Positions 1-64,000 of a stretch of DNA of 64,000 nt are shown piece by piece. Each line of letters opens with the position of its first letter. Position 1 is the stretch's first letter. Both the position numbers and the translations under genes were made by a program. This DNA comes from a virus: positions 1-64,000 of IMG/VR virus record IMGVR_UViG_3300035698_004448; one strand, 5' to 3'. The notes below the pieces were generated by a model that worked only from the letters and a program-made list of their open reading frames with translations, did not search any database and had not been told where the DNA came from.

Positions 1-398
1 ATGGTACATTACCTAACTCTTACTCGACTGGGTCAGTAGAAGAGCTTCTACGTGTCCTGGCTGGTGAGGTTTACCGTGTTCCAGCAGCAGCCCAAGTTGG
101 TAATGCTGATAATGGTTTCCCTGGTGATGGCACAACTCACGTCCCACTTGGTGCCTTTGTAGCTTCTACGGACAGTGAATACCGTGGTGTCCGTAAGTTT
201 GCCAACACAGGTTCTCTGAACTTGTCGTGTTTGTCGGGCAATATGTCCAAAATGAAAGCTGCTACTTACTCATGGTTGAATCCTTCCTACACTTATGGTG
301 CAGCAGGAACAGCAGTGACTTTGAGCGGTGATCATATCCCAGCAACCGGAGTTGCAGCAGCTGTTGCAGTCTACGAAAACGACGGCACTTTGCTGTAA
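1..398 (+). CDS. Virion structural protein, C-terminal part (5' end outside window)
   Basis: An open frame runs from the window edge (codons begin at base 3) to the TAA at 396-398, giving the last 131 residues of a protein. It is a paralogue of the next gene: both share a block TGSVEELLRVLAGEVYR / FGSVDDILRIIAGEIYR and the same ending pattern, IPxTG followed by V-Y-[ED]-[ND]-[DE]-G-T-x-L-L and stop. The two genes are 12 bp apart, with the ribosome site AAGGAGG of the next gene directly after this stop. Tandem duplication of a virion component is the simplest reading. Position before connector-type genes suggests a head surface or decoration protein, which is inference. No named family was recognised. 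Confidence 0.75.
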   Translation, partial: GTLPNSYSTGSVEELLRVLAGEVYRVPAAAQVGNADNGFPGDGTTHVPLGAFVASTDSEYRGVRKFANTGSLNLSCLSGNMSKMKAATYSWLNPSYTYGAAGTAVTLSGDHIPATGVAAAVAVYENDGTLL

Positions 399-410
399 GG
401 AGGTTAAACT

Positions 411-1358
411 ATGGCACATAGAGCTTACGTTCTTGCCCAACGAAACGATGTGACTGGGATGAATATCCAAGTCCTTGATCTCAAACCTAACTCGAGCCAG
501 AAAAGTAGCTCGTATGACGGTGATGGTCAAACCTTTTATTTGAACTCCATCGACACCGCCGGAGTGACTCATATGATTGATAATGGATATGAGTCAGGCA
601 GTCGTCAAACTATCATGAGTGTCTTTTACGATGCTGTAGCCGATGATACCACCGGTGGTGGTAATGATGTTCTGGCCAACCAGAATGCCTGTCTTGGTCT
701 AGCAGCTTACCTTCGTGAGCGTGTCCAACCGGGCGGTGTGGCTTCGGCTGTAGCTGGTCGGATGACTTGGGCCCACGCCAACACACAAGCTGGTGCAATT
801 TTGGCATTAGTTGTTTCAGGTGGTGATTTGACTTTGGCTGGTATCAATGCAGTCTTGTCAAGCGTACCTGATGGTGGTATTGCTGCCACAGACCTTGATG
901 GTGCAGCAATTCTTTCTCTGTCCTTCGGGTCAGTAGATGACATTCTCCGTATCATAGCTGGTGAGATTTACCGGTCACCGATGGATTGTATCATCTGTAC
1001 CCAAGCCAACGTGTTTTTGAATTTGGCAAGTAGAGATGCTCTGGTACTTGCTCAATTGCCCGCAGTTACGGGTCAAACCTTCGTGTCTCAGGGTGCTTTC
1101 TTGAGTAATCTGGAAAATGGTTACGAAAGAATTCCAACCTTGGCTGTCACAGGTGACATGTATGCCTCAATGGGTGGTGGTTATCTGTTTAAGATGGAAG
1201 CTGGGCAGACCTTCAAAAACCCTAACTTTGCTTATGCAGCAGCAGACGTAACTGAGTTCAAACCTCGTGCATATGACCTGAGTGGTGTAGTTATCCCTGT
1301 TACAGGGACTCTGGGAACTGTACGTGTTTACGATGAAGAAGGAACCAACTTGTTATAA
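411..1358 (+). CDS. Virion structural protein, tandem paralogue of preceding gene
   Basis: A 315-aa protein whose start is supported by AAGGAGG eight bases upstream. The first half is Gly/Ala/Asp-rich; residues about 170-190 contain the FGSVDDILRIIAGEIYR block and the end contains IPVTG...VRVYDEEGTNLL, both shared with the truncated gene upstream. The shared C-terminal module looks like a common attachment domain with differing other parts. There is no signal peptide or membrane segment. A strong terminator follows directly, so this gene closes the upstream transcription unit, and abundant structural proteins are often followed by such a terminator. A head decoration or minor capsid role is plausible but not shown; it could also be a surface fibre protein. 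Confidence 0.75.
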   Translation: MAHRAYVLAQRNDVTGMNIQVLDLKPNSSQKSSSYDGDGQTFYLNSIDTAGVTHMIDNGYESGSRQTIMSVFYDAVADDTTGGGNDVLANQNACLGLAAYLRERVQPGGVASAVAGRMTWAHANTQAGAILALVVSGGDLTLAGINAVLSSVPDGGIAATDLDGAAILSLSFGSVDDILRIIAGEIYRSPMDCIICTQANVFLNLASRDALVLAQLPAVTGQTFVSQGAFLSNLENGYERIPTLAVTGDMYASMGGGYLFKMEAGQTFKNPNFAYAAADVTEFKPRAYDLSGVVIPVTGTLGTVRVYDEEGTNLL

Positions 1359-1384
1359 AAGGTTGATTCTGTAAGGTTTTTTAG

Positions 1385-1414
1385 ACGGAGATCCCTCGGG
1401 GTCTCCGTTTTTCT
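1385..1414 (+). terminator. Rho-independent terminator
   Basis: Inverted repeat ACGGAGA (1385-1391) / TCTCCGT (1402-1408), extendable inward through CCC/GGG, followed directly by TTTTTC. It lies 27 bp after the stop of the structural gene and separates it from the next transcription unit. Confidence 0.85.
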
Positions 1415-1488
1415 TTAATTAGTCACCCTATATAGGAACCCCGTTTTTTTTGAACGGTGGATAAATACAAACTGACAGGAGAACAGAC

Positions 1489-1734
1489 ATGGAAAATGAA
1501 ACCGGGTACAGAACGTCAGATCTTTACTATGCAGCTTACTTGAAAGTGGCTGGTGTGGAATTCAAAGGCACGACTAAGGAAGGAAAACGAGTTTTCTTCT
1601 TGTTTGAGAATGCCGAAGGAATGGCTGATTTGAAGAAGCAGTATTTCAACCGATATGCAAAAGTATCGGCTCTGAGTTTTGCTGACGAAATCCGTTCGAT
1701 GAAGAACTTAACTTACATGGAGACCGGAAGCTAA
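1489..1734 (+). CDS. Small protein, DUF5659-like
   Basis: An 81-aa protein with ribosome site AGGAG upstream of the ATG. The sequence starts YRTSDLYYAAYLKVAGVEF, continues with an FFLFENAEG beta segment and ends with a helical region. This arrangement (Y-x-T-x-D-[LI]-x-x-A-A-[YF]-L near the start, aromatic strand in the middle) is what I recall for the DUF5659 family of small phage and bacterial proteins; the assignment is from memory of the pattern. The stop overlaps the start of the next gene by one base (TAATG), so the two are translationally coupled. It is the first gene after a terminator and so opens the connector-type cluster. Function unknown. Confidence 0.7.
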   Translation: MENETGYRTSDLYYAAYLKVAGVEFKGTTKEGKRVFFLFENAEGMADLKKQYFNRYAKVSALSFADEIRSMKNLTYMETGS

Positions 1735-2093
1735 TGGCAACAGTCCTTGCAAATACTCCATTTACGTTCCAAGCATTGTTCTTGGATACGGACAATATCC
1801 CGATTGTCCCAGTAGATCCAACTATCACTGTATTCATGTATAGTGCTGCTGGGGTAAAACAGGAATTGGTGGCTGCTACTGCAATGGACTCTGTAACCCC
1901 TGTAGAAATAGGACGTTACACCCATACTTACACTTTACCTGATGCTTTTACAGATGGTGATATGATTTATGGTGAAATGACTGGAGAACACCCGACCAGT
2001 GGTGATATTATTCGGTATAGTGAGACTGTGTCAGTTGTGACTCTCCCGCCAGGGTCACAAGGACTTTCGTATAATCTCATTAGAGGTGGTTAA
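1734..2093 (+). CDS. Ig-like virion protein
   Basis: A 119-aa protein made almost wholly of predicted beta strands, with alternating hydrophobics (FTFQALFLDTDNIPIV, ITVFMYS, GRYTHTYTLP) and a short Gly-rich tail. The pattern matches a single immunoglobulin-like or BACON-like sandwich. The N-terminal half of the protein two genes downstream (2470-3369) has the same layout: FTPGQTI, tolerance for long loops, then GEYYASLMIP. The two may be related domains, one freestanding and one fused. The start overlaps the preceding stop. Likely a virion component, by position and fold only. Confidence 0.65.
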   Translation: MATVLANTPFTFQALFLDTDNIPIVPVDPTITVFMYSAAGVKQELVAATAMDSVTPVEIGRYTHTYTLPDAFTDGDMIYGEMTGEHPTSGDIIRYSETVSVVTLPPGSQGLSYNLIRGG

Positions 2094-2096
2094 AAC

Positions 2097-2468
2097 ATGA
2101 CAGATATGAGAGTTGATTGCCAAATTGAAGTACCGCCGGAACACAAAGTAGGTAGTTTTGCCGATGCTTTCAGAGTTCTAACCAACCCTGAAGGTGATTG
2201 TGTTTTAGATTTCTTGACTTTATCTAAATGCAGGAAACTAGCATTTGTTGTGGCCAGAGTTCGTGTGGAGAAAGAGTTCTTGGAATCTATTAGAGATCGG
2301 TTAGAAGCCACTCTGAGTGAAATCCAAGGTCCTGATTTTTCAGGCATCTCTCCTGAACAAATAGAACAGATGTGGTACGTATCTGATCAAATAGACCCAG
2401 AGATTATTCCTGACGAGGGTGCTTTACCGGTAAGATGGTTTATTTACCCTGAAGGAGAGGTAGACTAA
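2097..2468 (+). CDS. Conserved small protein, DUF3467-like pattern
   Basis: A 123-aa soluble protein. Residues about 17-75 follow the order seen in DUF3467-type proteins: a segment ending in a chain like CVLDFL, a short loop, a hydrophobic strand LAFVVARVRV, then a helix ESIRDRLEATLSEIQ. This resemblance is weak and by eye. The C-terminal third is acidic with aromatic residues (MWYVSDQID, RWFIYPEGEVD). It starts 3 bp after the previous gene and ends 1 bp before the next, so it belongs to the same operon as the Ig-like protein and the connector-like protein. No catalytic motif was seen. Confidence 0.65.
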   Translation: MTDMRVDCQIEVPPEHKVGSFADAFRVLTNPEGDCVLDFLTLSKCRKLAFVVARVRVEKEFLESIRDRLEATLSEIQGPDFSGISPEQIEQMWYVSDQIDPEIIPDEGALPVRWFIYPEGEVD

Positions 2469-2469
2469 G

Positions 2470-3369
2470 ATGGCAGTTGCATTTACTCCCGGGCAAACAA
2501 TAGGCCGAGGGGACTTGGATATTTTCTTACAAAATGTTCAAGGGAATCCAGCTAATGCTGCTGAGATTTATTACACCCTTTATTATGTGAGTCCTGGACC
2601 ACCTGAATCGGAAGTACAAGTAGGTCAGCCTCAAAGGATACCAGTAAACCCTGCCGTTGGGGAGTATTATGCTTCTCTGATGATTCCGCAAGGAGCTACG
2701 GCTGGAACTTATCGTATTCGTTGGACTTTTAGAGAGTTGGTTAATTCACCTCAGCAACAGGTTGTTCAAGAGTTTGCTGTCGTGACGGCTGCTGGGATTG
2801 CATTAGTTCCGGGATACGATGCTTCTCAGACGGCTATGATGAGAAGCCTTCGAATGCTTCTCAGAGACCAGAACCCTGACAAATTCTATCATTTCCGTCC
2901 TCCTGAGTATGAAGGGGACATCGGCCAGTATAATCGGATCTTTGGGCAGATATGGGAAGACGAAGAATTGCTGGAGTATTTATTGAGATCTTTGGATTGG
3001 TTCAATATGCAACCACCGTTGACTCAGAAGATCAATACTCTCAGATTGTTGATTCAAGATATGCCTGCATGGAGAACGGCAATCCTCTGGGGTGCTATCA
3101 CCCACGCTTGCTTTGCATTGTCTATGAACTGGGTAGCAGATGAGTTTGATTATTCAATCGGTGGTGTAAGTCTGTCGATTGAGAAATCTTCAAAGTATGA
3201 GTCCTTGAAGCAGAATGCTGAGGGACAAATGGATAAAGCAACAGAAGCCAAGCAGAGAACAGTGAAATTCATCCGAGGTCTTCAACAGCCTCGGTTTGGT
3301 ATGGGTGTTAGATCGGCCTTTGGACCGTTCGTTGGCAACGGGGTGCTTTCACCGAGGAATTTTATTTAG
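2470..3369 (+). CDS. Structural protein: Ig-like N-terminus plus helical domain
   Basis: A 299-aa protein with ribosome site GGAGAGG. Residues 1-110 form a beta-rich Ig-like domain resembling the product of 1734-2093. Residues about 120-299 are helical (RSLRMLLRDQNPDKFYHFRPPEYEGD, DEELLEYLLRSLDWFNM, WRTAILWGAITHACFALS) and end in a basic Gly-rich tail. The helical half resembles structural proteins annotated in myovirus head-neck clusters, with the recurring PPE and Trp residues, but I cannot name the family. It ends the first block of structural genes; an endonuclease gene with its own expression signals follows. A neck or baseplate-adaptor role is inference. Confidence 0.7.
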   Translation: MAVAFTPGQTIGRGDLDIFLQNVQGNPANAAEIYYTLYYVSPGPPESEVQVGQPQRIPVNPAVGEYYASLMIPQGATAGTYRIRWTFRELVNSPQQQVVQEFAVVTAAGIALVPGYDASQTAMMRSLRMLLRDQNPDKFYHFRPPEYEGDIGQYNRIFGQIWEDEELLEYLLRSLDWFNMQPPLTQKINTLRLLIQDMPAWRTAILWGAITHACFALSMNWVADEFDYSIGGVSLSIEKSSKYESLKQNAEGQMDKATEAKQRTVKFIRGLQQPRFGMGVRSAFGPFVGNGVLSPRNFI

Positions 3370-3376
3370 TGCTAGG

Positions 3377-3418
3377 TATAAGAAAACACTTGACTTTTTC
3401 AATATTTTAAATTACTCT
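3377..3418 (+). promoter_or_regulatory. Possible promoter for the homing endonuclease
   Basis: Two candidates overlap in the AT-rich gap. TATAAG at 3377-3382 in the context GGTATAAGAAAA resembles -10 elements before other accessory genes in the window. TTGACT at 3390-3395 has a weak hexamer TACTCT 17 bp downstream. Neither alone is convincing, but a freestanding homing endonuclease commonly carries its own promoter. Confidence 0.35.
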
Positions 3419-3443
3419 ATCCTTTGAAAGAAGGAGGAGTATT

Positions 3444-4706
3444 ATGTCAGTTATATGTCCGTATTGTGGAAAAGAGTTTAAGGGAGATAAATTAAACTCC
3501 CGTCATTTATCAAAATGCAATCCTGCTTTAAAAGTTCCTGTTGAACCTTGTCTTTGTGGCCATGTCTCTACATCCTTAACTCAAATGAAAAGGCATAGAA
3601 AGAAATGTGAGGTTTGGCAAAATAGAGATAAGAAACAAGTAGCTCTGCAGCGTCAAGAAAAAACTGTAAAAGATAAATATGGGGTGAGGAATATACGACA
3701 GGTTCCAGAATTAGAAGAGAAACGATTACAAACAATCCGGGGTAAGTATGGTGCAGATAATGTTTTTTGTAAAGAATCCTCAATTTTTGAAAAGGTTCAA
3801 GAATCCTTAGTAGGGAAACGTAAAGGTTTAAAAGGGAAAGATAATCCTTTTGCTTGGGATTCAACTAAAGAAAAAATAAAAAAAACAATGCAGGAAAGTT
3901 ATGGTGTAGACAGTCCTCAACAATCTCAAGAAATCCGGGATAGAACTAAAAGTACAAATTTAGAACGCTATGGGTTTGAGTGTTTGCTGTCTGATCCTGT
4001 TATAAGGGATCGGATAAAAGAGACATGTAAGGTTAAATATGGAGGTCCAGCTCCATCCTGTTCTTCTGAAGTCCGTGATAAACAAACAAAAACAAATCTA
4101 AAATGTTGGGGTGTTCCTTGGACAGCTATGCATCCTGATATCCGTCAAAAACAATTAGAGACGATGAAAGAACATTATGGGTCTCATTTCTTTGCCTCGG
4201 AAGAAGGGAAGGCTGAAATTCGTCGTGTTATGATGGAACGGTATGGTGTCGAATTTCCTGGAGCAATGGTTGGGCATTGGGAAAAAGCACTGGCTACTTT
4301 TAAGAAAAATTATCCCAATACGGCATATCCTGGTTTATTGGCAGGACGAGGTGGCCCTAATATGCTTGAACGTAGAATACACCAGTTAATCCCTGATGCT
4401 ATTTATACAGGGGATGGTAGTTTTTGGCGTTGGTTGCCTTTATTAGGGCATTTTAAAAATCCTGACTTTATTTTTCCCGGTCCAGATCCAAATCATCCTA
4501 TGAGGAATGTGACTAAGGTCGTGGAAGCCTTTGGATCTTATTGGCATTCTCGGATATTTACAGGTAAATCGAATTTTAAGCATGAGCAAGAGTTAATAGA
4601 TTCTTATGCAGGTATTGGTTTTGATTGTTTGATTATCTGGGAAGATGATGTAAAGTCAGATATTGAATCTGTTCGTACTCGGTTGGTAGAATTTGTGGGA
4701 GTCTGA
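3444..4706 (+). CDS. Homing endonuclease, EDxHD (Vsr-like) type with zinc fingers
   Basis: A 420-aa freestanding endonuclease with a strong ribosome site (AAGGAGGAG). Two N-terminal zinc-finger-like motifs are visible: C5-C8-H21-C25 and C36-C38-H51-C55. Residues 75-270 hold about eight repeats of roughly 22 residues centred on [KR]YG[VA] (79, 102, 153, 176, 199, 222, 245, 267), the probable DNA-reading array. The C-terminal nuclease domain shows N306-x-x-E309, N339-P-D341-F, V-V-E361-A-F-G-x-Y-W-H368 and I-I-W-E400, matching the Vsr/EDxHD fold known from phage homing enzymes such as I-Bth0305I. It probably cuts a cognate site in related phages lacking it and spreads by repair. The gene is AT-rich compared with its neighbours and sits in a gap between structural and accessory genes, consistent with insertion. 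Confidence 0.85.
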   Translation: MSVICPYCGKEFKGDKLNSRHLSKCNPALKVPVEPCLCGHVSTSLTQMKRHRKKCEVWQNRDKKQVALQRQEKTVKDKYGVRNIRQVPELEEKRLQTIRGKYGADNVFCKESSIFEKVQESLVGKRKGLKGKDNPFAWDSTKEKIKKTMQESYGVDSPQQSQEIRDRTKSTNLERYGFECLLSDPVIRDRIKETCKVKYGGPAPSCSSEVRDKQTKTNLKCWGVPWTAMHPDIRQKQLETMKEHYGSHFFASEEGKAEIRRVMMERYGVEFPGAMVGHWEKALATFKKNYPNTAYPGLLAGRGGPNMLERRIHQLIPDAIYTGDGSFWRWLPLLGHFKNPDFIFPGPDPNHPMRNVTKVVEAFGSYWHSRIFTGKSNFKHEQELIDSYAGIGFDCLIIWEDDVKSDIESVRTRLVEFVGV

Positions 4707-4818
4707 CATCAATAAAAAGCCTGAGATTACGGTTAAAAGGATTCAAAGGTTCTTAGGTTTTCGGTAAAGTATGAATTATTACCTGTTAGTGTGTAGTTTT
4801 GGTCTGATAGGAGTTCTT

Positions 4819-6195
4819 ATGGATGCTTATAGAATAGTGAAATCTAAGGTAGATAGAAATCTAACTCAGAAGTTAAAAAAATTAAAGCCTAAAGCTCGTT
4901 CTATGGGTGACTTTACAGGCGGTGTTTTACAGGCAGCCTTTTATGCCCGTAAAACAGGTGAGACCTATTACCTTTACTCTGGTAATAATTGGGGTAATGA
5001 AGTTTGGCGGGTGTCCTATAGGAAATCCGATTATTTGAATGGTGTGAATAATCCATATGGTAAGTTACTATCCGTAACTCCCGATATGGTAGTTACGGAG
5101 CATACTTTGAAAAGAATTAAAAAAGAAGCAGCAGCTTGGAAATCACCTGCAATCAATAAATCATTAGCCCAAAAGGTTAATAAAGCAGTGAAAAAACATT
5201 TCGTGACGGATCTTTTGAATGATCTCATAACAAAGAAGAAAGATTGGCGTATAGGGCTGAGATCAGCTATTGGTAAAGCAGTTGCTCCTACTCAGATGCA
5301 GGATCGGATTGATGCTCAGGCTCCAATCAAAAAGTGGCTTAAATCTATCTCTGATAGAGATTTGGAGAAAGTTCGGGATTGGGTAGAAGAAATCCAAAAC
5401 AAAGGGAAAAGTGTTCAATACAAAACTAAACCGGAGGCTTGGAAAAGAGCAAGTACCAAAGAAGCTGGTGGTTTAAGCAGTGCTTTAGATTTATTGTTTT
5501 CAATCATAGGCCAAGGATCATCTTCTAAAGGTGAGAAGATGTTTAAGGATACCAAGAAAGCACTGAAAACTGATGAGCAGTCCAAACAGATGATGACAGG
5601 TGTTATCCGAAAGGTAGCAATGTCTTTAATACTTGACCAAAAGGAAAACACTGCTTTAAATTACATTATTATGGCAATGAGGAATGTTAAGGCTGACGGA
5701 GCTGCCAGGAACTCTATCTTCAAGGCTGCTAATATCTTAGGTATGAAACTTCCAAGTTCCATGTTTGCATCTGAGGACTCTGAGTTACGAGAACAATTGG
5801 TTAAATTAGCTAATGACAACCCTGATATGAGAAAACACCTGATTCCCATTCTCAAAGAAACTAATACCAAAAAAGCTAGTGCTTATATCATTGATGACCT
5901 CAAGAAGCTTTTTTCTGATGGTGTTAAGTCGGGTGTAAAAGAAGTGACTAAGTTTAGTGGCCCAACTCAACAGCACCATCAAGATCGGTTGGCAAAGGGG
6001 GCTGAACAAGGGTCTCTTGATTACATTTCAGGAATTCAACGTGATTTAAAAGTAATTGAGCGTGGTATTAAGTCTAATCATCAAATACCTAAGATGGCTT
6101 CCATTTCTTTAACCTCTGGGTTACAAGGGTTATATTGGGTAGCCGGTGAATTGGTTGGTTATGAGTCTGTGGAGGCTTTTAAGAAAAAGGATTGA
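4819..6195 (+). CDS. Lys-rich accessory protein with internal RKHL motif
   Basis: A 458-aa soluble, Lys-rich, mostly helical protein. An ATG 48 bases earlier is in frame but lacks a ribosome site; the chosen ATG has AGGAG 7 bases upstream. Residues about 30-90 contain beta strands (TYYLYSGNNWGNEVW). The shared motif lies inside, at residues 323-348: LREQLVKLANDNPDMRKHL, then IPILKET. About 110 residues follow it. In three sister genes the same motif begins the protein, so the part after residue about 348 could be a separate module, or the motif may mark a processing site. The gene starts the motif-gene cluster. No enzyme signature was found; its basic character would suit a DNA-associated or capsid-internal protein, which is inference. 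Confidence 0.7.
   Translation: MDAYRIVKSKVDRNLTQKLKKLKPKARSMGDFTGGVLQAAFYARKTGETYYLYSGNNWGNEVWRVSYRKSDYLNGVNNPYGKLLSVTPDMVVTEHTLKRIKKEAAAWKSPAINKSLAQKVNKAVKKHFVTDLLNDLITKKKDWRIGLRSAIGKAVAPTQMQDRIDAQAPIKKWLKSISDRDLEKVRDWVEEIQNKGKSVQYKTKPEAWKRASTKEAGGLSSALDLLFSIIGQGSSSKGEKMFKDTKKALKTDEQSKQMMTGVIRKVAMSLILDQKENTALNYIIMAMRNVKADGAARNSIFKAANILGMKLPSSMFASEDSELREQLVKLANDNPDMRKHLIPILKETNTKKASAYIIDDLKKLFSDGVKSGVKEVTKFSGPTQQHHQDRLAKGAEQGSLDYISGIQRDLKVIERGIKSNHQIPKMASISLTSGLQGLYWVAGELVGYESVEAFKKKD
5785..5862 (+). repeat. Shared-peptide motif, copy 1 (internal)
   Basis: Encodes the core KLANDNPDMRKHLIPILK, residues 328-345 of the host protein. DNA 5818-5840 matches 8781-8803 at 22 of 23 bases although the surrounding genes are unrelated. 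Confidence 0.85.
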
Positions 6196-6197
6196 TT

Positions 6198-6359
6198 ATG
6201 TGTTTTTGGAAAAAGAAAAAAGACCCTCCCCTTATATTCAAGGATTTTGGTGACGGCAATGGTGAGATAACCTGTGGTGGGAAAACCACAAAGGTTATTT
6301 ATTTTTCAGAGGCTGCTGTAAAGCATATTGAAGCAGCAAAGAAAAGGATGTCTAAGTAA
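6198..6359 (+). CDS. Small hypothetical protein
   Basis: A 53-aa reading frame, ATG at 6198 two bases after the preceding stop, ending in a TAATG overlap with the GIY-YIG gene. It begins with a Cys-Phe-Trp followed by a lysine run and contains a short beta segment (KVIYFSEAA) and a basic helix. The tight junctions on both sides argue that it is a real gene in the operon. No family recognised and no ribosome site beyond coupling to the upstream gene. Confidence 0.55.
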   Translation: MCFWKKKKDPPLIFKDFGDGNGEITCGGKTTKVIYFSEAAVKHIEAAKKRMSK

Positions 6360-6730
6360 TGTGGTGGGTTTACGTTTTACAATCTCAGCAACCTCGTGCA
6401 AATGGCCGGCCTGGGTTTCATTATGTGGGATGCACAACTGACCCTGCACGTCGTATAAGGCAGCACAACGGTGAAATCAAGGGAGGTGGACGTTACACCT
6501 CTAAACACCGCCCGTGGCTGCCTGTGGCCTTATACGGGACTTACAGTGGGCAATCTGAGGCTATGAAAGCTGAACGTGCCCTGAAACGTGGTAAGAGAAG
6601 TACTGGCCGGACTAAATGGTCAACTTCTGATTCTCCTTGGTGTCGAGGACTTGGTCCGAAAGACCCTTGGATCACTGATGGTATTTCCCCTATAGAAGCC
6701 TATAAGAAGAAGGAGTCTTTTAATGGATGA
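6359..6730 (+). CDS. GIY-YIG family nuclease
   Basis: A 123-aa single-domain nuclease. Key residues are visible: W-V4-Y5-V6-L for the GIY element, H-Y22-V23-G24-C-T for YIG, R31/R32 in DPARRIRQHN, and E72 in AMKAERALKR. This is the compact UPF0213/SLX1-like version rather than the I-TevI type, since no NUMOD or zinc-finger tail follows. The C-terminal 35 residues are Trp/Pro-rich and probably not catalytic. Such enzymes cut DNA, either as homing endonucleases or as branch/nick processing nucleases. The start overlaps the stop of the 53-aa gene. The 3' end carries one copy of a 32-bp direct repeat, so this nuclease may be linked to movement of the adjacent cassette. Confidence 0.85.
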   Translation: MWWVYVLQSQQPRANGRPGFHYVGCTTDPARRIRQHNGEIKGGGRYTSKHRPWLPVALYGTYSGQSEAMKAERALKRGKRSTGRTKWSTSDSPWCRGLGPKDPWITDGISPIEAYKKKESFNG

Positions 6731-6735
6731 ACGAT
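6704..6735 (+). repeat. 32-bp direct repeat, left copy
   Basis: Identical at 31 of 32 bases to 7247-7278 (one T/C difference at 6718/7261). It covers the ribosome site AAGGAG, the ATG and the first four codons (MDER) of the gene that follows the right copy. Here the frame from 6723 stops after 15 codons, so it is a start remnant. The two copies bracket the gene at 6773-7228. Confidence 0.85.
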
Positions 6736-6772
6736 TGATAAAACTAACCAAAGATGAAAATAGGAGATAACA

Positions 6773-7228
6773 ATGAGTAATCTACGAGATAAAATAGCCA
6801 AACTGGCCAATGAAAAACCGGAGCTTCGGAAACATTTAATGCCGATCCTGAAACAGGCTGGTGATGATGATGAACTCTTAGTGTTCGATCTTTATCGTGG
6901 GATTCCAAGTGTTGGTAAGGAGTTATGGAACCAGATGCGGGAAAATGACCTGGATGATAGATTAATTCAGTTTTCTCGAAAACCGGGTGACTGGGGAGAG
7001 GTGCGGAAGAAGGTTCGGGTGAATGCCCTGCCCCCAGAGTTCCAAAAAGCAATAAAAAACAAAAAAATCCCAACTGCCGTAATCCCGACGGCAGTTGAGT
7101 TGTGGGCTGTGGAGTTTTCAAACACCCTGAAAAATGCACTGTTGGTTTTGCTCGTCCATAACCGGAAATTATATCTGGTCAATACGGAGGGGTATAATTA
7201 TCCAAGATACATGGTGCAACTCACCTGA
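6773..7228 (+). CDS. Protein with N-terminal RKHL motif
   Basis: A 151-aa protein with ribosome site AGGAG six bases before ATG. Residues 4-29 are the shared motif (core KLANEKPELRKHLMPILK, then QAG). The rest is a small alpha/beta domain: acidic linker DDDE, LVFDLYRGIPSVGKELW, a basic segment, then hydrophobic strands ALLVLLVHNRKLYLVNTEG. No known fold recognised. The motif occupies the extreme N-terminus, as a targeting or pro-peptide would. The gene lies between two 32-bp direct repeats, and 22 bases of the motif DNA (6789-6810) are identical to 9212-9233 in another motif gene, so it looks like an inserted or duplicated cassette. Confidence 0.7.
   Translation: MSNLRDKIAKLANEKPELRKHLMPILKQAGDDDELLVFDLYRGIPSVGKELWNQMRENDLDDRLIQFSRKPGDWGEVRKKVRVNALPPEFQKAIKNKKIPTAVIPTAVELWAVEFSNTLKNALLVLLVHNRKLYLVNTEGYNYPRYMVQLT
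6782..6859 (+). repeat. Shared-peptide motif, copy 2 (N-terminal)
   Basis: Residues 4-29 of the host protein; core KLANEKPELRKHLMPILK followed by QAG. Bases 6789-6810 are identical to 9212-9233. Confidence 0.85.
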
Positions 7229-7246
7229 CCCAGGAGAGATAAACAA

Positions 7247-7278
7247 AAGAAGAAGGAGTCCTTTAATGGATGAACGAT
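7247..7278 (+). repeat. 32-bp direct repeat, right copy
   Basis: Matches 6704-6735 at 31 of 32 bases and contains the functional ribosome site and start codon (7266) of the following gene. Its position fixes the start of that gene. Confidence 0.85.
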
Positions 7279-8384
7279 ATTTAGAGCTGTTCCCGATTAT
7301 AAATGCAGCCGTTAAAAAATACCTGGTTCGGTCTAAATACATAAAACGAATCAGACTCAAAGGTAAAGACAAACACTCAATTCTATATAGTGTGGAATGG
7401 ACATTTGAACCTAACAAAGCAGCTCCAATATCACATTATTTCTCAGTAAGTAGCACAGGGAGAACTCTTTATTTGGAGTTGGATGTTCCTGGATTTCATA
7501 GTCATTCATCACCAACGGAAAAGAAAATGGATTTAGAGATTGCTCTTAACCGACCGGGTAAAGTTAAACAAGTAATAAAAGATATTGCTCAGAACGCTGT
7601 GTCTGTAGCATCAAATGTAGTGTCTGATATGGAAAATAATATTCATCACTACTCCAACTTACAAGATAAAGTACAGAAGTTGGCCAATGACAACCCTGAA
7701 CTCAGATCTCATCTTGTTCCAATTCTCAAAAAGCAGGCTGGTGACAGTAAGAGACATATTCATAATGCCGAAGTCTATATGGGGAAAGGGGATGAGTTTC
7801 ATAAAAAACCCTTAAAAGAACAAAAAGCCATCATGATGAAAGCCATCACTAATGCTAAACAGAAATGGAAAAAGGTAGATGGTATCCTGACAGACCTGAG
7901 CAAATCTTTTGATGGACACCCGAATCCGGGTCAGGCAATGGCACCTATTGAGCAACCTGTGGATTACGCCATTGATGCTATCATGATTGCAGTGATCATA
8001 GCCAACAAGTACAATGCTAACAAGAGAAGTATGAAAGCTGCTATTTTCAAATATGATTCCTCAACACCGATAGATAAAAGGGTTCTGATTAGAAACCTTA
8101 ATAAAGTTCTTGGGGGTGTTTCCAGAGGGTTCTTCACCGATGAGCATTGGAGAGGCCCCAAGAGAGTTTGGGAAGCTTTAAATAAAATAGGTATCACCTG
8201 GGATCAAACAAAGAACTTCTACGATAATAAAATGCCCAATGAATCTAAAACCTGGAAGTTTGAGCTTGAGTTTACCTCTAAAAAAGGCAGACCCGGTAAA
8301 TTGTATGGCCACATGGTAGCCTCTGGTGCAGGGTCTGTAGCTGATCCTCTGAGTCGTTACGATGTTGTAGTTTATGTAGGTTAG
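7266..8384 (+). CDS. Two-module protein with internal RKHL motif
   Basis: A 372-aa protein. The frame is open further upstream but the ATG at 7266 has GAAGGAG seven bases before it and lies in the duplicated 32-bp start segment, so it is preferred. Residues 1-130 form one alpha/beta module (RLKGKDKHSILYSVEWTF, HYFSVSSTGRTLYLELD). Residues 132-158 are the shared motif (KLANDNPELRSHLVPILK, then KQAG). Residues 160-372 form a second module with a hydrophobic helix (YAIDAIMIAVIIANKYN) and a beta-rich end. The motif sits exactly where a new protein could begin, so the product may be a fusion or a polyprotein. No enzymatic motif recognised. Confidence 0.7.
   Translation: MDERYLELFPIINAAVKKYLVRSKYIKRIRLKGKDKHSILYSVEWTFEPNKAAPISHYFSVSSTGRTLYLELDVPGFHSHSSPTEKKMDLEIALNRPGKVKQVIKDIAQNAVSVASNVVSDMENNIHHYSNLQDKVQKLANDNPELRSHLVPILKKQAGDSKRHIHNAEVYMGKGDEFHKKPLKEQKAIMMKAITNAKQKWKKVDGILTDLSKSFDGHPNPGQAMAPIEQPVDYAIDAIMIAVIIANKYNANKRSMKAAIFKYDSSTPIDKRVLIRNLNKVLGGVSRGFFTDEHWRGPKRVWEALNKIGITWDQTKNFYDNKMPNESKTWKFELEFTSKKGRPGKLYGHMVASGAGSVADPLSRYDVVVYVG
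7659..7739 (+). repeat. Shared-peptide motif, copy 3 (internal)
   Basis: Residues 132-158 of the host protein; core KLANDNPELRSHLVPILK then KQAG. Bases 7671-7699 match 8760-8788 at 28 of 29 positions. Confidence 0.85.
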
Positions 8385-8396
8385 GGAGAAATTGAT

Positions 8397-9194
8397 ATGT
8401 CAATACCAAATTTGAAACAAGTAGCTGACAAGATTTATAAAGCCTTAAAATCCTTAGCAGAAGTGGCATCAGTTAAACCACCTAAGTTCTATGATGCTAT
8501 GAAGCCATCCATAAGTGGTAAATGGGTTATAAAGATGGAAGTCCCGGAAGTTCGGACAAGTTCTTTCTTCGTTCAGGTTAATATGGATGGAGTAGCTTGG
8601 TCAGGGGATCAGCCGTATCCTATTGAGGAAGCTATACTGAAAATTATTAAACCTCTTAAGATAAGTCGTCCTATGCGGTTCAAGCATATGTTAGGTCCTC
8701 AAGGATTACAGTTTCTGTGGGCTGGTAATTATGCCGTACATGCAAATTTACAGGAACAAGTACAGAAGTTGGCCAATGATAACCCTGAGATGAGAAAACA
8801 CCTAGTCCCCATTCTGAAACAGGCTGGTGGGGGGATATATCAAATTTTCTTTGATATGTTTGGGAAAGCCTTTAAAAAATCTTGCACCGAGATGTACGGC
8901 CAATTTTATCGTGATTACAGTTGGGATGACATTGAAGGAGTGTCTTCAAGTATCAAACCAGGGCTTTGGGAAGTAGTTTCCAAGTACGGTCCTATGGTTG
9001 CAGTTTCTTATCATGCACAACCTACAAAACTGACTATTACTTGTAGTCTTCGAAATCTTCGACATAGGATGGAAGAAGAGAGACAGGTTGTTTTTTTAGA
9101 GAAGTTCTTAGCTAAAGATATGACTGAGAAAGATATGCAAGCCTTTATTATGAAATTCGTTATTAGCTGTGCTAAGAAGACTTGGAGAGGATAA
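8397..9194 (+). CDS. Two-module protein with internal RKHL motif
   Basis: A 265-aa protein with ribosome site AGGGAG. Residues 1-115 are one module: N-terminal helices, then strands GKWVIKMEVPEV and SFFVQVNMDGVAW. The shared motif is at 118-143 (KLANDNPEMRKHLVPILK, QAGGG). Residues 145-265 are a second module (IYQIFFDMFGKAFKKSC, MVAVSYHAQPTKLTITCSL, long C-terminal helix). Architecture parallels the preceding gene although the flanking modules are unrelated by eye, while the motif DNA is nearly identical. The stop precedes the next start by one base. Function unknown. Confidence 0.7.
   Translation: MSIPNLKQVADKIYKALKSLAEVASVKPPKFYDAMKPSISGKWVIKMEVPEVRTSSFFVQVNMDGVAWSGDQPYPIEEAILKIIKPLKISRPMRFKHMLGPQGLQFLWAGNYAVHANLQEQVQKLANDNPEMRKHLVPILKQAGGGIYQIFFDMFGKAFKKSCTEMYGQFYRDYSWDDIEGVSSSIKPGLWEVVSKYGPMVAVSYHAQPTKLTITCSLRNLRHRMEEERQVVFLEKFLAKDMTEKDMQAFIMKFVISCAKKTWRG
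8748..8825 (+). repeat. Shared-peptide motif, copy 4 (internal)
   Basis: Residues 118-143 of the host protein; core KLANDNPEMRKHLVPILK then QAGGG. Its 5' half matches copy 3 DNA and its 3' half matches copy 1 DNA, almost base for base. Confidence 0.85.
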
Positions 9195-9195
9195 A

Positions 9196-9672
9196 ATGCC
9201 TAACTTACAAAATAAAATAGCCAAACTGGCCAACAAGAATCCGGGGTTAAGAAAACATCTGGTACCATTACTGAAAACAGCTAGGAAAGCCCCTGAAGCT
9301 TATATTACCATAGACAAGGATGCTATCTATTTCAGCTACAGCTATTTTTTACCTCCCATAGGTTGGGTTTCGGACATGGGTCAGCATCAACTGTTCTGTC
9401 AGAAATTATTGGAACGAACCATTGATGCCATCCAGAAAGAGTTTGGTGGTAAAACCAAGAAACGTCCGACCAAGATGCATTTTGCTTTGGATGACAATAA
9501 ACGTATGGTTCTGACAGGTCCAGCTCCGGCAGCTACGGGTGTGCTTGGTATAGATATTGAAAATCTGCTTGTTGAGGATGGGGGAGACAAACGACCATTT
9601 ATTAAAGCAGTCCAACAAGTATTCAAGAAATTAGGCTGGGATGTGAAAAGCTTAGATCATATGGCTATCTGA
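9196..9672 (+). CDS. Protein with N-terminal RKHL motif
   Basis: A 158-aa protein. An in-frame ATG at 9169 lies inside the preceding gene; the ATG at 9196 has GGAGAGG six bases upstream and puts the motif at residues 4-29, as in its sisters, so it is preferred. Motif core: KLANKNPGLRKHLVPLLK, then TARKAPEA. The remainder is alpha/beta with DNKRMVLTGPAPAATGVLGIDIENLL and a basic C-terminal helix. Its end overlaps the next gene (TGATG). No family recognised. It is the last of the five clustered motif genes. Confidence 0.7.
   Translation: MPNLQNKIAKLANKNPGLRKHLVPLLKTARKAPEAYITIDKDAIYFSYSYFLPPIGWVSDMGQHQLFCQKLLERTIDAIQKEFGGKTKKRPTKMHFALDDNKRMVLTGPAPAATGVLGIDIENLLVEDGGDKRPFIKAVQQVFKKLGWDVKSLDHMAI
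9205..9282 (+). repeat. Shared-peptide motif, copy 5 (N-terminal)
   Basis: Residues 4-29 of the host protein; core KLANKNPGLRKHLVPLLK then TARK. Bases 9212-9233 are identical to 6789-6810. Confidence 0.85.
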
Positions 9673-9962
9673 TGACTAAAGTTGACGAATTATTCGATTC
9701 CAGCAATGACCCTCTCCCAACTCTGAGGGAGCTTGCAGCTTCTGAAACCGTGGTTGAACACCCTGATCCTGTGGGAGATGCTTTTGTTGCCCGGATGCCC
9801 GGGGATGAACCTCACCCATATGCAGATCCTAATCCTTACCTGTCAATAAGACCTGCAAAACTGCAAGAACTATTGATGGAGAGGCTGGGTACGGAGGATG
9901 AACGTCTGATCCGTCGAGCATTAACTGTCTGGGAACGAGTTGAAGGTGGTAGGAGACCTTAA
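9672..9962 (+). CDS. Hypothetical protein
   Basis: A 96-aa acidic, Pro-rich protein. The start overlaps the stop of the last motif gene (TGATG), indicating translational coupling. The first 70 residues (SSNDPLPTL, EHPDPVGDAF, PGDEPHPYADPNPYL) look disordered or extended; residues 65-96 form an amphipathic basic helix (AKLQELLMERLGTEDERLIRRALTVWERVEGGRRP). Such layout fits a small adaptor or assembly protein, but no family was recognised. A 117-bp gap with a promoter-like element follows. Confidence 0.55.
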   Translation: MTKVDELFDSSNDPLPTLRELAASETVVEHPDPVGDAFVARMPGDEPHPYADPNPYLSIRPAKLQELLMERLGTEDERLIRRALTVWERVEGGRRP

Positions 9963-9990
9963 ATAACTACCTTTTTAATCTCAGGTTGGG

Positions 9991-9996
9991 TATAAT
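9991..9996 (+). promoter_or_regulatory. Candidate -10 element in the 117-bp gap
   Basis: TATAAT in the context TGGGTATAATCAAA, 84 bp before the next start codon. The context equals the TGGGTATAAT of the much stronger promoter at 26508-26535. No -35 hexamer was found at 16-18 bp, so its strength is doubtful. Confidence 0.4.
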
Positions 9997-10079
9997 CAAA
10001 TAGTTGTGAGGGGTTGTTTCTAAATATGTTACTTATATTCTCCAAGTATTAGGAACATGTTTATGGACTGGAGTTTTTA

Positions 10080-10346
10080 ATGGTAGATGAAAAAAGAGCA
10101 GGAGTTGGGAATCGTCGGGTATATTCTTATGTATCTGATGACGGGACTGTCTATTGGTCTCTTACTAAAGCCAAAAAGACTGTGTCCAATGGACAGCGTT
10201 TAGTATTACAGAGCCGTAATGGTTCACCGTTGCTTCCTTTCATGTCATATATGAGAGATCAAGCAGCTTTGATGGATAAAGAAGCCTCCACTGAGGTCAA
10301 TGATGACACTCAGTTGGAAAATAACAAACAGACGAAAGGAAATTAG
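10080..10346 (+). CDS. Hypothetical protein
   Basis: An 88-aa protein with GGAG seven bases before ATG. Residues 1-50 have a beta pattern (RRVYSYVSDDGTVYWSLTKAKKTVSNGQRLVLQSR), and the rest is hydrophilic with an Asn/Gln/Thr-rich tail. It ends directly against the next ATG (no spacer). It begins the transcription unit that leads into the neck genes. No family recognised. Confidence 0.6.
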   Translation: MVDEKRAGVGNRRVYSYVSDDGTVYWSLTKAKKTVSNGQRLVLQSRNGSPLLPFMSYMRDQAALMDKEASTEVNDDTQLENNKQTKGN

Positions 10347-10838
10347 ATGCCAGACAAGAAAAAAGATTTAGGAACAATCAGCCAGCCGGACGAGGAGACT
10401 AAATCAGGTCTTCCCACAGGAGATGACGAGAGCAAAACAGCTTCCGAACTTCCTACCGGGGATGAAGAAGCTCCTGAAGCTGATGTACCACCTACAGCAA
10501 TTGGTGATGCCCCAGCAGATGACAAGGATGATAATCCTGATCCAAGTTTCTTAGGGACGATTGAAGAATCAGAACAGGAAACTATTATTGCTCTCCAACA
10601 GAAGCATCAGCAGATGGTGTATCAGTTGGGTAATGCAGTTCTTCAACTGTTCGGCTCAGTCGATCAAATCGGTGGGGTTTCTGAACAAATCCAAGGTGTT
10701 TACACAGGTATCGGCAAACGCTTAAATGTCGGTCCTAAAACTCGGTGGACGGTAATGCAGGACGGGTCTGTCCGTGTCGTACCGGAACAACCTGGCCCAC
10801 AGGCAGTTCCTCCACAGGGAGATAAATCGGAGAAGTAA
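10347..10838 (+). CDS. Acidic, partly disordered virion-module protein
   Basis: A 163-aa protein. Residues 1-75 are highly acidic and Pro-rich with a near repeat (SGLPTGDDES / SELPTGDEEA). Residues 75-125 form a Gln-rich helix (ETIIALQQKHQQMVYQLGNAVLQLFGSVDQIGGVSEQIQGVY) that could oligomerise. The tail is Pro/Gln-rich. Helical segments of this type are found in small neck or chaperone proteins, but this is not diagnostic. The next start follows the stop immediately, so it is coupled to the large structural protein downstream. Confidence 0.6.
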   Translation: MPDKKKDLGTISQPDEETKSGLPTGDDESKTASELPTGDEEAPEADVPPTAIGDAPADDKDDNPDPSFLGTIEESEQETIIALQQKHQQMVYQLGNAVLQLFGSVDQIGGVSEQIQGVYTGIGKRLNVGPKTRWTVMQDGSVRVVPEQPGPQAVPPQGDKSEK

Positions 10839-12251
10839 ATGAGTGCATCAGGATGGGGTCCATCTCCAGGGGATCAGCCGTTACCACCTCAAAATGGTTC
10901 AGTGCAAACCCCCTATATTGCAGGTGTTCTTGACCTGAATTGGGATAACCCATCTCTGTTAGCTAAGAATGCTGCTTATACGGTAGTTGGGGTCAACGTC
11001 TATAGATCAGATGTCTCGGACCGCGGCCCTTTCTACCGGATTAATGAATTCCCCATCGGTGGGACGTTCTATCGAGATTGGACTCAAAATGTTCAGATTA
11101 CGGAAGCAGTAACTTGGGCAGATTGGACGTACAAAGGTGACGGTCCAAATACTCGAAAGTATAGTTTCTCCACTAAACAACGCCCAATAGTCAAACAGAT
11201 ACCCGAACCCCCCTATGACCGACCCACTCCTGCTAATGCCGTCACAGAGGTAACTGTGACCATTGATGGTGTGGAAGTGACTCCTAACTCAATATTCGGC
11301 CCCACAGGGGAGATAGTCCTCATTAACCAAGGGTACTTTGATGTAGTCACAGAGAAAAATGTGGCTGCCGTCCTACCTACTGAGAATTCAGTGGTAGAAG
11401 TATCCTACTGGGTCAATCGAAACCATATCCGTTCCAGCTTGGATACCAGTTTATTTTACCGGTTAACTACTGTAGTCACAGATTCTGAAACCCCGAGTGG
11501 TTATAAAGAAACAGATTTAGAATGGTGTAAACCTATTCTATCGTCAGCAGTCGAGGATATGGATTACATTTGGAGAGAGGCTGTACGACGAAATGCTTGG
11601 ATTCTCCAACAAGGTGGAGAACGAGTTAAGGTTTTCATTCGACGAACTACAGGGGTCACTTGTGATTGTGGTTTAAACCCCAGAACAAAAGAGTATCTTG
11701 GACAACACTCTCAACGATGTGATGTTTGTTATGGTACTGGTTTTGTTGGTGGGTATGAAGGTCCTTATGAGGTCATCATTGCCCCAGACGACTTTGAACG
11801 CCGGATCAGTCAAGGTATGACAGGACGACGGAAAGAACATAGCGGAGAAGTCTTTATGGGACCAAGTCCTGTAGTGACTCAACGTGATTTTGTGGTGAAG
11901 CAGACTAATGAACGATATTCTATTGGTCCTGCCCGACGGCCAACAAACCGTGGGAATATGCTTCAACAGCATTTCAATATTGCTTACCTGGACGAACAGG
12001 ATATCAGGTATCAAGTGCCTCTTGATGGTACTTCTGAATTCGTCAGACCTGAGACTCGATATGGCTTCCGACAGTATCCTTCGATGCCTGTAGATGGGGA
12101 ACTAAACTTCCCAGAATCCACAGCTCCTGACCAAGCAGCTTATCCTGAGGGTCCTGATTCTCAGACTCCTATGCAGACAGATAAAGAACCGTGGGCAGAG
12201 GGAACTCAGCAGAGAGGGCGTACTCCGGTTTGGGAATCACAAAATGAGTGA
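10839..12251 (+). CDS. Neck/head-tail structural protein with zinc-binding loop
   Basis: A 470-aa protein. Residues about 25-90 look like a fibronectin-III-like domain (LDLNWDN, YTVVGVNVYRSD). Residues about 135-205 show the recurrent pattern VTVTIDGVEV...GEIVLI...VVEVSYWVN, also seen in the sheath and giant baseplate protein. Residues about 275-305 carry a DnaJ-like zinc site: C-D-C near the start and C-D-V-C-Y-G-T-G-F-V-G-G-Y about 18 residues later. I recall similar CxxCYGTG proteins annotated as virion structural proteins in large myoviruses. The C-terminus is Pro-rich and flexible. Position before a gp10-like protein supports a neck role, which remains inference. Confidence 0.75.
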   Translation: MSASGWGPSPGDQPLPPQNGSVQTPYIAGVLDLNWDNPSLLAKNAAYTVVGVNVYRSDVSDRGPFYRINEFPIGGTFYRDWTQNVQITEAVTWADWTYKGDGPNTRKYSFSTKQRPIVKQIPEPPYDRPTPANAVTEVTVTIDGVEVTPNSIFGPTGEIVLINQGYFDVVTEKNVAAVLPTENSVVEVSYWVNRNHIRSSLDTSLFYRLTTVVTDSETPSGYKETDLEWCKPILSSAVEDMDYIWREAVRRNAWILQQGGERVKVFIRRTTGVTCDCGLNPRTKEYLGQHSQRCDVCYGTGFVGGYEGPYEVIIAPDDFERRISQGMTGRRKEHSGEVFMGPSPVVTQRDFVVKQTNERYSIGPARRPTNRGNMLQQHFNIAYLDEQDIRYQVPLDGTSEFVRPETRYGFRQYPSMPVDGELNFPESTAPDQAAYPEGPDSQTPMQTDKEPWAEGTQQRGRTPVWESQNE

Positions 12252-12284
12252 TTCATTTAATGATTTCAAATACTTAGGTGAGTC

Positions 12285-12911
12285 ATGCCACGTATAGACT
12301 ACAATCGAATCAGGGCTACCTACGGGAAAACATGGGCTAAGACGGGTAAGGTCGAGATAGATGATTCTCTTCTTGATTTGATTGGGGATATATTAGTAGA
12401 TACCGTTAGGATTGAAGCTAAGAATGAATTTGTGAAACGTGGTTGGAAGATGGAAGACCCTCAAGGTGGTCCACCTATCGGGGATTCTTTCAAGTATGAG
12501 ATTCTCGGTGATCGAACTGTTGTACTCAATTCAAGTTTTTATGGTTTAGCTCAGTTAACCTCTAAAGAGGGTATCCCTGAGCGGAGAATGACTTGGTTGA
12601 CTCAGCAAGGGCAACAGAGGAATGTTAAGTCGAAGGAGCAACGGGCTCGGGAATCTCGAATGGGGAAAAAGTTCAAGACTTCTTCCTCAAAGTCTCCTTT
12701 AGTTGTTCCTTTAACAACAAAGACAGGTGAAGTTATTTTTAGAATGGCTCCTTTGAAGATGGCCGATGCTTGGATTCATCCGGGTATTGCCCGGTTTAAT
12801 TTCTTTGAGAGGGCTTTAAAAAAAGCACGGGTGAAAGTGGATACCCTTGTGACTGAATATTGTGGTAATGTCATCAGTGCTGGGATAGCCGAGGCGTTTA
12901 ATAATGGTTGA
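12285..12911 (+). CDS. HK97 gp10-like neck / tail-completion protein
   Basis: A 208-aa protein with ribosome site TAGGTGA. Its C-terminal third, FRMAPLKMADAWIHPGIARFNFFERALKKARVKV, has the W-[IK]-H-P-G-x...F-x-x-[AR]-[AL] signature common in phage minor neck or tail-completion proteins of the HK97-gp10 type. The central segment is basic with Gln/Arg (QQGQQRNVKSKEQRARESRMGKK). It overlaps the next gene by 8 bases. It would sit at the portal-tail interface; the family call is by pattern. Confidence 0.6.
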   Translation: MPRIDYNRIRATYGKTWAKTGKVEIDDSLLDLIGDILVDTVRIEAKNEFVKRGWKMEDPQGGPPIGDSFKYEILGDRTVVLNSSFYGLAQLTSKEGIPERRMTWLTQQGQQRNVKSKEQRARESRMGKKFKTSSSKSPLVVPLTTKTGEVIFRMAPLKMADAWIHPGIARFNFFERALKKARVKVDTLVTEYCGNVISAGIAEAFNNG

Positions 12912-13509
12912 AGCTCAAATAATATGTACATGCCCTTCGATCTGGATAGCAGATTTGAAGTTGGATATGAAAAAAGGTCAGTCAGCAACTGTCCCAGAGG
13001 TTCAGGCTCGTGCTTCAAAGGATCTGGAATTAGCTAATAAAAACGGTGGTGTCAGTGTCACATATATTGAACGATATAAAGAACTTCGACCACCCCCACA
13101 GGAGAGGCAGCCTATAGTTGTGAAACCTATCCCGAAGATTATTCAGCCCCCTAAAGTGGAGAAGATTAAGTTGGATGAGGATGCACTGGCTAAACGTCTG
13201 GCAGAGAAAATGGGTTCTTTACGAGATTCTAAAACGAATGACCTGATTGAGAAATTGATTGGGGAAGTTATATCAATGAAGAAGGAAATGAATGACAGAC
13301 CTCAAGTTGTGAGAGAAGTTGTGAGAGAGGTTGGCCATTCTAAGGGTAAGATAAAGAATGATGTTCCAATGTTCATTCCTAAAACTATTATGGATGAAGC
13401 AGCAAGAGATGTTGATCTGAAAATTAAAGAAACAGTATCCGAAGGTAATGTTGATGAAGCTGCCGAAGTTCTACGTGCTTTACGGAAAAAGAAAAAGGAA
13501 AAGGTTTAA
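12904..13509 (+). CDS. Hypothetical coiled-coil protein
   Basis: A 201-aa protein overlapping the preceding gene by 8 bases. Residues 1-55 form a small domain (CTCPSIWIADLKLDMKKGQ, GGVSVTYIERYKEL), followed by a Pro-rich linker and, from residue 95, a charged helical region likely to be coiled coil (LAKRLAEKMGSLRDSKTNDLIEKLIGEVISMKKEM), with an inner VVREVVREV repeat. The end is a Lys-rich helix. The layout suggests an oligomeric scaffold or connector. No family recognised. Confidence 0.6.
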   Translation: MVEAQIICTCPSIWIADLKLDMKKGQSATVPEVQARASKDLELANKNGGVSVTYIERYKELRPPPQERQPIVVKPIPKIIQPPKVEKIKLDEDALAKRLAEKMGSLRDSKTNDLIEKLIGEVISMKKEMNDRPQVVREVVREVGHSKGKIKNDVPMFIPKTIMDEAARDVDLKIKETVSEGNVDEAAEVLRALRKKKKEKV

Positions 13510-13511
13510 AA

Positions 13512-13859
13512 ATGAATATAAATGTGGAAATAGATGCTACAAAATTAAACTGGAAACACCCTGACCCAGATACTTGTGTAACAGAAATAGGTTATTACAC
13601 TTTGATAATAAATACAGGTGACAAACCACAAGCACAGGCACGAAAAGACCCTGAAGGTTCTGTAGTATTTATAAGTTTGAAAAAACCCTCTAAATATTCA
13701 AACTATTCAGAAGAAGAACTTAAAAGTCTTTTAGTAGGGGAGTTTTTCGGTTGGTTGGAGTCTAGGTATTCTGATGAACATTTGGAATTTTTAAAAGTTC
13801 AGTGGAAACAAGAGCATTCCGATTGTATTACCGAGGTTTTGAGATTAACAAACACATGA
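13512..13859 (+). CDS. Hypothetical protein
   Basis: A 115-aa AT-rich gene two bases after its neighbour. The protein has beta segments (ETGYYTLIINTG type, SVVFISLKKP) and a helical end with a Cys near the C-terminus. The DNA around its stop forms a stable hairpin. AT content is above that of the structural genes, so it may be acquired. No family recognised. Confidence 0.55.
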   Translation: MNINVEIDATKLNWKHPDPDTCVTEIGYYTLIINTGDKPQAQARKDPEGSVVFISLKKPSKYSNYSEEELKSLLVGEFFGWLESRYSDEHLEFLKVQWKQEHSDCITEVLRLTNT

Positions 13860-13870
13860 AAATGTGTTTG
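13849..13870 (+). other. GAAA-loop hairpin at gene boundary
   Basis: CAAACACAT (13849-13857) pairs perfectly with ATGTGTTTG (13862-13870) around a GAAA loop. It includes the stop codon of the upstream gene and lies 23 bp before the actin-like gene. No T-run follows, so it is not a standard terminator; an mRNA stability or processing element is possible. Confidence 0.6.
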
Positions 13871-13893
13871 AATAGGTTAAAGGAGAATAAATC

Positions 13894-14937
13894 ATGACCG
13901 ATGAAACGAAACCAGAAGAAGCAAAACCAGCAGTTAAACCCGTCCCAGTTCCTCTAGGCATCGGGCTCGATATCGGAACTATGAATATTGTTGCTGCCCG
14001 TCGTGGGGGGAATGGCATTCAATCCAAACGGATGCGGGATGTATTCATCAGTTTACCTCTGACAGCCAAGAAGATGTTGAAATTGTCTGATACCAGCTTT
14101 GTTGAGCGGGAAGATGACGTTTTGATTCTAGGAGACGCAGCTCTGGAAATGGCTAATGTTTTTGGCTCTCAACCTCGACGACCACTTTCAGAAGGAATCA
14201 TTTCAGCTAGTGAAGTGGATAGTCTGGAGATTCTCGGATTACTTATCAAGAATGTTCTGGGAGAACCCCGAACAGAAAAAGAGCATTGTTACTTTTCTGT
14301 TCCGGCAGTTCCAGTTGATTCTGATAGAGATGTTATCTATCACCGAGGAGTTTTTGAACGTATTGTTTCAGAGTGTGGTTATACCCCTCATGCAGCCAAT
14401 GAGGCTATGGGGATCGTATACTCTGAGACAGCTAAAGAAGGATTCTCTGGGATCGGTATCTCCTTCGGCTCAGGGATGACCAACGTGGCCTTGTCCATCA
14501 ATACTATTGAAGGTTTGACGTTCTCTGTGTCACGAGGCGGTGATTGGATTGATATCGGTGCAGCCGGCTCTGTAGGTCAAACACAAGCTCGGATATGTGC
14601 CTTGAAAGAAAAGGGTTTTGATTTAACTAAACCTATGGGTCGGGAACAAGAAGCTTTGGCATTCTATTATAAATCGGCCATTGATTATGCTTTGGATAAG
14701 ATTGAAGAACGGTTCAAGTCTATTCAGAATCAATTCTCTCTGTCTAAGCCTATTCCTATTGTGATTTCTGGTGGTACAAGTAAAGCTGGTGGCTTCATGG
14801 ATTTCTTTACCGAAGTTTTTGAGAAACGTCGGAAGAAGTTCCCTATTGAAGTTTCTGAGTTACGACATGCCAAAGAACCCCTAAATGCTGTAGCTTACGG
14901 GCTGCTGATTCAAGCTATCCAAGAACACGAGGATTAA
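13894..14937 (+). CDS. Actin-like ATPase (MreB/ParM/Hsp70 superfamily)
   Basis: A 347-aa protein with ribosome site AAGGAG. The actin-fold motifs occur in order: phosphate-1 G-L-D26-I-G28-T at residues 22-30, a connect-1-like AANEAMG near 167, phosphate-2 GIGISFGSGMTNV at 186-198, and the adenosine motif VISGGTSKAGG at 290-300. An acidic, Pro/Lys-rich tail of about 18 residues precedes the fold. Such proteins bind ATP and usually polymerise into filaments that position DNA or other cargo; phage examples such as AlpC are known. Length fits a single actin fold. The neighbour one base downstream is an RKHL-motif protein, so they are probably co-translated. Whether it polymerises, and whether it is virion-associated, cannot be told from sequence. 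Confidence 0.85.
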   Translation: MTDETKPEEAKPAVKPVPVPLGIGLDIGTMNIVAARRGGNGIQSKRMRDVFISLPLTAKKMLKLSDTSFVEREDDVLILGDAALEMANVFGSQPRRPLSEGIISASEVDSLEILGLLIKNVLGEPRTEKEHCYFSVPAVPVDSDRDVIYHRGVFERIVSECGYTPHAANEAMGIVYSETAKEGFSGIGISFGSGMTNVALSINTIEGLTFSVSRGGDWIDIGAAGSVGQTQARICALKEKGFDLTKPMGREQEALAFYYKSAIDYALDKIEERFKSIQNQFSLSKPIPIVISGGTSKAGGFMDFFTEVFEKRRKKFPIEVSELRHAKEPLNAVAYGLLIQAIQEHED

Positions 14938-14938
14938 G

Positions 14939-15271
14939 ATGGAAGACTTAAAGTTGTGTGGTGCTCTACAAAAGATAGCAGACGAGAACCCTGAAACTAG
15001 GAAACATCTGATTCCTATTATCAAACAAGCTGCAAAGAAAACTATGAAGGTAACGGAACTCCCCCCGAAGGAACGAAAGATTGCCGAAAAGAAAATGGCC
15101 AAAGGTTATAAATACATATGTCAGTTTACTACGATTGACGGTGATTTAGATCCGATGTATTTCAAATCTCCAAATGAGATTGGACCTTTTAGGCGTCAGT
15201 ATCAGAAGGACCACGGCACAACAAAAATAAAGTGGACTTTCAGATTAGAACCTGCAAAAGGTAAGAAATAA
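14939..15271 (+). CDS. Protein with N-terminal RKHL motif, next to actin-like gene
   Basis: A 110-aa protein that begins one base after the actin-like stop. Residues 6-31 are the sixth motif copy (LQKIADENPETRKHLIPII, then KQAA). A Lys-rich linker and an alpha/beta segment follow: KGYKYICQFTTIDGDLDPMYFKSPNEIGPFRRQYQ...KIKWTFRLEP. This is the most diverged motif copy and the only one outside the 4819-9672 cluster. Being coupled to the filament protein, it may bind it or share its destination, which is inference. Confidence 0.7.
   Translation: MEDLKLCGALQKIADENPETRKHLIPIIKQAAKKTMKVTELPPKERKIAEKKMAKGYKYICQFTTIDGDLDPMYFKSPNEIGPFRRQYQKDHGTTKIKWTFRLEPAKGKK
14954..15031 (+). repeat. Shared-peptide motif, copy 6 (N-terminal)
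   Basis: Residues 6-31 of the host protein; core QKIADENPETRKHLIPII, then KQAA. Diverged at DNA level from copies 1-5 but with the N-P-E-x-R-K-H-L-x-P pattern intact. Confidence 0.8.
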
Positions 15272-15272
15272 G

Positions 15273-15455
15273 ATGACTGATATGGATGCACAAGCAGCTT
15301 TAGAGTATTTATCTACACCTAAAGGGCAAGCTGAATTAAAAGCTGCTTTTGAACGAGGTCGGGAAGAAGCTGACCGTATCAAGGAAGCTGTAAAGATGGG
15401 TCTTGATAGTTTAAGAGTCCCTTTTGGACCCAAACATGGGTGGGGTTTACGATGA
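15273..15455 (+). CDS. Small helical protein
   Basis: A 60-aa protein that begins one base after the preceding stop. Residues 4-45 are a charged helix (DAQAALEYLSTPKGQAELKAAFERGREEADRIKEAVKMGL), followed by a short RVPFGPKHGWGLR tail. The stop overlaps the next ATG (ATGA). The tight junctions on both sides support a real gene. No family recognised. Confidence 0.6.
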   Translation: MTDMDAQAALEYLSTPKGQAELKAAFERGREEADRIKEAVKMGLDSLRVPFGPKHGWGLR

Positions 15456-15817
15456 AGTCATCTAATGAAAACGGGTATCCTGTTATAACACCTGTACCCA
15501 CAGTCAAGGATCATTTCGAACACCTAGCTAGTGTATTTACAGATATAGAAAAGACTGATGTTAAGGTAACGAATGTTGTGATGACACCAGGGTTCTGGGT
15601 AAGTCTGAAAAAAGCCAAACATTACAAGGACTCTTGTGATTTGGGTAGTAGTGGTGGAGGTCACATTGGATATGTCTGGGGTTCTAAGATATGGCTTTCT
15701 GAGGTGGTTGCTGGTGGTGAAGTTGTTGCTTATGGAGAAGATGATCCGAACTTCTTAAAAGATTGGCCTGCCTTTGCTAATTGGGGTTTTAACTGGGGTT
15801 CTAATTTAAAGGATTAA
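15452..15817 (+). CDS. Capsid A-domain-like small protein, paralogue 1
   Basis: A 121-aa protein starting at the ATGA overlap; a GTG 12 bases upstream is possible but less likely. The centre reads KVTNVVMTPGFWVSLKKAKHYKD, then Gly-rich loop, then GHIGYVWGSKIWLSEVV. In HK97-fold capsid proteins the A-domain shows the same order: strand with N-P-x-x-[WF]-x-x-[LI] and helix, then a late G-x-x-[WY]-G-x-x-[VI]-[WV]-[VL]-S strand. Two further genes at 15821 and 16568 share this order and the D-x-P-x-F ending. A role as capsid-associated protein is inference; the protein is too short to be a complete HK97-fold capsid protein (about 300 aa). Confidence 0.65.
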   Translation: MKSSNENGYPVITPVPTVKDHFEHLASVFTDIEKTDVKVTNVVMTPGFWVSLKKAKHYKDSCDLGSSGGGHIGYVWGSKIWLSEVVAGGEVVAYGEDDPNFLKDWPAFANWGFNWGSNLKD

Positions 15818-15820
15818 ATA

Positions 15821-16276
15821 ATGAGTGGAGCTCTCACAAATAGTCATCCTTTTGTAGAGGAAGAACAACGGATTGAGGATATCCCGTCTTTCGGGATACC
15901 TACACAAGAATCTTTTTATGAACTGCCCGAAGGTGTTGTAGCTACTTGTGTTTTATTGAGTTTTGAAGATCCTTTTGAGGTTTTAGCTAAGTTGTTTGAT
16001 TTTATAGAGAAAACAGGCCAGTCAGTAAAGCATGTGGTAATAAATCATCAAACTTGGATAAGTATGTTGAAGGCTCAACAAAGTATACGAAATATAATGA
16101 GTTTAGTTAATATAGGACTTAGCGGTTATGTGGGGTGTTTGTGGAGTGTTCATGTCTGGGTTTCCCCAAGTGTCTCTAAAGATAAGTGTCACGGGTATAG
16201 TGAGTATGCTACTGAGGAATTTAAGGGTGCATACCCACAGTGTATTGAATACTTTAATAAAAACTTGAAAGATTAG
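15821..16276 (+). CDS. Capsid A-domain-like small protein, paralogue 2
   Basis: A 151-aa protein, paralogous to its neighbour. An N-terminal acidic stretch of about 45 residues precedes FEVLAKLFDFIEKTGQSVKHVVINHQTWISMLK and then the GYVGCLWSVHVWVSPSVS strand, corresponding to GYVWGSKIWLSEVV of the previous gene. The C-terminus ends NKNLKD, close to the SNLKD end of paralogue 1. A perfect 7-bp inverted repeat (15880-15886 / 15892-15898) lies inside the coding region. Probably arose by tandem duplication followed by strong divergence. Function unknown. Confidence 0.65.
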   Translation: MSGALTNSHPFVEEEQRIEDIPSFGIPTQESFYELPEGVVATCVLLSFEDPFEVLAKLFDFIEKTGQSVKHVVINHQTWISMLKAQQSIRNIMSLVNIGLSGYVGCLWSVHVWVSPSVSKDKCHGYSEYATEEFKGAYPQCIEYFNKNLKD

Positions 16277-16279
16277 ATT

Positions 16280-16549
16280 ATGTCACAAGATCAAAGAGAA
16301 GCTGCACGGATTAAGAAAGTTACAGTTACCATCCAGCAGGACTGGGAAGCTGTTGACCCGGACAATTCTGAAGATGTAGCTCTGGCTACCAAACTCAGTG
16401 AAGATATTGTGTGGAACCTGAACCCGAAGCAAATGAACATCAGCCAGAAACGGGATGTGAATCCTGTCAGAGTTGCTGGGTCAGAAAAAATCGTGGAAAT
16501 GGATGTTGGTCCCACTACTGCTACCATTTCAGGTGAACTGCTCGACTGA
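16280..16549 (+). CDS. Conserved small virion-module protein
   Basis: An 89-aa protein lying between two A-domain-like paralogues and unrelated to them. It is mixed alpha/beta (IKKVTVTIQQDWEAVDPDN, SEDIVWNLNPKQMNISQKRDVNPVRVAGSEKIVEMDVGPTTATISGELLD). The DNA is less AT-rich than its neighbours, closer to the core structural genes, so it may be an ancestral gene with accessory paralogues inserted around it. The 16 bases leading into its ATG (GAAAGATTAGATTATG) closely match those before the 16568 gene (AAAGGATTAGATTATG). No family recognised. Confidence 0.6.
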   Translation: MSQDQREAARIKKVTVTIQQDWEAVDPDNSEDVALATKLSEDIVWNLNPKQMNISQKRDVNPVRVAGSEKIVEMDVGPTTATISGELLD

Positions 16550-16567
16550 AAATCAAAGGATTAGATT

Positions 16568-16975
16568 ATGGAATTTAAAAGTTTAGAAGAAATCAAAAAA
16601 GTCATTCCTGTCCCCACAAAAGAAGATGTTATAAGTAAATTGGTCGAAACGGAACACGACCTGCTGGCAGGGAAGAAGTTTGCAAGTCAAGTAGCTGATC
16701 TTTTTTCTGAGGTGGAAAAAAAGAATGGTGATAGAGTTGCAAATGTGGTTTTTAATGCCCTTACTTTTCAGGATTTTCGTAAAGCTGATCCTTACTTAAT
16801 GGATATTGAATCTCAAGCAACGAGATTAAAAAATGGTTTGGTTGGGACATTGTGGGGAGCAAACGTCTGGGTTGCTGGAAAAGATAACCCTAAAGCATAT
16901 GAAGAAAATGGTTCTGATTTTGCTAAGGATTATCCTGCCTTTAATCAGTTCCAGCAACAAATAGGTTTAAAATAA
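16568..16975 (+). CDS. Capsid A-domain-like small protein, paralogue 3
   Basis: A 135-aa protein with leader AAAGGATTAGATTATG, duplicated from the 16280 gene. Contains ADLFSEVEKKNGDRVANVVFNALTFQDFRKADPY followed by GLVGTLWGANVWVAGKDNP and an ending ...FAKDYPAFNQF that mirrors FLKDWPAFANW in paralogue 1. The G-x-L-W-G-x-x-V-W-V strand is the clearest of the three copies and closest to HK97-fold A-domain ends. The TAA stop is in frame with the next gene and the reading frame stays open up to its annotated ATG. Confidence 0.65.
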   Translation: MEFKSLEEIKKVIPVPTKEDVISKLVETEHDLLAGKKFASQVADLFSEVEKKNGDRVANVVFNALTFQDFRKADPYLMDIESQATRLKNGLVGTLWGANVWVAGKDNPKAYEENGSDFAKDYPAFNQFQQQIGLK

Positions 16976-17053
16976 TTCCCCTATGATAACAACCTCTATA
17001 GGAGGTGTGTCATCTATTTTAGATTAACAGAAGCATTAAAAAGCCGGTTCATC
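16976..17053 (+). promoter_or_regulatory. Ribosome site and probable coding leader of the tail-completion gene
   Basis: AGGAGG at 17000-17005 is the best ribosome site in the area but has no ATG, GTG or TTG in frame at proper distance; ATC at 17012 is 6 bases downstream and in frame. ACCTC (16992-16996) can pair with GAGGT (17002-17006), partly hiding the site. Confidence 0.55.
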
Positions 17054-18211
17054 ATGGAGCTGAGGAATTATTGGCAATACCATCCTCTGTATCCTGATCT
17101 TCCAGATCATATCATAGGGAAATATTCTTTCCGAGAACGCCCTTCCACGGGCATCATTGTGAAAGTTGGTGGGGGTAGTCATGTCATGTTATCTGCTGAC
17201 AACTACATCGGAATAATAGAGAGTTACGTTCATCTGGCTCGATACAAGAATAAGCCTGGAATGGCTATTGAATGGGTACGTGAAGATTCTGTAGCTATTC
17301 AGAACAATAATGGGTATTTCCCATCCCGGGCTGGTGTCTATTATATAGAGCTGACTGAAGATAAAGAGTTTTACGTGGATGCTCTATTGAATGTCTACAA
17401 TGAGATTATGACCTCAGTGGATACTTTCACATATTCGATGTCTGCCGTCCCTTTGACTGGGACAATTCGAGTTTTTGAGATGCCTGCTCGGTATCAACTT
17501 ATTGAAGGTGAGAACTATTCAGTTGATGTGGACGGGCAAGGAAATCCGACAGGTGAAATTACTCTGACACAAGCTCTGACAGGTGGGAGATATTTGGTTT
17601 CAGATTACAAATACCCAACTGGTTCTCAGGGTCCTTATACTATAGATCCAGGCTTTGCAAACAACACAGCTATCCCCGGAGTCGTTCTGGCTTTTGGCAG
17701 AAGAAATAAAAAAGGTGATGTTCAAGCAGTGGTTGTTGAAGAAATCCGACGACCCGCTTCCTTGGCCTACGGAGGTAAATGGGAGCTCTCTATGGAGTTC
17801 GATGTGACGGCCAGAGATGTGTTTGCTCAACAGGAGATTGCTGATCAAACGGTTATCTATTTGTGGGGTATTCTTAGACCCCAATTATCCTCTGAAGGTA
17901 TTGAAATGTCTGAGATTTCTCTTGGTGGGGAGTCTGAGGAAGTCTATGATGAGAATGGGGATGATTATTTCTATAATTCTTCGTTTTCTTTGACTGTCAC
18001 AACTGATTGGGAGATCAATATTCCATTGAGTGCTTTCCTCCGTCAAGTGACCCCATCTACCCGAGTTTACTCTCAATATATTGCCTCGTTGACAGAAGAT
18101 CAGTTGAGATCTGCCGGGACAGGAGTTCGTCAGGCAGAGGATATGGGATTGGAATTAATGAGAGACCCATTCTTTGTGGGTCGGATAGCTACTTTTGAAG
18201 TTATTCGTTAA
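17054..18211 (+). CDS. Tail/neck structural protein; true start probably upstream
   Basis: A 385-aa protein from the first in-frame ATG. That ATG has no ribosome site. In the same frame, bases 17012-17053 encode 14 residues of convincing protein (IYFRLTEALKSRFI) joined to MELRNYWQYHPLYPDL, and AGGAGG at 17000-17005 lies 6 bases before ATC 17012. Start at a non-AUG codon, or readthrough from the preceding in-frame gene, is therefore likely. The protein is beta-rich: FRERPSTGIIVKVGGG, then strands, then EIRRPASLAYGGKWELSMEFDVTARD. Proteins with the YW-x-x-HP-x-Y...KYSFRERP opening occur, as I recall, in large myovirus tail-completion clusters. Position before the sheath supports a tail-completion or neck role. 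Confidence 0.7.
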   Translation: MELRNYWQYHPLYPDLPDHIIGKYSFRERPSTGIIVKVGGGSHVMLSADNYIGIIESYVHLARYKNKPGMAIEWVREDSVAIQNNNGYFPSRAGVYYIELTEDKEFYVDALLNVYNEIMTSVDTFTYSMSAVPLTGTIRVFEMPARYQLIEGENYSVDVDGQGNPTGEITLTQALTGGRYLVSDYKYPTGSQGPYTIDPGFANNTAIPGVVLAFGRRNKKGDVQAVVVEEIRRPASLAYGGKWELSMEFDVTARDVFAQQEIADQTVIYLWGILRPQLSSEGIEMSEISLGGESEEVYDENGDDYFYNSSFSLTVTTDWEINIPLSAFLRQVTPSTRVYSQYIASLTEDQLRSAGTGVRQAEDMGLELMRDPFFVGRIATFEVIR

Positions 18212-18251
18212 TTAGTTTATTTTCCCTCTATTCTAAAGAAAGGTTTTAATA

Positions 18252-18701
18252 ATGCCCTTGTACCAATATCAATGTGGTTGCGGACTCAGATTTGAGAGTC
18301 AGGGAAGTATGGATAAACATGCAGACCCGAAAGAATGCCCGGACTGTGGAGAAATGGCTGAACGTCAGATGCCTGAAACGGTAGCTGGGGTTTTTAGTCA
18401 AGAAGTTTCTGGCCCTATTCCTCAGAACACAGGGATTTCAAGTATAGACACTCACATTGATCGAGTCATTGGACAGTCGGCTGAACAAGGCCGTAAAGCT
18501 CATGTGGTTCGTGTGGATACCAAGAAAGAGCTGCTTAGGAACAACCCGGATGCAACTGGATATGACATTACACAAACTCCTGATGGAGAATTCACTTTGA
18601 TGTCTAAAGACCAAAGGAAAGCTCGAGAAGCTGCTTTGGCTGTCAATAATAAGGCTATGAACGCCATAGAACAGGAGAGGGATAAAACCACTCCAAAATA
18701 A
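18252..18701 (+). CDS. FmdB-type zinc-ribbon protein
   Basis: A 149-aa protein beginning MPLYQYQCGCGLRF, with two Cys pairs: C8-x-C10 near the N-terminus and C29-P-D-C32-G, forming the short zinc ribbon typical of FmdB-family proteins. The rest is hydrophilic and helical, with no enzyme motif. FmdB-like ribbons are common as small phage and bacterial proteins of unclear function, sometimes called putative regulators. Ribosome site AAAGG precedes the ATG. It lies between the tail-completion-like protein and the sheath. A nucleic-acid-binding or virion zinc protein are both possible. Confidence 0.8.
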   Translation: MPLYQYQCGCGLRFESQGSMDKHADPKECPDCGEMAERQMPETVAGVFSQEVSGPIPQNTGISSIDTHIDRVIGQSAEQGRKAHVVRVDTKKELLRNNPDATGYDITQTPDGEFTLMSKDQRKAREAALAVNNKAMNAIEQERDKTTPK

Positions 18702-18879
18702 TTACTAGGCCACAAAGGCCGTGGAAAATACATACCGACCGAAACACCGACCTATCTTTTGAGCTTTAAAACCGCCGTTGGCTGGAGAGACAGACGAATG
18801 AACCGATAAACGAACGATTCAATTTGAGCTGAAACTCCGCAACGACTTTGTGGAAGAAACTAAAACAAGAGGTGTTCAA
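18702..18879 (+). other. Sheath leader region
   Basis: A 178-bp gap without a gene. It contains the 8-mer TTTGAGCT twice (18758-18765 and 18823-18830), also present in the leader at 30572-30579, and several GACCGA-like repeats. No TTGACA/TATAAT pair was seen; a phage-specific late promoter is possible. The ribosome site for the sheath is AGAGGTG at 18868-18874. Confidence 0.4.
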
Positions 18880-21800
18880 ATGGCATTTCCAGGTAAATCT
18901 TATGCTCCTCCGGGAGTTTACACTCAAACATTCTTCGAGAACCCTGTTTCTGGTGCTATCGACAGTTTCAAGATTCCAATTTTTATTGGTGAAGGAAACG
19001 AATTTCTGACACAGCAGAACTTGGAACTTGTCCGAGGTTCGTCCCAAAACGTCGATCAGAAAATCGTCGGTGAAGACGAAGCTGGACGAGCTGTAGTTGC
19101 TATTACCGCAGCTGGTGTTGTAGCCTTGGGTGACTTTGATGGGACTTTGGATAAAATCCAAGTTCGTAAATACCCCATCGTTGATGGTGAAGGTGTTGGA
19201 GCTGCTTCAAACAGCCGTTCGGATGTGATTGTTACCATTAACAACCAGATTACGGTTGTACGGCAGGTAACGGGAGCCACTGGTATTATTCAGTTAGCTC
19301 AAGCACCCTCAGCAACGGATGAAGTTCGAGTAACATACTTCTTCAAACGAACAGATACTCTGGTAACAGATGATGTTAGTGACCAGGTTAATCCTGATCC
19401 TGCAATCGTTCGTAGTGTAATAGGTCTTGCCGATGCAGATTCTCCTGTAGGCCAAGAAGGTTCTGTTGGAGCCTATGCTGTTATAGATTTACACGGTGAT
19501 ATTACCAATGCTTCTGGTCAAGTTATCGTTCCGGCCAACAACATTCTGAACTTGACCATTGATGGTGTGAAATATACTATCACCTTGGCTCCAAGAACAG
19601 ATTATACGATGGAGCAGATTGCTGCTGCCATCACAGCAGCCGGTAAAGGAACTCTGACAGCCAGTGCTTTCATTAATAATTTCGGTCTTTCTGCTTTATT
19701 GTTGAATGCCGATGGAAGCATCGTAGTGAATGCCGGGGCAGCAAATGCACCATTAGGACTCATAACAGGTTCTGCCGATACCCGAACAATAACCTTCTAT
19801 ACCTTCCAAGGTCCCATCGTTGATGGTTCCAATGGTGGTGTGACGACAACCGACTCTGCTAAAGTGGTGGTCAAAGTTAATAACATTCAGGTTATCCCGA
19901 CAGCAGTGAACGGTTCTACTCGGGCAGTTACTTTAGCCTCAGCTCCAAAAGCTGGTGCAACCGTAACCATCCAATACTGGTTCAACGCCTGGCAGGATAC
20001 ATTTGATTACCTGCAACATAACAGTGTAACTGAGATTACCAGTTGTGGTGTAGCTCCTAATTCCCAGTCTTACATCCAAGATGCTGACTTCGTGCTTAAA
20101 GATGACAAGATCGTCTGGGGTACAGCAGCTCTGATTTCCAGTGGTGTTCATACTACTGGGGCTACGTTATTTGGGGACACTCAGATTACGGCAACCTTGA
20201 TTGACAACAAAACCTTCCTTTCGGCTTGTACCCCAGTTGTACAAAGTAGTGGTGGAATCTCTACTGATAACCGAATGGAGTTTTCCTTGGCTTTCCAGCC
20301 GACTCTTGGTAATGGACGTAACACCCCCTTGGGTCAGAGTCTATTCCAAACAGTTTCCAACGGACGAATTGATATCCCAACCAACCGCCCTGACGTGGTG
20401 GATGTGTATTGGGGTTATGATATCCAAGATGCTCTCGACAGAGGCAAAGTTGATGTTGACAAAGTGGACGGAATTGTCGTCACTTTGGCTGAGGCCGTTC
20501 CTGCTGGAGCTTCTGTATTTGCTTCGTTCTGGTATAACCTTCTGACAGACAATGAATTCACCGCTGAGTGTGTAAACCCCGGAGCTTCCGGTGTTGGTAC
20601 TTACACCATCATTGACAACGGTGACAACGATGTCTACGGAGCTACTTTCAATACCGGTTCAAAGGGAACTTCCTTGAACGGTGTGACTCTTGAATTCCCA
20701 TCAGGCTCAGAACTGACTCCTGATCTTCGTTTTGAAGGCTTGTCAGGTGATGATTTTGTAGGTCCAATCGAAGAAATCGTTACAGTACAGTTTGCATCTC
20801 GTGTGGCTACTCCTGCTAAATGGACGATGCCTGGTTCTGGTCCTTATGAGTTCATCAATGGATACTCGGATCATCTCCGAATCAAACTACATGCTGCCGA
20901 TGCTACACCCGCAACAGGTCTGGATTTGGATAATCCTTCCGGACATGATGGTGGGTTCTTTGCTACCTTGATCGGTAGTGAGGTAGATTACACTGGCGGA
21001 TCTGGTGCAACCATTGGTCAAAGTTATTCTTTGGCAGCTGCCGAGGACTTCTACTTGCAGGTTGATGATGCTAACATCTTGGTTAAAACCTCTGCTACAG
21101 TATCTAATGTTGATGTCAGTTATTTTGCTGACGTTATCAATGAAGCTGCTAGTGGGCAACAAGGTCTGGCCGTAGTCGGTGGTGGTTTAAGTAACATCAT
21201 ATTGCCTTCTACCGTTTCTGATATTACCTCCGACGTGAACAACTACTATGTTGGTTGGAGAGTGGTTATCGGTACTCACGCTCTCGGTGGTGCAAGTTCT
21301 GGTCAGTTCCGAACTATCACAGCTTATAATGGAGCAACTTCCACAGCTACAGTAGATGCAGCATGGACTGGTGGTGCTACTGTAGTAAATACTCCTTATT
21401 ACCTTTACAACCCAGATGCACGATCTACAATGGTTGGTGCAACTGAGTTTAATGGTCCTGTAACAATCACATTAGGCGGTCATGACAAACTGAACTTTGC
21501 CTTTAGAGGTGATGTAGAATCAATAGCCTTTGAAATTACCTTAGACCCAGGCACTTATGCTACTCCAGTTCTTTTGGCTGCCGAAGTCCAAACTCAGATT
21601 GATGCTGCACTTACACCCGGAGCAACTGGTGCAAGTGTCGAGTGTACAGCTAATGCTGCTGCCAAGTTGCAGTTTAAACTACAACTTCCAGGTTTGAATA
21701 GTGTTAGTTACTTGCAATTCTTGAACTCCTCTGGCTCCCCAGACGATGATTTTGCAATCCTAGCAGGTTTGGACACAGCCGCATCTTTTGGTGGTGGTCA

Positions 21801-24195
21801 AGCAGCTTTGATTCAAGGTCCTATTGCTCGGTCTTATGTCTGCCCATCTGGTACAGGAGATCGTAAACTCTATGACCGCCTTGTCCTTCGTAACAGATTG
21901 TTACCTGGTGGCGGACCAAGCAGCAGCATGGATGCTCATGATATTGAAGCTCAAACTGCTCTCCAAGTTCTTACTGGTAATACAAAAGCTGGTTTAGTAT
22001 CAGGTGTGTACGGAGAAGCTGCTCGATCAGCAACCGTTCGTCCTGCTACAGTATTTGGTGATGTCGGCCTCACAGGTGATATGGATACCGATGGTGAACC
22101 TCTGGTCACGTTCTACGATGGCACAGGAACACAAGCTGCAAATGACACCTTTAAGTTCGATGTAGATGGAACTCCTGTTGAAGTAGCCTTTGATTCTTCA
22201 GCTACTGGAGTAACGACAATTACTCCTTTAGGACCAATCTCGGATGACACTTCAATCTTGGGTCAGATCAAAGTGGCTATGGCTGCTGTCCCCGGAACTC
22301 CTTTCGGAACTGCTGCTAACATTGTTAGCACCCTAATCCTTCGTCAAGAAGGTGCTGGTATCCGTCTGACAGGTCTTGAATCCAGCAGCACTGCCAAGTT
22401 GTCTATTGGTAGCAGTAGTGCTAATGGTGTCTTAGGGTTCTCGTCCGGTGCAACTTCTCTCCGTGAGACTGTTTCCGTGAGAACCTTGGCTTCAGCTTTG
22501 ATGGCTAACCGAAACAGTAACTTTACAAACTGGCTGATAGATATTGATGCTACTACAGCTTTAACCTTTTCCCTTTATGGTTTGGCTGGTGTTGAAGAAG
22601 ATAGTGTTGGTGCAGAATTCTTGTACTTGCAAGATGCTCCTTCACTCATAGCTGAGTTAGGAACTCAATCCTCGATTGAGATCAAGAATACAACCGGCCT
22701 GATTGATGATGCTTTGGCTTATCATACTGGTCTAAGTGCTAAAGATGGTGACGGAGCTTCGGGTGAACCTGCTCTTGATGGTTTCTTCGTGAAATCAAGT
22801 GTGAGTGGTGGATCTGGTTCCGTTGATGAATCTCTCCTGAACCCCGCTGCTGATGGAACAGGTCAAGATGGTATCGTTGGTCAAACTTACCGAGATGAAG
22901 TAAGTGGCTTAACTTTCACTCTCCTGCCTCGTGGTTGGAGTACTGATCCAAACGGTCCTTGGCTCCAATACCCAACGGGTGTAAATGCTACTTTCCGTAT
23001 CCAATGTGGTAAATCCTTCACAACGGATGCTAACATACCTCATAACTCTGTCAATGGTGTCGAGCTGATTGTAGCTAATACCGTCGGAGTAACAACTGAG
23101 GATACAGCTCTGGTAGAAACCTTCGAGCGTGGTGGTGAAGAACCTTCAATAGGTGACTTGTACTACACCTCTTATGTGTACCAGAAACAAGACTTCAATA
23201 CGGGATTCTTTAGCAAGATGTCCTCCATTGAAGAAGCCTACGGTACAATCTCGACCGACAATCCTTTGTCTATGGCTTCTGATCTGGCTATCATGAATGG
23301 TGCTGTCCTCTTAGGGCTGAAACAAGTCCCAAGAGAAACTGGTGAGTCATATGCCAGCTTGACGACCTACAGAGATGCCATCAAAGATTTGGAAGGCACA
23401 TTGCCAGGTTACATTAATCCTGACATTATCTGCCCGCTTCGTGGAGACTCAACGGACCTGTATCAATACTTGAAACAGTCCAACGAACTGATGTCCTCTA
23501 TCCGATACAAGTCCGAACGGACTTCCATTGTCGGTATGTCGGCAGGAAGCTTACCAGAAGATGCTGGTGATTTGGCTCAGACCTTGGGCAACACCCGTAT
23601 GCGTTTGGTTTATCCTGACATGGCTATCGTTTCAATCACGGATGCTTTGGGTACCAGTCGAGATGAGCTGATGGATGGTCCGATGTTGGCAGCAATGCTT
23701 ATTGGTTCTGTCATTAGCCCGAACCTTGATGTGGCAACTCCTTGGACTGGCCGACGTTTGGTTGGTGTCCGACAACTGGGACGTATCTTAGATGCCCCTC
23801 AACAGAACTTGTTGGCTACTAAAGGTGTCACGATTCTGGAAGATAAACCTCCGTTCATCAGAGTACGTCACGGTTTGACTACTGACATGACGAACGTGTT
23901 GACCAAGTTGCCGACCATCATCATGATTGCAGATGAAGTCCAACGTCAGTCAAGACAACTTCTGGAGAACTTCGTAGGTATCAAGTTCTTGCCCGGCGTC
24001 CTCTCACAAGTTGAAGGCCGTATGGCAATGCTCTTGAAACAGATGGTGAATGCCAAGATCATAACAGCCTACACAGGTGTTAAGGCAACAACGGCAGCTG
24101 ACGACCCTACCGTAGGTGAAGTGTCTGCTTACTACAGCCCAGTATTCCCACTGTTATACTTGGTCTTAACCTTCCACCTCCGTTCCAGCTTGTAA
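18880..24195 (+). CDS. Contractile tail sheath protein, greatly enlarged
   Basis: A 1,771-aa protein from ATG 18880, which has GAGGTG six bases upstream; an ATG-free upstream extension is ignored. The N-terminus (MAFPGKSYAPPGVYTQTFFEN...IPIFIGEG) is the classic sheath opening. The last about 400 residues (GYINPDIICPLRG, VISPNLDVATPWTGRRLVGVRQLGRILD, TLTKLP-type strands, ENFVGIKFLPGVLSQVEGRM) form the conserved C-terminal sheath domain with its late beta-hairpin arms. Usual phage sheaths are 400-700 aa; about 1,000 extra residues lie between. The insertion contains repeated beta domains: copies of GxVxLAxAPxxGxxVxVxYW near residues 113-170, 326-380 and 505-565, and hook-IN-like LGL/LGF domains near 221-307, 856-970 and 1087-1192. 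These would project from the outer tail surface. It forms the contracting outer tail tube. Confidence 0.9.
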   Translation: MAFPGKSYAPPGVYTQTFFENPVSGAIDSFKIPIFIGEGNEFLTQQNLELVRGSSQNVDQKIVGEDEAGRAVVAITAAGVVALGDFDGTLDKIQVRKYPIVDGEGVGAASNSRSDVIVTINNQITVVRQVTGATGIIQLAQAPSATDEVRVTYFFKRTDTLVTDDVSDQVNPDPAIVRSVIGLADADSPVGQEGSVGAYAVIDLHGDITNASGQVIVPANNILNLTIDGVKYTITLAPRTDYTMEQIAAAITAAGKGTLTASAFINNFGLSALLLNADGSIVVNAGAANAPLGLITGSADTRTITFYTFQGPIVDGSNGGVTTTDSAKVVVKVNNIQVIPTAVNGSTRAVTLASAPKAGATVTIQYWFNAWQDTFDYLQHNSVTEITSCGVAPNSQSYIQDADFVLKDDKIVWGTAALISSGVHTTGATLFGDTQITATLIDNKTFLSACTPVVQSSGGISTDNRMEFSLAFQPTLGNGRNTPLGQSLFQTVSNGRIDIPTNRPDVVDVYWGYDIQDALDRGKVDVDKVDGIVVTLAEAVPAGASVFASFWYNLLTDNEFTAECVNPGASGVGTYTIIDNGDNDVYGATFNTGSKGTSLNGVTLEFPSGSELTPDLRFEGLSGDDFVGPIEEIVTVQFASRVATPAKWTMPGSGPYEFINGYSDHLRIKLHAADATPATGLDLDNPSGHDGGFFATLIGSEVDYTGGSGATIGQSYSLAAAEDFYLQVDDANILVKTSATVSNVDVSYFADVINEAASGQQGLAVVGGGLSNIILPSTVSDITSDVNNYYVGWRVVIGTHALGGASSGQFRTITAYNGATSTATVDAAWTGGATVVNTPYYLYNPDARSTMVGATEFNGPVTITLGGHDKLNFAFRGDVESIAFEITLDPGTYATPVLLAAEVQTQIDAALTPGATGASVECTANAAAKLQFKLQLPGLNSVSYLQFLNSSGSPDDDFAILAGLDTAASFGGGQAALIQGPIARSYVCPSGTGDRKLYDRLVLRNRLLPGGGPSSSMDAHDIEAQTALQVLTGNTKAGLVSGVYGEAARSATVRPATVFGDVGLTGDMDTDGEPLVTFYDGTGTQAANDTFKFDVDGTPVEVAFDSSATGVTTITPLGPISDDTSILGQIKVAMAAVPGTPFGTAANIVSTLILRQEGAGIRLTGLESSSTAKLSIGSSSANGVLGFSSGATSLRETVSVRTLASALMANRNSNFTNWLIDIDATTALTFSLYGLAGVEEDSVGAEFLYLQDAPSLIAELGTQSSIEIKNTTGLIDDALAYHTGLSAKDGDGASGEPALDGFFVKSSVSGGSGSVDESLLNPAADGTGQDGIVGQTYRDEVSGLTFTLLPRGWSTDPNGPWLQYPTGVNATFRIQCGKSFTTDANIPHNSVNGVELIVANTVGVTTEDTALVETFERGGEEPSIGDLYYTSYVYQKQDFNTGFFSKMSSIEEAYGTISTDNPLSMASDLAIMNGAVLLGLKQVPRETGESYASLTTYRDAIKDLEGTLPGYINPDIICPLRGDSTDLYQYLKQSNELMSSIRYKSERTSIVGMSAGSLPEDAGDLAQTLGNTRMRLVYPDMAIVSITDALGTSRDELMDGPMLAAMLIGSVISPNLDVATPWTGRRLVGVRQLGRILDAPQQNLLATKGVTILEDKPPFIRVRHGLTTDMTNVLTKLPTIIMIADEVQRQSRQLLENFVGIKFLPGVLSQVEGRMAMLLKQMVNAKIITAYTGVKATTAADDPTVGEVSAYYSPVFPLLYLVLTFHLRSSL

Positions 24196-24236
24196 CCTAA
24201 TGATTTCAAGCACTTACAAGCTTGAGTAGAAAGTTC

Positions 24237-24265
24237 TTGACAACCTCCTAGGGTCTTGGTAATAT
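24237..24265 (+). promoter_or_regulatory. Sigma70-type promoter after the sheath gene
   Basis: TTGACA (24237-24242) and TAATAT (24260-24265) are separated by 17 bp, near consensus. The 3' half overlaps the hairpin at 24242-24281. It would drive the island genes that start at 24285. Confidence 0.6.
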
Positions 24266-24283
24266 GACTCTAGGAGGTTTTCT
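24242..24283 (+). terminator. Hairpin after sheath, terminator-like
   Basis: AACCTCCTAG (24242-24251) pairs perfectly with CTAGGAGGTT (24270-24279), followed by TTC. The T-run is short. The right arm contains the AGGAGG ribosome site of the small gene at 24285, so transcripts read through from the sheath would hide that site while transcripts begun at the overlapping promoter would lack the left arm. Confidence 0.55.
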
Positions 24284-24284
24284 T

Positions 24285-24410
24285 ATGGGTGGTCCAAAAT
24301 CTAAAGCAACACAAGAAGAAATTTCAGCAGCATTTAAAACAGAGGAGCCTTACGATAATGTTGATTATCTGAAAGGTCGGTTGGTTCAGGCTGGTATTTT
24401 AGCTAAATGA
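24285..24410 (+). CDS. Small basic protein, 41 aa
   Basis: ATG at 24285 with TAGGAGG six to eight bases upstream, stop at 24408-24410. The predicted protein starts with MGGPKSKATQEEI, has an acidic middle EEPYDNVDY and ends with a short helix LKGRLVQAGILAK. It follows a near-consensus promoter. Expression signals are better than for most short frames, so it is likely real. No family recognised. Confidence 0.55.
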   Translation: MGGPKSKATQEEISAAFKTEEPYDNVDYLKGRLVQAGILAK

Positions 24411-24467
24411 AAATATTTGGCTTAGTTTCTCCCACTTGTGGGTTGTTGAGGTAAGGAGGTATCAATC

Positions 24468-24812
24468 ATGAAAACAAGGATTTTAAGAGCGTATAACTCA
24501 AAAGGGCATCCTGGACTTTATAAATTACAAGTCTACGGAGGTCTTTGGCCTTTTGCAAAATGGCATACTGTTTATGCTTTTTTTAAGAAGGTAGATGGAG
24601 AATTGAAAACTCAGGTAGTTAAAGAGTGTAATCTGGACACATTACCTACAAAATGGAATGAAGGCCCAGAAGATTACATTTGTGAATTTAGTTGGTCACA
24701 GGTAGTGATGGCAAAAGAGGTCTATTATTTTAAAACAGAAAAAGTTAAAACCAAGAAACTTTATAAGTGGGAACTATTGCAAGAAACTATGACTGACCGT
24801 AACAACGGCTAA
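24468..24812 (+). CDS. Hypothetical protein
   Basis: A 114-aa gene with a strong ribosome site (AAGGAGGT). The protein is basic and aromatic-rich: LQVYGGLWPFAKWHTVYAFFKKVDG, FSWSQVVMAKEVYYFKTEKVKTKKLYKWELL, consistent with a small beta fold. AT-rich relative to the sheath. A bidirectional terminator follows. Part of the island between sheath and tube. No family recognised. Confidence 0.6.
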   Translation: MKTRILRAYNSKGHPGLYKLQVYGGLWPFAKWHTVYAFFKKVDGELKTQVVKECNLDTLPTKWNEGPEDYICEFSWSQVVMAKEVYYFKTEKVKTKKLYKWELLQETMTDRNNG

Positions 24813-24827
24813 CCGAGAGGCTCAAAC

Positions 24828-24863
24828 AAAAACCCCGACCATTTATTTGATCGGGGTTTTTTT
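24828..24863. terminator. Bidirectional terminator
   Basis: AAAAACCCCGA (24828-24838) pairs with TCGGGGTTTTT (24851-24861) and is flanked by A and T runs on opposite sides, so it can end transcription from both the 24468 gene and the convergent minus-strand gene. Confidence 0.9.
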
Positions 24864-24868
24864 GTTGG

Positions 24869-24902
24869 CTGGTTGACTCAAATTGAGTTTCTAGTCAACC
24901 AG
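24869..24902. other. Second hairpin in the convergent gap
   Basis: CTGGTTGACT (24869-24878) pairs perfectly with AGTCAACCAG (24893-24902); an inner palindrome ACTCAAATTGAGT can pair alternatively. It lies within 15 bp of the stop of the minus-strand gene and may assist its termination or be a protein binding site. Confidence 0.6.
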
Positions 24903-24913
24903 TCAACTAGAGT

Positions 24914-26437
24914 TTAACGTCTAATACTACGGAAACCACCAGCTCGTTCGGCATCAGCAATGACTTCTTGTACCAGTTTCAGATGTTCTTTGAGTCGGTA
25001 TTCGAGATCTCTGAGGGCTATCTCCTCGTAGGAGTCTGAGCTTCCTTGGCCTAAATACCATAGTGTTTTTTGCGTTTTCAAACTCAAGGGTAAGATGAGT
25101 TGTGTAGGCATGTCTTCAAACTGTTTAGATTTCTTACCAGGGGTAACAACTTTAACAGCAGGGGCAAAGGTTATCGGGGCTTTGACATCCGGGGCTGAGG
25201 TAAAGGTTATTGGAAAAGAAGTTAGTGGCATAACAACTGGTTTGGGTTTCATTTTCTTCGGAGCAACATCAAGGGCTTCCAAATCTTTCAGAATGGCATC
25301 AACATCAATACTTTCGGTAACAGATGCAACTTCTTGGTCAGAAATAGGTTCTTGATACGGGACAGCTACCCCGTTTGGTTCGTCAAGTTTTATAGGGTCA
25401 GGTTGTGTTATTTTTTTATAACACAACCCTATTTCTTCTTTAGAAGGCATTAGTAAATCAGACAATTCTTCTTTTCTAAGCCATACTAAGAATCGTTTTA
25501 CTGATGTATAGATAGAATGCATTGTTGATTCGGCATAATCCGGGGAGATGTGTGTAAAAAAGTTCTGGACTGATTCTTTAGTAATATCTTCGGGTTTCGT
25601 TTTCTTACCGACAACGTCTGCAAAATCCTGAATGTGGTTCCCGTGGCTTTTTTGGTGAGTTTTACTTGCACGTTTGATTTTGGGGGGGAGATCTTTCAGA
25701 TGTTGTTTTACCGCTGTTTTTAAAGTTTTGGTCAAATTGTCCTCCTTCACCCCATTATCTGTAGGGGTTGCTAGTATTTCTGGGAATTCTAATGGGTTAA
25801 GGTCACTTGTTTTCGGGATGAGGTTTGAAACATATTCGTATTTTTTAGCACCTTCCATACCTGTATCTTTTATTTTGAGAGAACCTTCAGCCAAAAGTTG
25901 GTCAATCCCTTTTTTGGCATCGGTTTTTGAAACTTGGAAAAAATCCATAACATCCTTTAATGTTGGATATTGAGGATATTTATTGCCAGAGTGAGCCTGT
26001 TGATAACAGTACCGCATGTAATTCCGAACGATACTTTTTTGCCAGTCGTTTTTAAAGTTGGGAGTAAAGGGATCAATACTAGCATACCCACCAAAACATA
26101 CTTTTTCAATATGCTCTCTTAATAGGAAACTTGGTTGATATCTAATGACACCAACACCATGTGTTATGTCAAGAAAACCTTTTTGAGTTAAAGACTCCAG
26201 ATATTCTTCTACAGACCCTGTTCTTAATTCTTTAATACGAATAGGGCGGTTCCAATTTTTATTTGCATACTTGGGATCTCTTAAAAACCCTTTCTGAAAA
26301 GCCTCGTTTTTCTTTTCTTTTTCTTTTTTCAAAAAAGAACAGATTTCTACATCTGTCCAGTGGCCGTGAAAGCCATCACCAGCTTGAAGCATAACTTTGA
26401 AAAGTTCAAATCCGTGTCTGTTTATAACTTTTAACAT
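24914..26437 (-). CDS. Winged-helix protein with recombinase core-binding-like region
   Basis: A 507-aa protein and the only convincing minus-strand gene. Two winged-helix-like regions are visible: residues about 1-110 (helix, VEEYLESLTQKGFLDITHGVGVIRY wing) and about 150-195 (PTLKDVMDFFQVSKTDAKKGIDQLLAEGSLKI). Residues about 265-340 (IQDFADVVGKKTKPEDITKESVQNFF, YAESTMHSIYTSVKRFLVWLRKEELSDLL) resemble the SAM-like core-binding domain of tyrosine recombinases, but no R-H-R-Y catalytic domain follows; instead there is a long Pro/Val-rich linker and a C-terminal helix. Ribosome site AAAGGA precedes the ATG. It may bind DNA as a regulator or plasmid-type initiator. AT-rich and oppositely oriented, both signs of acquisition. 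Confidence 0.7.
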   Translation of the reverse strand: MLKVINRHGFELFKVMLQAGDGFHGHWTDVEICSFLKKEKEKKNEAFQKGFLRDPKYANKNWNRPIRIKELRTGSVEEYLESLTQKGFLDITHGVGVIRYQPSFLLREHIEKVCFGGYASIDPFTPNFKNDWQKSIVRNYMRYCYQQAHSGNKYPQYPTLKDVMDFFQVSKTDAKKGIDQLLAEGSLKIKDTGMEGAKKYEYVSNLIPKTSDLNPLEFPEILATPTDNGVKEDNLTKTLKTAVKQHLKDLPPKIKRASKTHQKSHGNHIQDFADVVGKKTKPEDITKESVQNFFTHISPDYAESTMHSIYTSVKRFLVWLRKEELSDLLMPSKEEIGLCYKKITQPDPIKLDEPNGVAVPYQEPISDQEVASVTESIDVDAILKDLEALDVAPKKMKPKPVVMPLTSFPITFTSAPDVKAPITFAPAVKVVTPGKKSKQFEDMPTQLILPLSLKTQKTLWYLGQGSSDSYEEIALRDLEYRLKEHLKLVQEVIADAERAGGFRSIRR

Positions 26438-26469
26438 CTCTATCCTTTCGAGTTCCTGTTTCTTATTTT

Positions 26470-26475
26470 CTTATA
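26470..26475 (-). promoter_or_regulatory. Candidate -10 for the minus-strand gene
   Basis: On the minus strand the sequence reads GAGGGTATAAGAAAAT, with TATAAG 32 bases before the start codon. Context resembles other accessory -10 elements in the window. No good -35 hexamer was found. Confidence 0.4.
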
Positions 26476-26507
26476 CCCTCTTTTTTCATTTTTATTTAAA
26501 ACAGCAC

Positions 26508-26535
26508 TTGACAGTGGCATTTTGATGGGTATAAT
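26508..26535 (+). promoter_or_regulatory. Strong sigma70-type promoter for the MerR-VWA operon
   Basis: TTGACA (26508-26513) and TATAAT (26530-26535) with a 16-bp spacer, both perfect consensus, 24 bp before the start of the MerR-like gene. It diverges from the minus-strand gene, forming a regulatory intergenic region of about 120 bp. Confidence 0.8.
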
Positions 26536-26559
26536 AAGAAGCATGAAAGGAGTATGCCG

Positions 26560-26949
26560 ATGAAATATACTATGAGTGAGTTAGCGGAAAGATCCGGGGT
26601 GACAGCCAGAACGATCCGCTACTGGATTGGAGAGGGTCTCCTGAAAGGTCCTTTGGGTGGTAAAGGGCATGGAGCCTATTACACTGACGACCATTTGAAG
26701 CGTCTCCAAACTATTCAAGAAATGAAAAATGGCCAAGGAGATCAGGAAGGGATGACTTTGAGGGATATCAAGTCTACTCAAGATGGTTGCAGTAATCTTG
26801 AGTTCAAAGTTACTCGTCCGACACACATTTGCCCTATGGATGGGGTAGACCTAATAATTGCTGAGAATATTCCGTTACATTACCGACGTGCTTTTATCCA
26901 AGCTATAGTTAATGTAGCCAATTCTATTACAAACAGACGAAGGAGTTAA
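26560..26949 (+). CDS. MerR-family-like transcriptional regulator
   Basis: A 129-aa protein. An in-frame ATG six bases earlier is too close to the AAAGGAG ribosome site, so 26560 is preferred. Residues 3-55 are a MerR-type winged helix: YTMSELAERSGVTARTIRYWIGEGLLKGP, then GAYYTDDHLKRLQTIQEMK. The second half (FKVTRPTHICPMDGVDLIIAEN) lacks the long dimerisation helix of classic MerR proteins and is a short effector-like region with one Cys. It lies directly downstream of a consensus promoter and 3 bp before the VIT-VWA gene, so it probably controls that operon by binding the same intergenic region. Confidence 0.85.
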   Translation: MKYTMSELAERSGVTARTIRYWIGEGLLKGPLGGKGHGAYYTDDHLKRLQTIQEMKNGQGDQEGMTLRDIKSTQDGCSNLEFKVTRPTHICPMDGVDLIIAENIPLHYRRAFIQAIVNVANSITNRRRS

Positions 26950-26952
26950 GAG

Positions 26953-29463
26953 ATGAATCCATTTAATAATGAAGAAGAACCCAGAGGAAACGTCCTCATT
27001 GAAGCAGGGTCTGGTTTAGCCGTCCCCCTTACTATGCAGAGGATGGATTTAGCTGGTCGAGTAACTCCTGCAGGAGCAATGCTCAGAGTAACCCATCAAT
27101 TCAAGACTGAGAGTGATGGTCCGATTGAAGCTATCTATACATTTATGTTGCCCCGGAACGGTACGCTCAGACGATTCATCGTCAAGGGTGAGGATTTCGA
27201 GGTTGAATCTAAACTGGAAGTTCGTAAAGAAGCAAGAGCTAAATACGAAGAAGGTGTTGAAGCAGGCCATCTGTCCGTTTTGGCAGAAGCTAACCCTGAT
27301 GGTATGGTCTCCTTGTCCGTTGGTCAAGTACAACCGGATGAGTTGATAACGGTTGTGATGGATATCATATCTGGTGTGGAACTCAAGGATAATACTTACA
27401 GATTCCGATTCCCGTTCACTTTAGCTCCCAGTTATCATGCTAGAGCTACAACTTCTTCGACAGGGAAAATGCAACTACCGACAGATGTATTTGGTGATCT
27501 TATTTTACCTGAGTGGAAGGATGATGCCAGCGGTCTTCATCAGGTATCGTTCACGATGAATGTTGAAGCAGCCGGTAAATTAGATTGCGTCTCCTCACCA
27601 TCTCATCGTATTCAAGTCAGACCAAATGGAGAAGGTTCTGTTGAAATCAAATTGTCAAGTGCCGGAGATATTCCGAACCGTGACTTGGTTATTGATGTGC
27701 AGGCTAAAGAAGTTGAAGCCTCTGTATTTGCCGATACTAAGCTCGTCTCCAAGAAGACCAGTAAAGATGATCCCAAGATTCCGAAGGATGCTCCCCGATG
27801 GGCAGCTCTTGTCCCATCGAGCCTGATTCCGAAGATGAAGACAACCCCCAGAAGAGTTTGTTTCGTCTTGGATGATTCCGGTTCAATGAGTGGAGCACCT
27901 ATCAAGCAGGGAAGATTAGCTCTCCGAGCCTGTTTGTCAGCTCTTAGGCCGACAGATGAGTTTGGTCTGATGTATTTCGGATCAAATTACACCAAGTTTG
28001 ATGACAACATGGCCAAGGCCACCGATGCCAACCGGAAACGGGCAGATAAATTCATCGATCCGATTGGTGCTAGTAGTGGTGGGACAGAACTGGCTGCGGC
28101 TCTTGGAGCAGCTATAAGTATTCTGGATGGTTCTGGTGGGGATATTTTCCTGATGACCGATGGCCAAGTGTTTGAGTCCAGTACCATTATTGAACAATGT
28201 GCTGCTGCTGGGACACGAGTTCACGTTCTGGGTATTGGATCAGCCAGTCAAGATAGATTCCTTGCAAGTCTTGCTCGTCGAACAAATGGTCAGCAGGGGA
28301 TGGTTGGAGTGACCGAAGATATTACTTCTAAAGCATTGGGACTTTTCAATGCTGTCAGGCAACCTGTCCAGACCAATCTGAAAGCTTATGTTGTTACAGG
28401 TAAGAAAATGGCTCAGGAGCATGAAGTAGATGTTATCTGGGACGGTTATCCTATTTTGCTGACGGATGACGGTACAACCGGTCTGAACGCCCCCACAGCT
28501 ATATCTTTTACATGGGGCAAAGGGAAACAAGCCAAGAAGGTCAAAGTTCCTATGAATTACATCCAAGAAGTTCCGAATGGTCTTTCTTGTCTTCTGTATG
28601 CAGGTCGTCAGGTTGAAGATCTGGAGAATGCTATAGATGCCGCTCTGAAAGATAGCCCTGCCAGAAAAAATTCAGAAATTATGCTGAAGGCTGTTTCAAC
28701 GACTTACGGGCTGGCTAGTCAAGTGATGTCCCTGATTGCCGTTGTAAAACGAGCAGGGGATCAAGCTGGACAGCAACCGGAACAGAGAGTTGTGGCCGTG
28801 GGTACTCCTGAAGGAATGGCTAACCGCCAAAATAGTAGGGGTATGCTCCGTGGGATGCTCGTTGATTCTTGTAGTGTGATGCTCGTTGATTCTTGTAGTG
28901 TGAGTGGAGGAAGCAGTACCCGTTATGGATCTTCACCATCGGTTAATTATTGTGCTCAGACCCTCGGATTTATGGATGGTGAGCCTGAGAGAAGTACACA
29001 ACCACTAGGTTTCAGAACTAGAACCAAGAGCTCTAGCTTATCAAGTTCGATAACTAAGGATCTTGAGAATCTTAATGATTCCATTACTGCTTATAGTGCA
29101 GATGAGGATTACGGTTTGGTTTGTTATATAGTCAAACTTCAATCTGATGGTGGTTTACCAGGCCTTACTCGGAAGAAACGTGCCCATGAGACGGCTATTC
29201 TGGCTTTGGCTGCTCATATGGAAGATCAGGGCAGTGATTCTCCGAGCTACAGCCTCCATATAGAGAGGATGCTGGAATTCTTGAACCATTACCTTGACCT
29301 GAATGCTGGTAAAGACCCAAACATGGCTCTTTTGGTTGGGATTATTGAAGCAGGTCAGACTGCTTTAAATGAGGATTGCAGACAGATTCTCTGTAATAGT
29401 CCAATGTCAGGTGACTCTGAAATAAACTGGGCTCACCTATCAGGTGCTTTATCCAGCCTCTAA
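26953..29463 (+). CDS. VIT and von Willebrand factor A domain protein
   Basis: An 836-aa protein with ribosome site AAGGAG. Residues about 13-150 form a VIT (inter-alpha-trypsin inhibitor) domain: VTHQFKTESDGPIEAIYTFMLPRNGTLRRFIV, then ARAKYEEGVEAGHLSVLAE. Residues about 298-470 form a VWA domain with a complete metal site: D307-x-S309-x-S311, T378 and D403. The C-terminal 250 residues are less conserved and include a tandem MLVDSCSV repeat. No signal peptide. VIT-VWA proteins use the metal site to bind protein ligands; in phages such domains have been reported in baseplates. Together with the MerR-like regulator it forms an operon with its own promoter and terminator. It might be virion-bound or a host-modifying factor; sequence does not decide. 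Confidence 0.9.
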   Translation: MNPFNNEEEPRGNVLIEAGSGLAVPLTMQRMDLAGRVTPAGAMLRVTHQFKTESDGPIEAIYTFMLPRNGTLRRFIVKGEDFEVESKLEVRKEARAKYEEGVEAGHLSVLAEANPDGMVSLSVGQVQPDELITVVMDIISGVELKDNTYRFRFPFTLAPSYHARATTSSTGKMQLPTDVFGDLILPEWKDDASGLHQVSFTMNVEAAGKLDCVSSPSHRIQVRPNGEGSVEIKLSSAGDIPNRDLVIDVQAKEVEASVFADTKLVSKKTSKDDPKIPKDAPRWAALVPSSLIPKMKTTPRRVCFVLDDSGSMSGAPIKQGRLALRACLSALRPTDEFGLMYFGSNYTKFDDNMAKATDANRKRADKFIDPIGASSGGTELAAALGAAISILDGSGGDIFLMTDGQVFESSTIIEQCAAAGTRVHVLGIGSASQDRFLASLARRTNGQQGMVGVTEDITSKALGLFNAVRQPVQTNLKAYVVTGKKMAQEHEVDVIWDGYPILLTDDGTTGLNAPTAISFTWGKGKQAKKVKVPMNYIQEVPNGLSCLLYAGRQVEDLENAIDAALKDSPARKNSEIMLKAVSTTYGLASQVMSLIAVVKRAGDQAGQQPEQRVVAVGTPEGMANRQNSRGMLRGMLVDSCSVMLVDSCSVSGGSSTRYGSSPSVNYCAQTLGFMDGEPERSTQPLGFRTRTKSSSLSSSITKDLENLNDSITAYSADEDYGLVCYIVKLQSDGGLPGLTRKKRAHETAILALAAHMEDQGSDSPSYSLHIERMLEFLNHYLDLNAGKDPNMALLVGIIEAGQTALNEDCRQILCNSPMSGDSEINWAHLSGALSSL
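28855..28902 (+). repeat. Perfect 24-bp tandem duplication in the VWA gene
   Basis: Bases 28855-28878 and 28879-28902 are identical and encode MLVDSCSV twice. It keeps the frame and introduces two Cys residues. The perfect identity suggests a recent duplication. Confidence 0.95.
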
Positions 29464-29485
29464 TCTCTACAAGTTGTAGTAATCT

Positions 29486-29520
29486 AAAGGAGTGTTCTCT
29501 CACGAGGGCACTCCTTTTTT
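29486..29520 (+). terminator. Rho-independent terminator of the island
   Basis: AAAGGAGTG (29486-29494) pairs with CACTCCTTT (29509-29517), followed by TTT and a further T-rich stretch. It ends the MerR-VWA operon before the tail-tube gene. Confidence 0.9.
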
Positions 29521-29640
29521 CCATTTTTGGGTTTCGTTATATTGCTTATATTGCCCGTAAGAGTGAGGGTTAGAAATTTATGACTCTCCCTTCACCTGTT
29601 AAATAGGTGTGGATCGAAACCGTAGATGGAGGTCTTTATA
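29521..29640 (+). other. Tube-gene leader
   Basis: No gene. Contains the perfect tandem 9-mer TTATATTGC (29537-29545 and 29546-29554), a possible promoter element, a small hairpin CACCT/AGGTG near 29593-29609 and the ribosome site GGAGG at 29628-29632. Confidence 0.4.
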
Positions 29641-30477
29641 ATGCCGAATCTTGATAACAACACAGCAAACACCGGAGTAGGTGGAACATCGTATATGTAC
29701 GATTACGGGACAAGCCCGAACACCAGAACTGCGGTTAGCCAGAAAGTTCGTATTCTGACACCTCATGTTGGAAATACAACTACGATGGCTCAGATGGGTG
29801 TGCTGTCTCAATTTAACCCCTCACAAAGCAGAACTGTTGAGCCTGTACGTGGTATAGGTTTCGGGGACAAGGTTTCCGAGCTGGTACCTTCCGTAACAGA
29901 ACCGACAACTGGTAACTTTGAACGAGCACTCTTATACCTGTGTAACTTGTGGCAAGCCACTGGTTATGCTTCTGGTGTAGATGGCCCTGTTCGTTCCTTA
30001 GCTCATCACAAATGGCCTTTCGATGTTGAACAGCAAGTCGTGTTCAGTTCATTGGCTGATGAGGATCTAGGCGTTGCAAACATAGGTACTGGAAATGATG
30101 CCGGTACTTTCGATGGTGGTGTTAGCCAAGTCAATTACGGCAAGGTTACTCCAAATGAGAGCGTTACTGTTCCTGGTAATGGCGATCAAGGACATTCAGC
30201 CATCATTACAGTATACGAAGCCTGCTGGTTCAATAGCTGGTCAACCACTTTTGCCAAAGACTCTGGCCTTATTATGGAATCTGGTGATGTGACCGTTACT
30301 GACGTACATGACTTTGCTTCTATCTATGGTGAGTTCATGGCTACTGGTAATGACCCAACGGTCGGACAACTTGGTTCCATTCGATATGCCGAATCAGGCT
30401 TCGATGTAGCCGGTGTTGGAGGCCGAGTAAACGTAGGTGGTGAAGGCCAAGGACTCGTAGCTTTACAACAACCATAA
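29641..30477 (+). CDS. Probable tail tube protein
   Basis: A 278-aa protein. ATG at 29641 follows GGAGG by 8 bases, whereas an in-frame ATG at 29626 would place the ribosome site inside the gene. The sequence is beta-rich with Gly/Asn/Thr loops (TYMYDYGTSPNTRTAV, GFGDKVSELVPSVTEPTTGNFERALLYLCNLWQATGYASG, VTVTDVHDFASIYGEFMATG). Recognition as tube rests on size and position: it comes after the sheath (across the island) and before two chaperone-position genes and the tape measure. The tube lies inside the sheath and carries DNA. It could be another tail protein. Confidence 0.6.
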   Translation: MPNLDNNTANTGVGGTSYMYDYGTSPNTRTAVSQKVRILTPHVGNTTTMAQMGVLSQFNPSQSRTVEPVRGIGFGDKVSELVPSVTEPTTGNFERALLYLCNLWQATGYASGVDGPVRSLAHHKWPFDVEQQVVFSSLADEDLGVANIGTGNDAGTFDGGVSQVNYGKVTPNESVTVPGNGDQGHSAIITVYEACWFNSWSTTFAKDSGLIMESGDVTVTDVHDFASIYGEFMATGNDPTVGQLGSIRYAESGFDVAGVGGRVNVGGEGQGLVALQQP

Positions 30478-30694
30478 ATCCATACTTTACTCTAACTGGG
30501 TAAAGTACAGGTAAACCTGGGAACAATCCAGCAGCCTGTTAAAACCGACATACTGACTGATAGACAAAAATTTTGAGCTTTTTACCTCCCCTCTTGGGAT
30601 GGTTAGACAAATAAACTGACTGACTAACATGCTCATCTTGTGCTATCTAGGGCTGCTAAGGTTGTTTCCCTTTACAGAAGGGAAATACGAATAA
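30478..30694 (+). other. Leader of the chaperone-like gene, with hairpins
   Basis: A 217-bp gap. TACTTTAC/GTAAAGTA (30483-30490 / 30500-30507) forms a hairpin after the tube gene. TTTGAGCT at 30572-30579 is shared with the sheath leader. TTTCCCTT (30665-30672) pairs with AAGGGAAA (30678-30685), covering the only ribosome-site-like sequence of the next gene. Confidence 0.55.
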
Positions 30695-31939
30695 ATGGAA
30701 CAGATTACACTTGATGCTCTGGAGAGTGCCCTCGCCCCTATCGAAGCCATCGGTAAAAGTGAGATTACTTTCAATGTAAACGGGTCGGACTCGAATACTA
30801 TCGTGACGCTACGGATGCTTCTTCCAGAAGAAGGAATCATGGCTCAGAGGTATGCTTCGGAGGTCTTAGATGATAAGAATCAGAAAAGCCACGATGCTTT
30901 GGAGTATCTGGAACGGTTCAAGATTGGCCTTCTTTCTTATTCTCTGGTGGCTATAGGTCCTCTCGATCTTCATGATGTTAAATACATTGAGACAGGGGAG
31001 AAACTAGAGACAGGAGTAGCCATTAAGGAACCTACACATATTGCTATGCGTAGACTACTCCTTCGATGGACTCAGGATATCCGAACTCGGATGTTCAACA
31101 AACACTCTGAATTATTAACCAGAGTCGAAATGGCTGCCGAGAAAGCTATTGAGTTCGACCCTGTTGATCTAGCTCTTGAGATTGAAAGAGTTGAGAAACG
31201 TCTTGAAATGTTAAAGACGGCTCAGGAACAAGATCCAAATGCTGCTCCGTCCATTATTCGGGATCAGGTTAAAGACATTGTTAAAATGGATAAAATGGAT
31301 TCTCAAGGTCGTCGAGAAGCCGTTGATAAATTGAGGGATAAACAGGCCGGTATAGTTACACCACAGGCGGAAGAACCAGTAGCCTCTGAGCAAGCTCCCG
31401 AGCAAGCTCCTGTAAAAGAGTCTTTTTATGAAGATGTTGGCACACCTCCTCCTGAACAAGAACCACCCCAAGCTCAACCAGAACCACTCCAAGCTCAACC
31501 TGAACCTCAAACTGCTCCCCAACCTACTCCACAAGCTCCGCCAGCATACCCAGATCAGTCGTTTGTTGATACAGGGGATACTGATGGGATGTTAGCTGCT
31601 GTAGAGGCTGAGAACCAGCGTTTGCTGGCTGCTCGTGCCGGAACTTTACCACCTGCTCCCGGGGCTATGAATGCAATGAGGGCAGAAAAGGTAGCCCAAC
31701 AAGCACCTCACTTGGCTGCCCGAGTAGTAAGTGAAGAACTGCAATCTGAGGAACTCCAGATATTACAAGCTACTCGTAAAGCAATGGCCGAGCCTACAGA
31801 GAAGCTAGGAGATGTTGATGTTTTCAAAGCACCTACGGAAACCTTGGATCGTCGTCCCCCTGCTGATGCTCCCGTTAGATCGGCTGCTATAAATAAATCT
31901 AACAATCCTCGGTTCACTCCAGTTAAAAAAGGTTTGTAA
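30695..31939 (+). CDS. Tail assembly chaperone-position protein
   Basis: A 414-aa protein. Residues 1-170 form a globular helical domain (NTIVTLRMLLPEEGIMAQRYASEVL, RFKIGLLSYSLVAIGPLDL, HIAMRRLLLRWTQDIRTRMFNKHS). Residues 170-220 are a charged helix, then a Pro/Gln/Glu-rich linker with tandem repeats (EQAPEQAP; EPPQAQPEPLQAQP), then another helix and a basic tail. It lies between tube and tape measure, where myoviruses encode chaperones that load the tape measure. Unusually, the next gene is in the same frame, separated by one stop codon and one codon, so readthrough could fuse them; a classic -1 slippery site was not found. Confidence 0.6.
   Translation: MEQITLDALESALAPIEAIGKSEITFNVNGSDSNTIVTLRMLLPEEGIMAQRYASEVLDDKNQKSHDALEYLERFKIGLLSYSLVAIGPLDLHDVKYIETGEKLETGVAIKEPTHIAMRRLLLRWTQDIRTRMFNKHSELLTRVEMAAEKAIEFDPVDLALEIERVEKRLEMLKTAQEQDPNAAPSIIRDQVKDIVKMDKMDSQGRREAVDKLRDKQAGIVTPQAEEPVASEQAPEQAPVKESFYEDVGTPPPEQEPPQAQPEPLQAQPEPQTAPQPTPQAPPAYPDQSFVDTGDTDGMLAAVEAENQRLLAARAGTLPPAPGAMNAMRAEKVAQQAPHLAARVVSEELQSEELQILQATRKAMAEPTEKLGDVDVFKAPTETLDRRPPADAPVRSAAINKSNNPRFTPVKKGL
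31388..31411 (+). repeat. Tandem 12-bp repeat (EQAP)
   Basis: GAGCAAGCTCCC (31388-31399) and GAGCAAGCTCCT (31400-31411), 11 of 12 identical, in the Pro-rich linker. Confidence 0.85.
31460..31501 (+). repeat. Tandem 21-bp repeat (EPxQAQP)
   Basis: 31460-31480 and 31481-31501 match at 19 of 21 bases and encode EPPQAQP and EPLQAQP. Confidence 0.85.
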
Positions 31940-31942
31940 CTT

Positions 31943-33106
31943 ATGCCACCATTGCCGAAAACAACACCAGAACAACGATCCTTATTATATAAGGACGTTG
32001 AAGATCTGATAAGTATGGGATTCTTGTCTCATTCTGTCAGTGTTGCTGGGTCACGGTTGTCTTTTCGGGCTTTGACTTCGGGAGATCTTTTCCTACTTAG
32101 AACTCACGGAGAAGATTTGGATTGGCAGACTTGGTTGGTAGCTTCATCCGTTTGGATGGTGGATGGTTATAACCTTTTAGGAGAACCTAATTCTGCATAC
32201 CATATTCATAAAATGATTAAGAAAGTCCCTCCTGCTGTATTGGATGTTTTATTTAGTATTGTCAAGGGGTTATTCCTTCGGCAGGATAATGCTGTTGGTG
32301 CAACGGAGGCTTATTGCTATGAGAATGTTTCACGATTTAGGTGGAAGGCTGGTAGCCGTTCTTCTGTGGGGGGTAACTCAGGAATTCAAGGGTCAGAACG
32401 GTTTGGGCTTAACTCTGTAACACAGATGTGGAGTTTTTTTAATACTATTGAGGATAAACGTGAATATGATGAAACTCAATGGAACGGTTTTAAACTGACA
32501 GCTTCGGCAACATCCCCTAAAGGAGTACAGAAGATTGATAAACAGGATCGGAGTCGTCATGAACAAGAAGAAAACCGCCGGCAGGATGTGTTGGATAGGT
32601 TTTATTATGTTCGTCGAGGGATCGTTTCTCCAGAATCTAAACCAACAGATAGTAACTCAATTTCCATTCGAGCTAAGTCTGTAGATGACCTTGAGGGTGA
32701 GATGCAGCGGTGGGTAAGTGGTGATGAGGATTTCCATGATAAGGTCGTTACTAAATATAAGACCGATATTACCCATAGGTATGACACTGAACGAGAAGAC
32801 CGAGAAGTCCGACGGCAGTTGTTACAAAAGAAATATGAAGAAATGGAATTAGATACACGACCACAACCTCTGGTTGGTTATACTTTGGATCAGCTATCGG
32901 AGGTTGTAAAGAGTCGGAAGCCAGGTGTGGCTCAGATTCAAAATAACTTTAAAGGAACACAAGAGAAAATGTATCATCGTCATTTGCATCAAGCTGAAAA
33001 AGGTCTATTGAAGTCCGAAGGGGATCGTTTAGAAGCCCCACCTGCTGATATGGCTCTGATGGATTTGATCTCTGATCGAAAAGTTTCTTTCAAGGTGGAG
33101 GATTGA
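31943..33106 (+). CDS. Tail assembly chaperone-position protein
   Basis: A 387-aa protein, in the same frame as its upstream neighbour. The N-terminal half is globular (LLYKDVEDLISMGFLSHSVSVAGSRLSFRALTSGDLFLL, WLVASSVWMVDGYNLLG, VLDVLFSIVKGLFLR), of the kind seen in proteins for tape-measure loading or baseplate assembly. The second half is highly charged and helical (DRSRHEQEENRRQDVLDRFYYVRR, RYDTEREDREVRRQLLQKKYEEMEL). It ends 4 bp before the tape measure. No family name was recognised; the chaperone call rests on position. Confidence 0.6.
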   Translation: MPPLPKTTPEQRSLLYKDVEDLISMGFLSHSVSVAGSRLSFRALTSGDLFLLRTHGEDLDWQTWLVASSVWMVDGYNLLGEPNSAYHIHKMIKKVPPAVLDVLFSIVKGLFLRQDNAVGATEAYCYENVSRFRWKAGSRSSVGGNSGIQGSERFGLNSVTQMWSFFNTIEDKREYDETQWNGFKLTASATSPKGVQKIDKQDRSRHEQEENRRQDVLDRFYYVRRGIVSPESKPTDSNSISIRAKSVDDLEGEMQRWVSGDEDFHDKVVTKYKTDITHRYDTEREDREVRRQLLQKKYEEMELDTRPQPLVGYTLDQLSEVVKSRKPGVAQIQNNFKGTQEKMYHRHLHQAEKGLLKSEGDRLEAPPADMALMDLISDRKVSFKVED

Positions 33107-33110
33107 GAAC

Positions 33111-36100
33111 ATGGATACAGTAACAGCAGCTTTAGCTTTCACACTTGAGATGGAAACTAAGAATATGAATAAATCCATAACTGAGATGAAATCTATCCTG
33201 CAGAAAGGCACACATGACGCAGTTTCCAAAGGTTTGACTGAAGGACTTTCAGGGAAACAAATGCAAAGAGCTCAGAAAACTATGGAAGCTAATGCTATAG
33301 AGATTTCTAAAATACAAGAAAAAATGCATGATGAGACCCTGAAAATTGAACTTTTCAAAGATAAGTCCAGTAAAAAAAGACAGTTAGAAGAAGCACAGTT
33401 TGAAAAAGACCGTTTAGGTAAAGACCTGAAGAATAAAGCTGCTGCTGCACAAGATCAATATGACAGGATTGATAATCTATCTAAAACACTTGATGCAATG
33501 CATAAGAAAGATGAGAGTAGTCTCCAAGCTACGGTAGGAAAAACTGTTGAGAGTTTCGGTGAAGGGATGCATGAGATTTTTTCAGATATGTCTTCTGGGG
33601 ATGTTGGTAATATTCTTGGAGTTATTGGGAAAGGTGCTGCTAAACTTCAGCAAGTACAAGCTAAAGCCGTAGCTGCTAAAGAAGCCGGTGCCGGTGGAGG
33701 TATGGCTAAGATTGCTGGGATAATGTCTAAACTAGCTCCTATTTTAGTGACTATTGGAGCTATAGCTGCTGGGTTTGCTGCTATCGTAAAAATCATTATG
33801 GATGCCGATGCTGAAGCCAAAGGACTTCACAGAACTCTATTAGAGGGAGGGGTTTCTGTTGGAGATATGGTAGTAAAAGCTGGTGATCTTGAACAGTCTT
33901 TTAAGGATATCCGAGAAGCTGCTATAGATCCAACTAATAACTGGGATTGGGGAACACAAGCAGCAGATCAGATGAAAATTATCGGTGCATTCAATGAAAC
34001 TGGATATACTATGAAGGAGATGGTTGAGAACATAGGTAAGGGTGAGACGCAAATGAATGCTTACCAGAGAGCTACAGCTTCAGCTCTGACATATTCAAAG
34101 CTATTAGGTGAGTCGGCAGAAAAAGTAGCCCAAGATATGACGGGAATGATGGAGCAATTAGGTCATTCATTAAGTGGTGTTCGAGATAATTTTGCTGCTA
34201 TTTATGATGCTGCTCAGATGAGTGGTTTCGGTACTAAACGGTTCTTTGGGATGGTTCTTCAAGCTACTACAGGGATGAGCATGTATAATGTTAGACTCGA
34301 ACAAACTACGTCTATGTTGGTTAATTTGAGTAAGATTCTTGGAACTAAGTTCGGAGCTGATTTTTTCCAGAAGTTGACAGGCCAGTTTTCAGGGGATAGT
34401 GCTCAAGAAGGTATGAAGAAAATCCTGTTACGTGGTGGAGAAGCAGTATCAGCTACTCTACAAAGTCAGGCTGAATATACTGCTGATGGGGTTATGGATA
34501 TTTTCAAAGGGCATTTAGGAGATGACTTTTCTAAGGGGTTGAAAGATATTTTTGGTAAAGAAGGTACCAAGTTGGCAGACCAACTTGGTGATGCTGATAC
34601 CAGAGGAGAAGGGATTACTTCCCTTGTGTCCATGTTAGGGAAAATGAGTGGTAAGGATCAAGGGGCAGCTTTTGTTGAAATTGAGAAGAAGATAGGTTCT
34701 GATGCAGCCCGACAATTCCAGCAGTTGCTGATTCAGACAAATGGTATCAATGGCTCACAGGGAGAGCAGATAACAGCTCTGAGGGCTCTGGGTCCGGGTG
34801 GTGTCTTGGCAGATCAGATGACTAGGATGATGAAAGTAACCGGGGCTAAGAACATGTCCGAATTAGGAGAGAAGCTGAGTGTTATAAGTCAAAATACGCT
34901 TGAAAGTATGGATGGGATGGATTCTGCAAATAGAGATCAAATGTTAGCAATGGCCACGAGCACTGGTGCCCACTGGAGTGATATGAAAAAACTCCAGGAA
35001 AGAATGGGAGCTGAGGAGTTTCAAGGTAAAGAAGGGCAAGCCAAGTTGTTAGCTGAACAGACAAAACAAATTAACACCTGGGGAGCTACTGCTACTAAGG
35101 ATGGTAAAATTTGGCAATCTAAGTTAGATAAAAACGGGGAGATTCAGAGAACTGGTTTTAAAGCACTGGAGGATGAAAAAGATTTGTTGATGGGCAGAGC
35201 AAAAGCTGATGAAAATATTAAAGAGATAATGACTGAACAGGAAGCCTTGGCTAAACTGACAGCAGATGCTACTACAGATATGAGTGCTTATTTAGAAATG
35301 GGTGTCAAGTATTTCCTGAATGGTATCTATAATACTACTCAGAGTATTTTAGGGGCTATAACAGGTAAGAGCTTAGAGCCTGATGAAATAAAAGCAAGGG
35401 ATGAGGCATTAAATAAGCAGCAAGGTATTTCATCGAGTATTGTTGATTTGATAACTCAAAAAACAAAACAAATTGATAAGGTCCGACGGGAAAAAGAAAA
35501 AGCTAGTGGACCAGAAAGAAAAGAACTAGAGAAAGAGTTAAAAACTTTACTGTCTGATAAAATTGATGCAAAATCACAATTGAAAATAAGTCAGAGTATG
35601 GAAAGAGAGCTTCTAAAGATAACAGGCGGTGGTTGGTTTGGTAGGGACAAAACAACACCTGTTATGGAAAAAGAAGTCCGAGAAAAAGTAGTTAATGATC
35701 AATTAGGGCGTACCGAAAAGATATTGCATAAGACGATGAAATCAGACACTCCTGTAGCTTTCAATGAGCAGAAACTCATACAAAGATTACGGAAAAGTAA
35801 CTCAGAAGAACTGGATGCATTATTAAAATTAAGAGATGAAGGTAAAGATTACAAAGAAAAGCTCTACGAACTGGGTGAAGAGGCTTATCAAAAACAGATA
35901 GAGGCTGCAAAGACGTTATCCCACCAAGAAGGTCTTGATGCTGACACACGTCAGAAAAATCAAGTAGAAGCAGATCAAGGACAAACCACTAAGGAGAGAG
36001 CTTCTGCTTATGCAACGGCTGATCAAAAGGAACGACTCCGAAGGATACTTAGTGGTATAACGGACAAGAAAGTTTCTGATCGGATGGTAAATCAAGTTAT

Positions 36101-36410
36101 AAATGGAGGACAGCTTAAAGGAGTGGACTCCGAGCAACTGATGAACACGCTGGATGCTTGGAACTATAAAAACCAAACTGGCCTAGAACCCCCAATAATA
36201 CAAGGTCAAGATTTCATAAGCACTCCAAATGGTCAGCTTATAAATCCCTCAGATAAAGATACTGTAATGGGATTCAAAAAGAATGGTCCTATAGCAAAAG
36301 CATTTGGTAAGTCCGGTGGAGGTACCGTTAATAATTTCAACCTTTACAACGATGGTCAGCAGTCTTTAGCAGCCATTGTAAAAGCTCAACGAGCAGGAGT
36401 GATAGCGTAA
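33111..36410 (+). CDS. Tail tape measure protein
   Basis: A 1,099-aa protein. Long coiled coils at residues 10-180 (DETLKIELFKDKSSKKRQLEEAQFEKDRLGKDLK), a hydrophobic stretch at about 208-232 (LAPILVTIGAIAAGFAAIVKIIM), an alpha-helical middle with Met-rich repeats, more coiled coil after 780, and a Gly-rich end (GGGTVNNFNLYNDGQQSLAAIVKAQRAG) typical of tape measures. The tape measure fixes tail length at roughly 0.15 nm per residue, predicting a tail near 165 nm if the whole length is used. The hydrophobic segment is the part thought to help DNA cross the inner membrane. Position after two chaperone-like genes fits. Confidence 0.9.
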   Translation: MDTVTAALAFTLEMETKNMNKSITEMKSILQKGTHDAVSKGLTEGLSGKQMQRAQKTMEANAIEISKIQEKMHDETLKIELFKDKSSKKRQLEEAQFEKDRLGKDLKNKAAAAQDQYDRIDNLSKTLDAMHKKDESSLQATVGKTVESFGEGMHEIFSDMSSGDVGNILGVIGKGAAKLQQVQAKAVAAKEAGAGGGMAKIAGIMSKLAPILVTIGAIAAGFAAIVKIIMDADAEAKGLHRTLLEGGVSVGDMVVKAGDLEQSFKDIREAAIDPTNNWDWGTQAADQMKIIGAFNETGYTMKEMVENIGKGETQMNAYQRATASALTYSKLLGESAEKVAQDMTGMMEQLGHSLSGVRDNFAAIYDAAQMSGFGTKRFFGMVLQATTGMSMYNVRLEQTTSMLVNLSKILGTKFGADFFQKLTGQFSGDSAQEGMKKILLRGGEAVSATLQSQAEYTADGVMDIFKGHLGDDFSKGLKDIFGKEGTKLADQLGDADTRGEGITSLVSMLGKMSGKDQGAAFVEIEKKIGSDAARQFQQLLIQTNGINGSQGEQITALRALGPGGVLADQMTRMMKVTGAKNMSELGEKLSVISQNTLESMDGMDSANRDQMLAMATSTGAHWSDMKKLQERMGAEEFQGKEGQAKLLAEQTKQINTWGATATKDGKIWQSKLDKNGEIQRTGFKALEDEKDLLMGRAKADENIKEIMTEQEALAKLTADATTDMSAYLEMGVKYFLNGIYNTTQSILGAITGKSLEPDEIKARDEALNKQQGISSSIVDLITQKTKQIDKVRREKEKASGPERKELEKELKTLLSDKIDAKSQLKISQSMERELLKITGGGWFGRDKTTPVMEKEVREKVVNDQLGRTEKILHKTMKSDTPVAFNEQKLIQRLRKSNSEELDALLKLRDEGKDYKEKLYELGEEAYQKQIEAAKTLSHQEGLDADTRQKNQVEADQGQTTKERASAYATADQKERLRRILSGITDKKVSDRMVNQVINGGQLKGVDSEQLMNTLDAWNYKNQTGLEPPIIQGQDFISTPNGQLINPSDKDTVMGFKKNGPIAKAFGKSGGGTVNNFNLYNDGQQSLAAIVKAQRAGVIA

Positions 36411-36413
36411 CCG

Positions 36414-37100
36414 ATGGCTAAGAACCCACCAGTTTTCCGTTCGTCTTTCATGTCACCAGACGATGGATCAGATGAAGATCTCGGTATCAAACCCGTGGTC
36501 TTTGATATACTTGCAACTGACAGGGAAACATCCATCCTGCCGGATACGATGAAGTTGGTTCTTCATGTGAATCCTGAGACTATGTCTATTGGTTACACCA
36601 AGATCATTGAACGTATTCCAACTAAGGGTGGTTTTGTCGAACAGCATTTCGGTGAGGGTATAGATTCCTTAGAGTTTAATATGGCAACTGGTGGCTTCAT
36701 GAGATTGTTCTCAGGGCTTTCAAATATTACAGGTGGTCCCGGAGCTCTTGATGTAGAAGGTAGCCGTCGGGAAACTATTGCATATGATAAATACCTTGAT
36801 GTGTTGGCACTATTTCATAACAACGGCTCTGTCTACGATGTGACTGGTAGGATTGTTTTTCAGGGTTTTATTAGTGCAACTTTTGATGGTGGTGTTTATC
36901 TGGGATTCTTTAATGATTTCAGTGTGGTTGAGGTTGCAGACAAACCATATCAATTTGCATTAACGACCAGTTTTACTATCCAACACGAGCTTGTTAGGAT
37001 GCGTACAGATATGATGTACGGTACAGAGGCTTCGTCAAGTTTTCCTGTATTTGATATACTTAATCCTGATCTTTTGGATCTTGGCAAACGGATAAAGTGA
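36414..37100 (+). CDS. Baseplate/tail-initiator protein, paralogue 1
   Basis: A 228-aa protein, 3 bp after the tape measure. It contains MKLVLHVNPETMSIGYTKI, HFGEGIDSLEFNMATGGFM, LALFHNNGSVYD and FDGGVYLGFFNDFSVVEVADKPYQFALTTSFTI. The following gene has the same string of elements in the same order, so the two are paralogues. Beta-rich proteins with an N-terminal NP-x-[ST] strand and a late YxFxxxF strand in this position usually connect tube to hub (LysM/gp53-like or tube-initiator proteins). The exact family is not known to me. Confidence 0.65.
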   Translation: MAKNPPVFRSSFMSPDDGSDEDLGIKPVVFDILATDRETSILPDTMKLVLHVNPETMSIGYTKIIERIPTKGGFVEQHFGEGIDSLEFNMATGGFMRLFSGLSNITGGPGALDVEGSRRETIAYDKYLDVLALFHNNGSVYDVTGRIVFQGFISATFDGGVYLGFFNDFSVVEVADKPYQFALTTSFTIQHELVRMRTDMMYGTEASSSFPVFDILNPDLLDLGKRIK

Positions 37101-37107
37101 GGGCATT

Positions 37108-38463
37108 ATGGCTGATATAATTTCATTAGAAGATGCCACAGCAGATGGTGGAAGTCCCTCGGCAGGGGAAGACCGAACAATGCTTATGGCTCAAGCGGTA
37201 TCTAACCCACCAGCTCCCGTAGCATTCCAGTATTTGAATGTTGGTCCTGAGATGGCTATTGAAATGGAAAGCATCTCAACCGATCAGGTTGACAATTCTG
37301 ATAGTATGTTGAGGAATCTATCTCCTTTTGTAATCCAAGTTGAACCTCCTGCTTCTTTCCAAGCATATGCTTCTAACCCAGCATATGCCAACGGCCCTAG
37401 CATTGGGTTGTATGACAGAGCAAACGGTACTTCTAAGAGCTATCAGAAGGCCAGAGATGCTCTTTTTGAGAGTGATCCTTTGAATGGGGCTGCAAGTACA
37501 CAGACTACAATGAATCCTGAAGATTATCTGGTATCAATCAGTGAGACAGAAACCTTAGCGGTGGGTGAACAGGTGGGTTCTCCTGACCCAAATGCCGATT
37601 TACCTGTACAAGGGCAATCTTTATTACCGGATTTGCTAACTGTGATGGATATGAAGCTCCAAATTGCTAACATTATGAAGATTCCCCCGTTGGTGTTGCT
37701 GATTAATCCAACATCGTTCCAGATACAGTACACGAAAATCCAGCAATATCAGGATCGTAGTCGGTACGGGTACATTCTTCATACGTGGGGTGAGGATCAA
37801 GCTAAGATTTCATTTACGGCCAAGTGCGGAGCTTTCATATCCGGTGGCCGTGGGGTTCACGTTGCCAGTCGGAACGATTCAAAAGCTTGGCAGAATATGC
37901 AGAACCTGATGAGGTTTTACAAAAACAATGGTTACATCTATGATACTATAGGTAAATCCAATGCCCATTTACACGTAGGGGCTTTATCCATTCGATACGA
38001 TGGGTTCATTTACTACGGCTCTATGGAATCATTTGCCTTTGAATTCAATGAGGACAATGAGCTTGGTGGTATGGAATTTAACATTGAGTTTACAGCCAAC
38101 GGGATTATGGATACAACTTCTGATACTAATATGGTATATCCGATGCGGTCACCTTTACCGAGCATTCTTGATTCCCGATATATGGGTTTAGGTAACCAGA
38201 ATCGGGCAGGAGAATTTGCTCTTGGAGAACATGGGATAAAGACTCAAGGGAGAGAAGTGAGTCCGGGAGATGCTTTTGAAACTCTGGTTCCTCAAAAAGC
38301 TGCTAATCTTATAGATCCCACACAGGGGACTGTTATCTCTAATTCAACACAGGTTGGGCAACCTATCGGGGATCAGGCTATTCAAGAACCGTTAATAGGG
38401 GGTATTGCTGGGGAACTGAATCAAGTTGACCCAGTTAATGTTGCCCCGTTTGGAAGTGGCTAA
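37108..38463 (+). CDS. Baseplate/tail-initiator protein, paralogue 2
   Basis: A 451-aa protein with ribosome site GAGGGC. Residues about 200-350 are homologous to the preceding gene: PPLVLLINPTSFQIQYTKI, HTWGEDQAKISFTAKCGAFISGG, LMRFYKNNGYIYD, IRYDGFIYYGSMESFAFEFNEDNELGGMEFNIEFTANG. The first 190 residues are Ser/Pro/Asp-rich and probably extended, and a flexible Gln/Pro/Gly-rich tail of about 90 residues follows the domain. The stop overlaps the next ATG (TAATG). Likely part of the ring that joins tube and hub. Confidence 0.65.
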   Translation: MADIISLEDATADGGSPSAGEDRTMLMAQAVSNPPAPVAFQYLNVGPEMAIEMESISTDQVDNSDSMLRNLSPFVIQVEPPASFQAYASNPAYANGPSIGLYDRANGTSKSYQKARDALFESDPLNGAASTQTTMNPEDYLVSISETETLAVGEQVGSPDPNADLPVQGQSLLPDLLTVMDMKLQIANIMKIPPLVLLINPTSFQIQYTKIQQYQDRSRYGYILHTWGEDQAKISFTAKCGAFISGGRGVHVASRNDSKAWQNMQNLMRFYKNNGYIYDTIGKSNAHLHVGALSIRYDGFIYYGSMESFAFEFNEDNELGGMEFNIEFTANGIMDTTSDTNMVYPMRSPLPSILDSRYMGLGNQNRAGEFALGEHGIKTQGREVSPGDAFETLVPQKAANLIDPTQGTVISNSTQVGQPIGDQAIQEPLIGGIAGELNQVDPVNVAPFGSG

Positions 38464-41400
38464 TGAGTTTGGGATCAAGACCATATGTAGGAACATGGCG
38501 GTTAAACCGTCAGCAAGTTGTTCAACACACCCCAGATTGCTTGGTGTATCTGAATGGGGACACAGCCTTGCCAGGTTGTGCTCGTTGTAATAGCAGAATT
38601 GATATCCAAGAGTTCATTACAGAGGTGTCTGTGGACGCAGGAACGGACCCTGGAGCTACTTCAGCTTCATTTACCTTGTCAGTACCTGTTCACCATCATG
38701 ATTCGTTTGCAAAGGACGCTCAGTTCATTTTACGACCTGGGTTAGAAGTTCATATTTATCAACGTGGGTATTTCCCGGTCGTAGGTTTATATCCTGAAAC
38801 CGATGAGAAGATGCCAGCTTATCCGTACTATCATGTTTTCCACGGGGTTATTATTCAAGTAGGTGGTTCTTACAGTTCTGGTGTACAAACCTACTCCGTT
38901 CAATGTGGCTCGATGTTACATTTCTGGCAGTTCCAGCAAGTTAGTACAAATGCAGCAATATATGCAAAAGCTCCAGATGAGTCCCATAACAAATCATCCC
39001 CAGTAGGCCATAACTACACAGGTCAGCACCCTTACGAAATCATTTGGAATATCCATAACGATTTTGTCAGTGCTGCTGCTGGTATAGGGTTTGCTTTATC
39101 CAACCAGACAAATGTAAATGCTATGTTTGGAAACAAGTCTCTTTACTCTTATACTGCTAAGTATTGGGAGGAGCGGTTTCGGACAAGTACTATCCGGCTG
39201 AGAATGCACGGGGCAACAGGGACGTTATTTAATGCTGAACAAGCTGCATTCATGGGGAGAGCTTCTAGTAAAGAACTTCTGAGGTTAGTTAAAAGCCGAT
39301 TTAACCCAAGTAATACAGGGTCGGAATCGGGGCCAGCCCCATTCAGCGGTGCTAAAATCAGAGGCTCTTGGGCACCAGAAGTTTTAGATTCCTTTCTGTG
39401 GTTGGATAGATCTTCTTCTGGGAGAAAAAATATTGGTTTGAATATCGTAGAGATGCAAGCTTTCATTACTGATATTGGGATGTTTGGTCAATACAATGAA
39501 TTTGAATCCACTTATGAGAGTAAATTGGATATTGCCAATAAAATTTGTGATGTTGCAGGGTTTGAGTTTTATCAGGATGTGGATGGAGATTTTGTTTTCA
39601 AACCACCATTTTATAATATGGACACATCAAGCTCACGGACTTATTGTATTGAAGATATTGATATCATTAGCATTAACTTTGACGAGAAAGAACCCGAAGT
39701 CACCTACATGACAGCCAAAGGTGGCCAATATAAGAATACTGTTGGTGCTGGTGGTGAGAATGAGTGGGGTGTTCGTGGTCAGTATGTGGATTACCGTCTG
39801 GTAGCTAAGTACGGATGGCGTCCCGGAGAGTTTGAGACTGCTTACATCAACGATAGAGAGGCTATGCAACATGCTGCTGCTAACCAGTTAGATATTATGA
39901 ATGCTGGTAGTCAGTCGGCTTCTTTAACTATCCCCCTACGCCCTGAAATCCGACCGGGGTTTCCTGTGTATATCCGATACTTGGATTGTTTCTATTATTG
40001 CACCTCAATGTCCCACAGTTTTGTAGTCGGTGGGCAATGCACGACAACTTTACAGCTCAGTGCTAAGAGAGCTAAGTTCTTTGCTCCTGGTGATGTAGAT
40101 AAACCCAAGGCAGGGATTGATGCTATTCGTTTAGATAACCCAACGATGCCACCCAGACCTCTCCAAGTAGAAAACAACATGGGCTACCCAACCCTGATGG
40201 GGTTCCCGAATACTGTTATGTCCCTTGATCCTAATAGGATTGATCCTCGGTTATTATTAATGGGCGGTGGGGTTTTTAACATGAAGAATCCTAAGATGAT
40301 GCAGGGATTTCTTCAGATGGCTTTAGATATGAGGGTTATCAATTATGCAGGTGGGGCTGATTCGGGTGATTATTTTGAAATGCAGATGGGAGAGAATAAG
40401 ACAGTTGTATTCCATTACGAGATGGATGAAGCCAGTCAGCCTGCAGGTACTCATCCTTCAGCAATAAACCCTACGAATGCTTTTGATTTAGATGCTGGTG
40501 TGAGTGAGTACAAAAAAATGGTAGTGAAGCGTAATGCTACTCAAGCAACACTGAAAATATCCATTGCTGCCGGACAGAAAAATGTGGATGAGTTAGCCCA
40601 TAAGTATACGGCCATCCCAAGTGATAATAAAAATGCAGCCAAGAAAAAAGCAGCCTTAAAGAAAGTGCAAGAAGCTGAGAAAGCAGTAGGAGGGCTTCTG
40701 GATAGATTGGATGTTAACAGTGCAGCATTCCAAAAAGAATTGGATGGGTTGGATAGTAAAAATGCTGATGCTGTGAAAATTATTTATAAGATTGTTCAGG
40801 AATTAACGGATTCTAAAGATGGTTCTCGTGAAGATATAAATAGTACCAGTTTCATTTTAGGACTTCTTGCAGATAAGAAATCGACTCTGACAAATGCTTC
40901 TATTCCCGGATCTTACCGATATTATTCGAGTTCTCATCCAACTCCTGCTCATCAAGGGATGTCGGGACTTACGATTAACTTTACTGATGATGAGGGTGAT
41001 ATAACACAACTTAAAGCTTCGTTCTTAAACCCTAGACTTTCAGGGGAAGGTTTCCTTAAAGAGGGTCCGCAATCTCCTTTAAATAAGGCTATTGATTCAA
41101 AGTTTGGGCAAATCCCGGTAGTTCAAGGAATTAAGATTTTAGATGGGAATCCTAATAAAAAAGGTGGGGTTATCGTCCCTACTTCTGAGATCAGGGCTTT
41201 GGCTTTCTCTCCTGTGCATTATATAGTTCCGAGAAAAAAGACTAAAACTAAAGAAGCTCCGAAGGCAATGAGTTTATCAACCAACTTCTATGCTAATTTA
41301 ACAGCCTCCGCCGTGTCTGCTGTATCAGGAACAGGGGCTACTACAACATTACAGGGTGCTTTTAGTACTTGGATTGCTGAGTTAAATTCTCAATTTACAA

Positions 41401-42533
41401 CTATTGCTCAGGATGTATATTCAGAAGTTGCTCTCCCTTTGACCGTCACGTTGGTCCCAGTGAAGATCAAAGAAAGCATAATGAGCCTTTCAGATACCCC
41501 TGATAATTTTAAATTGAGTGGTAGTAGTGTCGAATTTAGTACAACCCGTACAGCAACTGGGGCTGCCACTAGTAGTAGTGTTGAACCAATTAAACAGTTT
41601 AGCAGCAGTGAAGGCATGTCTGTAGGTCAGTTCTGGAATGTAGTTGCTAAAAACCTTGTGAAAGCTTTAAAACATCAGCTTGATCTTAGTGTTGATTCTT
41701 GGAAAAAGAAGGTTAAGGAAAATGTACCTGTTGTAAATGTGAGTGAGGGTGACGTAGATATTTATCAAAATGCTGTAACAAAGTTTTTTACGGTGTTCCA
41801 AGGCGTCTATGGTCAAAGTAGTTCTGGTAAGACTCAAAAAACGAGTGCTAGTTTAACTAAAGATGTAAACACTTCCTGTCCTGTTTTCCCTGTCTCTGAT
41901 GCCCGTGGGTATGAAGTATTCGGGGCTTTTCAGTACGGGAGAGGGGTTGATATCAATCCAAATGGGGTGTTCTCTAAACTAGCTTTAAGTGGGCCATTAG
42001 AGAAATTAGACGTTGCAACTAAGAATGCATTTATGAGTACGGCTTTTGCTTCGGAGGGGACTCTGGAGGGTAAAGAAACACAGGCTCTCGTAGATAGTTT
42101 AAATAAAGCAAATTTAGGAGATTCTTCCTTAACAAGTATTCTTGCTAAAGCCCCAGTTTTAGAGGGTGATGCAGCCAAGACTCAGCTATTAGCTAATGAC
42201 CTTCGGAACTGGTACATAAATAGAAGAGATGCTGTAACTAAGACTCAGGTACAGTTAACAAATGCTGCTTACACTTTGGCTGATCTTAAACCGGCTTCTC
42301 TCAGTATTTGTAATTGTAAAATGGCTGAGGCCAGTATCATTCTGGAAAGTGCTCAAGAGCAAGAGTTTGTTCCTGTAGTCGAAGGATTCATGGAGTTGCA
42401 GGGAGAAGATCCTGTAACAGCTGTTCAAGTTAAAGGTGCAGCAGCTGCTGGGGCAAACTGGACATTACATCAGCAGGCTTTACGTGGAGAAGTTTTGGAT
42501 AAAAACTCTAACACAGCGAAGGACAAAATATAA
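38463..42533 (+). CDS. Baseplate hub protein, gpD/gp27-like
   Basis: A 1,356-aa protein. Residues 1-560 show the hub order: a Cys pair (C-A-R-C) in the N-terminal strand, ITEVSVDAGTDPGATSASFTLSVPVHH, HVFHGVIIQVGGSYSSGVQTYSVQCGS, then later strands DIANKICDVAGFEFYQDVDGDFVFKPP and RPEIRPGFPVYIRYLDCFYYCTSMSHSFVVGGQCTTTLQLSAKR, typical of gpD/gp27-type hubs that trimerise under the tube. The remaining 800 residues are a long helical/Ser-Lys-rich extension (DSKDGSREDINST, ASLTKDVNTSCPVFPVSDARGYEVFGAFQYGRG) not found in classic hubs. The gene overlaps both neighbours by one base. Confidence 0.8.
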   Translation: MSLGSRPYVGTWRLNRQQVVQHTPDCLVYLNGDTALPGCARCNSRIDIQEFITEVSVDAGTDPGATSASFTLSVPVHHHDSFAKDAQFILRPGLEVHIYQRGYFPVVGLYPETDEKMPAYPYYHVFHGVIIQVGGSYSSGVQTYSVQCGSMLHFWQFQQVSTNAAIYAKAPDESHNKSSPVGHNYTGQHPYEIIWNIHNDFVSAAAGIGFALSNQTNVNAMFGNKSLYSYTAKYWEERFRTSTIRLRMHGATGTLFNAEQAAFMGRASSKELLRLVKSRFNPSNTGSESGPAPFSGAKIRGSWAPEVLDSFLWLDRSSSGRKNIGLNIVEMQAFITDIGMFGQYNEFESTYESKLDIANKICDVAGFEFYQDVDGDFVFKPPFYNMDTSSSRTYCIEDIDIISINFDEKEPEVTYMTAKGGQYKNTVGAGGENEWGVRGQYVDYRLVAKYGWRPGEFETAYINDREAMQHAAANQLDIMNAGSQSASLTIPLRPEIRPGFPVYIRYLDCFYYCTSMSHSFVVGGQCTTTLQLSAKRAKFFAPGDVDKPKAGIDAIRLDNPTMPPRPLQVENNMGYPTLMGFPNTVMSLDPNRIDPRLLLMGGGVFNMKNPKMMQGFLQMALDMRVINYAGGADSGDYFEMQMGENKTVVFHYEMDEASQPAGTHPSAINPTNAFDLDAGVSEYKKMVVKRNATQATLKISIAAGQKNVDELAHKYTAIPSDNKNAAKKKAALKKVQEAEKAVGGLLDRLDVNSAAFQKELDGLDSKNADAVKIIYKIVQELTDSKDGSREDINSTSFILGLLADKKSTLTNASIPGSYRYYSSSHPTPAHQGMSGLTINFTDDEGDITQLKASFLNPRLSGEGFLKEGPQSPLNKAIDSKFGQIPVVQGIKILDGNPNKKGGVIVPTSEIRALAFSPVHYIVPRKKTKTKEAPKAMSLSTNFYANLTASAVSAVSGTGATTTLQGAFSTWIAELNSQFTTIAQDVYSEVALPLTVTLVPVKIKESIMSLSDTPDNFKLSGSSVEFSTTRTATGAATSSSVEPIKQFSSSEGMSVGQFWNVVAKNLVKALKHQLDLSVDSWKKKVKENVPVVNVSEGDVDIYQNAVTKFFTVFQGVYGQSSSGKTQKTSASLTKDVNTSCPVFPVSDARGYEVFGAFQYGRGVDINPNGVFSKLALSGPLEKLDVATKNAFMSTAFASEGTLEGKETQALVDSLNKANLGDSSLTSILAKAPVLEGDAAKTQLLANDLRNWYINRRDAVTKTQVQLTNAAYTLADLKPASLSICNCKMAEASIILESAQEQEFVPVVEGFMELQGEDPVTAVQVKGAAAAGANWTLHQQALRGEVLDKNSNTAKDKI

Positions 42534-44971
42534 TGAGTAGTCCTATCAACCCAACATCTAATAATTCCGGGTATACAGGTGTCCCTTGGGGTTCTTTGAT
42601 GGCTTCGGTAGCCAGACAAAAGAAACGTAAAAAAGATATGACCCCTGATAACAACTGGGGTCTGGGTACTGCTAAGGTTATCAATATCAACTATGTTGAG
42701 ATGTATGCCACTCTAAGAACTCTAACGGGAGCTTCACAGATTTTTGATAGAGTCCCCGTCCCTCTCACATTCCCTGGTATCGGAGCTCGTCATTTTTTTG
42801 GAGCTATGCCTGAGATTGGTGATCGTTGTGTTATCGGGTGGATGGCTTCTGAGAGTATGTCCGTGGATAGTACTCGGACACCGGTTATCTTATCTTGGTT
42901 ACCTCAAGGCGTATGGACAGGGCAGGATTGGGTAACGGTCTCAGATTTCGGTCCTGATGAATATGACATCAATAACCCGAAAGATATGTCGAGTTTGCGG
43001 GGGGTTTACTCCCAAACTCGACACAAATTACGACATATCCAACCTGGTAATATCGTGGCTTCGTCTTCTCAAGGCTCTGATATGGTTTTGGATGAGAGTG
43101 TGACTCTGGCCAATCGTCGAGGAAACGAGCTTATATTACGAGACCAAGATCAAGCTCTTGTGGCCAGAAGCCTTCAACAATTTCATGCTATGGCTGGGGC
43201 ACGTATTTATGCCGGTATGGTCCAACGTGATGCTCGACTCCTGCCTGCAATGTGTGTATCTGACGGATACGAATGGGATAGTAAAACCCAAGCTTATGCA
43301 GGAGAAGCTATATCAGACAGCAATCTTCCTCCTGATCCTCAAGCAGGAGAAGGTTTTTATACTCCTTCTAAAATATTTCAAAGACGACAAACAACCTTTG
43401 AAGATGGCAGCATAGCAGGTCGTCCTTTCCCAATACCATCTTATCTTGACCCCTACTCTTTCTTACAGAGGGGTGGGATCATTGATCATAGTGGTTACGT
43501 AGTAGAGGATAGTCATATCCCTGTAGTCAGTGATGCAGTATATGGCGGAAAACCTATCTTTAGAGTGGCTAATCAAGGACTTGAGAATGCCACGACTCAA
43601 CCTAACACCCCTACTTTGACAGAATACAGGATCGAAGTTGCTCACACATCAGATGGCCGTCTGCCCGTAACCGAACAGACGGACTTGTTTGATGCTGAAC
43701 GACTCTTGGACAGTACTCCTGAAACAGGGGGGTCGTCTGCAAACCAACCATTTATTGAATGGGTTATAGGTTCTGTAGTTGGTAATGACCCTTATACTTC
43801 TAAAGGTCAATTAAGTTATGGCCTGCCCTTGGTCCCAATCATTTTTGACGGTGATGTCCCTGCTCCCAGATTGGAAGCAGCTAAAATCATGGCTACGAAT
43901 GACGGCGGTACTTCAACTCCGATGAAAGATCAGGCAGCTATGTTGTTCAGGATGGCTCCCCCAGAGGGAGGTGCTGAAACATTCTGGTCTGTCAACAAAC
44001 AAGGGCAATACCGAGGGTTCGTTGGTGGTGACGTTAAAAAGGATTCCGTCCACTTATACACTCAGGGGAATATGAAGATTGGATCTGGTGGTCGAGTAGA
44101 CATCTATGCTTTAGGTGGTGTTCATTACCATGCTCTGGGCAAAGCCAGCTTGGAACTGAAATCTCCTGAAGGAGCAGTTACGATTTACGGTGGTGGTCCT
44201 ATTAAGACTGCTGAAACCACAGTAGAACGTGCTTCTGGTACGGGTGGTGGAGAAGGTGATGTACCATCCGTAGACATCGGAGCTAAAACTAACATTCGAA
44301 TACAGGCTGAGAAAAAGATTCTTCTGAAAAGTAACAACCACGAGACTCAGGCTACCAATGTAGCAATCACTGGCCATGAGAAAGTTGCTATCAATGGTAC
44401 GAAAACTATCAGTGAGACAACAGAGAATTATCAATTAACGGTCAGCTCACAGGCTTCTGAATCATACAGCGGACCAAAGTATTTAATGCCTACTAATTTC
44501 CCACTCCACGAACGGGTTTATACGAGCCAATACCCTGGTTTCACAGGTGAAAAAGTCAAATACACTATGTGTGATCGTGAAGAAGAATTCAAGATTCTCG
44601 GGAGTCACTCCACGAAGATGCAAATTGGAGATATGACGTATGAGACTAATTTAGGGAAGTGGTCGGCAAAGGCTCTGGCAAACTCTCTTGAAGTGGATTC
44701 CGCAGCAGGGATTACGGGTGAGGCCAAATTAGGAAATGTATCTTTCAAAGCATTAGTGGGCACAGCTACCCTGTCAGGGATGGCCTCGGCTACCTTGGAA
44801 GCAAAAGCTGGTATAGCAACAGTTAGTGGTGGGACAGGTGTTACCTTGAGAGCTCCTGTTACGGGACCAGATCAGGGTCCAATTATCTGTGCAGGTTCTT
44901 TAGAACCTTTTACTAATCTGCCTTATACTACTTGGGGTATGGGTGCAAAAATGCATAATGTGACGGCTTAA
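42533..44971 (+). CDS. Baseplate central spike, gp5/gpV-like
   Basis: An 812-aa protein. Residues about 40-125 contain an OB-fold of the gpV/gp5 kind: GLGTAKVININYVEMYATLRTL, then HFFGAMPEIGDRCVIGWM. The C-terminal 280 residues are beta-helix-like repeats: NMKIGSGGRVDIYALGGVHYHALGKASLELKSPEGAVTIYGGG, NIRIQAEKKILLKSNNHETQATNVAITG, NVSFKALVGTATLSGMASATLEAKAGIATVSGGTGV. This matches the trimeric membrane-piercing spike. No lysozyme domain (as in T4 gp5) was found. It overlaps the hub by one base and is followed by a hydrophobic Gly/Ala-rich protein. Confidence 0.85.
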   Translation: MSSPINPTSNNSGYTGVPWGSLMASVARQKKRKKDMTPDNNWGLGTAKVININYVEMYATLRTLTGASQIFDRVPVPLTFPGIGARHFFGAMPEIGDRCVIGWMASESMSVDSTRTPVILSWLPQGVWTGQDWVTVSDFGPDEYDINNPKDMSSLRGVYSQTRHKLRHIQPGNIVASSSQGSDMVLDESVTLANRRGNELILRDQDQALVARSLQQFHAMAGARIYAGMVQRDARLLPAMCVSDGYEWDSKTQAYAGEAISDSNLPPDPQAGEGFYTPSKIFQRRQTTFEDGSIAGRPFPIPSYLDPYSFLQRGGIIDHSGYVVEDSHIPVVSDAVYGGKPIFRVANQGLENATTQPNTPTLTEYRIEVAHTSDGRLPVTEQTDLFDAERLLDSTPETGGSSANQPFIEWVIGSVVGNDPYTSKGQLSYGLPLVPIIFDGDVPAPRLEAAKIMATNDGGTSTPMKDQAAMLFRMAPPEGGAETFWSVNKQGQYRGFVGGDVKKDSVHLYTQGNMKIGSGGRVDIYALGGVHYHALGKASLELKSPEGAVTIYGGGPIKTAETTVERASGTGGGEGDVPSVDIGAKTNIRIQAEKKILLKSNNHETQATNVAITGHEKVAINGTKTISETTENYQLTVSSQASESYSGPKYLMPTNFPLHERVYTSQYPGFTGEKVKYTMCDREEEFKILGSHSTKMQIGDMTYETNLGKWSAKALANSLEVDSAAGITGEAKLGNVSFKALVGTATLSGMASATLEAKAGIATVSGGTGVTLRAPVTGPDQGPIICAGSLEPFTNLPYTTWGMGAKMHNVTA

Positions 44972-44973
44972 TT

Positions 44974-45576
44974 ATGGCTATTAACTCAGGAATTATTACA
45001 GCAGCTTTGATCTCAAACCGAATGTCGGGAGGACTCCCGATGAGCGGGCCTGCCTTTGACAAGTTGGCTTTGGGTATCGGAATAGCTGTTCAAACTTGGG
45101 GTGTTGGGAATCAATCAAATTTAGGTTTAATTGGAGCCACAACGGGTACAGTAGGAGCAGGGATTATAAATCCTGTCACAACTAAGTTAGTTGTACCTCC
45201 GGCAATGCCGGTTGTGTTACTTGCTTTGATAGGAGCTGGGATGGTTGGACCTTTAACTCAGCCTTTGGCTGCTATAGTAGCACTGGGGATTTCTCAGTCT
45301 TTTACAATATCAGCTCAGTATGCTGGTCCTTCGGCAGGAGTAGGTTTGGGAGCAGACGTTTCAAAAATCACGACCTCTAACGGGTCTACTTTAATTACGG
45401 CTTTAATGAATGCCCTGACGGCAACTTCTGGTTCAGGTTCTGGTTTGTCAATTATGGCAACGGGTCTTGGAAATGGGATTGCTAATTTACTTATGCTTGG
45501 AGCAGGTATAGGTTCTGTAAATGGACCCCCAGCCCCCGCACCTGGTGCAGGAACTTCAAAAAGTATGGTGGTATAG
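44974..45576 (+). CDS. Hydrophobic Gly/Ala-rich protein at spike tip position
   Basis: A 200-aa protein with long hydrophobic stretches (PVVLLALIGAGMVGPLTQPLAAIVALGIS, GLSIMATGLGNGIANLLMLGAGIG) and a PPAPAPGAGTSKSMVV end. Few charged residues. Located directly after the spike and before the giant baseplate protein, where small tip or assembly proteins are encoded. Hydrophobicity could suit membrane penetration, but this is inference. No PAAR signature was recognised. Confidence 0.6.
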   Translation: MAINSGIITAALISNRMSGGLPMSGPAFDKLALGIGIAVQTWGVGNQSNLGLIGATTGTVGAGIINPVTTKLVVPPAMPVVLLALIGAGMVGPLTQPLAAIVALGISQSFTISAQYAGPSAGVGLGADVSKITTSNGSTLITALMNALTATSGSGSGLSIMATGLGNGIANLLMLGAGIGSVNGPPAPAPGAGTSKSMVV

Positions 45577-48500
45577 ATGAGTTTCCAATTTGACGGAAAA
45601 GTATTAGAAGGTGTACGGCAATCCCCAGTGAATGCTGCCACCACAGATGAACCTGGAACGGCAGTTATCCAAGATATCCGACCTCTGCCCCAAACTTTTG
45701 AATTAGATGCCCCGGATTTGGTGTCTGTAGCTGCCGATCAGTATCGGGTAGCTGCTTTGGACACCCCTGGTTCAACCGTTATGGAGTATTTAGTTTGGGC
45801 ACAGAATTCAGCTCAGTTAGCAACTGTTGATAACCCTGATTGGTGGACAGATGGTGGCACTGGTGAGGTACCTACTGGAGATTTAGATGTTATTGCTTAC
45901 CCTGCTACAGTTGATGAGGTTACACATACTGACGGGACGGCTAATGTTGTCATCGAGGATGAAGGAAATCGGAGCATTGGGTCTATTTTATGGCTCGTAG
46001 TTGCTCGTGGTGACGTGGAATACGATGATGACGGTTGGGTAGACTCCGATGATCCTACACAAGGCAGAGAAGGAGATAACCCTTACCTTTTCTGGCAGAT
46101 TAATACTGCAAATCAGAACCCTGTATCTGGGATGGTTACTCTGACTCCTGCTCAATTAGTTCTTTTGGATGGAGGTCTTTCCATTGAACGTGGTGATAGG
46201 ATTGTCAAAGTTGGATACACAGTAGCTCCCCCGAGGTTCTGGTGGACTCGTAACGACCGGTATGAACAGCGTTTCGGATGGAACGGTTCAACCCAGCGGT
46301 GGGAACCTTGGAAAGGTTCTGGGGTCAAAGAGTTGGGGTATCTTCTTTTAGATGAAGCCTCTTTCACGTTGAGTCCAAAAATCCAAAACCTCCCAGTTGG
46401 AGCAATTCTTCCGGGTGATGGCACACCTTCAGGTGCTGATAAATACTCAATGATCCGACTCGGTTCTGATCCCGGAGTAAATTCAACTCCGGCAGCTCCA
46501 AGTGATGAGTGGGCAGGCATTATGGTTAAACTTGATGATGCCGTTGAGGATTTCGATTTCAGTCAAGCCGGCACTCTGATTGCCGTTATGGGTCAGACCA
46601 ATGGAAAACTGGTATTTAACCCGGCTTATGTGCTGCTTAATGCCGGAAATAAGATATGGTACTCATACAAGAGTTTTAATGCTGATGAGGATGGTGTCAT
46701 AGGGAGCATTCAAGATGCTCGAACAGATGATTTGTATCTGGCTCCATTGCCTGGTCCAACTGATGCTCCACTCCTTCGGTACGGCAATCGGACGTACCTT
46801 GATGCCGTGACGTTCAATACTGACGGTGAGATGGATGCCGCTGGTGATCCTGACGAGGGTCAGATATATTTGTCCTTATCAACTGGACGGTTGGTACTTA
46901 GTTACGTTGATCTCGGTAAAGTTGATCCTGATAATACTGCTACATTTTCTAAATACTATTTTGGAAACAAAGTGGTCTACGATGGAGTAGCTCTCTGTCA
47001 ACGTCCTCAGCCGACAAAATCTCCTGTTCGTTTAGTAAATGCAGCAGGGAATCTCACAATAGATGCCTCTGATGCATACCTCCCAGATTCAGAAACATTA
47101 CCGGACAGTTATAATCCTTCTGATTGGAACGATGCTTATAGAGGTTTGGGTGTCTCTGGGATATTACAAGTTCCCGATGAGTTGGGTGCTTTACCCCAAC
47201 TCCCAACTGGGGGTAGAGAAGTCCCAGTTCGACCAGGTGGTGATAACTATGATGATGGAACTAAAGACCCGAACATTGGGATGGTGAGAGCATTAAAAGA
47301 TACCGTAAGTGATACTATCATCTTTGGTAGGGATTATGCTGTTGCCGAAGTCATCCCTTACAGAATCCCAGATGACAAACCTTCAAAGATTCGTAGCCCA
47401 CAGGCTTACGTCTGTCTTCAAAAAGATCCTAGTGACCAAGGTTCTGAAGTTCAATTTAGCCATACAGATGCCCATCGATTGAGTGGTGATTATATTTATT
47501 TTCTCCAAGCAGCTCTGACTCCTGCTATTTTTTCAATAGAAGCTAAGATTTATTCCCGGAACAGAGACATCTTCCGTTTCGATGGAGATGAGATTTTTTA
47601 TTTTAATGTGGATTCAGCAGATTATAGCTGGGACCCAGTTGCTTTGATGGCAGCTAATCCTGATAATACCTATTTCACGGCAGAGGAAGTAGCCGAGGAT
47701 ATGGCTACGGGTGCTCCTGTAACCGCTATGAATGGTCGGATTATTATCACTGGGGCGGTCTCGGTTGAGATTGGTTTCGGTGGGACTGATAAAGACCTCT
47801 CCGGTGCTACAGCCTTGGGATTCCTCCCCGGTTGGAAAGCTGTTGAGGGTGTCTCTTGTTGGTTACCTGATTCTGGGGTTAGTGTAGGTTTATCTCGAAG
47901 TCCTGTTAATCTGGATAAATCGAAATCAACCTGTGATTTTTCTTATGTCGGGCGTGTCCAAGATGGTATTTTGAGTGATGGCTTACAGCCGAATCCTTAT
48001 TTCTTTTTCATCAATGCACCCTTACAAGATATTGCTGGGTACGATGACAATCTATTCTTCCGCTTGATAAGTTATATCGTTGATGGAGATGCTGTTAGAG
48101 TCGTCTTTAAGACTTTAGATCATTACAAGGACATCATCTATCGGTTCGGCCAGAAGAAGTTTGATTGGGTTGCTGAAGATTCTTATGTCCAACCTGTCGA
48201 GCAGGCTCTTAACACCCTGACATTAGGGAATGTTGGGGTTGTCCCCGAAGCTATGGTCGGAGCTCCTGGGATTGGTGGTGGTCTGTATGTGAATTCTGGG
48301 GAAGGTGGTTTTGTTCTTCAAGCTCAGGATGACGATTATATCCTACCGTTTGAGGGTGCCCCCGGAAATGCAACATTGATTCATCGGTTTGGTAGAAGAG
48401 TTCAGTTTGGTGCTCAAGGATCGTTCTCCGCCGGATCAGATCAATTTATAGATAACACCGTAGACTTCACAGACCCTGAAAAGGAAGTGCTTTCAGGTTA

Positions 48501-51500
48501 TAGGCTCAAGATCACCAATGGGGATGCTGAAGGTTCATATTATATCACGGCTGTTACAGAACATACCCTGACGGTTACCCCCTCCTTCTTATGGGCTTCC
48601 GATCAGCCTGCTGCCTGGGAGTTGTTTGAGGGTTATACTAAAGATACTTACGACCCAATGGTCGTAGCTGATATGCTATATCAAGAATTCAACCCCTTAA
48701 CAGAAGAACCTTTTCAGATTCGAACATTGTCGTATGTAGGTAGGGTTCTTCCTGATTCTGCAACACAAGCAGCAAACCAATTAAAAGCCAATATCCAAGG
48801 AGCTTTGTCCAGTGGCCGACCCATTAATGTGCGGTACGGAGCTGTAGCCCCGACTGATTCAAACACCGTTGCTTTAACTTGGCTGACGAAAACTGATTTA
48901 GGGGTTATGGAAAATGGTTTGTTGATATTACCTGACGTAACTTCTCTCAGGTTTACCCAAGAAGCATTCAGCATTCAAGTTGGGACGGTCATATTCTCTC
49001 ATGGTGACCCAATACACCCCTTAGTAGGTGTTTCGGCCTTCAGCGTCGACCCTGGAGCTTCTATAGAGTATCTGACGGTAGATACTGAGTTCCCAAAAGG
49101 GCAGTTGAAGTTTGGTACTGAGGTTCTGGGAGCATATGCAGAGAGTCATGTTTTAGTTAATGATGATTTCCTTCCAGCAACGGAATTGGCTTCTTTACAC
49201 GGTGAGATAAGTCCTTTGACAGGCCAGCTCAATTTATCTGAAGTTGACCTTCTAAGTTTTGCCGGAGAGAGAGCTTACTTCGTCGAGCAGATGGATACTC
49301 AGGAAGACCTTTCTGTTCAACCTATGAGCGGTAGTGTTGCTTTCCTTCGGCCTTTACCCAAGGGTGTGTTGGTTGAGATGGTGTATTATGCTGCTGACCT
49401 CGAAGGCCGTAAAGTACAATATCCTGTCCTTCGATTGGACGGGACTCCCGTACAAGATCAAACAGAAACTCGTCAGATCACAGAATTCCTGCCAGTGTTT
49501 ATCCGAGACGAAGTGGCTGAACGAGAAACAGATCGAATCTTTTACTTCAATACGGACTATAATACTGTTTACTCTGACATTGACCCGATCATTTACATCA
49601 GATCCGCCCAGCAAAACTATAATGAAACCAACTGCTTAGTTGATTATATGCCAGATGGCAGAGGCCGATTGACGTTTATTACGTATGATGTTACTTCCGA
49701 TGTGAATGTTAAAGTTACATATGCTGTGGCAGAGTCTCAGGGTGGAGAACGTGCATACGAAACCAGCACGAAACCAGTCTATCGTCCACCTTTCTTCATT
49801 ACAGCCGATCAGAACAGATTTGGTTTACACGGAGATAGAGAGAATGAGTTTGAAGCAGGCCAACTGCTCAGGTTTGGCAAAGAGAATTTCTATGTAAAAG
49901 GAACTAAGTATTACCCAGAGGTATCCGATTCGGATGGGAACGTCACAGGAGATATTACCGCTGTTTATATTTTCCCTCAGACTATTCAGGAAGTCGGGAG
50001 TCGAGCTCCTGCTCGTGACGTTCTGACCTTGAAAACTCTGATGCCTATTACTCCCGTAGTTGATCCTAATGGAGATGTAGTTGGACCGAATGGAGAAGCA
50101 ATAGCAGTCACGACAACGGCAGCCTTGGGGTTGATGTTTGAGGTAAGTATTATAGAGTATCCGTTCGAGCCGATCAATCGTGGTCAGACAGACATTGCAT
50201 TCAAAGGAAATCTGACAAGTTTAGCTGTCCCCGGCCATATCCTTGAGTTCGGTGGTATCCCTTATACTATTGCTGGAGCTGAATTGTCTGATGATGGTTC
50301 ACGAACAGTTATTTCGATTGCAACCGGTATCCGACAGGCTTTCACTGTGGCAGATGACCCCACCGTTCGACTCACATGTCGTCCTGTATATCCTCCTAAC
50401 GTGGTGGATTTGCTGGGGGTTGGGCAGTTTGTTCCTGAAGAAGGGTATGAGCTGGTTCAGTATGGGTTGACAGATGGAGATGATAATGTTCTTCCGGGGA
50501 AAACCTTGGTAGACACTGTGGATTATGCCTTTGATCTCTCTAATGGTTTGGTGACGCTCTTAGCTCCTATCCAAGAGCCTTTGAATGCTCCCGAGTCATT
50601 GAAGATGTCCTTTGTCAGGCTTCGGCAGTTAGCCCCTTACGTTCAAGAGGGTGCTATTATCAGGCCGACATATTCAGCAACCTATCAGAATATAATAACC
50701 CCGAGTGAAGACAACGGGTTATTGGGGGCTACATTACAAGGACGATACACGTTCCGTAACCCTGACTCATTCTATTTCCGAATTGTTCCAATGACTCAGT
50801 TCCTCGTTGAAGTGACTGAAGAAGTCATTAAGGAAATCACGAGTAAGCAGGCAGCCAGCGGAGCTCCTCAATCTGGTGGTGGGGATGATAACTGGCAGCA
50901 GGGTCGGATAGGTTTGAAATCTGAACGACGACACCTGATGAACAAAGATCGAATGGCTCGAACATTCTTAGATTTTTACAATACGACGACCAATGCTTTT
51001 GAGCAATTTAGAGAAACCATATCAGGAGAGTTGGTTGGGGATCGTGATGGCAAGTTCCGATTCTGGATTGGCAAAGGAAATGAATGGCCGACTCCGGGTT
51101 ATGAGGATGAGATCACGGGTGCTTTGACACCTCGAAATATTTTCACTGAGGTCTTTACCTCTCGGGCTGAGGGTTACGTTTACATACAGCCTTATGATGC
51201 TTTGGTAGAACCTCAGTCCTTTGAGGTTTCAGGCTCTGAAATGACCGGTAAAGTTGTGAATATTGATGAACTTCATAGTATGATGGATGAGCAACGTGAT
51301 CTCGTAGCAAATGAGGTTGATGATATTGTTATGAGTCGGTACGATGCCATCTTCAAATGGAAAACAGGTTGGCCTTTCTATTCTTTCATTCTGAAAGGCC
51401 AGTTCTATTGGATGTATCAGACTCAGAAGTTCTCTCGGTTGTTCCCTTTGTTTACAAGAACATTCCTCAGAACGAATCCGGGAATCGATGCTGATCTGGA

Positions 51501-54500
51501 TGCTCAAGAAGTAGGCTTCTATTCGGCAGGGCGTTATGACTCTGAAGATGAGTATCAGAAAACAACGGGTAATACGATTGCCCAGTTAGCTAATCCTGTA
51601 GTAGGGGATATAACTTCTGTCAAGTCCTTGTTCTTGAAGAAACGAAAAGCCCGTGCAAGAGTCTGGCAGTATTTCCCGAATGGTGTTCCAGCTGCTGCTT
51701 TCAGCCCAACCTCACCTGAAATTACTTCACCGTGTTTGATTGCTACGCCCGGTTGGATCAGTGATTTCCCAATAGACCCGACCACAGGGTTCCCTAACAT
51801 ATCACAATTCCTCATTAATAACGGGGACATACCTGATATTGAGACTGGTGATCCTGAGATGGCCGTCCCTCCGTTTGAAATTGGTGATCAGATTGCTTGG
51901 GGCAAACCGACAGGTAGAGTATATGATGCTTTCTGCGGGTCTAAAAAAACAGATGGTGATTTTACAGGCTTATACGTTGAGAGTGTTCTCTATGGGTGTG
52001 TCATTACATTCATGGATGTTGATGATGTGCTGATAACTGATCCAAATAACATCTTAGTTGGAACCAATGCTCAAACAGGTTTTCCTGCCGATGGGTTTAT
52101 AGAACTGGGAGACACCGTTCAATCAATAGATATTTCAGGGACTGTTGAGATCAGCAATCCTCCTACTACTGAGGATATGGAACTGGTAGCTGCTAATCAG
52201 AGTAATTACCGACCAGGGTTCGATTTCCAGTACACTCAGGATGGTCAGATACTGGATGTAACATTACCTTCGAAAGACGACCCTCATTTCTGGCATTTGA
52301 AAGAGATGTTGGGACAGAACCCAATACCACCTTTGACTTGTTTAGACGGAGCCGTTGAATTTTACTATGACGGCCAGAACCCTCTATTGATTCCTGCCTT
52401 AGAAGGAGATCCCCAAGATGACTCCGGAGATTTTCATATTCCATTCCTGCAGGTGAAGAATACAGAACTAGACCGGTTCAACGAAGGTTCCATTATTGCT
52501 GACAGTTTGAAACAAGATAACTTGGGTGTCGGCCTCTATCCTAACGAATGGTTGGGGAATGACGGCACAGTGACGACAATCCCCGCAGTTAATCCCGGTC
52601 AAGAGAATATTGTTCCTGACGACCAGCCAGCTGCTTTACTGACTACGACAGATGTAGACCCTGCAACATTACCTCCGGGGTCGGCTAATCTTGATGAATA
52701 TGACCTGTTGTTTACCCAAGTGCAAGGGACAAGTCCTTTCACAACTAATGGGTTGGTAACTCCTGATCCAGGAGCAATGGGGATTCTTTCCGTAGGGCGG
52801 ATAACTCCACGGAATGGGGCTTGGACACTTTCAAATGACGGCCAGCTCCCAACTGAAACTGGAGAAGGTTCTATGATCGAACCTCCACGGTTTGTAACTC
52901 AAACCAAAGATGGCTCTCCGATTCGGTACAAGATCGAAAATGCCATGGTGAGTGAAGAAAACACAGGTTCGTTGATTGGTATTAAGTTACGTACTTACGA
53001 TGCTGCCGCTCTGGCCACACATTATATGGTGTTGGATTTCACTGATATCAATATTGACATGAGTGGTTTGGATGCTATTTACAATGCTTCATCAAACAAC
53101 ACAATCACCGTTAAGCTCCTTTCACACGATGACTCGGCTGCTATTGTTGGTCCGGGTGGAGTACCAGCTCCAATCCCAGGTTCAGTATTACTGACACTAG
53201 GGATTCAACAAAGCACAGGTCTGACAGTTACGAACTATACTGACCCTCCAGTAACGACCACGAACTTAACTAATGCCCAGTTCGGTGTGGACGGTGCTGT
53301 CATTGGGGCACTCTTGGGTGTAGACCCAGCGGATTACATTATTGGTAACGCTCGGTATGTCCTGCTGACTTTCAGTACCCTTACAACTCCTGTGGTGGAT
53401 TTGATCTGGGATGTGCCGAACCCTCCTGTAGCTACAAGTACTCGTCCTGATTGGTTTATTCCTTATGGGGTGTCTGATTACTTGGGTGACCTTTATACCG
53501 AAGCAGATTACGGGATGGATTTTGTATTTGATGTGGACACCTACAATATAGCAGGGACGCTCGGAGAATCCACGACAGCTTATATTGGTTCTGACCGCTT
53601 AACCTTCAATGAGGGCATTGATTTCAGCAAGGCTGAGGGACGTGGAGCAGTTCATCCCTTGAATCCTCTTACTGAGTTGGAAACTTTGTTATCTATTTAT
53701 GAAGTGACTGTTGGACATAATAGTGTTCCGACCGTATATGCTTCAACTATCAACACATTCTGTAACGGTGATAATGGTGGGCTGCCCGTACCTTTCACTT
53801 TCCTTCCACGGGATGGTGTTGTAGGAGTCTTTGGCTCACTCGTCGTTCATGGATTTGAGGGTTATGACGGAGCTACAGGGAATATTCCTGTCATCGGTAA
53901 TCTGGCTACTTTCTCAGGAGCTGCTTCAAACAATAAAACTGCAACCTCCCTTCCTATTTGTGAGGGTACTGGATTGATGGAGAGTACTTTCTCAGGTATA
54001 ACTGATGCCGAACTCTATGATAATAAGGTGTCAGATGCTATTATTACTGTGGGGGATGTTTCTCAGATAGAGTCTGGTGACATTCTAGTTATCAAACAAG
54101 ACGTAAATGGGGAAGCTACAACTAAGGCTGGAACTTACCTTGTTCGACACGGTATTCCACAACATGATTCGGTAGGTTCCCCTACTGATGAGTGGTGGTG
54201 GTCAGCCCCTTCGTCAGTAGCAGATAATGAAACCGGCTGGTGTCCAGTTCATTTCCCCACCGTGGTTAGTTATGATGACGGAACTCATCAATTAACCATA
54301 TCTGATCCAGCTCTTATCAGGCCGTTAGAGAGTGGGGTGAATTCTGAATTCCCGATTGGACACGAATATGGATTCCCAGAACCTGCAGCAGTACCTACAC
54401 CTGGTAATTATACGTTCGTGTATATTATCAGGAATGTTTCAGGTCTTTCGACAGCTGATCCAGGTGGTACTCTTGGTGATGTTGATTTTGATGCTGCCGT

Positions 54501-57192
54501 CACCACATATAAAAAATCAATACTTAGGCTTCAGTATGTTTCCATCAGTGTTGTTGCAGGTCAATGTGTTTTGGAGTTGGCCCCTCTAGGAACGGAGGAT
54601 GAGGCCTGTTATGCTGGCGGTGACCCTGCAGTAGCACCAGGAGATGTGAATGATCCTGTTATTCGGACGACTGCTGAATTAGCACTTTTGTTGGACGATG
54701 CTTACAAAGTATCAGGGATGAAAGCATGGCCAGTTAATGTTTCTGGTGAGAATTACGGTCTGCCTGCAAATAATGTGGTTGGTTATGATGACACTGCTGG
54801 TGGGACTGTCATCAATGGTTTTGAGCGGTTGTATGTGGACAGTCGTTTGGTAGATACCACTCCGGTTTTATCGACGGCTGCCGGTAGTGCTATTGTATCT
54901 GCATTTGCAGGTGCTGATGAATGGCTTCCTGTCACTTATGACCCTGAAACCAATAATGATTTCTACGAAGACCGAACTACTCCGGTTTATAATTTGGTCG
55001 TGGGGGCATTGATTAATACAGTTACTACAACGACTTGGGAAACTTTAGATTGGCCAACAGGTGTTGATTATATTGGGCGTGATGCAAACATGCCTAATTT
55101 CTATAGTCATTGTCTGTTGCCTTCTTCTCATTTGACATTAGTTGATCCCAGCCAAGACCCGATCACTGACCCTGACCTTTATAACGGTCATCGGGCACAA
55201 TCAGGCATTTTCCTTGAACCTTCATTCCCTCGGCAGGCTTTAAATCTGGTCGGGGGTCATCCGAAGGTTGTAGATGATAATGATGATCTACCTGACCCGA
55301 CACTATTATCCGACCTTGAACGGGAGATCGGTGCTAGAGATTCAAACGCTTATGGGATTTTTGGTGGCCCACCTCTTACTTTTACAACACCCTCAGAAGT
55401 ATCATTTGAAGTTCGACGTATCAGACGTTTCCATGATGTTCAGGATGTCAATTTAAAACTGGCACCTCTCCGTTACGTTTACGAGATTCGTCGTGGTCGA
55501 ATTACTGACTATGACTGGGACCCGACAACTACAAATCAACGTGGTCTCGTGACAGCCGATAATTTCGTAATGAACTTTGACCCAGCTCATGTGTCAGGAA
55601 CATCAAAAACTCCTGATGTCTGGAACGACGGTGAGACATATACTGGGACAAACCTCGGTACTTTTAAGACAGGCTTACGGATCAATGAAGATGTCAATGT
55701 CCATCCCGGAGATATGTTTAGGCTCCTGTCTGATGAAGATGGCTCTGTGTTAGAAGAAGTCAGGATTGAAAAGGTTCTTGAGATTGGCAAATTACAACTG
55801 GCTGCTCCTGGACTTGTAACTCGGACAGCAGCTCAACTGGCTGCCGTAGGTGGCAAAATGAGATTCGAGATATTCCTTAACCGTGCTCCTGTTCCTTTAG
55901 AACAATCTGCTGAGGAACTCCTTGAATTGATTACCGATCAGGAAGTTTATCGGACGGATGCAGAGTATGGTGACACTGATGTTGAAGACCAAGGCGGTTA
56001 CGTCCCAGAGATGACTGGCCCTGATTGGGATGACTTTGCTAACCAATTAAAAGATGACTCTGTAGACGGTGTTTCTCAGACCTTTAGTGGCCTTGGTATC
56101 CGTAAGAAAGACATCGTGATTATTGATGCAGCAGGCAAGATTCCTCAACGATCAGGAGATATCCCTTACATTCAAGAACATGGGATGCGTCCTATCGGTG
56201 ACATGGGTGTTTTCGGTCGTGAGGGTTATACAGGAGATGATGTTTTAAGTAATGTTTACGAAGCAGGTTCTACTGACCCCCGTGATGATAACCGTGGTTA
56301 TTACCGGGTCACTAAGATTGAAAGTGATACCTTAACTGTCACAGGTGTCTCTACCTTTGCTGGTGATCTGAATGACGATGTGATCTTCGGTACTGATTCA
56401 TTACATCAATATGCAGTTTATCCTACCGTTCATAGTTCTCAGTTGAACCCCGACGGTGATGAGCGTCAGATGGATCTTCGTCCAACAAAATATCGTAATG
56501 CTGAAGGTAAATTCAATTACGTTGGCAACTATCATTCAATGAGGCCGTTCTCTTACCGAGTCATTCGACCGTCACAGTTATTCACAGACGAAACTATTGA
56601 TTTGATTCTGATGATTCGAGAACGTCTGTTAGCTCTGATGGGATTGATTGGTCGTGGCTTTGAAGGAAAGAGTGGAGATTATTGGACGTTCCAGAAATTC
56701 AATCATATTGAAAACCTTGGAGCTACTTGGAATGCTGAAATCGGATTAGGATTACTTTCCAATGACTATATCCTTTCAATTCTGGGTCGAACGGACATCT
56801 CCCCATTCATGAACAATTCCTCTTGTATTTCGATTTTGGATCGTCGTTTCTGGGTACAGGACTCCCGGTTGGATTCCTTAACACCAACGGAAACTGCTGA
56901 CAACAATCCTTATGGAATGAGGCCTCTGGAAACCCCTCATATACCTTATACAGCCTATACTGACCCTACAGGAGAGCAAGTGCTTCCAGTACTGCCCGAA
57001 AAGATTGAAGAAGTGTTAGACCAACGGGATCAGTTCCGATCAGCTCGGTATGTGTGGCTGGCTTATAGAACCCATAAGATCTTAGGAGTTCTGGCTGGTA
57101 TCAACCGATTTGACACTGAGTATTTACAACGCCGACAGGAGCAACTGGAAAACCTGATTAAGCAAGAATCTTTGGAGAAATTAACGACATGA
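45577..57192 (+). CDS. Giant baseplate/tail protein, 3,871 aa
   Basis: A single 11.6-kb frame without interruption. It is almost entirely beta-strand with many short repeated domains: GSVAFLRPLPKGVLVEMVYY near residue 1250, GRLTFITYDVTSDVNVKVTYA near 1365 (the GxVxL...VxVxYW pattern also in sheath and neck proteins), and a hook-IN-like module FYFNVDSADY...FTAEEVAEDM...MNGRIIITG...ALGF near 667-750. The last about 300 residues are helical (TDETIDLILMIRERLLALMGLIGRGFEGK, RFDTEYLQRRQEQLENLIKQESLEKL), a probable oligomerisation region. Usual baseplate proteins are below 1,500 aa. It probably spans the baseplate or forms fibres. Neighbours are spike, hub and wedge proteins; no enzyme motif was seen. 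Confidence 0.75.
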   Translation: MSFQFDGKVLEGVRQSPVNAATTDEPGTAVIQDIRPLPQTFELDAPDLVSVAADQYRVAALDTPGSTVMEYLVWAQNSAQLATVDNPDWWTDGGTGEVPTGDLDVIAYPATVDEVTHTDGTANVVIEDEGNRSIGSILWLVVARGDVEYDDDGWVDSDDPTQGREGDNPYLFWQINTANQNPVSGMVTLTPAQLVLLDGGLSIERGDRIVKVGYTVAPPRFWWTRNDRYEQRFGWNGSTQRWEPWKGSGVKELGYLLLDEASFTLSPKIQNLPVGAILPGDGTPSGADKYSMIRLGSDPGVNSTPAAPSDEWAGIMVKLDDAVEDFDFSQAGTLIAVMGQTNGKLVFNPAYVLLNAGNKIWYSYKSFNADEDGVIGSIQDARTDDLYLAPLPGPTDAPLLRYGNRTYLDAVTFNTDGEMDAAGDPDEGQIYLSLSTGRLVLSYVDLGKVDPDNTATFSKYYFGNKVVYDGVALCQRPQPTKSPVRLVNAAGNLTIDASDAYLPDSETLPDSYNPSDWNDAYRGLGVSGILQVPDELGALPQLPTGGREVPVRPGGDNYDDGTKDPNIGMVRALKDTVSDTIIFGRDYAVAEVIPYRIPDDKPSKIRSPQAYVCLQKDPSDQGSEVQFSHTDAHRLSGDYIYFLQAALTPAIFSIEAKIYSRNRDIFRFDGDEIFYFNVDSADYSWDPVALMAANPDNTYFTAEEVAEDMATGAPVTAMNGRIIITGAVSVEIGFGGTDKDLSGATALGFLPGWKAVEGVSCWLPDSGVSVGLSRSPVNLDKSKSTCDFSYVGRVQDGILSDGLQPNPYFFFINAPLQDIAGYDDNLFFRLISYIVDGDAVRVVFKTLDHYKDIIYRFGQKKFDWVAEDSYVQPVEQALNTLTLGNVGVVPEAMVGAPGIGGGLYVNSGEGGFVLQAQDDDYILPFEGAPGNATLIHRFGRRVQFGAQGSFSAGSDQFIDNTVDFTDPEKEVLSGYRLKITNGDAEGSYYITAVTEHTLTVTPSFLWASDQPAAWELFEGYTKDTYDPMVVADMLYQEFNPLTEEPFQIRTLSYVGRVLPDSATQAANQLKANIQGALSSGRPINVRYGAVAPTDSNTVALTWLTKTDLGVMENGLLILPDVTSLRFTQEAFSIQVGTVIFSHGDPIHPLVGVSAFSVDPGASIEYLTVDTEFPKGQLKFGTEVLGAYAESHVLVNDDFLPATELASLHGEISPLTGQLNLSEVDLLSFAGERAYFVEQMDTQEDLSVQPMSGSVAFLRPLPKGVLVEMVYYAADLEGRKVQYPVLRLDGTPVQDQTETRQITEFLPVFIRDEVAERETDRIFYFNTDYNTVYSDIDPIIYIRSAQQNYNETNCLVDYMPDGRGRLTFITYDVTSDVNVKVTYAVAESQGGERAYETSTKPVYRPPFFITADQNRFGLHGDRENEFEAGQLLRFGKENFYVKGTKYYPEVSDSDGNVTGDITAVYIFPQTIQEVGSRAPARDVLTLKTLMPITPVVDPNGDVVGPNGEAIAVTTTAALGLMFEVSIIEYPFEPINRGQTDIAFKGNLTSLAVPGHILEFGGIPYTIAGAELSDDGSRTVISIATGIRQAFTVADDPTVRLTCRPVYPPNVVDLLGVGQFVPEEGYELVQYGLTDGDDNVLPGKTLVDTVDYAFDLSNGLVTLLAPIQEPLNAPESLKMSFVRLRQLAPYVQEGAIIRPTYSATYQNIITPSEDNGLLGATLQGRYTFRNPDSFYFRIVPMTQFLVEVTEEVIKEITSKQAASGAPQSGGGDDNWQQGRIGLKSERRHLMNKDRMARTFLDFYNTTTNAFEQFRETISGELVGDRDGKFRFWIGKGNEWPTPGYEDEITGALTPRNIFTEVFTSRAEGYVYIQPYDALVEPQSFEVSGSEMTGKVVNIDELHSMMDEQRDLVANEVDDIVMSRYDAIFKWKTGWPFYSFILKGQFYWMYQTQKFSRLFPLFTRTFLRTNPGIDADLDAQEVGFYSAGRYDSEDEYQKTTGNTIAQLANPVVGDITSVKSLFLKKRKARARVWQYFPNGVPAAAFSPTSPEITSPCLIATPGWISDFPIDPTTGFPNISQFLINNGDIPDIETGDPEMAVPPFEIGDQIAWGKPTGRVYDAFCGSKKTDGDFTGLYVESVLYGCVITFMDVDDVLITDPNNILVGTNAQTGFPADGFIELGDTVQSIDISGTVEISNPPTTEDMELVAANQSNYRPGFDFQYTQDGQILDVTLPSKDDPHFWHLKEMLGQNPIPPLTCLDGAVEFYYDGQNPLLIPALEGDPQDDSGDFHIPFLQVKNTELDRFNEGSIIADSLKQDNLGVGLYPNEWLGNDGTVTTIPAVNPGQENIVPDDQPAALLTTTDVDPATLPPGSANLDEYDLLFTQVQGTSPFTTNGLVTPDPGAMGILSVGRITPRNGAWTLSNDGQLPTETGEGSMIEPPRFVTQTKDGSPIRYKIENAMVSEENTGSLIGIKLRTYDAAALATHYMVLDFTDINIDMSGLDAIYNASSNNTITVKLLSHDDSAAIVGPGGVPAPIPGSVLLTLGIQQSTGLTVTNYTDPPVTTTNLTNAQFGVDGAVIGALLGVDPADYIIGNARYVLLTFSTLTTPVVDLIWDVPNPPVATSTRPDWFIPYGVSDYLGDLYTEADYGMDFVFDVDTYNIAGTLGESTTAYIGSDRLTFNEGIDFSKAEGRGAVHPLNPLTELETLLSIYEVTVGHNSVPTVYASTINTFCNGDNGGLPVPFTFLPRDGVVGVFGSLVVHGFEGYDGATGNIPVIGNLATFSGAASNNKTATSLPICEGTGLMESTFSGITDAELYDNKVSDAIITVGDVSQIESGDILVIKQDVNGEATTKAGTYLVRHGIPQHDSVGSPTDEWWWSAPSSVADNETGWCPVHFPTVVSYDDGTHQLTISDPALIRPLESGVNSEFPIGHEYGFPEPAAVPTPGNYTFVYIIRNVSGLSTADPGGTLGDVDFDAAVTTYKKSILRLQYVSISVVAGQCVLELAPLGTEDEACYAGGDPAVAPGDVNDPVIRTTAELALLLDDAYKVSGMKAWPVNVSGENYGLPANNVVGYDDTAGGTVINGFERLYVDSRLVDTTPVLSTAAGSAIVSAFAGADEWLPVTYDPETNNDFYEDRTTPVYNLVVGALINTVTTTTWETLDWPTGVDYIGRDANMPNFYSHCLLPSSHLTLVDPSQDPITDPDLYNGHRAQSGIFLEPSFPRQALNLVGGHPKVVDDNDDLPDPTLLSDLEREIGARDSNAYGIFGGPPLTFTTPSEVSFEVRRIRRFHDVQDVNLKLAPLRYVYEIRRGRITDYDWDPTTTNQRGLVTADNFVMNFDPAHVSGTSKTPDVWNDGETYTGTNLGTFKTGLRINEDVNVHPGDMFRLLSDEDGSVLEEVRIEKVLEIGKLQLAAPGLVTRTAAQLAAVGGKMRFEIFLNRAPVPLEQSAEELLELITDQEVYRTDAEYGDTDVEDQGGYVPEMTGPDWDDFANQLKDDSVDGVSQTFSGLGIRKKDIVIIDAAGKIPQRSGDIPYIQEHGMRPIGDMGVFGREGYTGDDVLSNVYEAGSTDPRDDNRGYYRVTKIESDTLTVTGVSTFAGDLNDDVIFGTDSLHQYAVYPTVHSSQLNPDGDERQMDLRPTKYRNAEGKFNYVGNYHSMRPFSYRVIRPSQLFTDETIDLILMIRERLLALMGLIGRGFEGKSGDYWTFQKFNHIENLGATWNAEIGLGLLSNDYILSILGRTDISPFMNNSSCISILDRRFWVQDSRLDSLTPTETADNNPYGMRPLETPHIPYTAYTDPTGEQVLPVLPEKIEEVLDQRDQFRSARYVWLAYRTHKILGVLAGINRFDTEYLQRRQEQLENLIKQESLEKLTT

Positions 57193-57425
57193 AACCAAAC
57201 CTAAGCCCAGAAGACCTGATAAAAGAATTGAAAAAGATAGGCATTGACCCTGATCGTTGGGTTAATGTTGAAGAAAAGATGGTCAAGCCTATAGCTTTAG
57301 AGCATCAAACGAAATTGTTGGTGCAGCTAAAAGGAATGTTTGAAGGGATTGTAGAACAGGACCGTAAAAAAATACTATCTCTTAAAGAACAAGTAGAACG
57401 ACTTAAACATGGTGGAGGTGTCTAA
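57189..57425 (+). CDS. Small coiled-coil protein
   Basis: A 78-aa protein overlapping both the giant gene (ATGA) and the next gene by one to four bases. The N-terminal region (SPEDLIKELKKIGIDPDRWVNVEEKMV) is followed by a charged helix (QLKGMFEGIVEQDRKKILSLKEQVERL), ending in a Gly-rich tail. Likely a small baseplate adaptor or chaperone. No family recognised. Confidence 0.6.
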   Translation: MKPNLSPEDLIKELKKIGIDPDRWVNVEEKMVKPIALEHQTKLLVQLKGMFEGIVEQDRKKILSLKEQVERLKHGGGV

Positions 57426-60310
57426 TGCCAAATGAACCACAATGGGGCACCGTAACTATCGAAGTTCCAGATTTCCTGAAAGATACCAGAAATGCTATTA
57501 ACAGTGTAGCTGAGTTCCTCGTTACAATGTTAGACATCGTTCTGGCTTCCCTGCAACTGGTCAAAGCATTCTTGACGGCTTACATTGACCCTATAATGTC
57601 TCTGCTTCAAAAGATCATTGATGAAATTAACGGCCTCATACACGATATCCGCCAGATGGGTATATATATCACGGGTGACTGGAAACTCATGGAGTACCCT
57701 TTTGATGATATCAGAGGCGGTTACGATGCCTTTGAACGTCGAATGGTGGCTAAACTGACGGACAGAACAGATCCTACACGACCAGATATTTCAGGTAGAA
57801 CACAAGTTTTCGGATTGTTTTTCTATCTGTCTGTGGATATTTCAGACATTCAACGCTTGATTGCATTCATCATGCGTCTGGTTGGTTTCTTCAAGCAGGA
57901 ATGGACCGGAAATACTTTGCCCTCAGTTATCATTAATGAAATCAGGTACGGTTCGGATGCAACGGACGCTCTCTTACACCCTGTCTCAATGGGTGAAGCT
58001 TTCAAACAGTTGGCTGGTTCAGGAGATGTCCCTCAAGTTGCTCAGGTTCGATTCAAAACTTACACTCCGAACAAGAATACTCCTTTCAGCCCCTTCCCCT
58101 CGAATGCTTTAGGTCCAGATGGTTTTGCCATTACGGTATCCACATTCCCTGATGGGATTAAAGTTCAGTATGATAAACCTCGGTCAAACACTACGACTGA
58201 TGATGAAGGCAAGCAACCTCGTGATTATGGAGTTGTTCGTGGCACGGATGGTAAGCCTGTTGTGTTGTATGGTGGCACAGGGCTGGATAAAACAGGTATG
58301 TTGGAGTTACCTACGGATTTAGGCTACAATCATGGGACTCAAAATGGCGGTCCTGTTGCAGGAAGTACCCGGATTTATGGATACACCACTCCGGCAGCTA
58401 ATGCCCCGATCCCTCTTGATATCATGGATGGGTATTTCCAGAAAACTTTCTGGCTGGATAAAACCGAAGTGGCTTTCCAGTCTTTCACTGAGGAATATTC
58501 TTTTAACATGAGTTTTGATGATATGCCCTATGAAGGGGATATTGTTGTTAATGAAGACGGGACTGTGGAAATCAAACCTGTACTTTTACCTGGGTCAGAA
58601 GGGGCAAAACAAGCATCCACTGTCTATGTTAGAGTTGCTGCTTGTAATGAAAATGCTCTTGAGAAGTTTAAATATGATTTTGCAAATACACAAGTCACTA
58701 AGATGGCTGCTGCTCCTGGATATATTGTGGTACCTCCTAAGACAGGGTGTGGAGATGTCACTGACATCGGTGCTTGGTCACAACCACAGCGGATAACTTT
58801 CCCAACTGCTGATACAGCAATGTATTTGGAATCTGTTAAGTCGGCTCTGGTAGTCCTTTTCCTTTGTCGGCCTGATCTGGTTACAATGGAAGAACTTAAA
58901 TTAGTCCTAACCCCTGAACAGATTAAAAAAATAGAAAACGATCAGCTAATTGTTGAAGGTACTGCTAATAAAGCCTGTGGTTTAGAAGGTTTGAAACAAC
59001 TACTTCAAGTCTTGTATGATGGAGTACATGGTCCGAGTTACCAATGGAAACGCTCAGGAGAAGAACCTTTAGATTTTAGGTTTTCTCTTGATCGTCGAGT
59101 ACGGAAATTTGTTCAGGACATGTATGCTAAGACAGGACCCCAGCCGGATGTTGAAAGTTTTATAGTTGAAAATACCACAAACCTCCGAACTGTTCAATGG
59201 AAAAATATCCTTGAAGATGCTGAAATAGACACGACTAATGTTACGGAGGCTTTTGAAAAAGCTACTCTTTTGGAGTCCATCAATAAAGACACCGATGCAG
59301 GAAAAGATTTGACATCTGGATTGGCTATCAATCCTTGGTGTATGGGTGTGAATGGTGATATGGCATTACAGAGAAATGGTTTAATTACTGGCCGTACTCC
59401 ACAAATGTTTGAGGCTTTTACTGGGGATTCCATAGTGTTACGGGATTCTGTCCCAAAAGCAGAGATTGATGAATACTTGGCAACACTCCCTGTCAATATT
59501 GCATCTATGTACCGAGCATCTTTTGTAAATGAGGATGGGGATATAGAGATCAATTGGCTGAATAAAAAGGCTATGGAATTAATGTTGAGAGGGCTGGTTG
59601 AAGGATCTGCCGACCGTTCTCCTGTGGTATTTTCAAATCAAAATGAAATCAATAAGATCATAGATCAGATAGATACCATCCACTCAAACCCAAATCGGAT
59701 TGTATTTGCTCGGACTCTCCTGACTAACTATAACGACGGCATACTCATTGAGGAAGCTAAGATTGCTCTGAGTATGGCAGGGAACTTATGGAAACGTGGT
59801 GATGACGGGGCGTGGATTGCTATCCGATTCTTGGATGTAATGCCGGGCATCGATGATTTCCTTGAAACCATCCGTAATTGGATTGAATCTATTAAGAATG
59901 CTATCGGTTCTATTGTTGACACAATCATTAAGTATATTGAATGGTTAGAAGCTCGTGTTATTGAAACTCAGCAGTTGATCCGACGAATCAATGCTCTGAT
60001 TCAGTCCCTTCTGGGTAATTTATTCCAAGTTCCTGCATGTTCTGCTTTGATGTGTGTGTCAAATGGAACTGACGGGTTATTGGCTGACTATATGAATTCA
60101 AAATACAAACCGAGTGATGGTCCTTTGGCTTACGGAGCAGGTTTAGCTTTAGTAGTTCCATTGATGCCGTCATTTGTTTACGATCTATTGTTATTATTCT
60201 TCAAGCCCAAAGATGGTCTTGCAGGGGCTGCACCCTCAGATGGGATTCCATTGGAAGGTCTGCCGGGACCCCCGGGAGAAACTGAAGAAGATCCCCCAGA
60301 TGTTTTATAG
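57425..60310 (+). CDS. Baseplate structural protein, helical N-terminus
   Basis: A 961-aa protein. Residues 10-80 are a hydrophobic amphipathic helix pair (SVAEFLVTMLDIVLASLQLVKAFLTAYIDPIMSLLQKIIDEINGL). A beta-rich centre (YFQKTFWLDKTEVAFQSFTEEYSFNM) and a charged helical part follow, and a second hydrophobic helix bundle lies near 815-855 (IDDFLETIRNWIESIKNAIGSIVDTIIKYIEWLEA). The C-terminus is hydrophobic with a LLADYMNSKYKPSDGPLAYGAGLALVVPLMPSF segment, then Pro/Gly-rich. Probably baseplate outer-ring or wedge; no family recognised. Ribosome site GGTGGAGG overlaps the preceding gene end. Confidence 0.65.
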   Translation: MPNEPQWGTVTIEVPDFLKDTRNAINSVAEFLVTMLDIVLASLQLVKAFLTAYIDPIMSLLQKIIDEINGLIHDIRQMGIYITGDWKLMEYPFDDIRGGYDAFERRMVAKLTDRTDPTRPDISGRTQVFGLFFYLSVDISDIQRLIAFIMRLVGFFKQEWTGNTLPSVIINEIRYGSDATDALLHPVSMGEAFKQLAGSGDVPQVAQVRFKTYTPNKNTPFSPFPSNALGPDGFAITVSTFPDGIKVQYDKPRSNTTTDDEGKQPRDYGVVRGTDGKPVVLYGGTGLDKTGMLELPTDLGYNHGTQNGGPVAGSTRIYGYTTPAANAPIPLDIMDGYFQKTFWLDKTEVAFQSFTEEYSFNMSFDDMPYEGDIVVNEDGTVEIKPVLLPGSEGAKQASTVYVRVAACNENALEKFKYDFANTQVTKMAAAPGYIVVPPKTGCGDVTDIGAWSQPQRITFPTADTAMYLESVKSALVVLFLCRPDLVTMEELKLVLTPEQIKKIENDQLIVEGTANKACGLEGLKQLLQVLYDGVHGPSYQWKRSGEEPLDFRFSLDRRVRKFVQDMYAKTGPQPDVESFIVENTTNLRTVQWKNILEDAEIDTTNVTEAFEKATLLESINKDTDAGKDLTSGLAINPWCMGVNGDMALQRNGLITGRTPQMFEAFTGDSIVLRDSVPKAEIDEYLATLPVNIASMYRASFVNEDGDIEINWLNKKAMELMLRGLVEGSADRSPVVFSNQNEINKIIDQIDTIHSNPNRIVFARTLLTNYNDGILIEEAKIALSMAGNLWKRGDDGAWIAIRFLDVMPGIDDFLETIRNWIESIKNAIGSIVDTIIKYIEWLEARVIETQQLIRRINALIQSLLGNLFQVPACSALMCVSNGTDGLLADYMNSKYKPSDGPLAYGAGLALVVPLMPSFVYDLLLLFFKPKDGLAGAAPSDGIPLEGLPGPPGETEEDPPDVL

Positions 60311-60319
60311 GAGGTTACT

Positions 60320-61177
60320 ATGAGTTCTTTTGATAAAATGGTTACTTGGCCAGTTGGGTATTTCCGAAGCACGACCAGTTGGCTTTTACGAAACCGAAAA
60401 GAAATAGGGGCTCGGATAAGTACCCTCCGAGCTGAGATTGATCGTATCGGTCATGTTTCCGTTGGTTATGAAGTTTCAACTTCGGAAGATGGGAAAACTG
60501 AAACTCGGAGTTCTCTGGATGTGACAAGGGGTTCTAATGTTGGGATGTTGATGCAGGCTTATGTGGCTAATGGAGGGAATCCTTTAGATATTTCCCCATT
60601 TATGCACCCACAAGAGAGCTTTCCTCACGGCGGTGTTGTTTATCCTCTGTCTGTGGATGACCATGAAGACCATTTGCCTGTCATGATTAAAGACGGGGAC
60701 ACAGAAACAGATTCTGGTTATGGAGCTTCTATGGGTGGTTGGTTGAAAACCGACCGGTATTATGCACCCCGACAAGGTGGCCGTGTTGATCAGGGTTCAT
60801 ATGATTCTGATACAATCGTTACCGGAATGCATCAGGTTCGGAAATGGGCTAATCAAGAGATCAAAACCCGGCTTCAAGATATGGAGTGGAGAATTATGAA
60901 ACAGTGTGATTTGAGGGAACAACTTACAAAGGAAGCTGACGATGTTCTTCGTGAAGCCTTCGGAGGTGTCGTCAGTGGTGTAGATGAACCTGATGACGGT
61001 CGGTTTGATAGTAACCTTCTGGTACAGAACATCGTTCAGGAAATGTACCAGCTAATTTATCAGACAGGTGAAAGTGGGTTAGTTTCTTCTTTTGCTCCTA
61101 ACCCCCTAGTTCCGCTGTATGGATTCACATTTAAGAACGTAGAATCAGAAATGAACCGGTTTGAGATGGGCTGCTGA
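60320..61177 (+). CDS. Baseplate-associated protein
   Basis: A 285-aa protein with ribosome site AGGAGG. Features: RSTTSWLLRNRKEIGARISTLRAEIDRIG helix, VSVGYEVSTSEDGKTETRSSLDVTRGSNVGMLMQAYVANGGNPLDISPFMHP, and a C-terminal MYQLIYQTGESGLVSSFAPNPLVPLYGFTFKNVESEMNRF. It lies immediately before the gp25-like and J-like wedge genes, so a wedge-associated role is likely. No family recognised. Confidence 0.6.
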   Translation: MSSFDKMVTWPVGYFRSTTSWLLRNRKEIGARISTLRAEIDRIGHVSVGYEVSTSEDGKTETRSSLDVTRGSNVGMLMQAYVANGGNPLDISPFMHPQESFPHGGVVYPLSVDDHEDHLPVMIKDGDTETDSGYGASMGGWLKTDRYYAPRQGGRVDQGSYDSDTIVTGMHQVRKWANQEIKTRLQDMEWRIMKQCDLREQLTKEADDVLREAFGGVVSGVDEPDDGRFDSNLLVQNIVQEMYQLIYQTGESGLVSSFAPNPLVPLYGFTFKNVESEMNRFEMGC

Positions 61178-61229
61178 TTCGGTGTAAAGCCTATAAAAAC
61201 CTATCAGTGGATTAAGGAGGAGTCCTTCA

Positions 61230-62408
61230 ATGAGTCGAGAATTTCAAATCGCGTGGCCGTGTGACCACCGGACAGTCGAGGAAAGTGTTCAACTTGGCAC
61301 TGACCGACGTTCGTTACTCACAAGGCAGCCTATAGCGGGGTCAGGAACCGTCCGAGTGATGGTTAATGATGAGCTGTATGTTCCTACCGGAGGTTTGTTC
61401 TCTGCTGCTCAATTATATAGTACTGCTTCGGGACCGTTCGATCTGACTGAGGGTGATGACACTCTGACAGTGGAGACTCCTGTAGGTTCCAAAACTATTT
61501 CATTCGGGATCACTGGGGTTGCTCGAATGACCACCGACCAAGTTATTAGCTACCTCAAAAAGAATAGTTTTCAAGTAGCTATTGTCGAAAACGTCAATGG
61601 GCATTTAGTATTCTCTGACGGTTCAAAGATCGGGCCTGATTCTTATGTAAAAGTAAGTGGTCGAGCTGCCGAGTCCTTGGGCTTCGGGTCCTCTGAGTGC
61701 AATAAAGGAGCTTCAAATCAACGTGGTGCCAGAGGTATTCAGTTATACCCAAGCTGGAATCTTGCCAGGCGTCCTGATGATTTAGTGAATCGTTTCCCAG
61801 TATTTGATTACCCTGTGAAAGGGAATCCTCTCTTCAAGGTGTCTTATACAGTCATTCCAGAGAGATGTCTTCGGTGTGGTGGTTCTTGGGTTGAGAATGA
61901 TTATCGTTACGGAACTGATGGTCAGTCCCTTATGATTGAGAATGAGAATCTCTTATATCAATCTTGTTTGAAGATGTTGTTAACAGACATCGGAAGCAAT
62001 CCATATCATACGTGGTATGGTACTAATATTATGAGTAGGATTGGAGCAAAGGCTATCTCTGGGGTGTCCATGTTACTGAGTGAGGATGTCCGAAAAGCTT
62101 TGTCTAAATACCAATCCTTACAGGTTGAACAAGGAAAATATCAAAAAGTTACATTGAAGGAGCAGCTGTATTCCATTTTGAATGTTCAAGTAGCTCCTCA
62201 CAAGCAAGACCCTACAACATATTTGATTGATGTAACGGTTCAGAATGCTTCGGGAAAACCTGTGGCTTTGAGTATTGTTTATACAGCACCTTCAGCGGTG
62301 TCTTTAATGGGATCGAACGGACTTATGTTGGGAACCCAGTCGGTTGGGTTGGAAGACGATAGAGTGTATCCTAACCAACTGACTATTAACGGTGTTCCTA
62401 CGGAGTGA
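61230..62408 (+). CDS. Baseplate wedge protein, gp25-like with extra domains
   Basis: A 392-aa protein with ribosome site AAGGAGGAG. Residues about 65-160 form a hook-IN-like domain (TLTVETPVGSKTISFGI, MTTDQVISYLKK, VNGHLVFSDGSKIGPDSYVKVSGRAAESLGFG). A CxxC (C-L-R-C-G-G near 213-217) follows. Residues about 235-390 resemble gp25/GPW: LLYQSCLKMLLTDIGSNPYHTWYGTNI, then VTLKEQLYSILNVQVAPHKQDPTTYLIDVTVQNASGKPVALSIVY. Classic gp25 proteins are about 130 aa, so this one carries a large N-terminal extension. It directly precedes the J-like gene, the usual gp25-gp47 order for wedge proteins. Confidence 0.75.
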   Translation: MSREFQIAWPCDHRTVEESVQLGTDRRSLLTRQPIAGSGTVRVMVNDELYVPTGGLFSAAQLYSTASGPFDLTEGDDTLTVETPVGSKTISFGITGVARMTTDQVISYLKKNSFQVAIVENVNGHLVFSDGSKIGPDSYVKVSGRAAESLGFGSSECNKGASNQRGARGIQLYPSWNLARRPDDLVNRFPVFDYPVKGNPLFKVSYTVIPERCLRCGGSWVENDYRYGTDGQSLMIENENLLYQSCLKMLLTDIGSNPYHTWYGTNIMSRIGAKAISGVSMLLSEDVRKALSKYQSLQVEQGKYQKVTLKEQLYSILNVQVAPHKQDPTTYLIDVTVQNASGKPVALSIVYTAPSAVSLMGSNGLMLGTQSVGLEDDRVYPNQLTINGVPTE

Positions 62409-62412
62409 TGAT

Positions 62413-64000
62413 ATGACGACAGAAGATACAAGAACACCAAAATTCTATGGACCTGATAATGTTCTCAGGACCGAATACATTTTTTCGACCGATCAGTCGT
62501 TTCGTACTTTCACAGGAATTGTGGATGCTGACACTGTAGATGTCCAAGTCTCCCTTCGTGGGGGTGCTTTCACGTCTGATCCTGATATGGTTTCCTTTGA
62601 AGGGACAGAATTCATTATTCCTAACCCTTCCGCTTTCCCTGACGGCCTTCAACTTCTTCCGGGTGAGAACCCTATAGAAGTCCGAGCTGTTATGTCCAAC
62701 GGGAGTACATCCTCAATAGGAAGCATTCAAGCTAACCTATCCTTAGAACAGGATGTGAAAGCCGGAGTTATAGCTCCTAGTGGTATCTATGTCGAACGAT
62801 TAGACCAATTGGTTCAGATATATGTGGATGGGCTTGTAGATACCAACGTCACAGGATATCAATTTTATGCTTCAACCGAACCTGGTGGTGGAGCTGTAGG
62901 GTATCGAAGGATCTCAATATCTCCAGTTATTTCTGGGGACACTTATGAAAAAACGGCTGACCTTGGGGAATTGAGTGTAGATGCTCAGGTTGCACGGGAT
63001 GAAGACGGAGAGATGCTCTCAGAGCCTCAGTATATTCATATGCTCAGTACTCAGGTTGACCGAACAGGGACAATCTTTCAAACAGATTTGAATCAACGTA
63101 TCAGTATACCTGATACCGTGGAGCAGTTTAGAACGAGTATTGCTTTTGAATCAGTGCAGGAACTCGAACGGTTTTCTTTTGTCCATAACCGACAAGCTAC
63201 CCCCCTGATAACAGAGACTTACCCAGCTGTCCCTTATGCAGATTTTTCAACTTTGTTGGATACTGACCCGATATATTATGTGGTCACGGCTCTCTATGTG
63301 ATTGATGAGAAAGAATATGAATCAGCTTATTCTCCCGAAGTGTCTGCTACTCCTATTATAGTATCTCCTTTGGTGTCGTCTTTACCATCAGTTTCCCGAC
63401 AGCAGATTGTTCAGGATGTCACTTTATCTATTCACCGGTCACACCCTGAATTGGATGTGAAGCCCGGTGCTATGATTCGGGACGTATTTGTAGACCCATT
63501 CTCAACAGAAGCTGAACGTATCCGATTTATCTTGGGGTTCGTCCAATCTTGTCAGGCATTCTCTACATTACTTGATATTGATGACCCTAACAATACAGGA
63601 ACGTCACTTGAAGTAACTAACTCTCCATATAAACTAGCTTTGAAACAGGCTTTCTATCTGCAATCCAACATAGATGTGCAGAATATGATTGACAATGCAT
63701 TCGACAAACTGGCTTCTCAACGGGGGGCTGTTAGATTGATTGGTAAGCGTTCTCGTGGTGAAATCACAGCCTACGTTACAACCAAGCCTGTCACTTCTAT
63801 ATTTGTTCCTCTAGGTTCTGTTGTTACGGCAGGTACTCAAACATTCAGGACTACCTCTGCTGGTTATATTACTTCGACAGGCATCGGATCATCTTATGAT
63901 CCTGTTACAGGCCGATATTTCATTCAGTTATTCATTCAAGCTGCTGACACAGGCACGGGTGGAAATTTAGCTGCTGGTCAAATCAGGTCTTTCCAAGGCG
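62413..64000 (+). CDS. Baseplate wedge protein, J/gp47-like (3' end outside window)
   Basis: An ATG at 62413 opens a frame that stays open to the window edge, 529 codons. Residues 1-330 are beta-rich, Ig- or fibronectin-like repeats (TGYQFYASTEPGGGAVGYRRISISPVI, YYVVTALYVIDEKEYESAYSPEV). Residues about 335-529 match the start of baseplate J-like proteins: SIHRSHPELDVKPGAMIRDVFVDPFSTEAERIRFILGFVQ, then FDKLASQRGAVRLIGKRSRGEITAYVT. J-like proteins form the wedge core around the hub. The N-terminal extension is unusual for the family. A frame ATGATATGA directly before the start stops at once, so 62413 is the first usable codon. Confidence 0.8.
   Translation, partial: MTTEDTRTPKFYGPDNVLRTEYIFSTDQSFRTFTGIVDADTVDVQVSLRGGAFTSDPDMVSFEGTEFIIPNPSAFPDGLQLLPGENPIEVRAVMSNGSTSSIGSIQANLSLEQDVKAGVIAPSGIYVERLDQLVQIYVDGLVDTNVTGYQFYASTEPGGGAVGYRRISISPVISGDTYEKTADLGELSVDAQVARDEDGEMLSEPQYIHMLSTQVDRTGTIFQTDLNQRISIPDTVEQFRTSIAFESVQELERFSFVHNRQATPLITETYPAVPYADFSTLLDTDPIYYVVTALYVIDEKEYESAYSPEVSATPIIVSPLVSSLPSVSRQQIVQDVTLSIHRSHPELDVKPGAMIRDVFVDPFSTEAERIRFILGFVQSCQAFSTLLDIDDPNNTGTSLEVTNSPYKLALKQAFYLQSNIDVQNMIDNAFDKLASQRGAVRLIGKRSRGEITAYVTTKPVTSIFVPLGSVVTAGTQTFRTTSAGYITSTGIGSSYDPVTGRYFIQLFIQAADTGTGGNLAAGQIRSFQG

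What the first reader, a model, noticed from the sequence alone, without database searches (positions are those of the whole stretch)
26953..29463. VIT-VWA protein with intact metal site between sheath and tube genes
A VIT domain followed by a VWA domain with D307, S309, S311, T378 and D403 is a protein-binding architecture best known from animals and bacterial surface or signalling proteins. In a phage tail cluster it could be a host-binding or anti-defence factor, or a structural piece. It has no signal peptide.
Basis: partly seen in the sequence, partly recalled or inferred. Interest (0 to 1): 0.75.

Follow-up and report, generated by a model that had tools for sequence, protein, structure and literature searches.

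The report
Bacterial MerR/VIT-VWA operon in huge phages
A huge-phage tail gene cluster carries a small self-contained two-gene operon of bacterial type, a DNA-binding regulator plus a cytosolic VIT-VWA protein-binding protein of the kind known from animal ITIH and vault proteins, and it behaves as an optional passenger under its own promoter, not as a tail part.

Summary
In detail: window 26953-29463 encodes an 836-aa VIT + VWA protein with a complete MIDAS (D307, S309, S311, T378, D403), between a tail-sheath gene and a conserved tube-like gene of a huge phage. A MerR-type regulator (26554-26949) lies 3 bp upstream. All 17 distinct phage loci found have this pair. The pair has its own sigma70-type promoter: TTGACAGT occurs upstream of MerR in 13 of 17 loci (about 0.003 expected each) and once in the window; a terminator-like hairpin follows. 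The same pair exists in bacteria, and MerR-linked bacterial VIT-VWAs are the phage proteins' nearest relatives in a tree. It is not a constant tail part: relatives of 222-536 kb contain no VIT domain, a sister phage has lost it in a clean 3.6-kb deletion, and another carries a broken copy. dN/dS of 0.10-0.19 shows that intact copies are selected. Best reading: an anciently acquired, MerR-controlled accessory operon whose VIT-VWA product works in the host cytosol as a metal-dependent protein-binding adaptor, probably for host or defence modulation; that last step is inferred. No report of it was found in the open-access papers searched.

The parts
26953..29463 (+). VIT-VWA protein, 836 aa: VIT domain (about 29-135), hybrid beta region, VWA with MIDAS (about 301-470), disordered hypervariable linker (about 621-719), C-terminal helical domain (720-836)
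   Evidence: Pfam; AF2 model pLDDT 77.7 with disorder at 624-719; Foldseek top hit ITIH1 6fpy; dN/dS 0.10-0.19
26554..26949 (+). MerR-family HTH regulator, 131 aa, co-transcribed partner; C-terminal segment resembles that of the bacterial partner MerR proteins
   Evidence: PF13411 68.7 bits; paired with VIT-VWA in all 17 phage loci and in bacteria
26508..26535 (+). sigma70-type promoter TTGACA-16-TATAAT (12 of 12) containing the conserved TTGACAGT box, proposed MerR operator
   Evidence: 13 of 17 phage loci carry TTGACAGT within 120 bp upstream of MerR; only occurrence in the window
29486..29517 (+). intrinsic-terminator-like hairpin (14-pair stem, T-run) 23 bp after the VIT-VWA stop; 16-pair hairpins at the same place in L002 and L004
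18850..24195 (+). tail sheath, 1781 aa (upstream flank, not part of the module)
   Evidence: tblastn to annotated tail sheaths
29626..30477 (+). conserved tail protein, probable tube (downstream flank, not part of the module)
   Evidence: conserved in 31 viral loci; matches Tunturi_5 virion structural protein; tube identity inferred
24914..26437 (-). divergent DNA-binding protein with integrase SAM-like domain; accessory, not in all module-bearing phages
   Evidence: PF13495 28.4 bits; relatives in L002-L004, none found in L012, L053, L055

Best explanation
The feature is the effector half of a self-contained, autoregulated two-gene accessory operon (a moron). A MerR-family protein sits on the TTGACAGT box that overlaps the -35 element of its own sigma70-type promoter; the 16-18 bp spacer suggests ordinary repression, not the spacer-untwisting activation of classical MerR proteins. 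It thereby controls itself and a VIT-VWA protein that is often translationally coupled to it. The VIT-VWA protein stays in the host cytosol and binds one or more protein partners through its VIT and metal-dependent MIDAS surfaces, in the way of intracellular VIT-VWA proteins such as PARP4, VWA5A and Dictyostelium Vwa1. The operon was taken long ago from a bacterial MerR/VIT-VWA operon and parked in a variable site between sheath and tube-like genes of a huge-phage lineage, where it is kept by selection but can be lost. Shown: architecture, gene pair, conserved promoter box, kinship with bacterial operons by tree and gene order, dispensability, purifying selection. Inferred: direction of transfer, repression by MerR, cytosolic action, the metal actually bound, and that the partner is a host or defence protein.
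For: MerR is directly upstream (from a 4-bp overlap to a gap of about 40 bp) in all 17 distinct phage loci, and this MerR type was not detected in related tail loci without VIT-VWA. TTGACAGT lies upstream of MerR in 13 of 17 loci against about 0.003 expected per locus, and occurs once in the window, at a 12-of-12 promoter. A terminator-like hairpin follows. Bacteria carry the same pair (L041-L043). Among 121 VIT-VWAs, phage plus MerR-linked bacterial proteins and three others form one side of a branch with support 100, in two tree methods. Large relatives lack VIT altogether: 536, 485, 375, 312, 308, 296, 226 and 222 kb. L006 equals L005 minus 3.6 kb holding MerR, VIT-VWA and most of a PLD gene. 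L060/L062 carry a frameshifted, internally deleted copy. dN/dS is 0.10-0.19 overall. MIDAS is identical in all intact copies.
Against: No expression, binding or virion data. The two bacterial phyla sampled are not known to be the hosts. Phage VIT-VWAs sit on a long branch (1.5-2.2), so the exact bacterial donor is unresolved. A terminator was not found in every relative. The box in phages is often a direct repeat while some bacterial promoters show a palindrome, so the operator geometry is not settled. A dispensable virion decoration made from its own promoter is not excluded.
Confidence: 0.68

Rival explanations
1. It is a virion component: a decoration, chaperone or accessory tail protein made in the late programme and held by its place in the tail cluster.
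For: Always located upstream of the tube-like gene on the same strand where the contig shows it; MIDAS proteins can mediate adhesion; in several phages no terminator separates it from the tube-like gene.
Against: Absent from large relatives with the same tail genes; lost or broken in sisters whose flanking tail genes are intact; dedicated MerR and promoter; nearest relatives are bacterial operons, not phage genes; no matching PHROG tail family.
Confidence: 0.14
2. A more specific form of the best explanation: it is a counter-defence or takeover factor aimed at a particular host immune protein, the MIDAS binding an acidic residue of the target.
For: Two of about 13 bacterial relatives lie next to conflict genes: nSTAND1 (L196) and a sacsin/NO-VEIN protein plus Cas3 (L192). 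Phage accessory genes with their own promoters often have such roles (general knowledge). The linker evolves fast (dN/dS 0.36-0.74 where measurable).
Against: Two neighbours of 13 is weak and uncontrolled; VIT-VWA and its bacterial relative have no PADLOC match; no target is known.
Confidence: 0.3
3. It is a superinfection or phage-phage competition cassette, or a conversion gene benefiting the infected cell.
For: Autonomous regulated operon with patchy distribution at a variable site that elsewhere holds DNA-binding and transposase-like proteins.
Against: No direct evidence of exclusion; lysogeny of these phages was not tested.
Confidence: 0.15
4. It is a selfish or decaying passenger without function for the phage.
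For: Lost or broken in some phages.
Against: dN/dS 0.10-0.19 and full MIDAS conservation at about 45% median identity show sustained selection in most carriers.
Confidence: 0.05

Closest known systems
Bacterial MerR/VIT-VWA operon (seen here in Burkholderiales and Deltaproteobacteria MAGs and others)
   Same: Same gene order, adjacent or overlapping genes, related MerR with a similar C-terminal segment, TGACAGT-type boxes upstream in several, grouped together in the tree
   Different: Only 21-28% identical; the phage C-terminal helical domain is not detected in the bacterial proteins; found on bacterial contigs
Eukaryotic intracellular VIT-VWA proteins: PARP4 (vault), VWA5A/BCSC-1, Dictyostelium Vwa1 (PMC10539598)
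   Same: VIT followed by VWA with MIDAS, cytosolic; whole VIT-VWA span aligns with PARP4 (E 2e-37)
   Different: No PARP or MVP-binding domains seen; far lower identity; prokaryotic operon with a regulator
Inter-alpha-trypsin inhibitor heavy chains (ITIH1, ITIH4)
   Same: Best solved-structure match (6fpy, Foldseek E 1e-29)
   Different: Secreted, glycosaminoglycan-linked; the phage protein has no signal peptide
Marine proteobacterial sortase target protein (TIGR03788)
   Same: Best NCBIfam hit, 225 bits over residues 37-624
   Different: Far below its cut-off (551.65 bits), no signal peptide, MerR-linked instead
VIT-VWA-like proteins of giant eukaryotic viruses (Terrestrivirus, Fadolivirus, Tupanvirus)
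   Same: Only near-full-length viral structural matches in BFVD (E 1e-43 to 1e-35)
   Different: Viruses of eukaryotes; about 17% identity; likely a separate acquisition (inference)

Membership tests
VIT-VWA protein (ITIH / PARP4 / VWA5A architecture) | VIT domain above Pfam cut-off | tested here: met
   PF08487 49 bits against 26.5
VIT-VWA protein (ITIH / PARP4 / VWA5A architecture) | VWA domain with MIDAS DxSxS, T, D | tested here: met
   PF13768 60 bits; D307/S309/S311/T378/D403 invariant
VIT-VWA protein (ITIH / PARP4 / VWA5A architecture) | Metal-dependent ligand binding | not testable with these tools
   needs purified protein
Bacterial MerR/VIT-VWA operon | MerR directly upstream on the same strand | tested here: met
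   17 of 17 phage loci; about 15 bacterial loci besides L041-L043
Bacterial MerR/VIT-VWA operon | VIT-VWA groups with MerR-linked bacterial VIT-VWAs | tested here: met
   support 100 in FastTree and IQ-TREE quick
Bacterial MerR/VIT-VWA operon | MerR controls the operon promoter | not testable with these tools
   only the conserved box is shown
Marine sortase target protein TIGR03788 | Score above curated cut-off | tested here: not met
   225 against 551.65 bits
Marine sortase target protein TIGR03788 | Signal peptide and hydrophobic C-terminal anchor | tested here: not met
   no hydrophobic N-terminus or TM-like segment
MADS defence system (MerR hit PADLOC mad1) | Other MADS genes alongside | tested here: inconclusive
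   of the five proteins scanned (two VIT-VWAs, two MerRs, the divergent gene) only the MerRs hit mad1, 41.6-47.4 bits; read as generic HTH similarity; more distant neighbours were not scanned
Phage tail structural protein | Constant presence in phages with the same tail | tested here: not met
   absent from relatives of 222-536 kb
Phage tail structural protein | Present in virions | not testable with these tools
   needs proteomics

The most novel reading that the evidence does not exclude
MerR plus cytosolic VIT-VWA is an undescribed bacterial regulatory or conflict system in which the VIT-VWA protein senses a partner and signals to its MerR, and huge phages have captured it and turned it against, or in mimicry of, the host version.
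Probability: 0.2. Interest if true: 0.85.

Novelty: new variant of a known kind. Interest (0 to 1): 0.57.

Why it matters
VIT-VWA proteins are known mainly from animals, amoebae and secreted bacterial proteins, and what the intracellular ones do is largely open. A compact phage version with its own regulator and promoter, a bacterial counterpart and natural deletion sisters gives a tractable two-gene system for finding the partner. It also shows that the sheath-tube boundary of huge phages is a site for optional cargo, so position in a tail cluster is not evidence of a tail function.

Tried and rejected
INPHARED phages hold no relative of the protein. Single-sequence search of viral contigs found nothing; alignments were needed. 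MADS membership was set aside (only a mad1-like HTH). The sortase-target family was rejected by score and lack of signal peptide. Ubiquitin hits at residues 511-562 in the PDB search are treated as chance: PARP4 and ITIH alignments run through the same segment. The C-terminal helical domain profile found no bacterial relative. An AF2 model of the tube-like protein was too weak to use. TTGACAGT is not clearly enriched elsewhere in the phage records over a reversed-pattern control, so no wider regulon is claimed. Distances of VIT-VWA against MerR and tube correlate only weakly, so neither strict vertical descent nor repeated transfer is claimed. Paper searches for VIT with MerR or phage terms returned nothing relevant.

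Full report
Check of the observation. The ORF at 26953-29463 is intact and 836 aa long. They are identical in all 15 intact phage copies and eight bacterial relatives compared. An AF2 model (pLDDT 77.7) is confident over VIT, hybrid region and VWA, disordered at 624-719 and helical at 720-836. Its best solved match is ITIH1, and by sequence profile ITIH4 and PARP4. The only near-full-length viral matches in BFVD are proteins of giant eukaryotic viruses. No signal peptide or TM segment is seen.

Setting. The window is part of a 74.7-kb viral record. The sheath identity of 18850-24195 rests on matches to annotated sheaths in Tunturi_5, an acidobacterial jumbo phage (PMC11924767), and Bacillus phage G. 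The gene after VIT-VWA is strongly conserved in 31 other viral loci and matches a Tunturi_5 virion structural protein; that it is the tube is inferred.

The partner gene. A MerR-family gene (26554-26949) ends 3 bp before VIT-VWA. Further scans raised the set to 17 distinct phage loci with VIT-VWA (window, L002, L003, L004, L005, L012, L050, L051, L053, L054, L055, L060, L061, L203, L208, L209, L211). Each has MerR directly upstream and, where the contig reaches that far, the tube-like gene downstream. MerR stop and VIT-VWA start overlap by 4 bp in seven of 15 loci measured. In L002, L004 and L054 the MerR carries an N-terminal GIY-YIG-type (MUG113/T5orf172) domain (for L002 and L054; L004 by alignment).

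The promoter. Upstream of MerR in the window lies TTGACA-16-TATAAT, a perfect match. TTGACAGT occurs upstream of MerR in 13 of 17 loci; from its frequency in the same loci about 0.003 per locus is expected. It occurs once in the window, where shuffles give 3.5. Spacers are mostly 16-18 bp, which fits ordinary repression better than classical MerR activation (general knowledge of MerR promoters). Some bacterial promoters carry a related palindrome (L041, L187, L191). A 14-pair terminator-like hairpin follows VIT-VWA at 29486-29517, with similar hairpins in L002 and L004 but not in every relative.

Origin. Three bacterial MAG loci found by profile have the same pair. In a survey of 793 genomes of two phyla, the bacterial VIT-VWAs scoring highest against a profile of the phage and L041/L043 proteins nearly all have MerR directly upstream, whereas the large majority of other VIT-VWAs do not. 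L041 and L043 helped build that profile, so their own scores are inflated; the others were independent. In trees of 121 and 47 proteins, phage plus MerR-linked bacterial proteins and three others are separated from the rest with support 100, or in the second tree lie on both sides of the phage branch with the unlinked proteins set off by a branch of support 100; the phages form one group with support 100. For one of those three (L178) the contig starts too close to see upstream; for L156 and L172 no MerR was detected. The phage branch is long, so the donor is unresolved.

Dispensability and selection. Relatives of 222-536 kb with related tail genes contain no VIT domain. L005 and L006 are 74-91% identical in flanking DNA, but L006 lacks 3.6 kb that holds MerR, VIT-VWA and most of a PLD-like gene, whose 3' remnant remains, so this is a loss. 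L060 and L062 carry an internally deleted, frameshifted copy. On the tube tree presence changes at least six times, though few branches are well supported. Intact copies in the four closest phages have dN/dS of 0.10-0.19, with a fast linker (0.36-0.74 where measurable).

Mechanism. The evidence supports an autonomous accessory operon with a regulator and a cytosolic protein-binding effector. Repression of its own promoter by MerR, release by an unknown signal, and binding of a host protein through the MIDAS are inferred from what VIT-VWA proteins elsewhere do (PMC10539598). Conflict genes next to two bacterial copies (nSTAND1 in L196; sacsin/NO-VEIN and Cas3 in L192) hint at a role in host-phage conflict, but two of about 13 without a control is weak.

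Novelty. The architecture is known. The coupling to MerR and its presence in phages were not found in the open-access papers searched nor among annotated phages; subscription papers were not searchable.

Noticed in passing
window 4771-6195, 6773-7228, 7134-8384, 8397-9194, 9169-9672, 14939-15271: Six ORFs share a motif of the form LQxKxxKLANxNPExRKHLVPILKQA, near the N-terminus in some; possibly a targeting or cleavage tag. Not found in 13 other phage tail loci checked.
   Followed up: partly
window 13894-14937: 347-aa protein with GIGLDIGTMNIV near its start resembles actin/ParM/FtsA-type ATPases by eye, inside the structural cluster; not tested.
   Followed up: no
window 15440-15817, 15821-16276, 16568-16975: Three short neighbouring ORFs look like tandem paralogues by eye.
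   Followed up: no
window 3444-4706 and 6359-6730: A homing endonuclease-like protein (PHROGs) and a GIY-YIG-like ORF (by eye), suggesting mobile DNA near the structural genes.
   Followed up: no
L005:9076-9474: PLD-like gene directly after VIT-VWA in L005 and L060; its 3' remnant survives in L006 next to the deletion.
   Followed up: partly
L002:6681-7367, L004:6572-7300, L054:7249-7974: MerR fused to an N-terminal GIY-YIG-type (MUG113/T5orf172) domain.
   Followed up: partly
L192:11246-18211 and L196:577-3312: Bacterial MerR/VIT-VWA operons flanked by sacsin/NO-VEIN plus Cas3, and by an nSTAND1 protein.
   Followed up: partly
window 45577-57192: A 3871-aa ORF in the tail cluster with no PHROGs match.
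   Followed up: no
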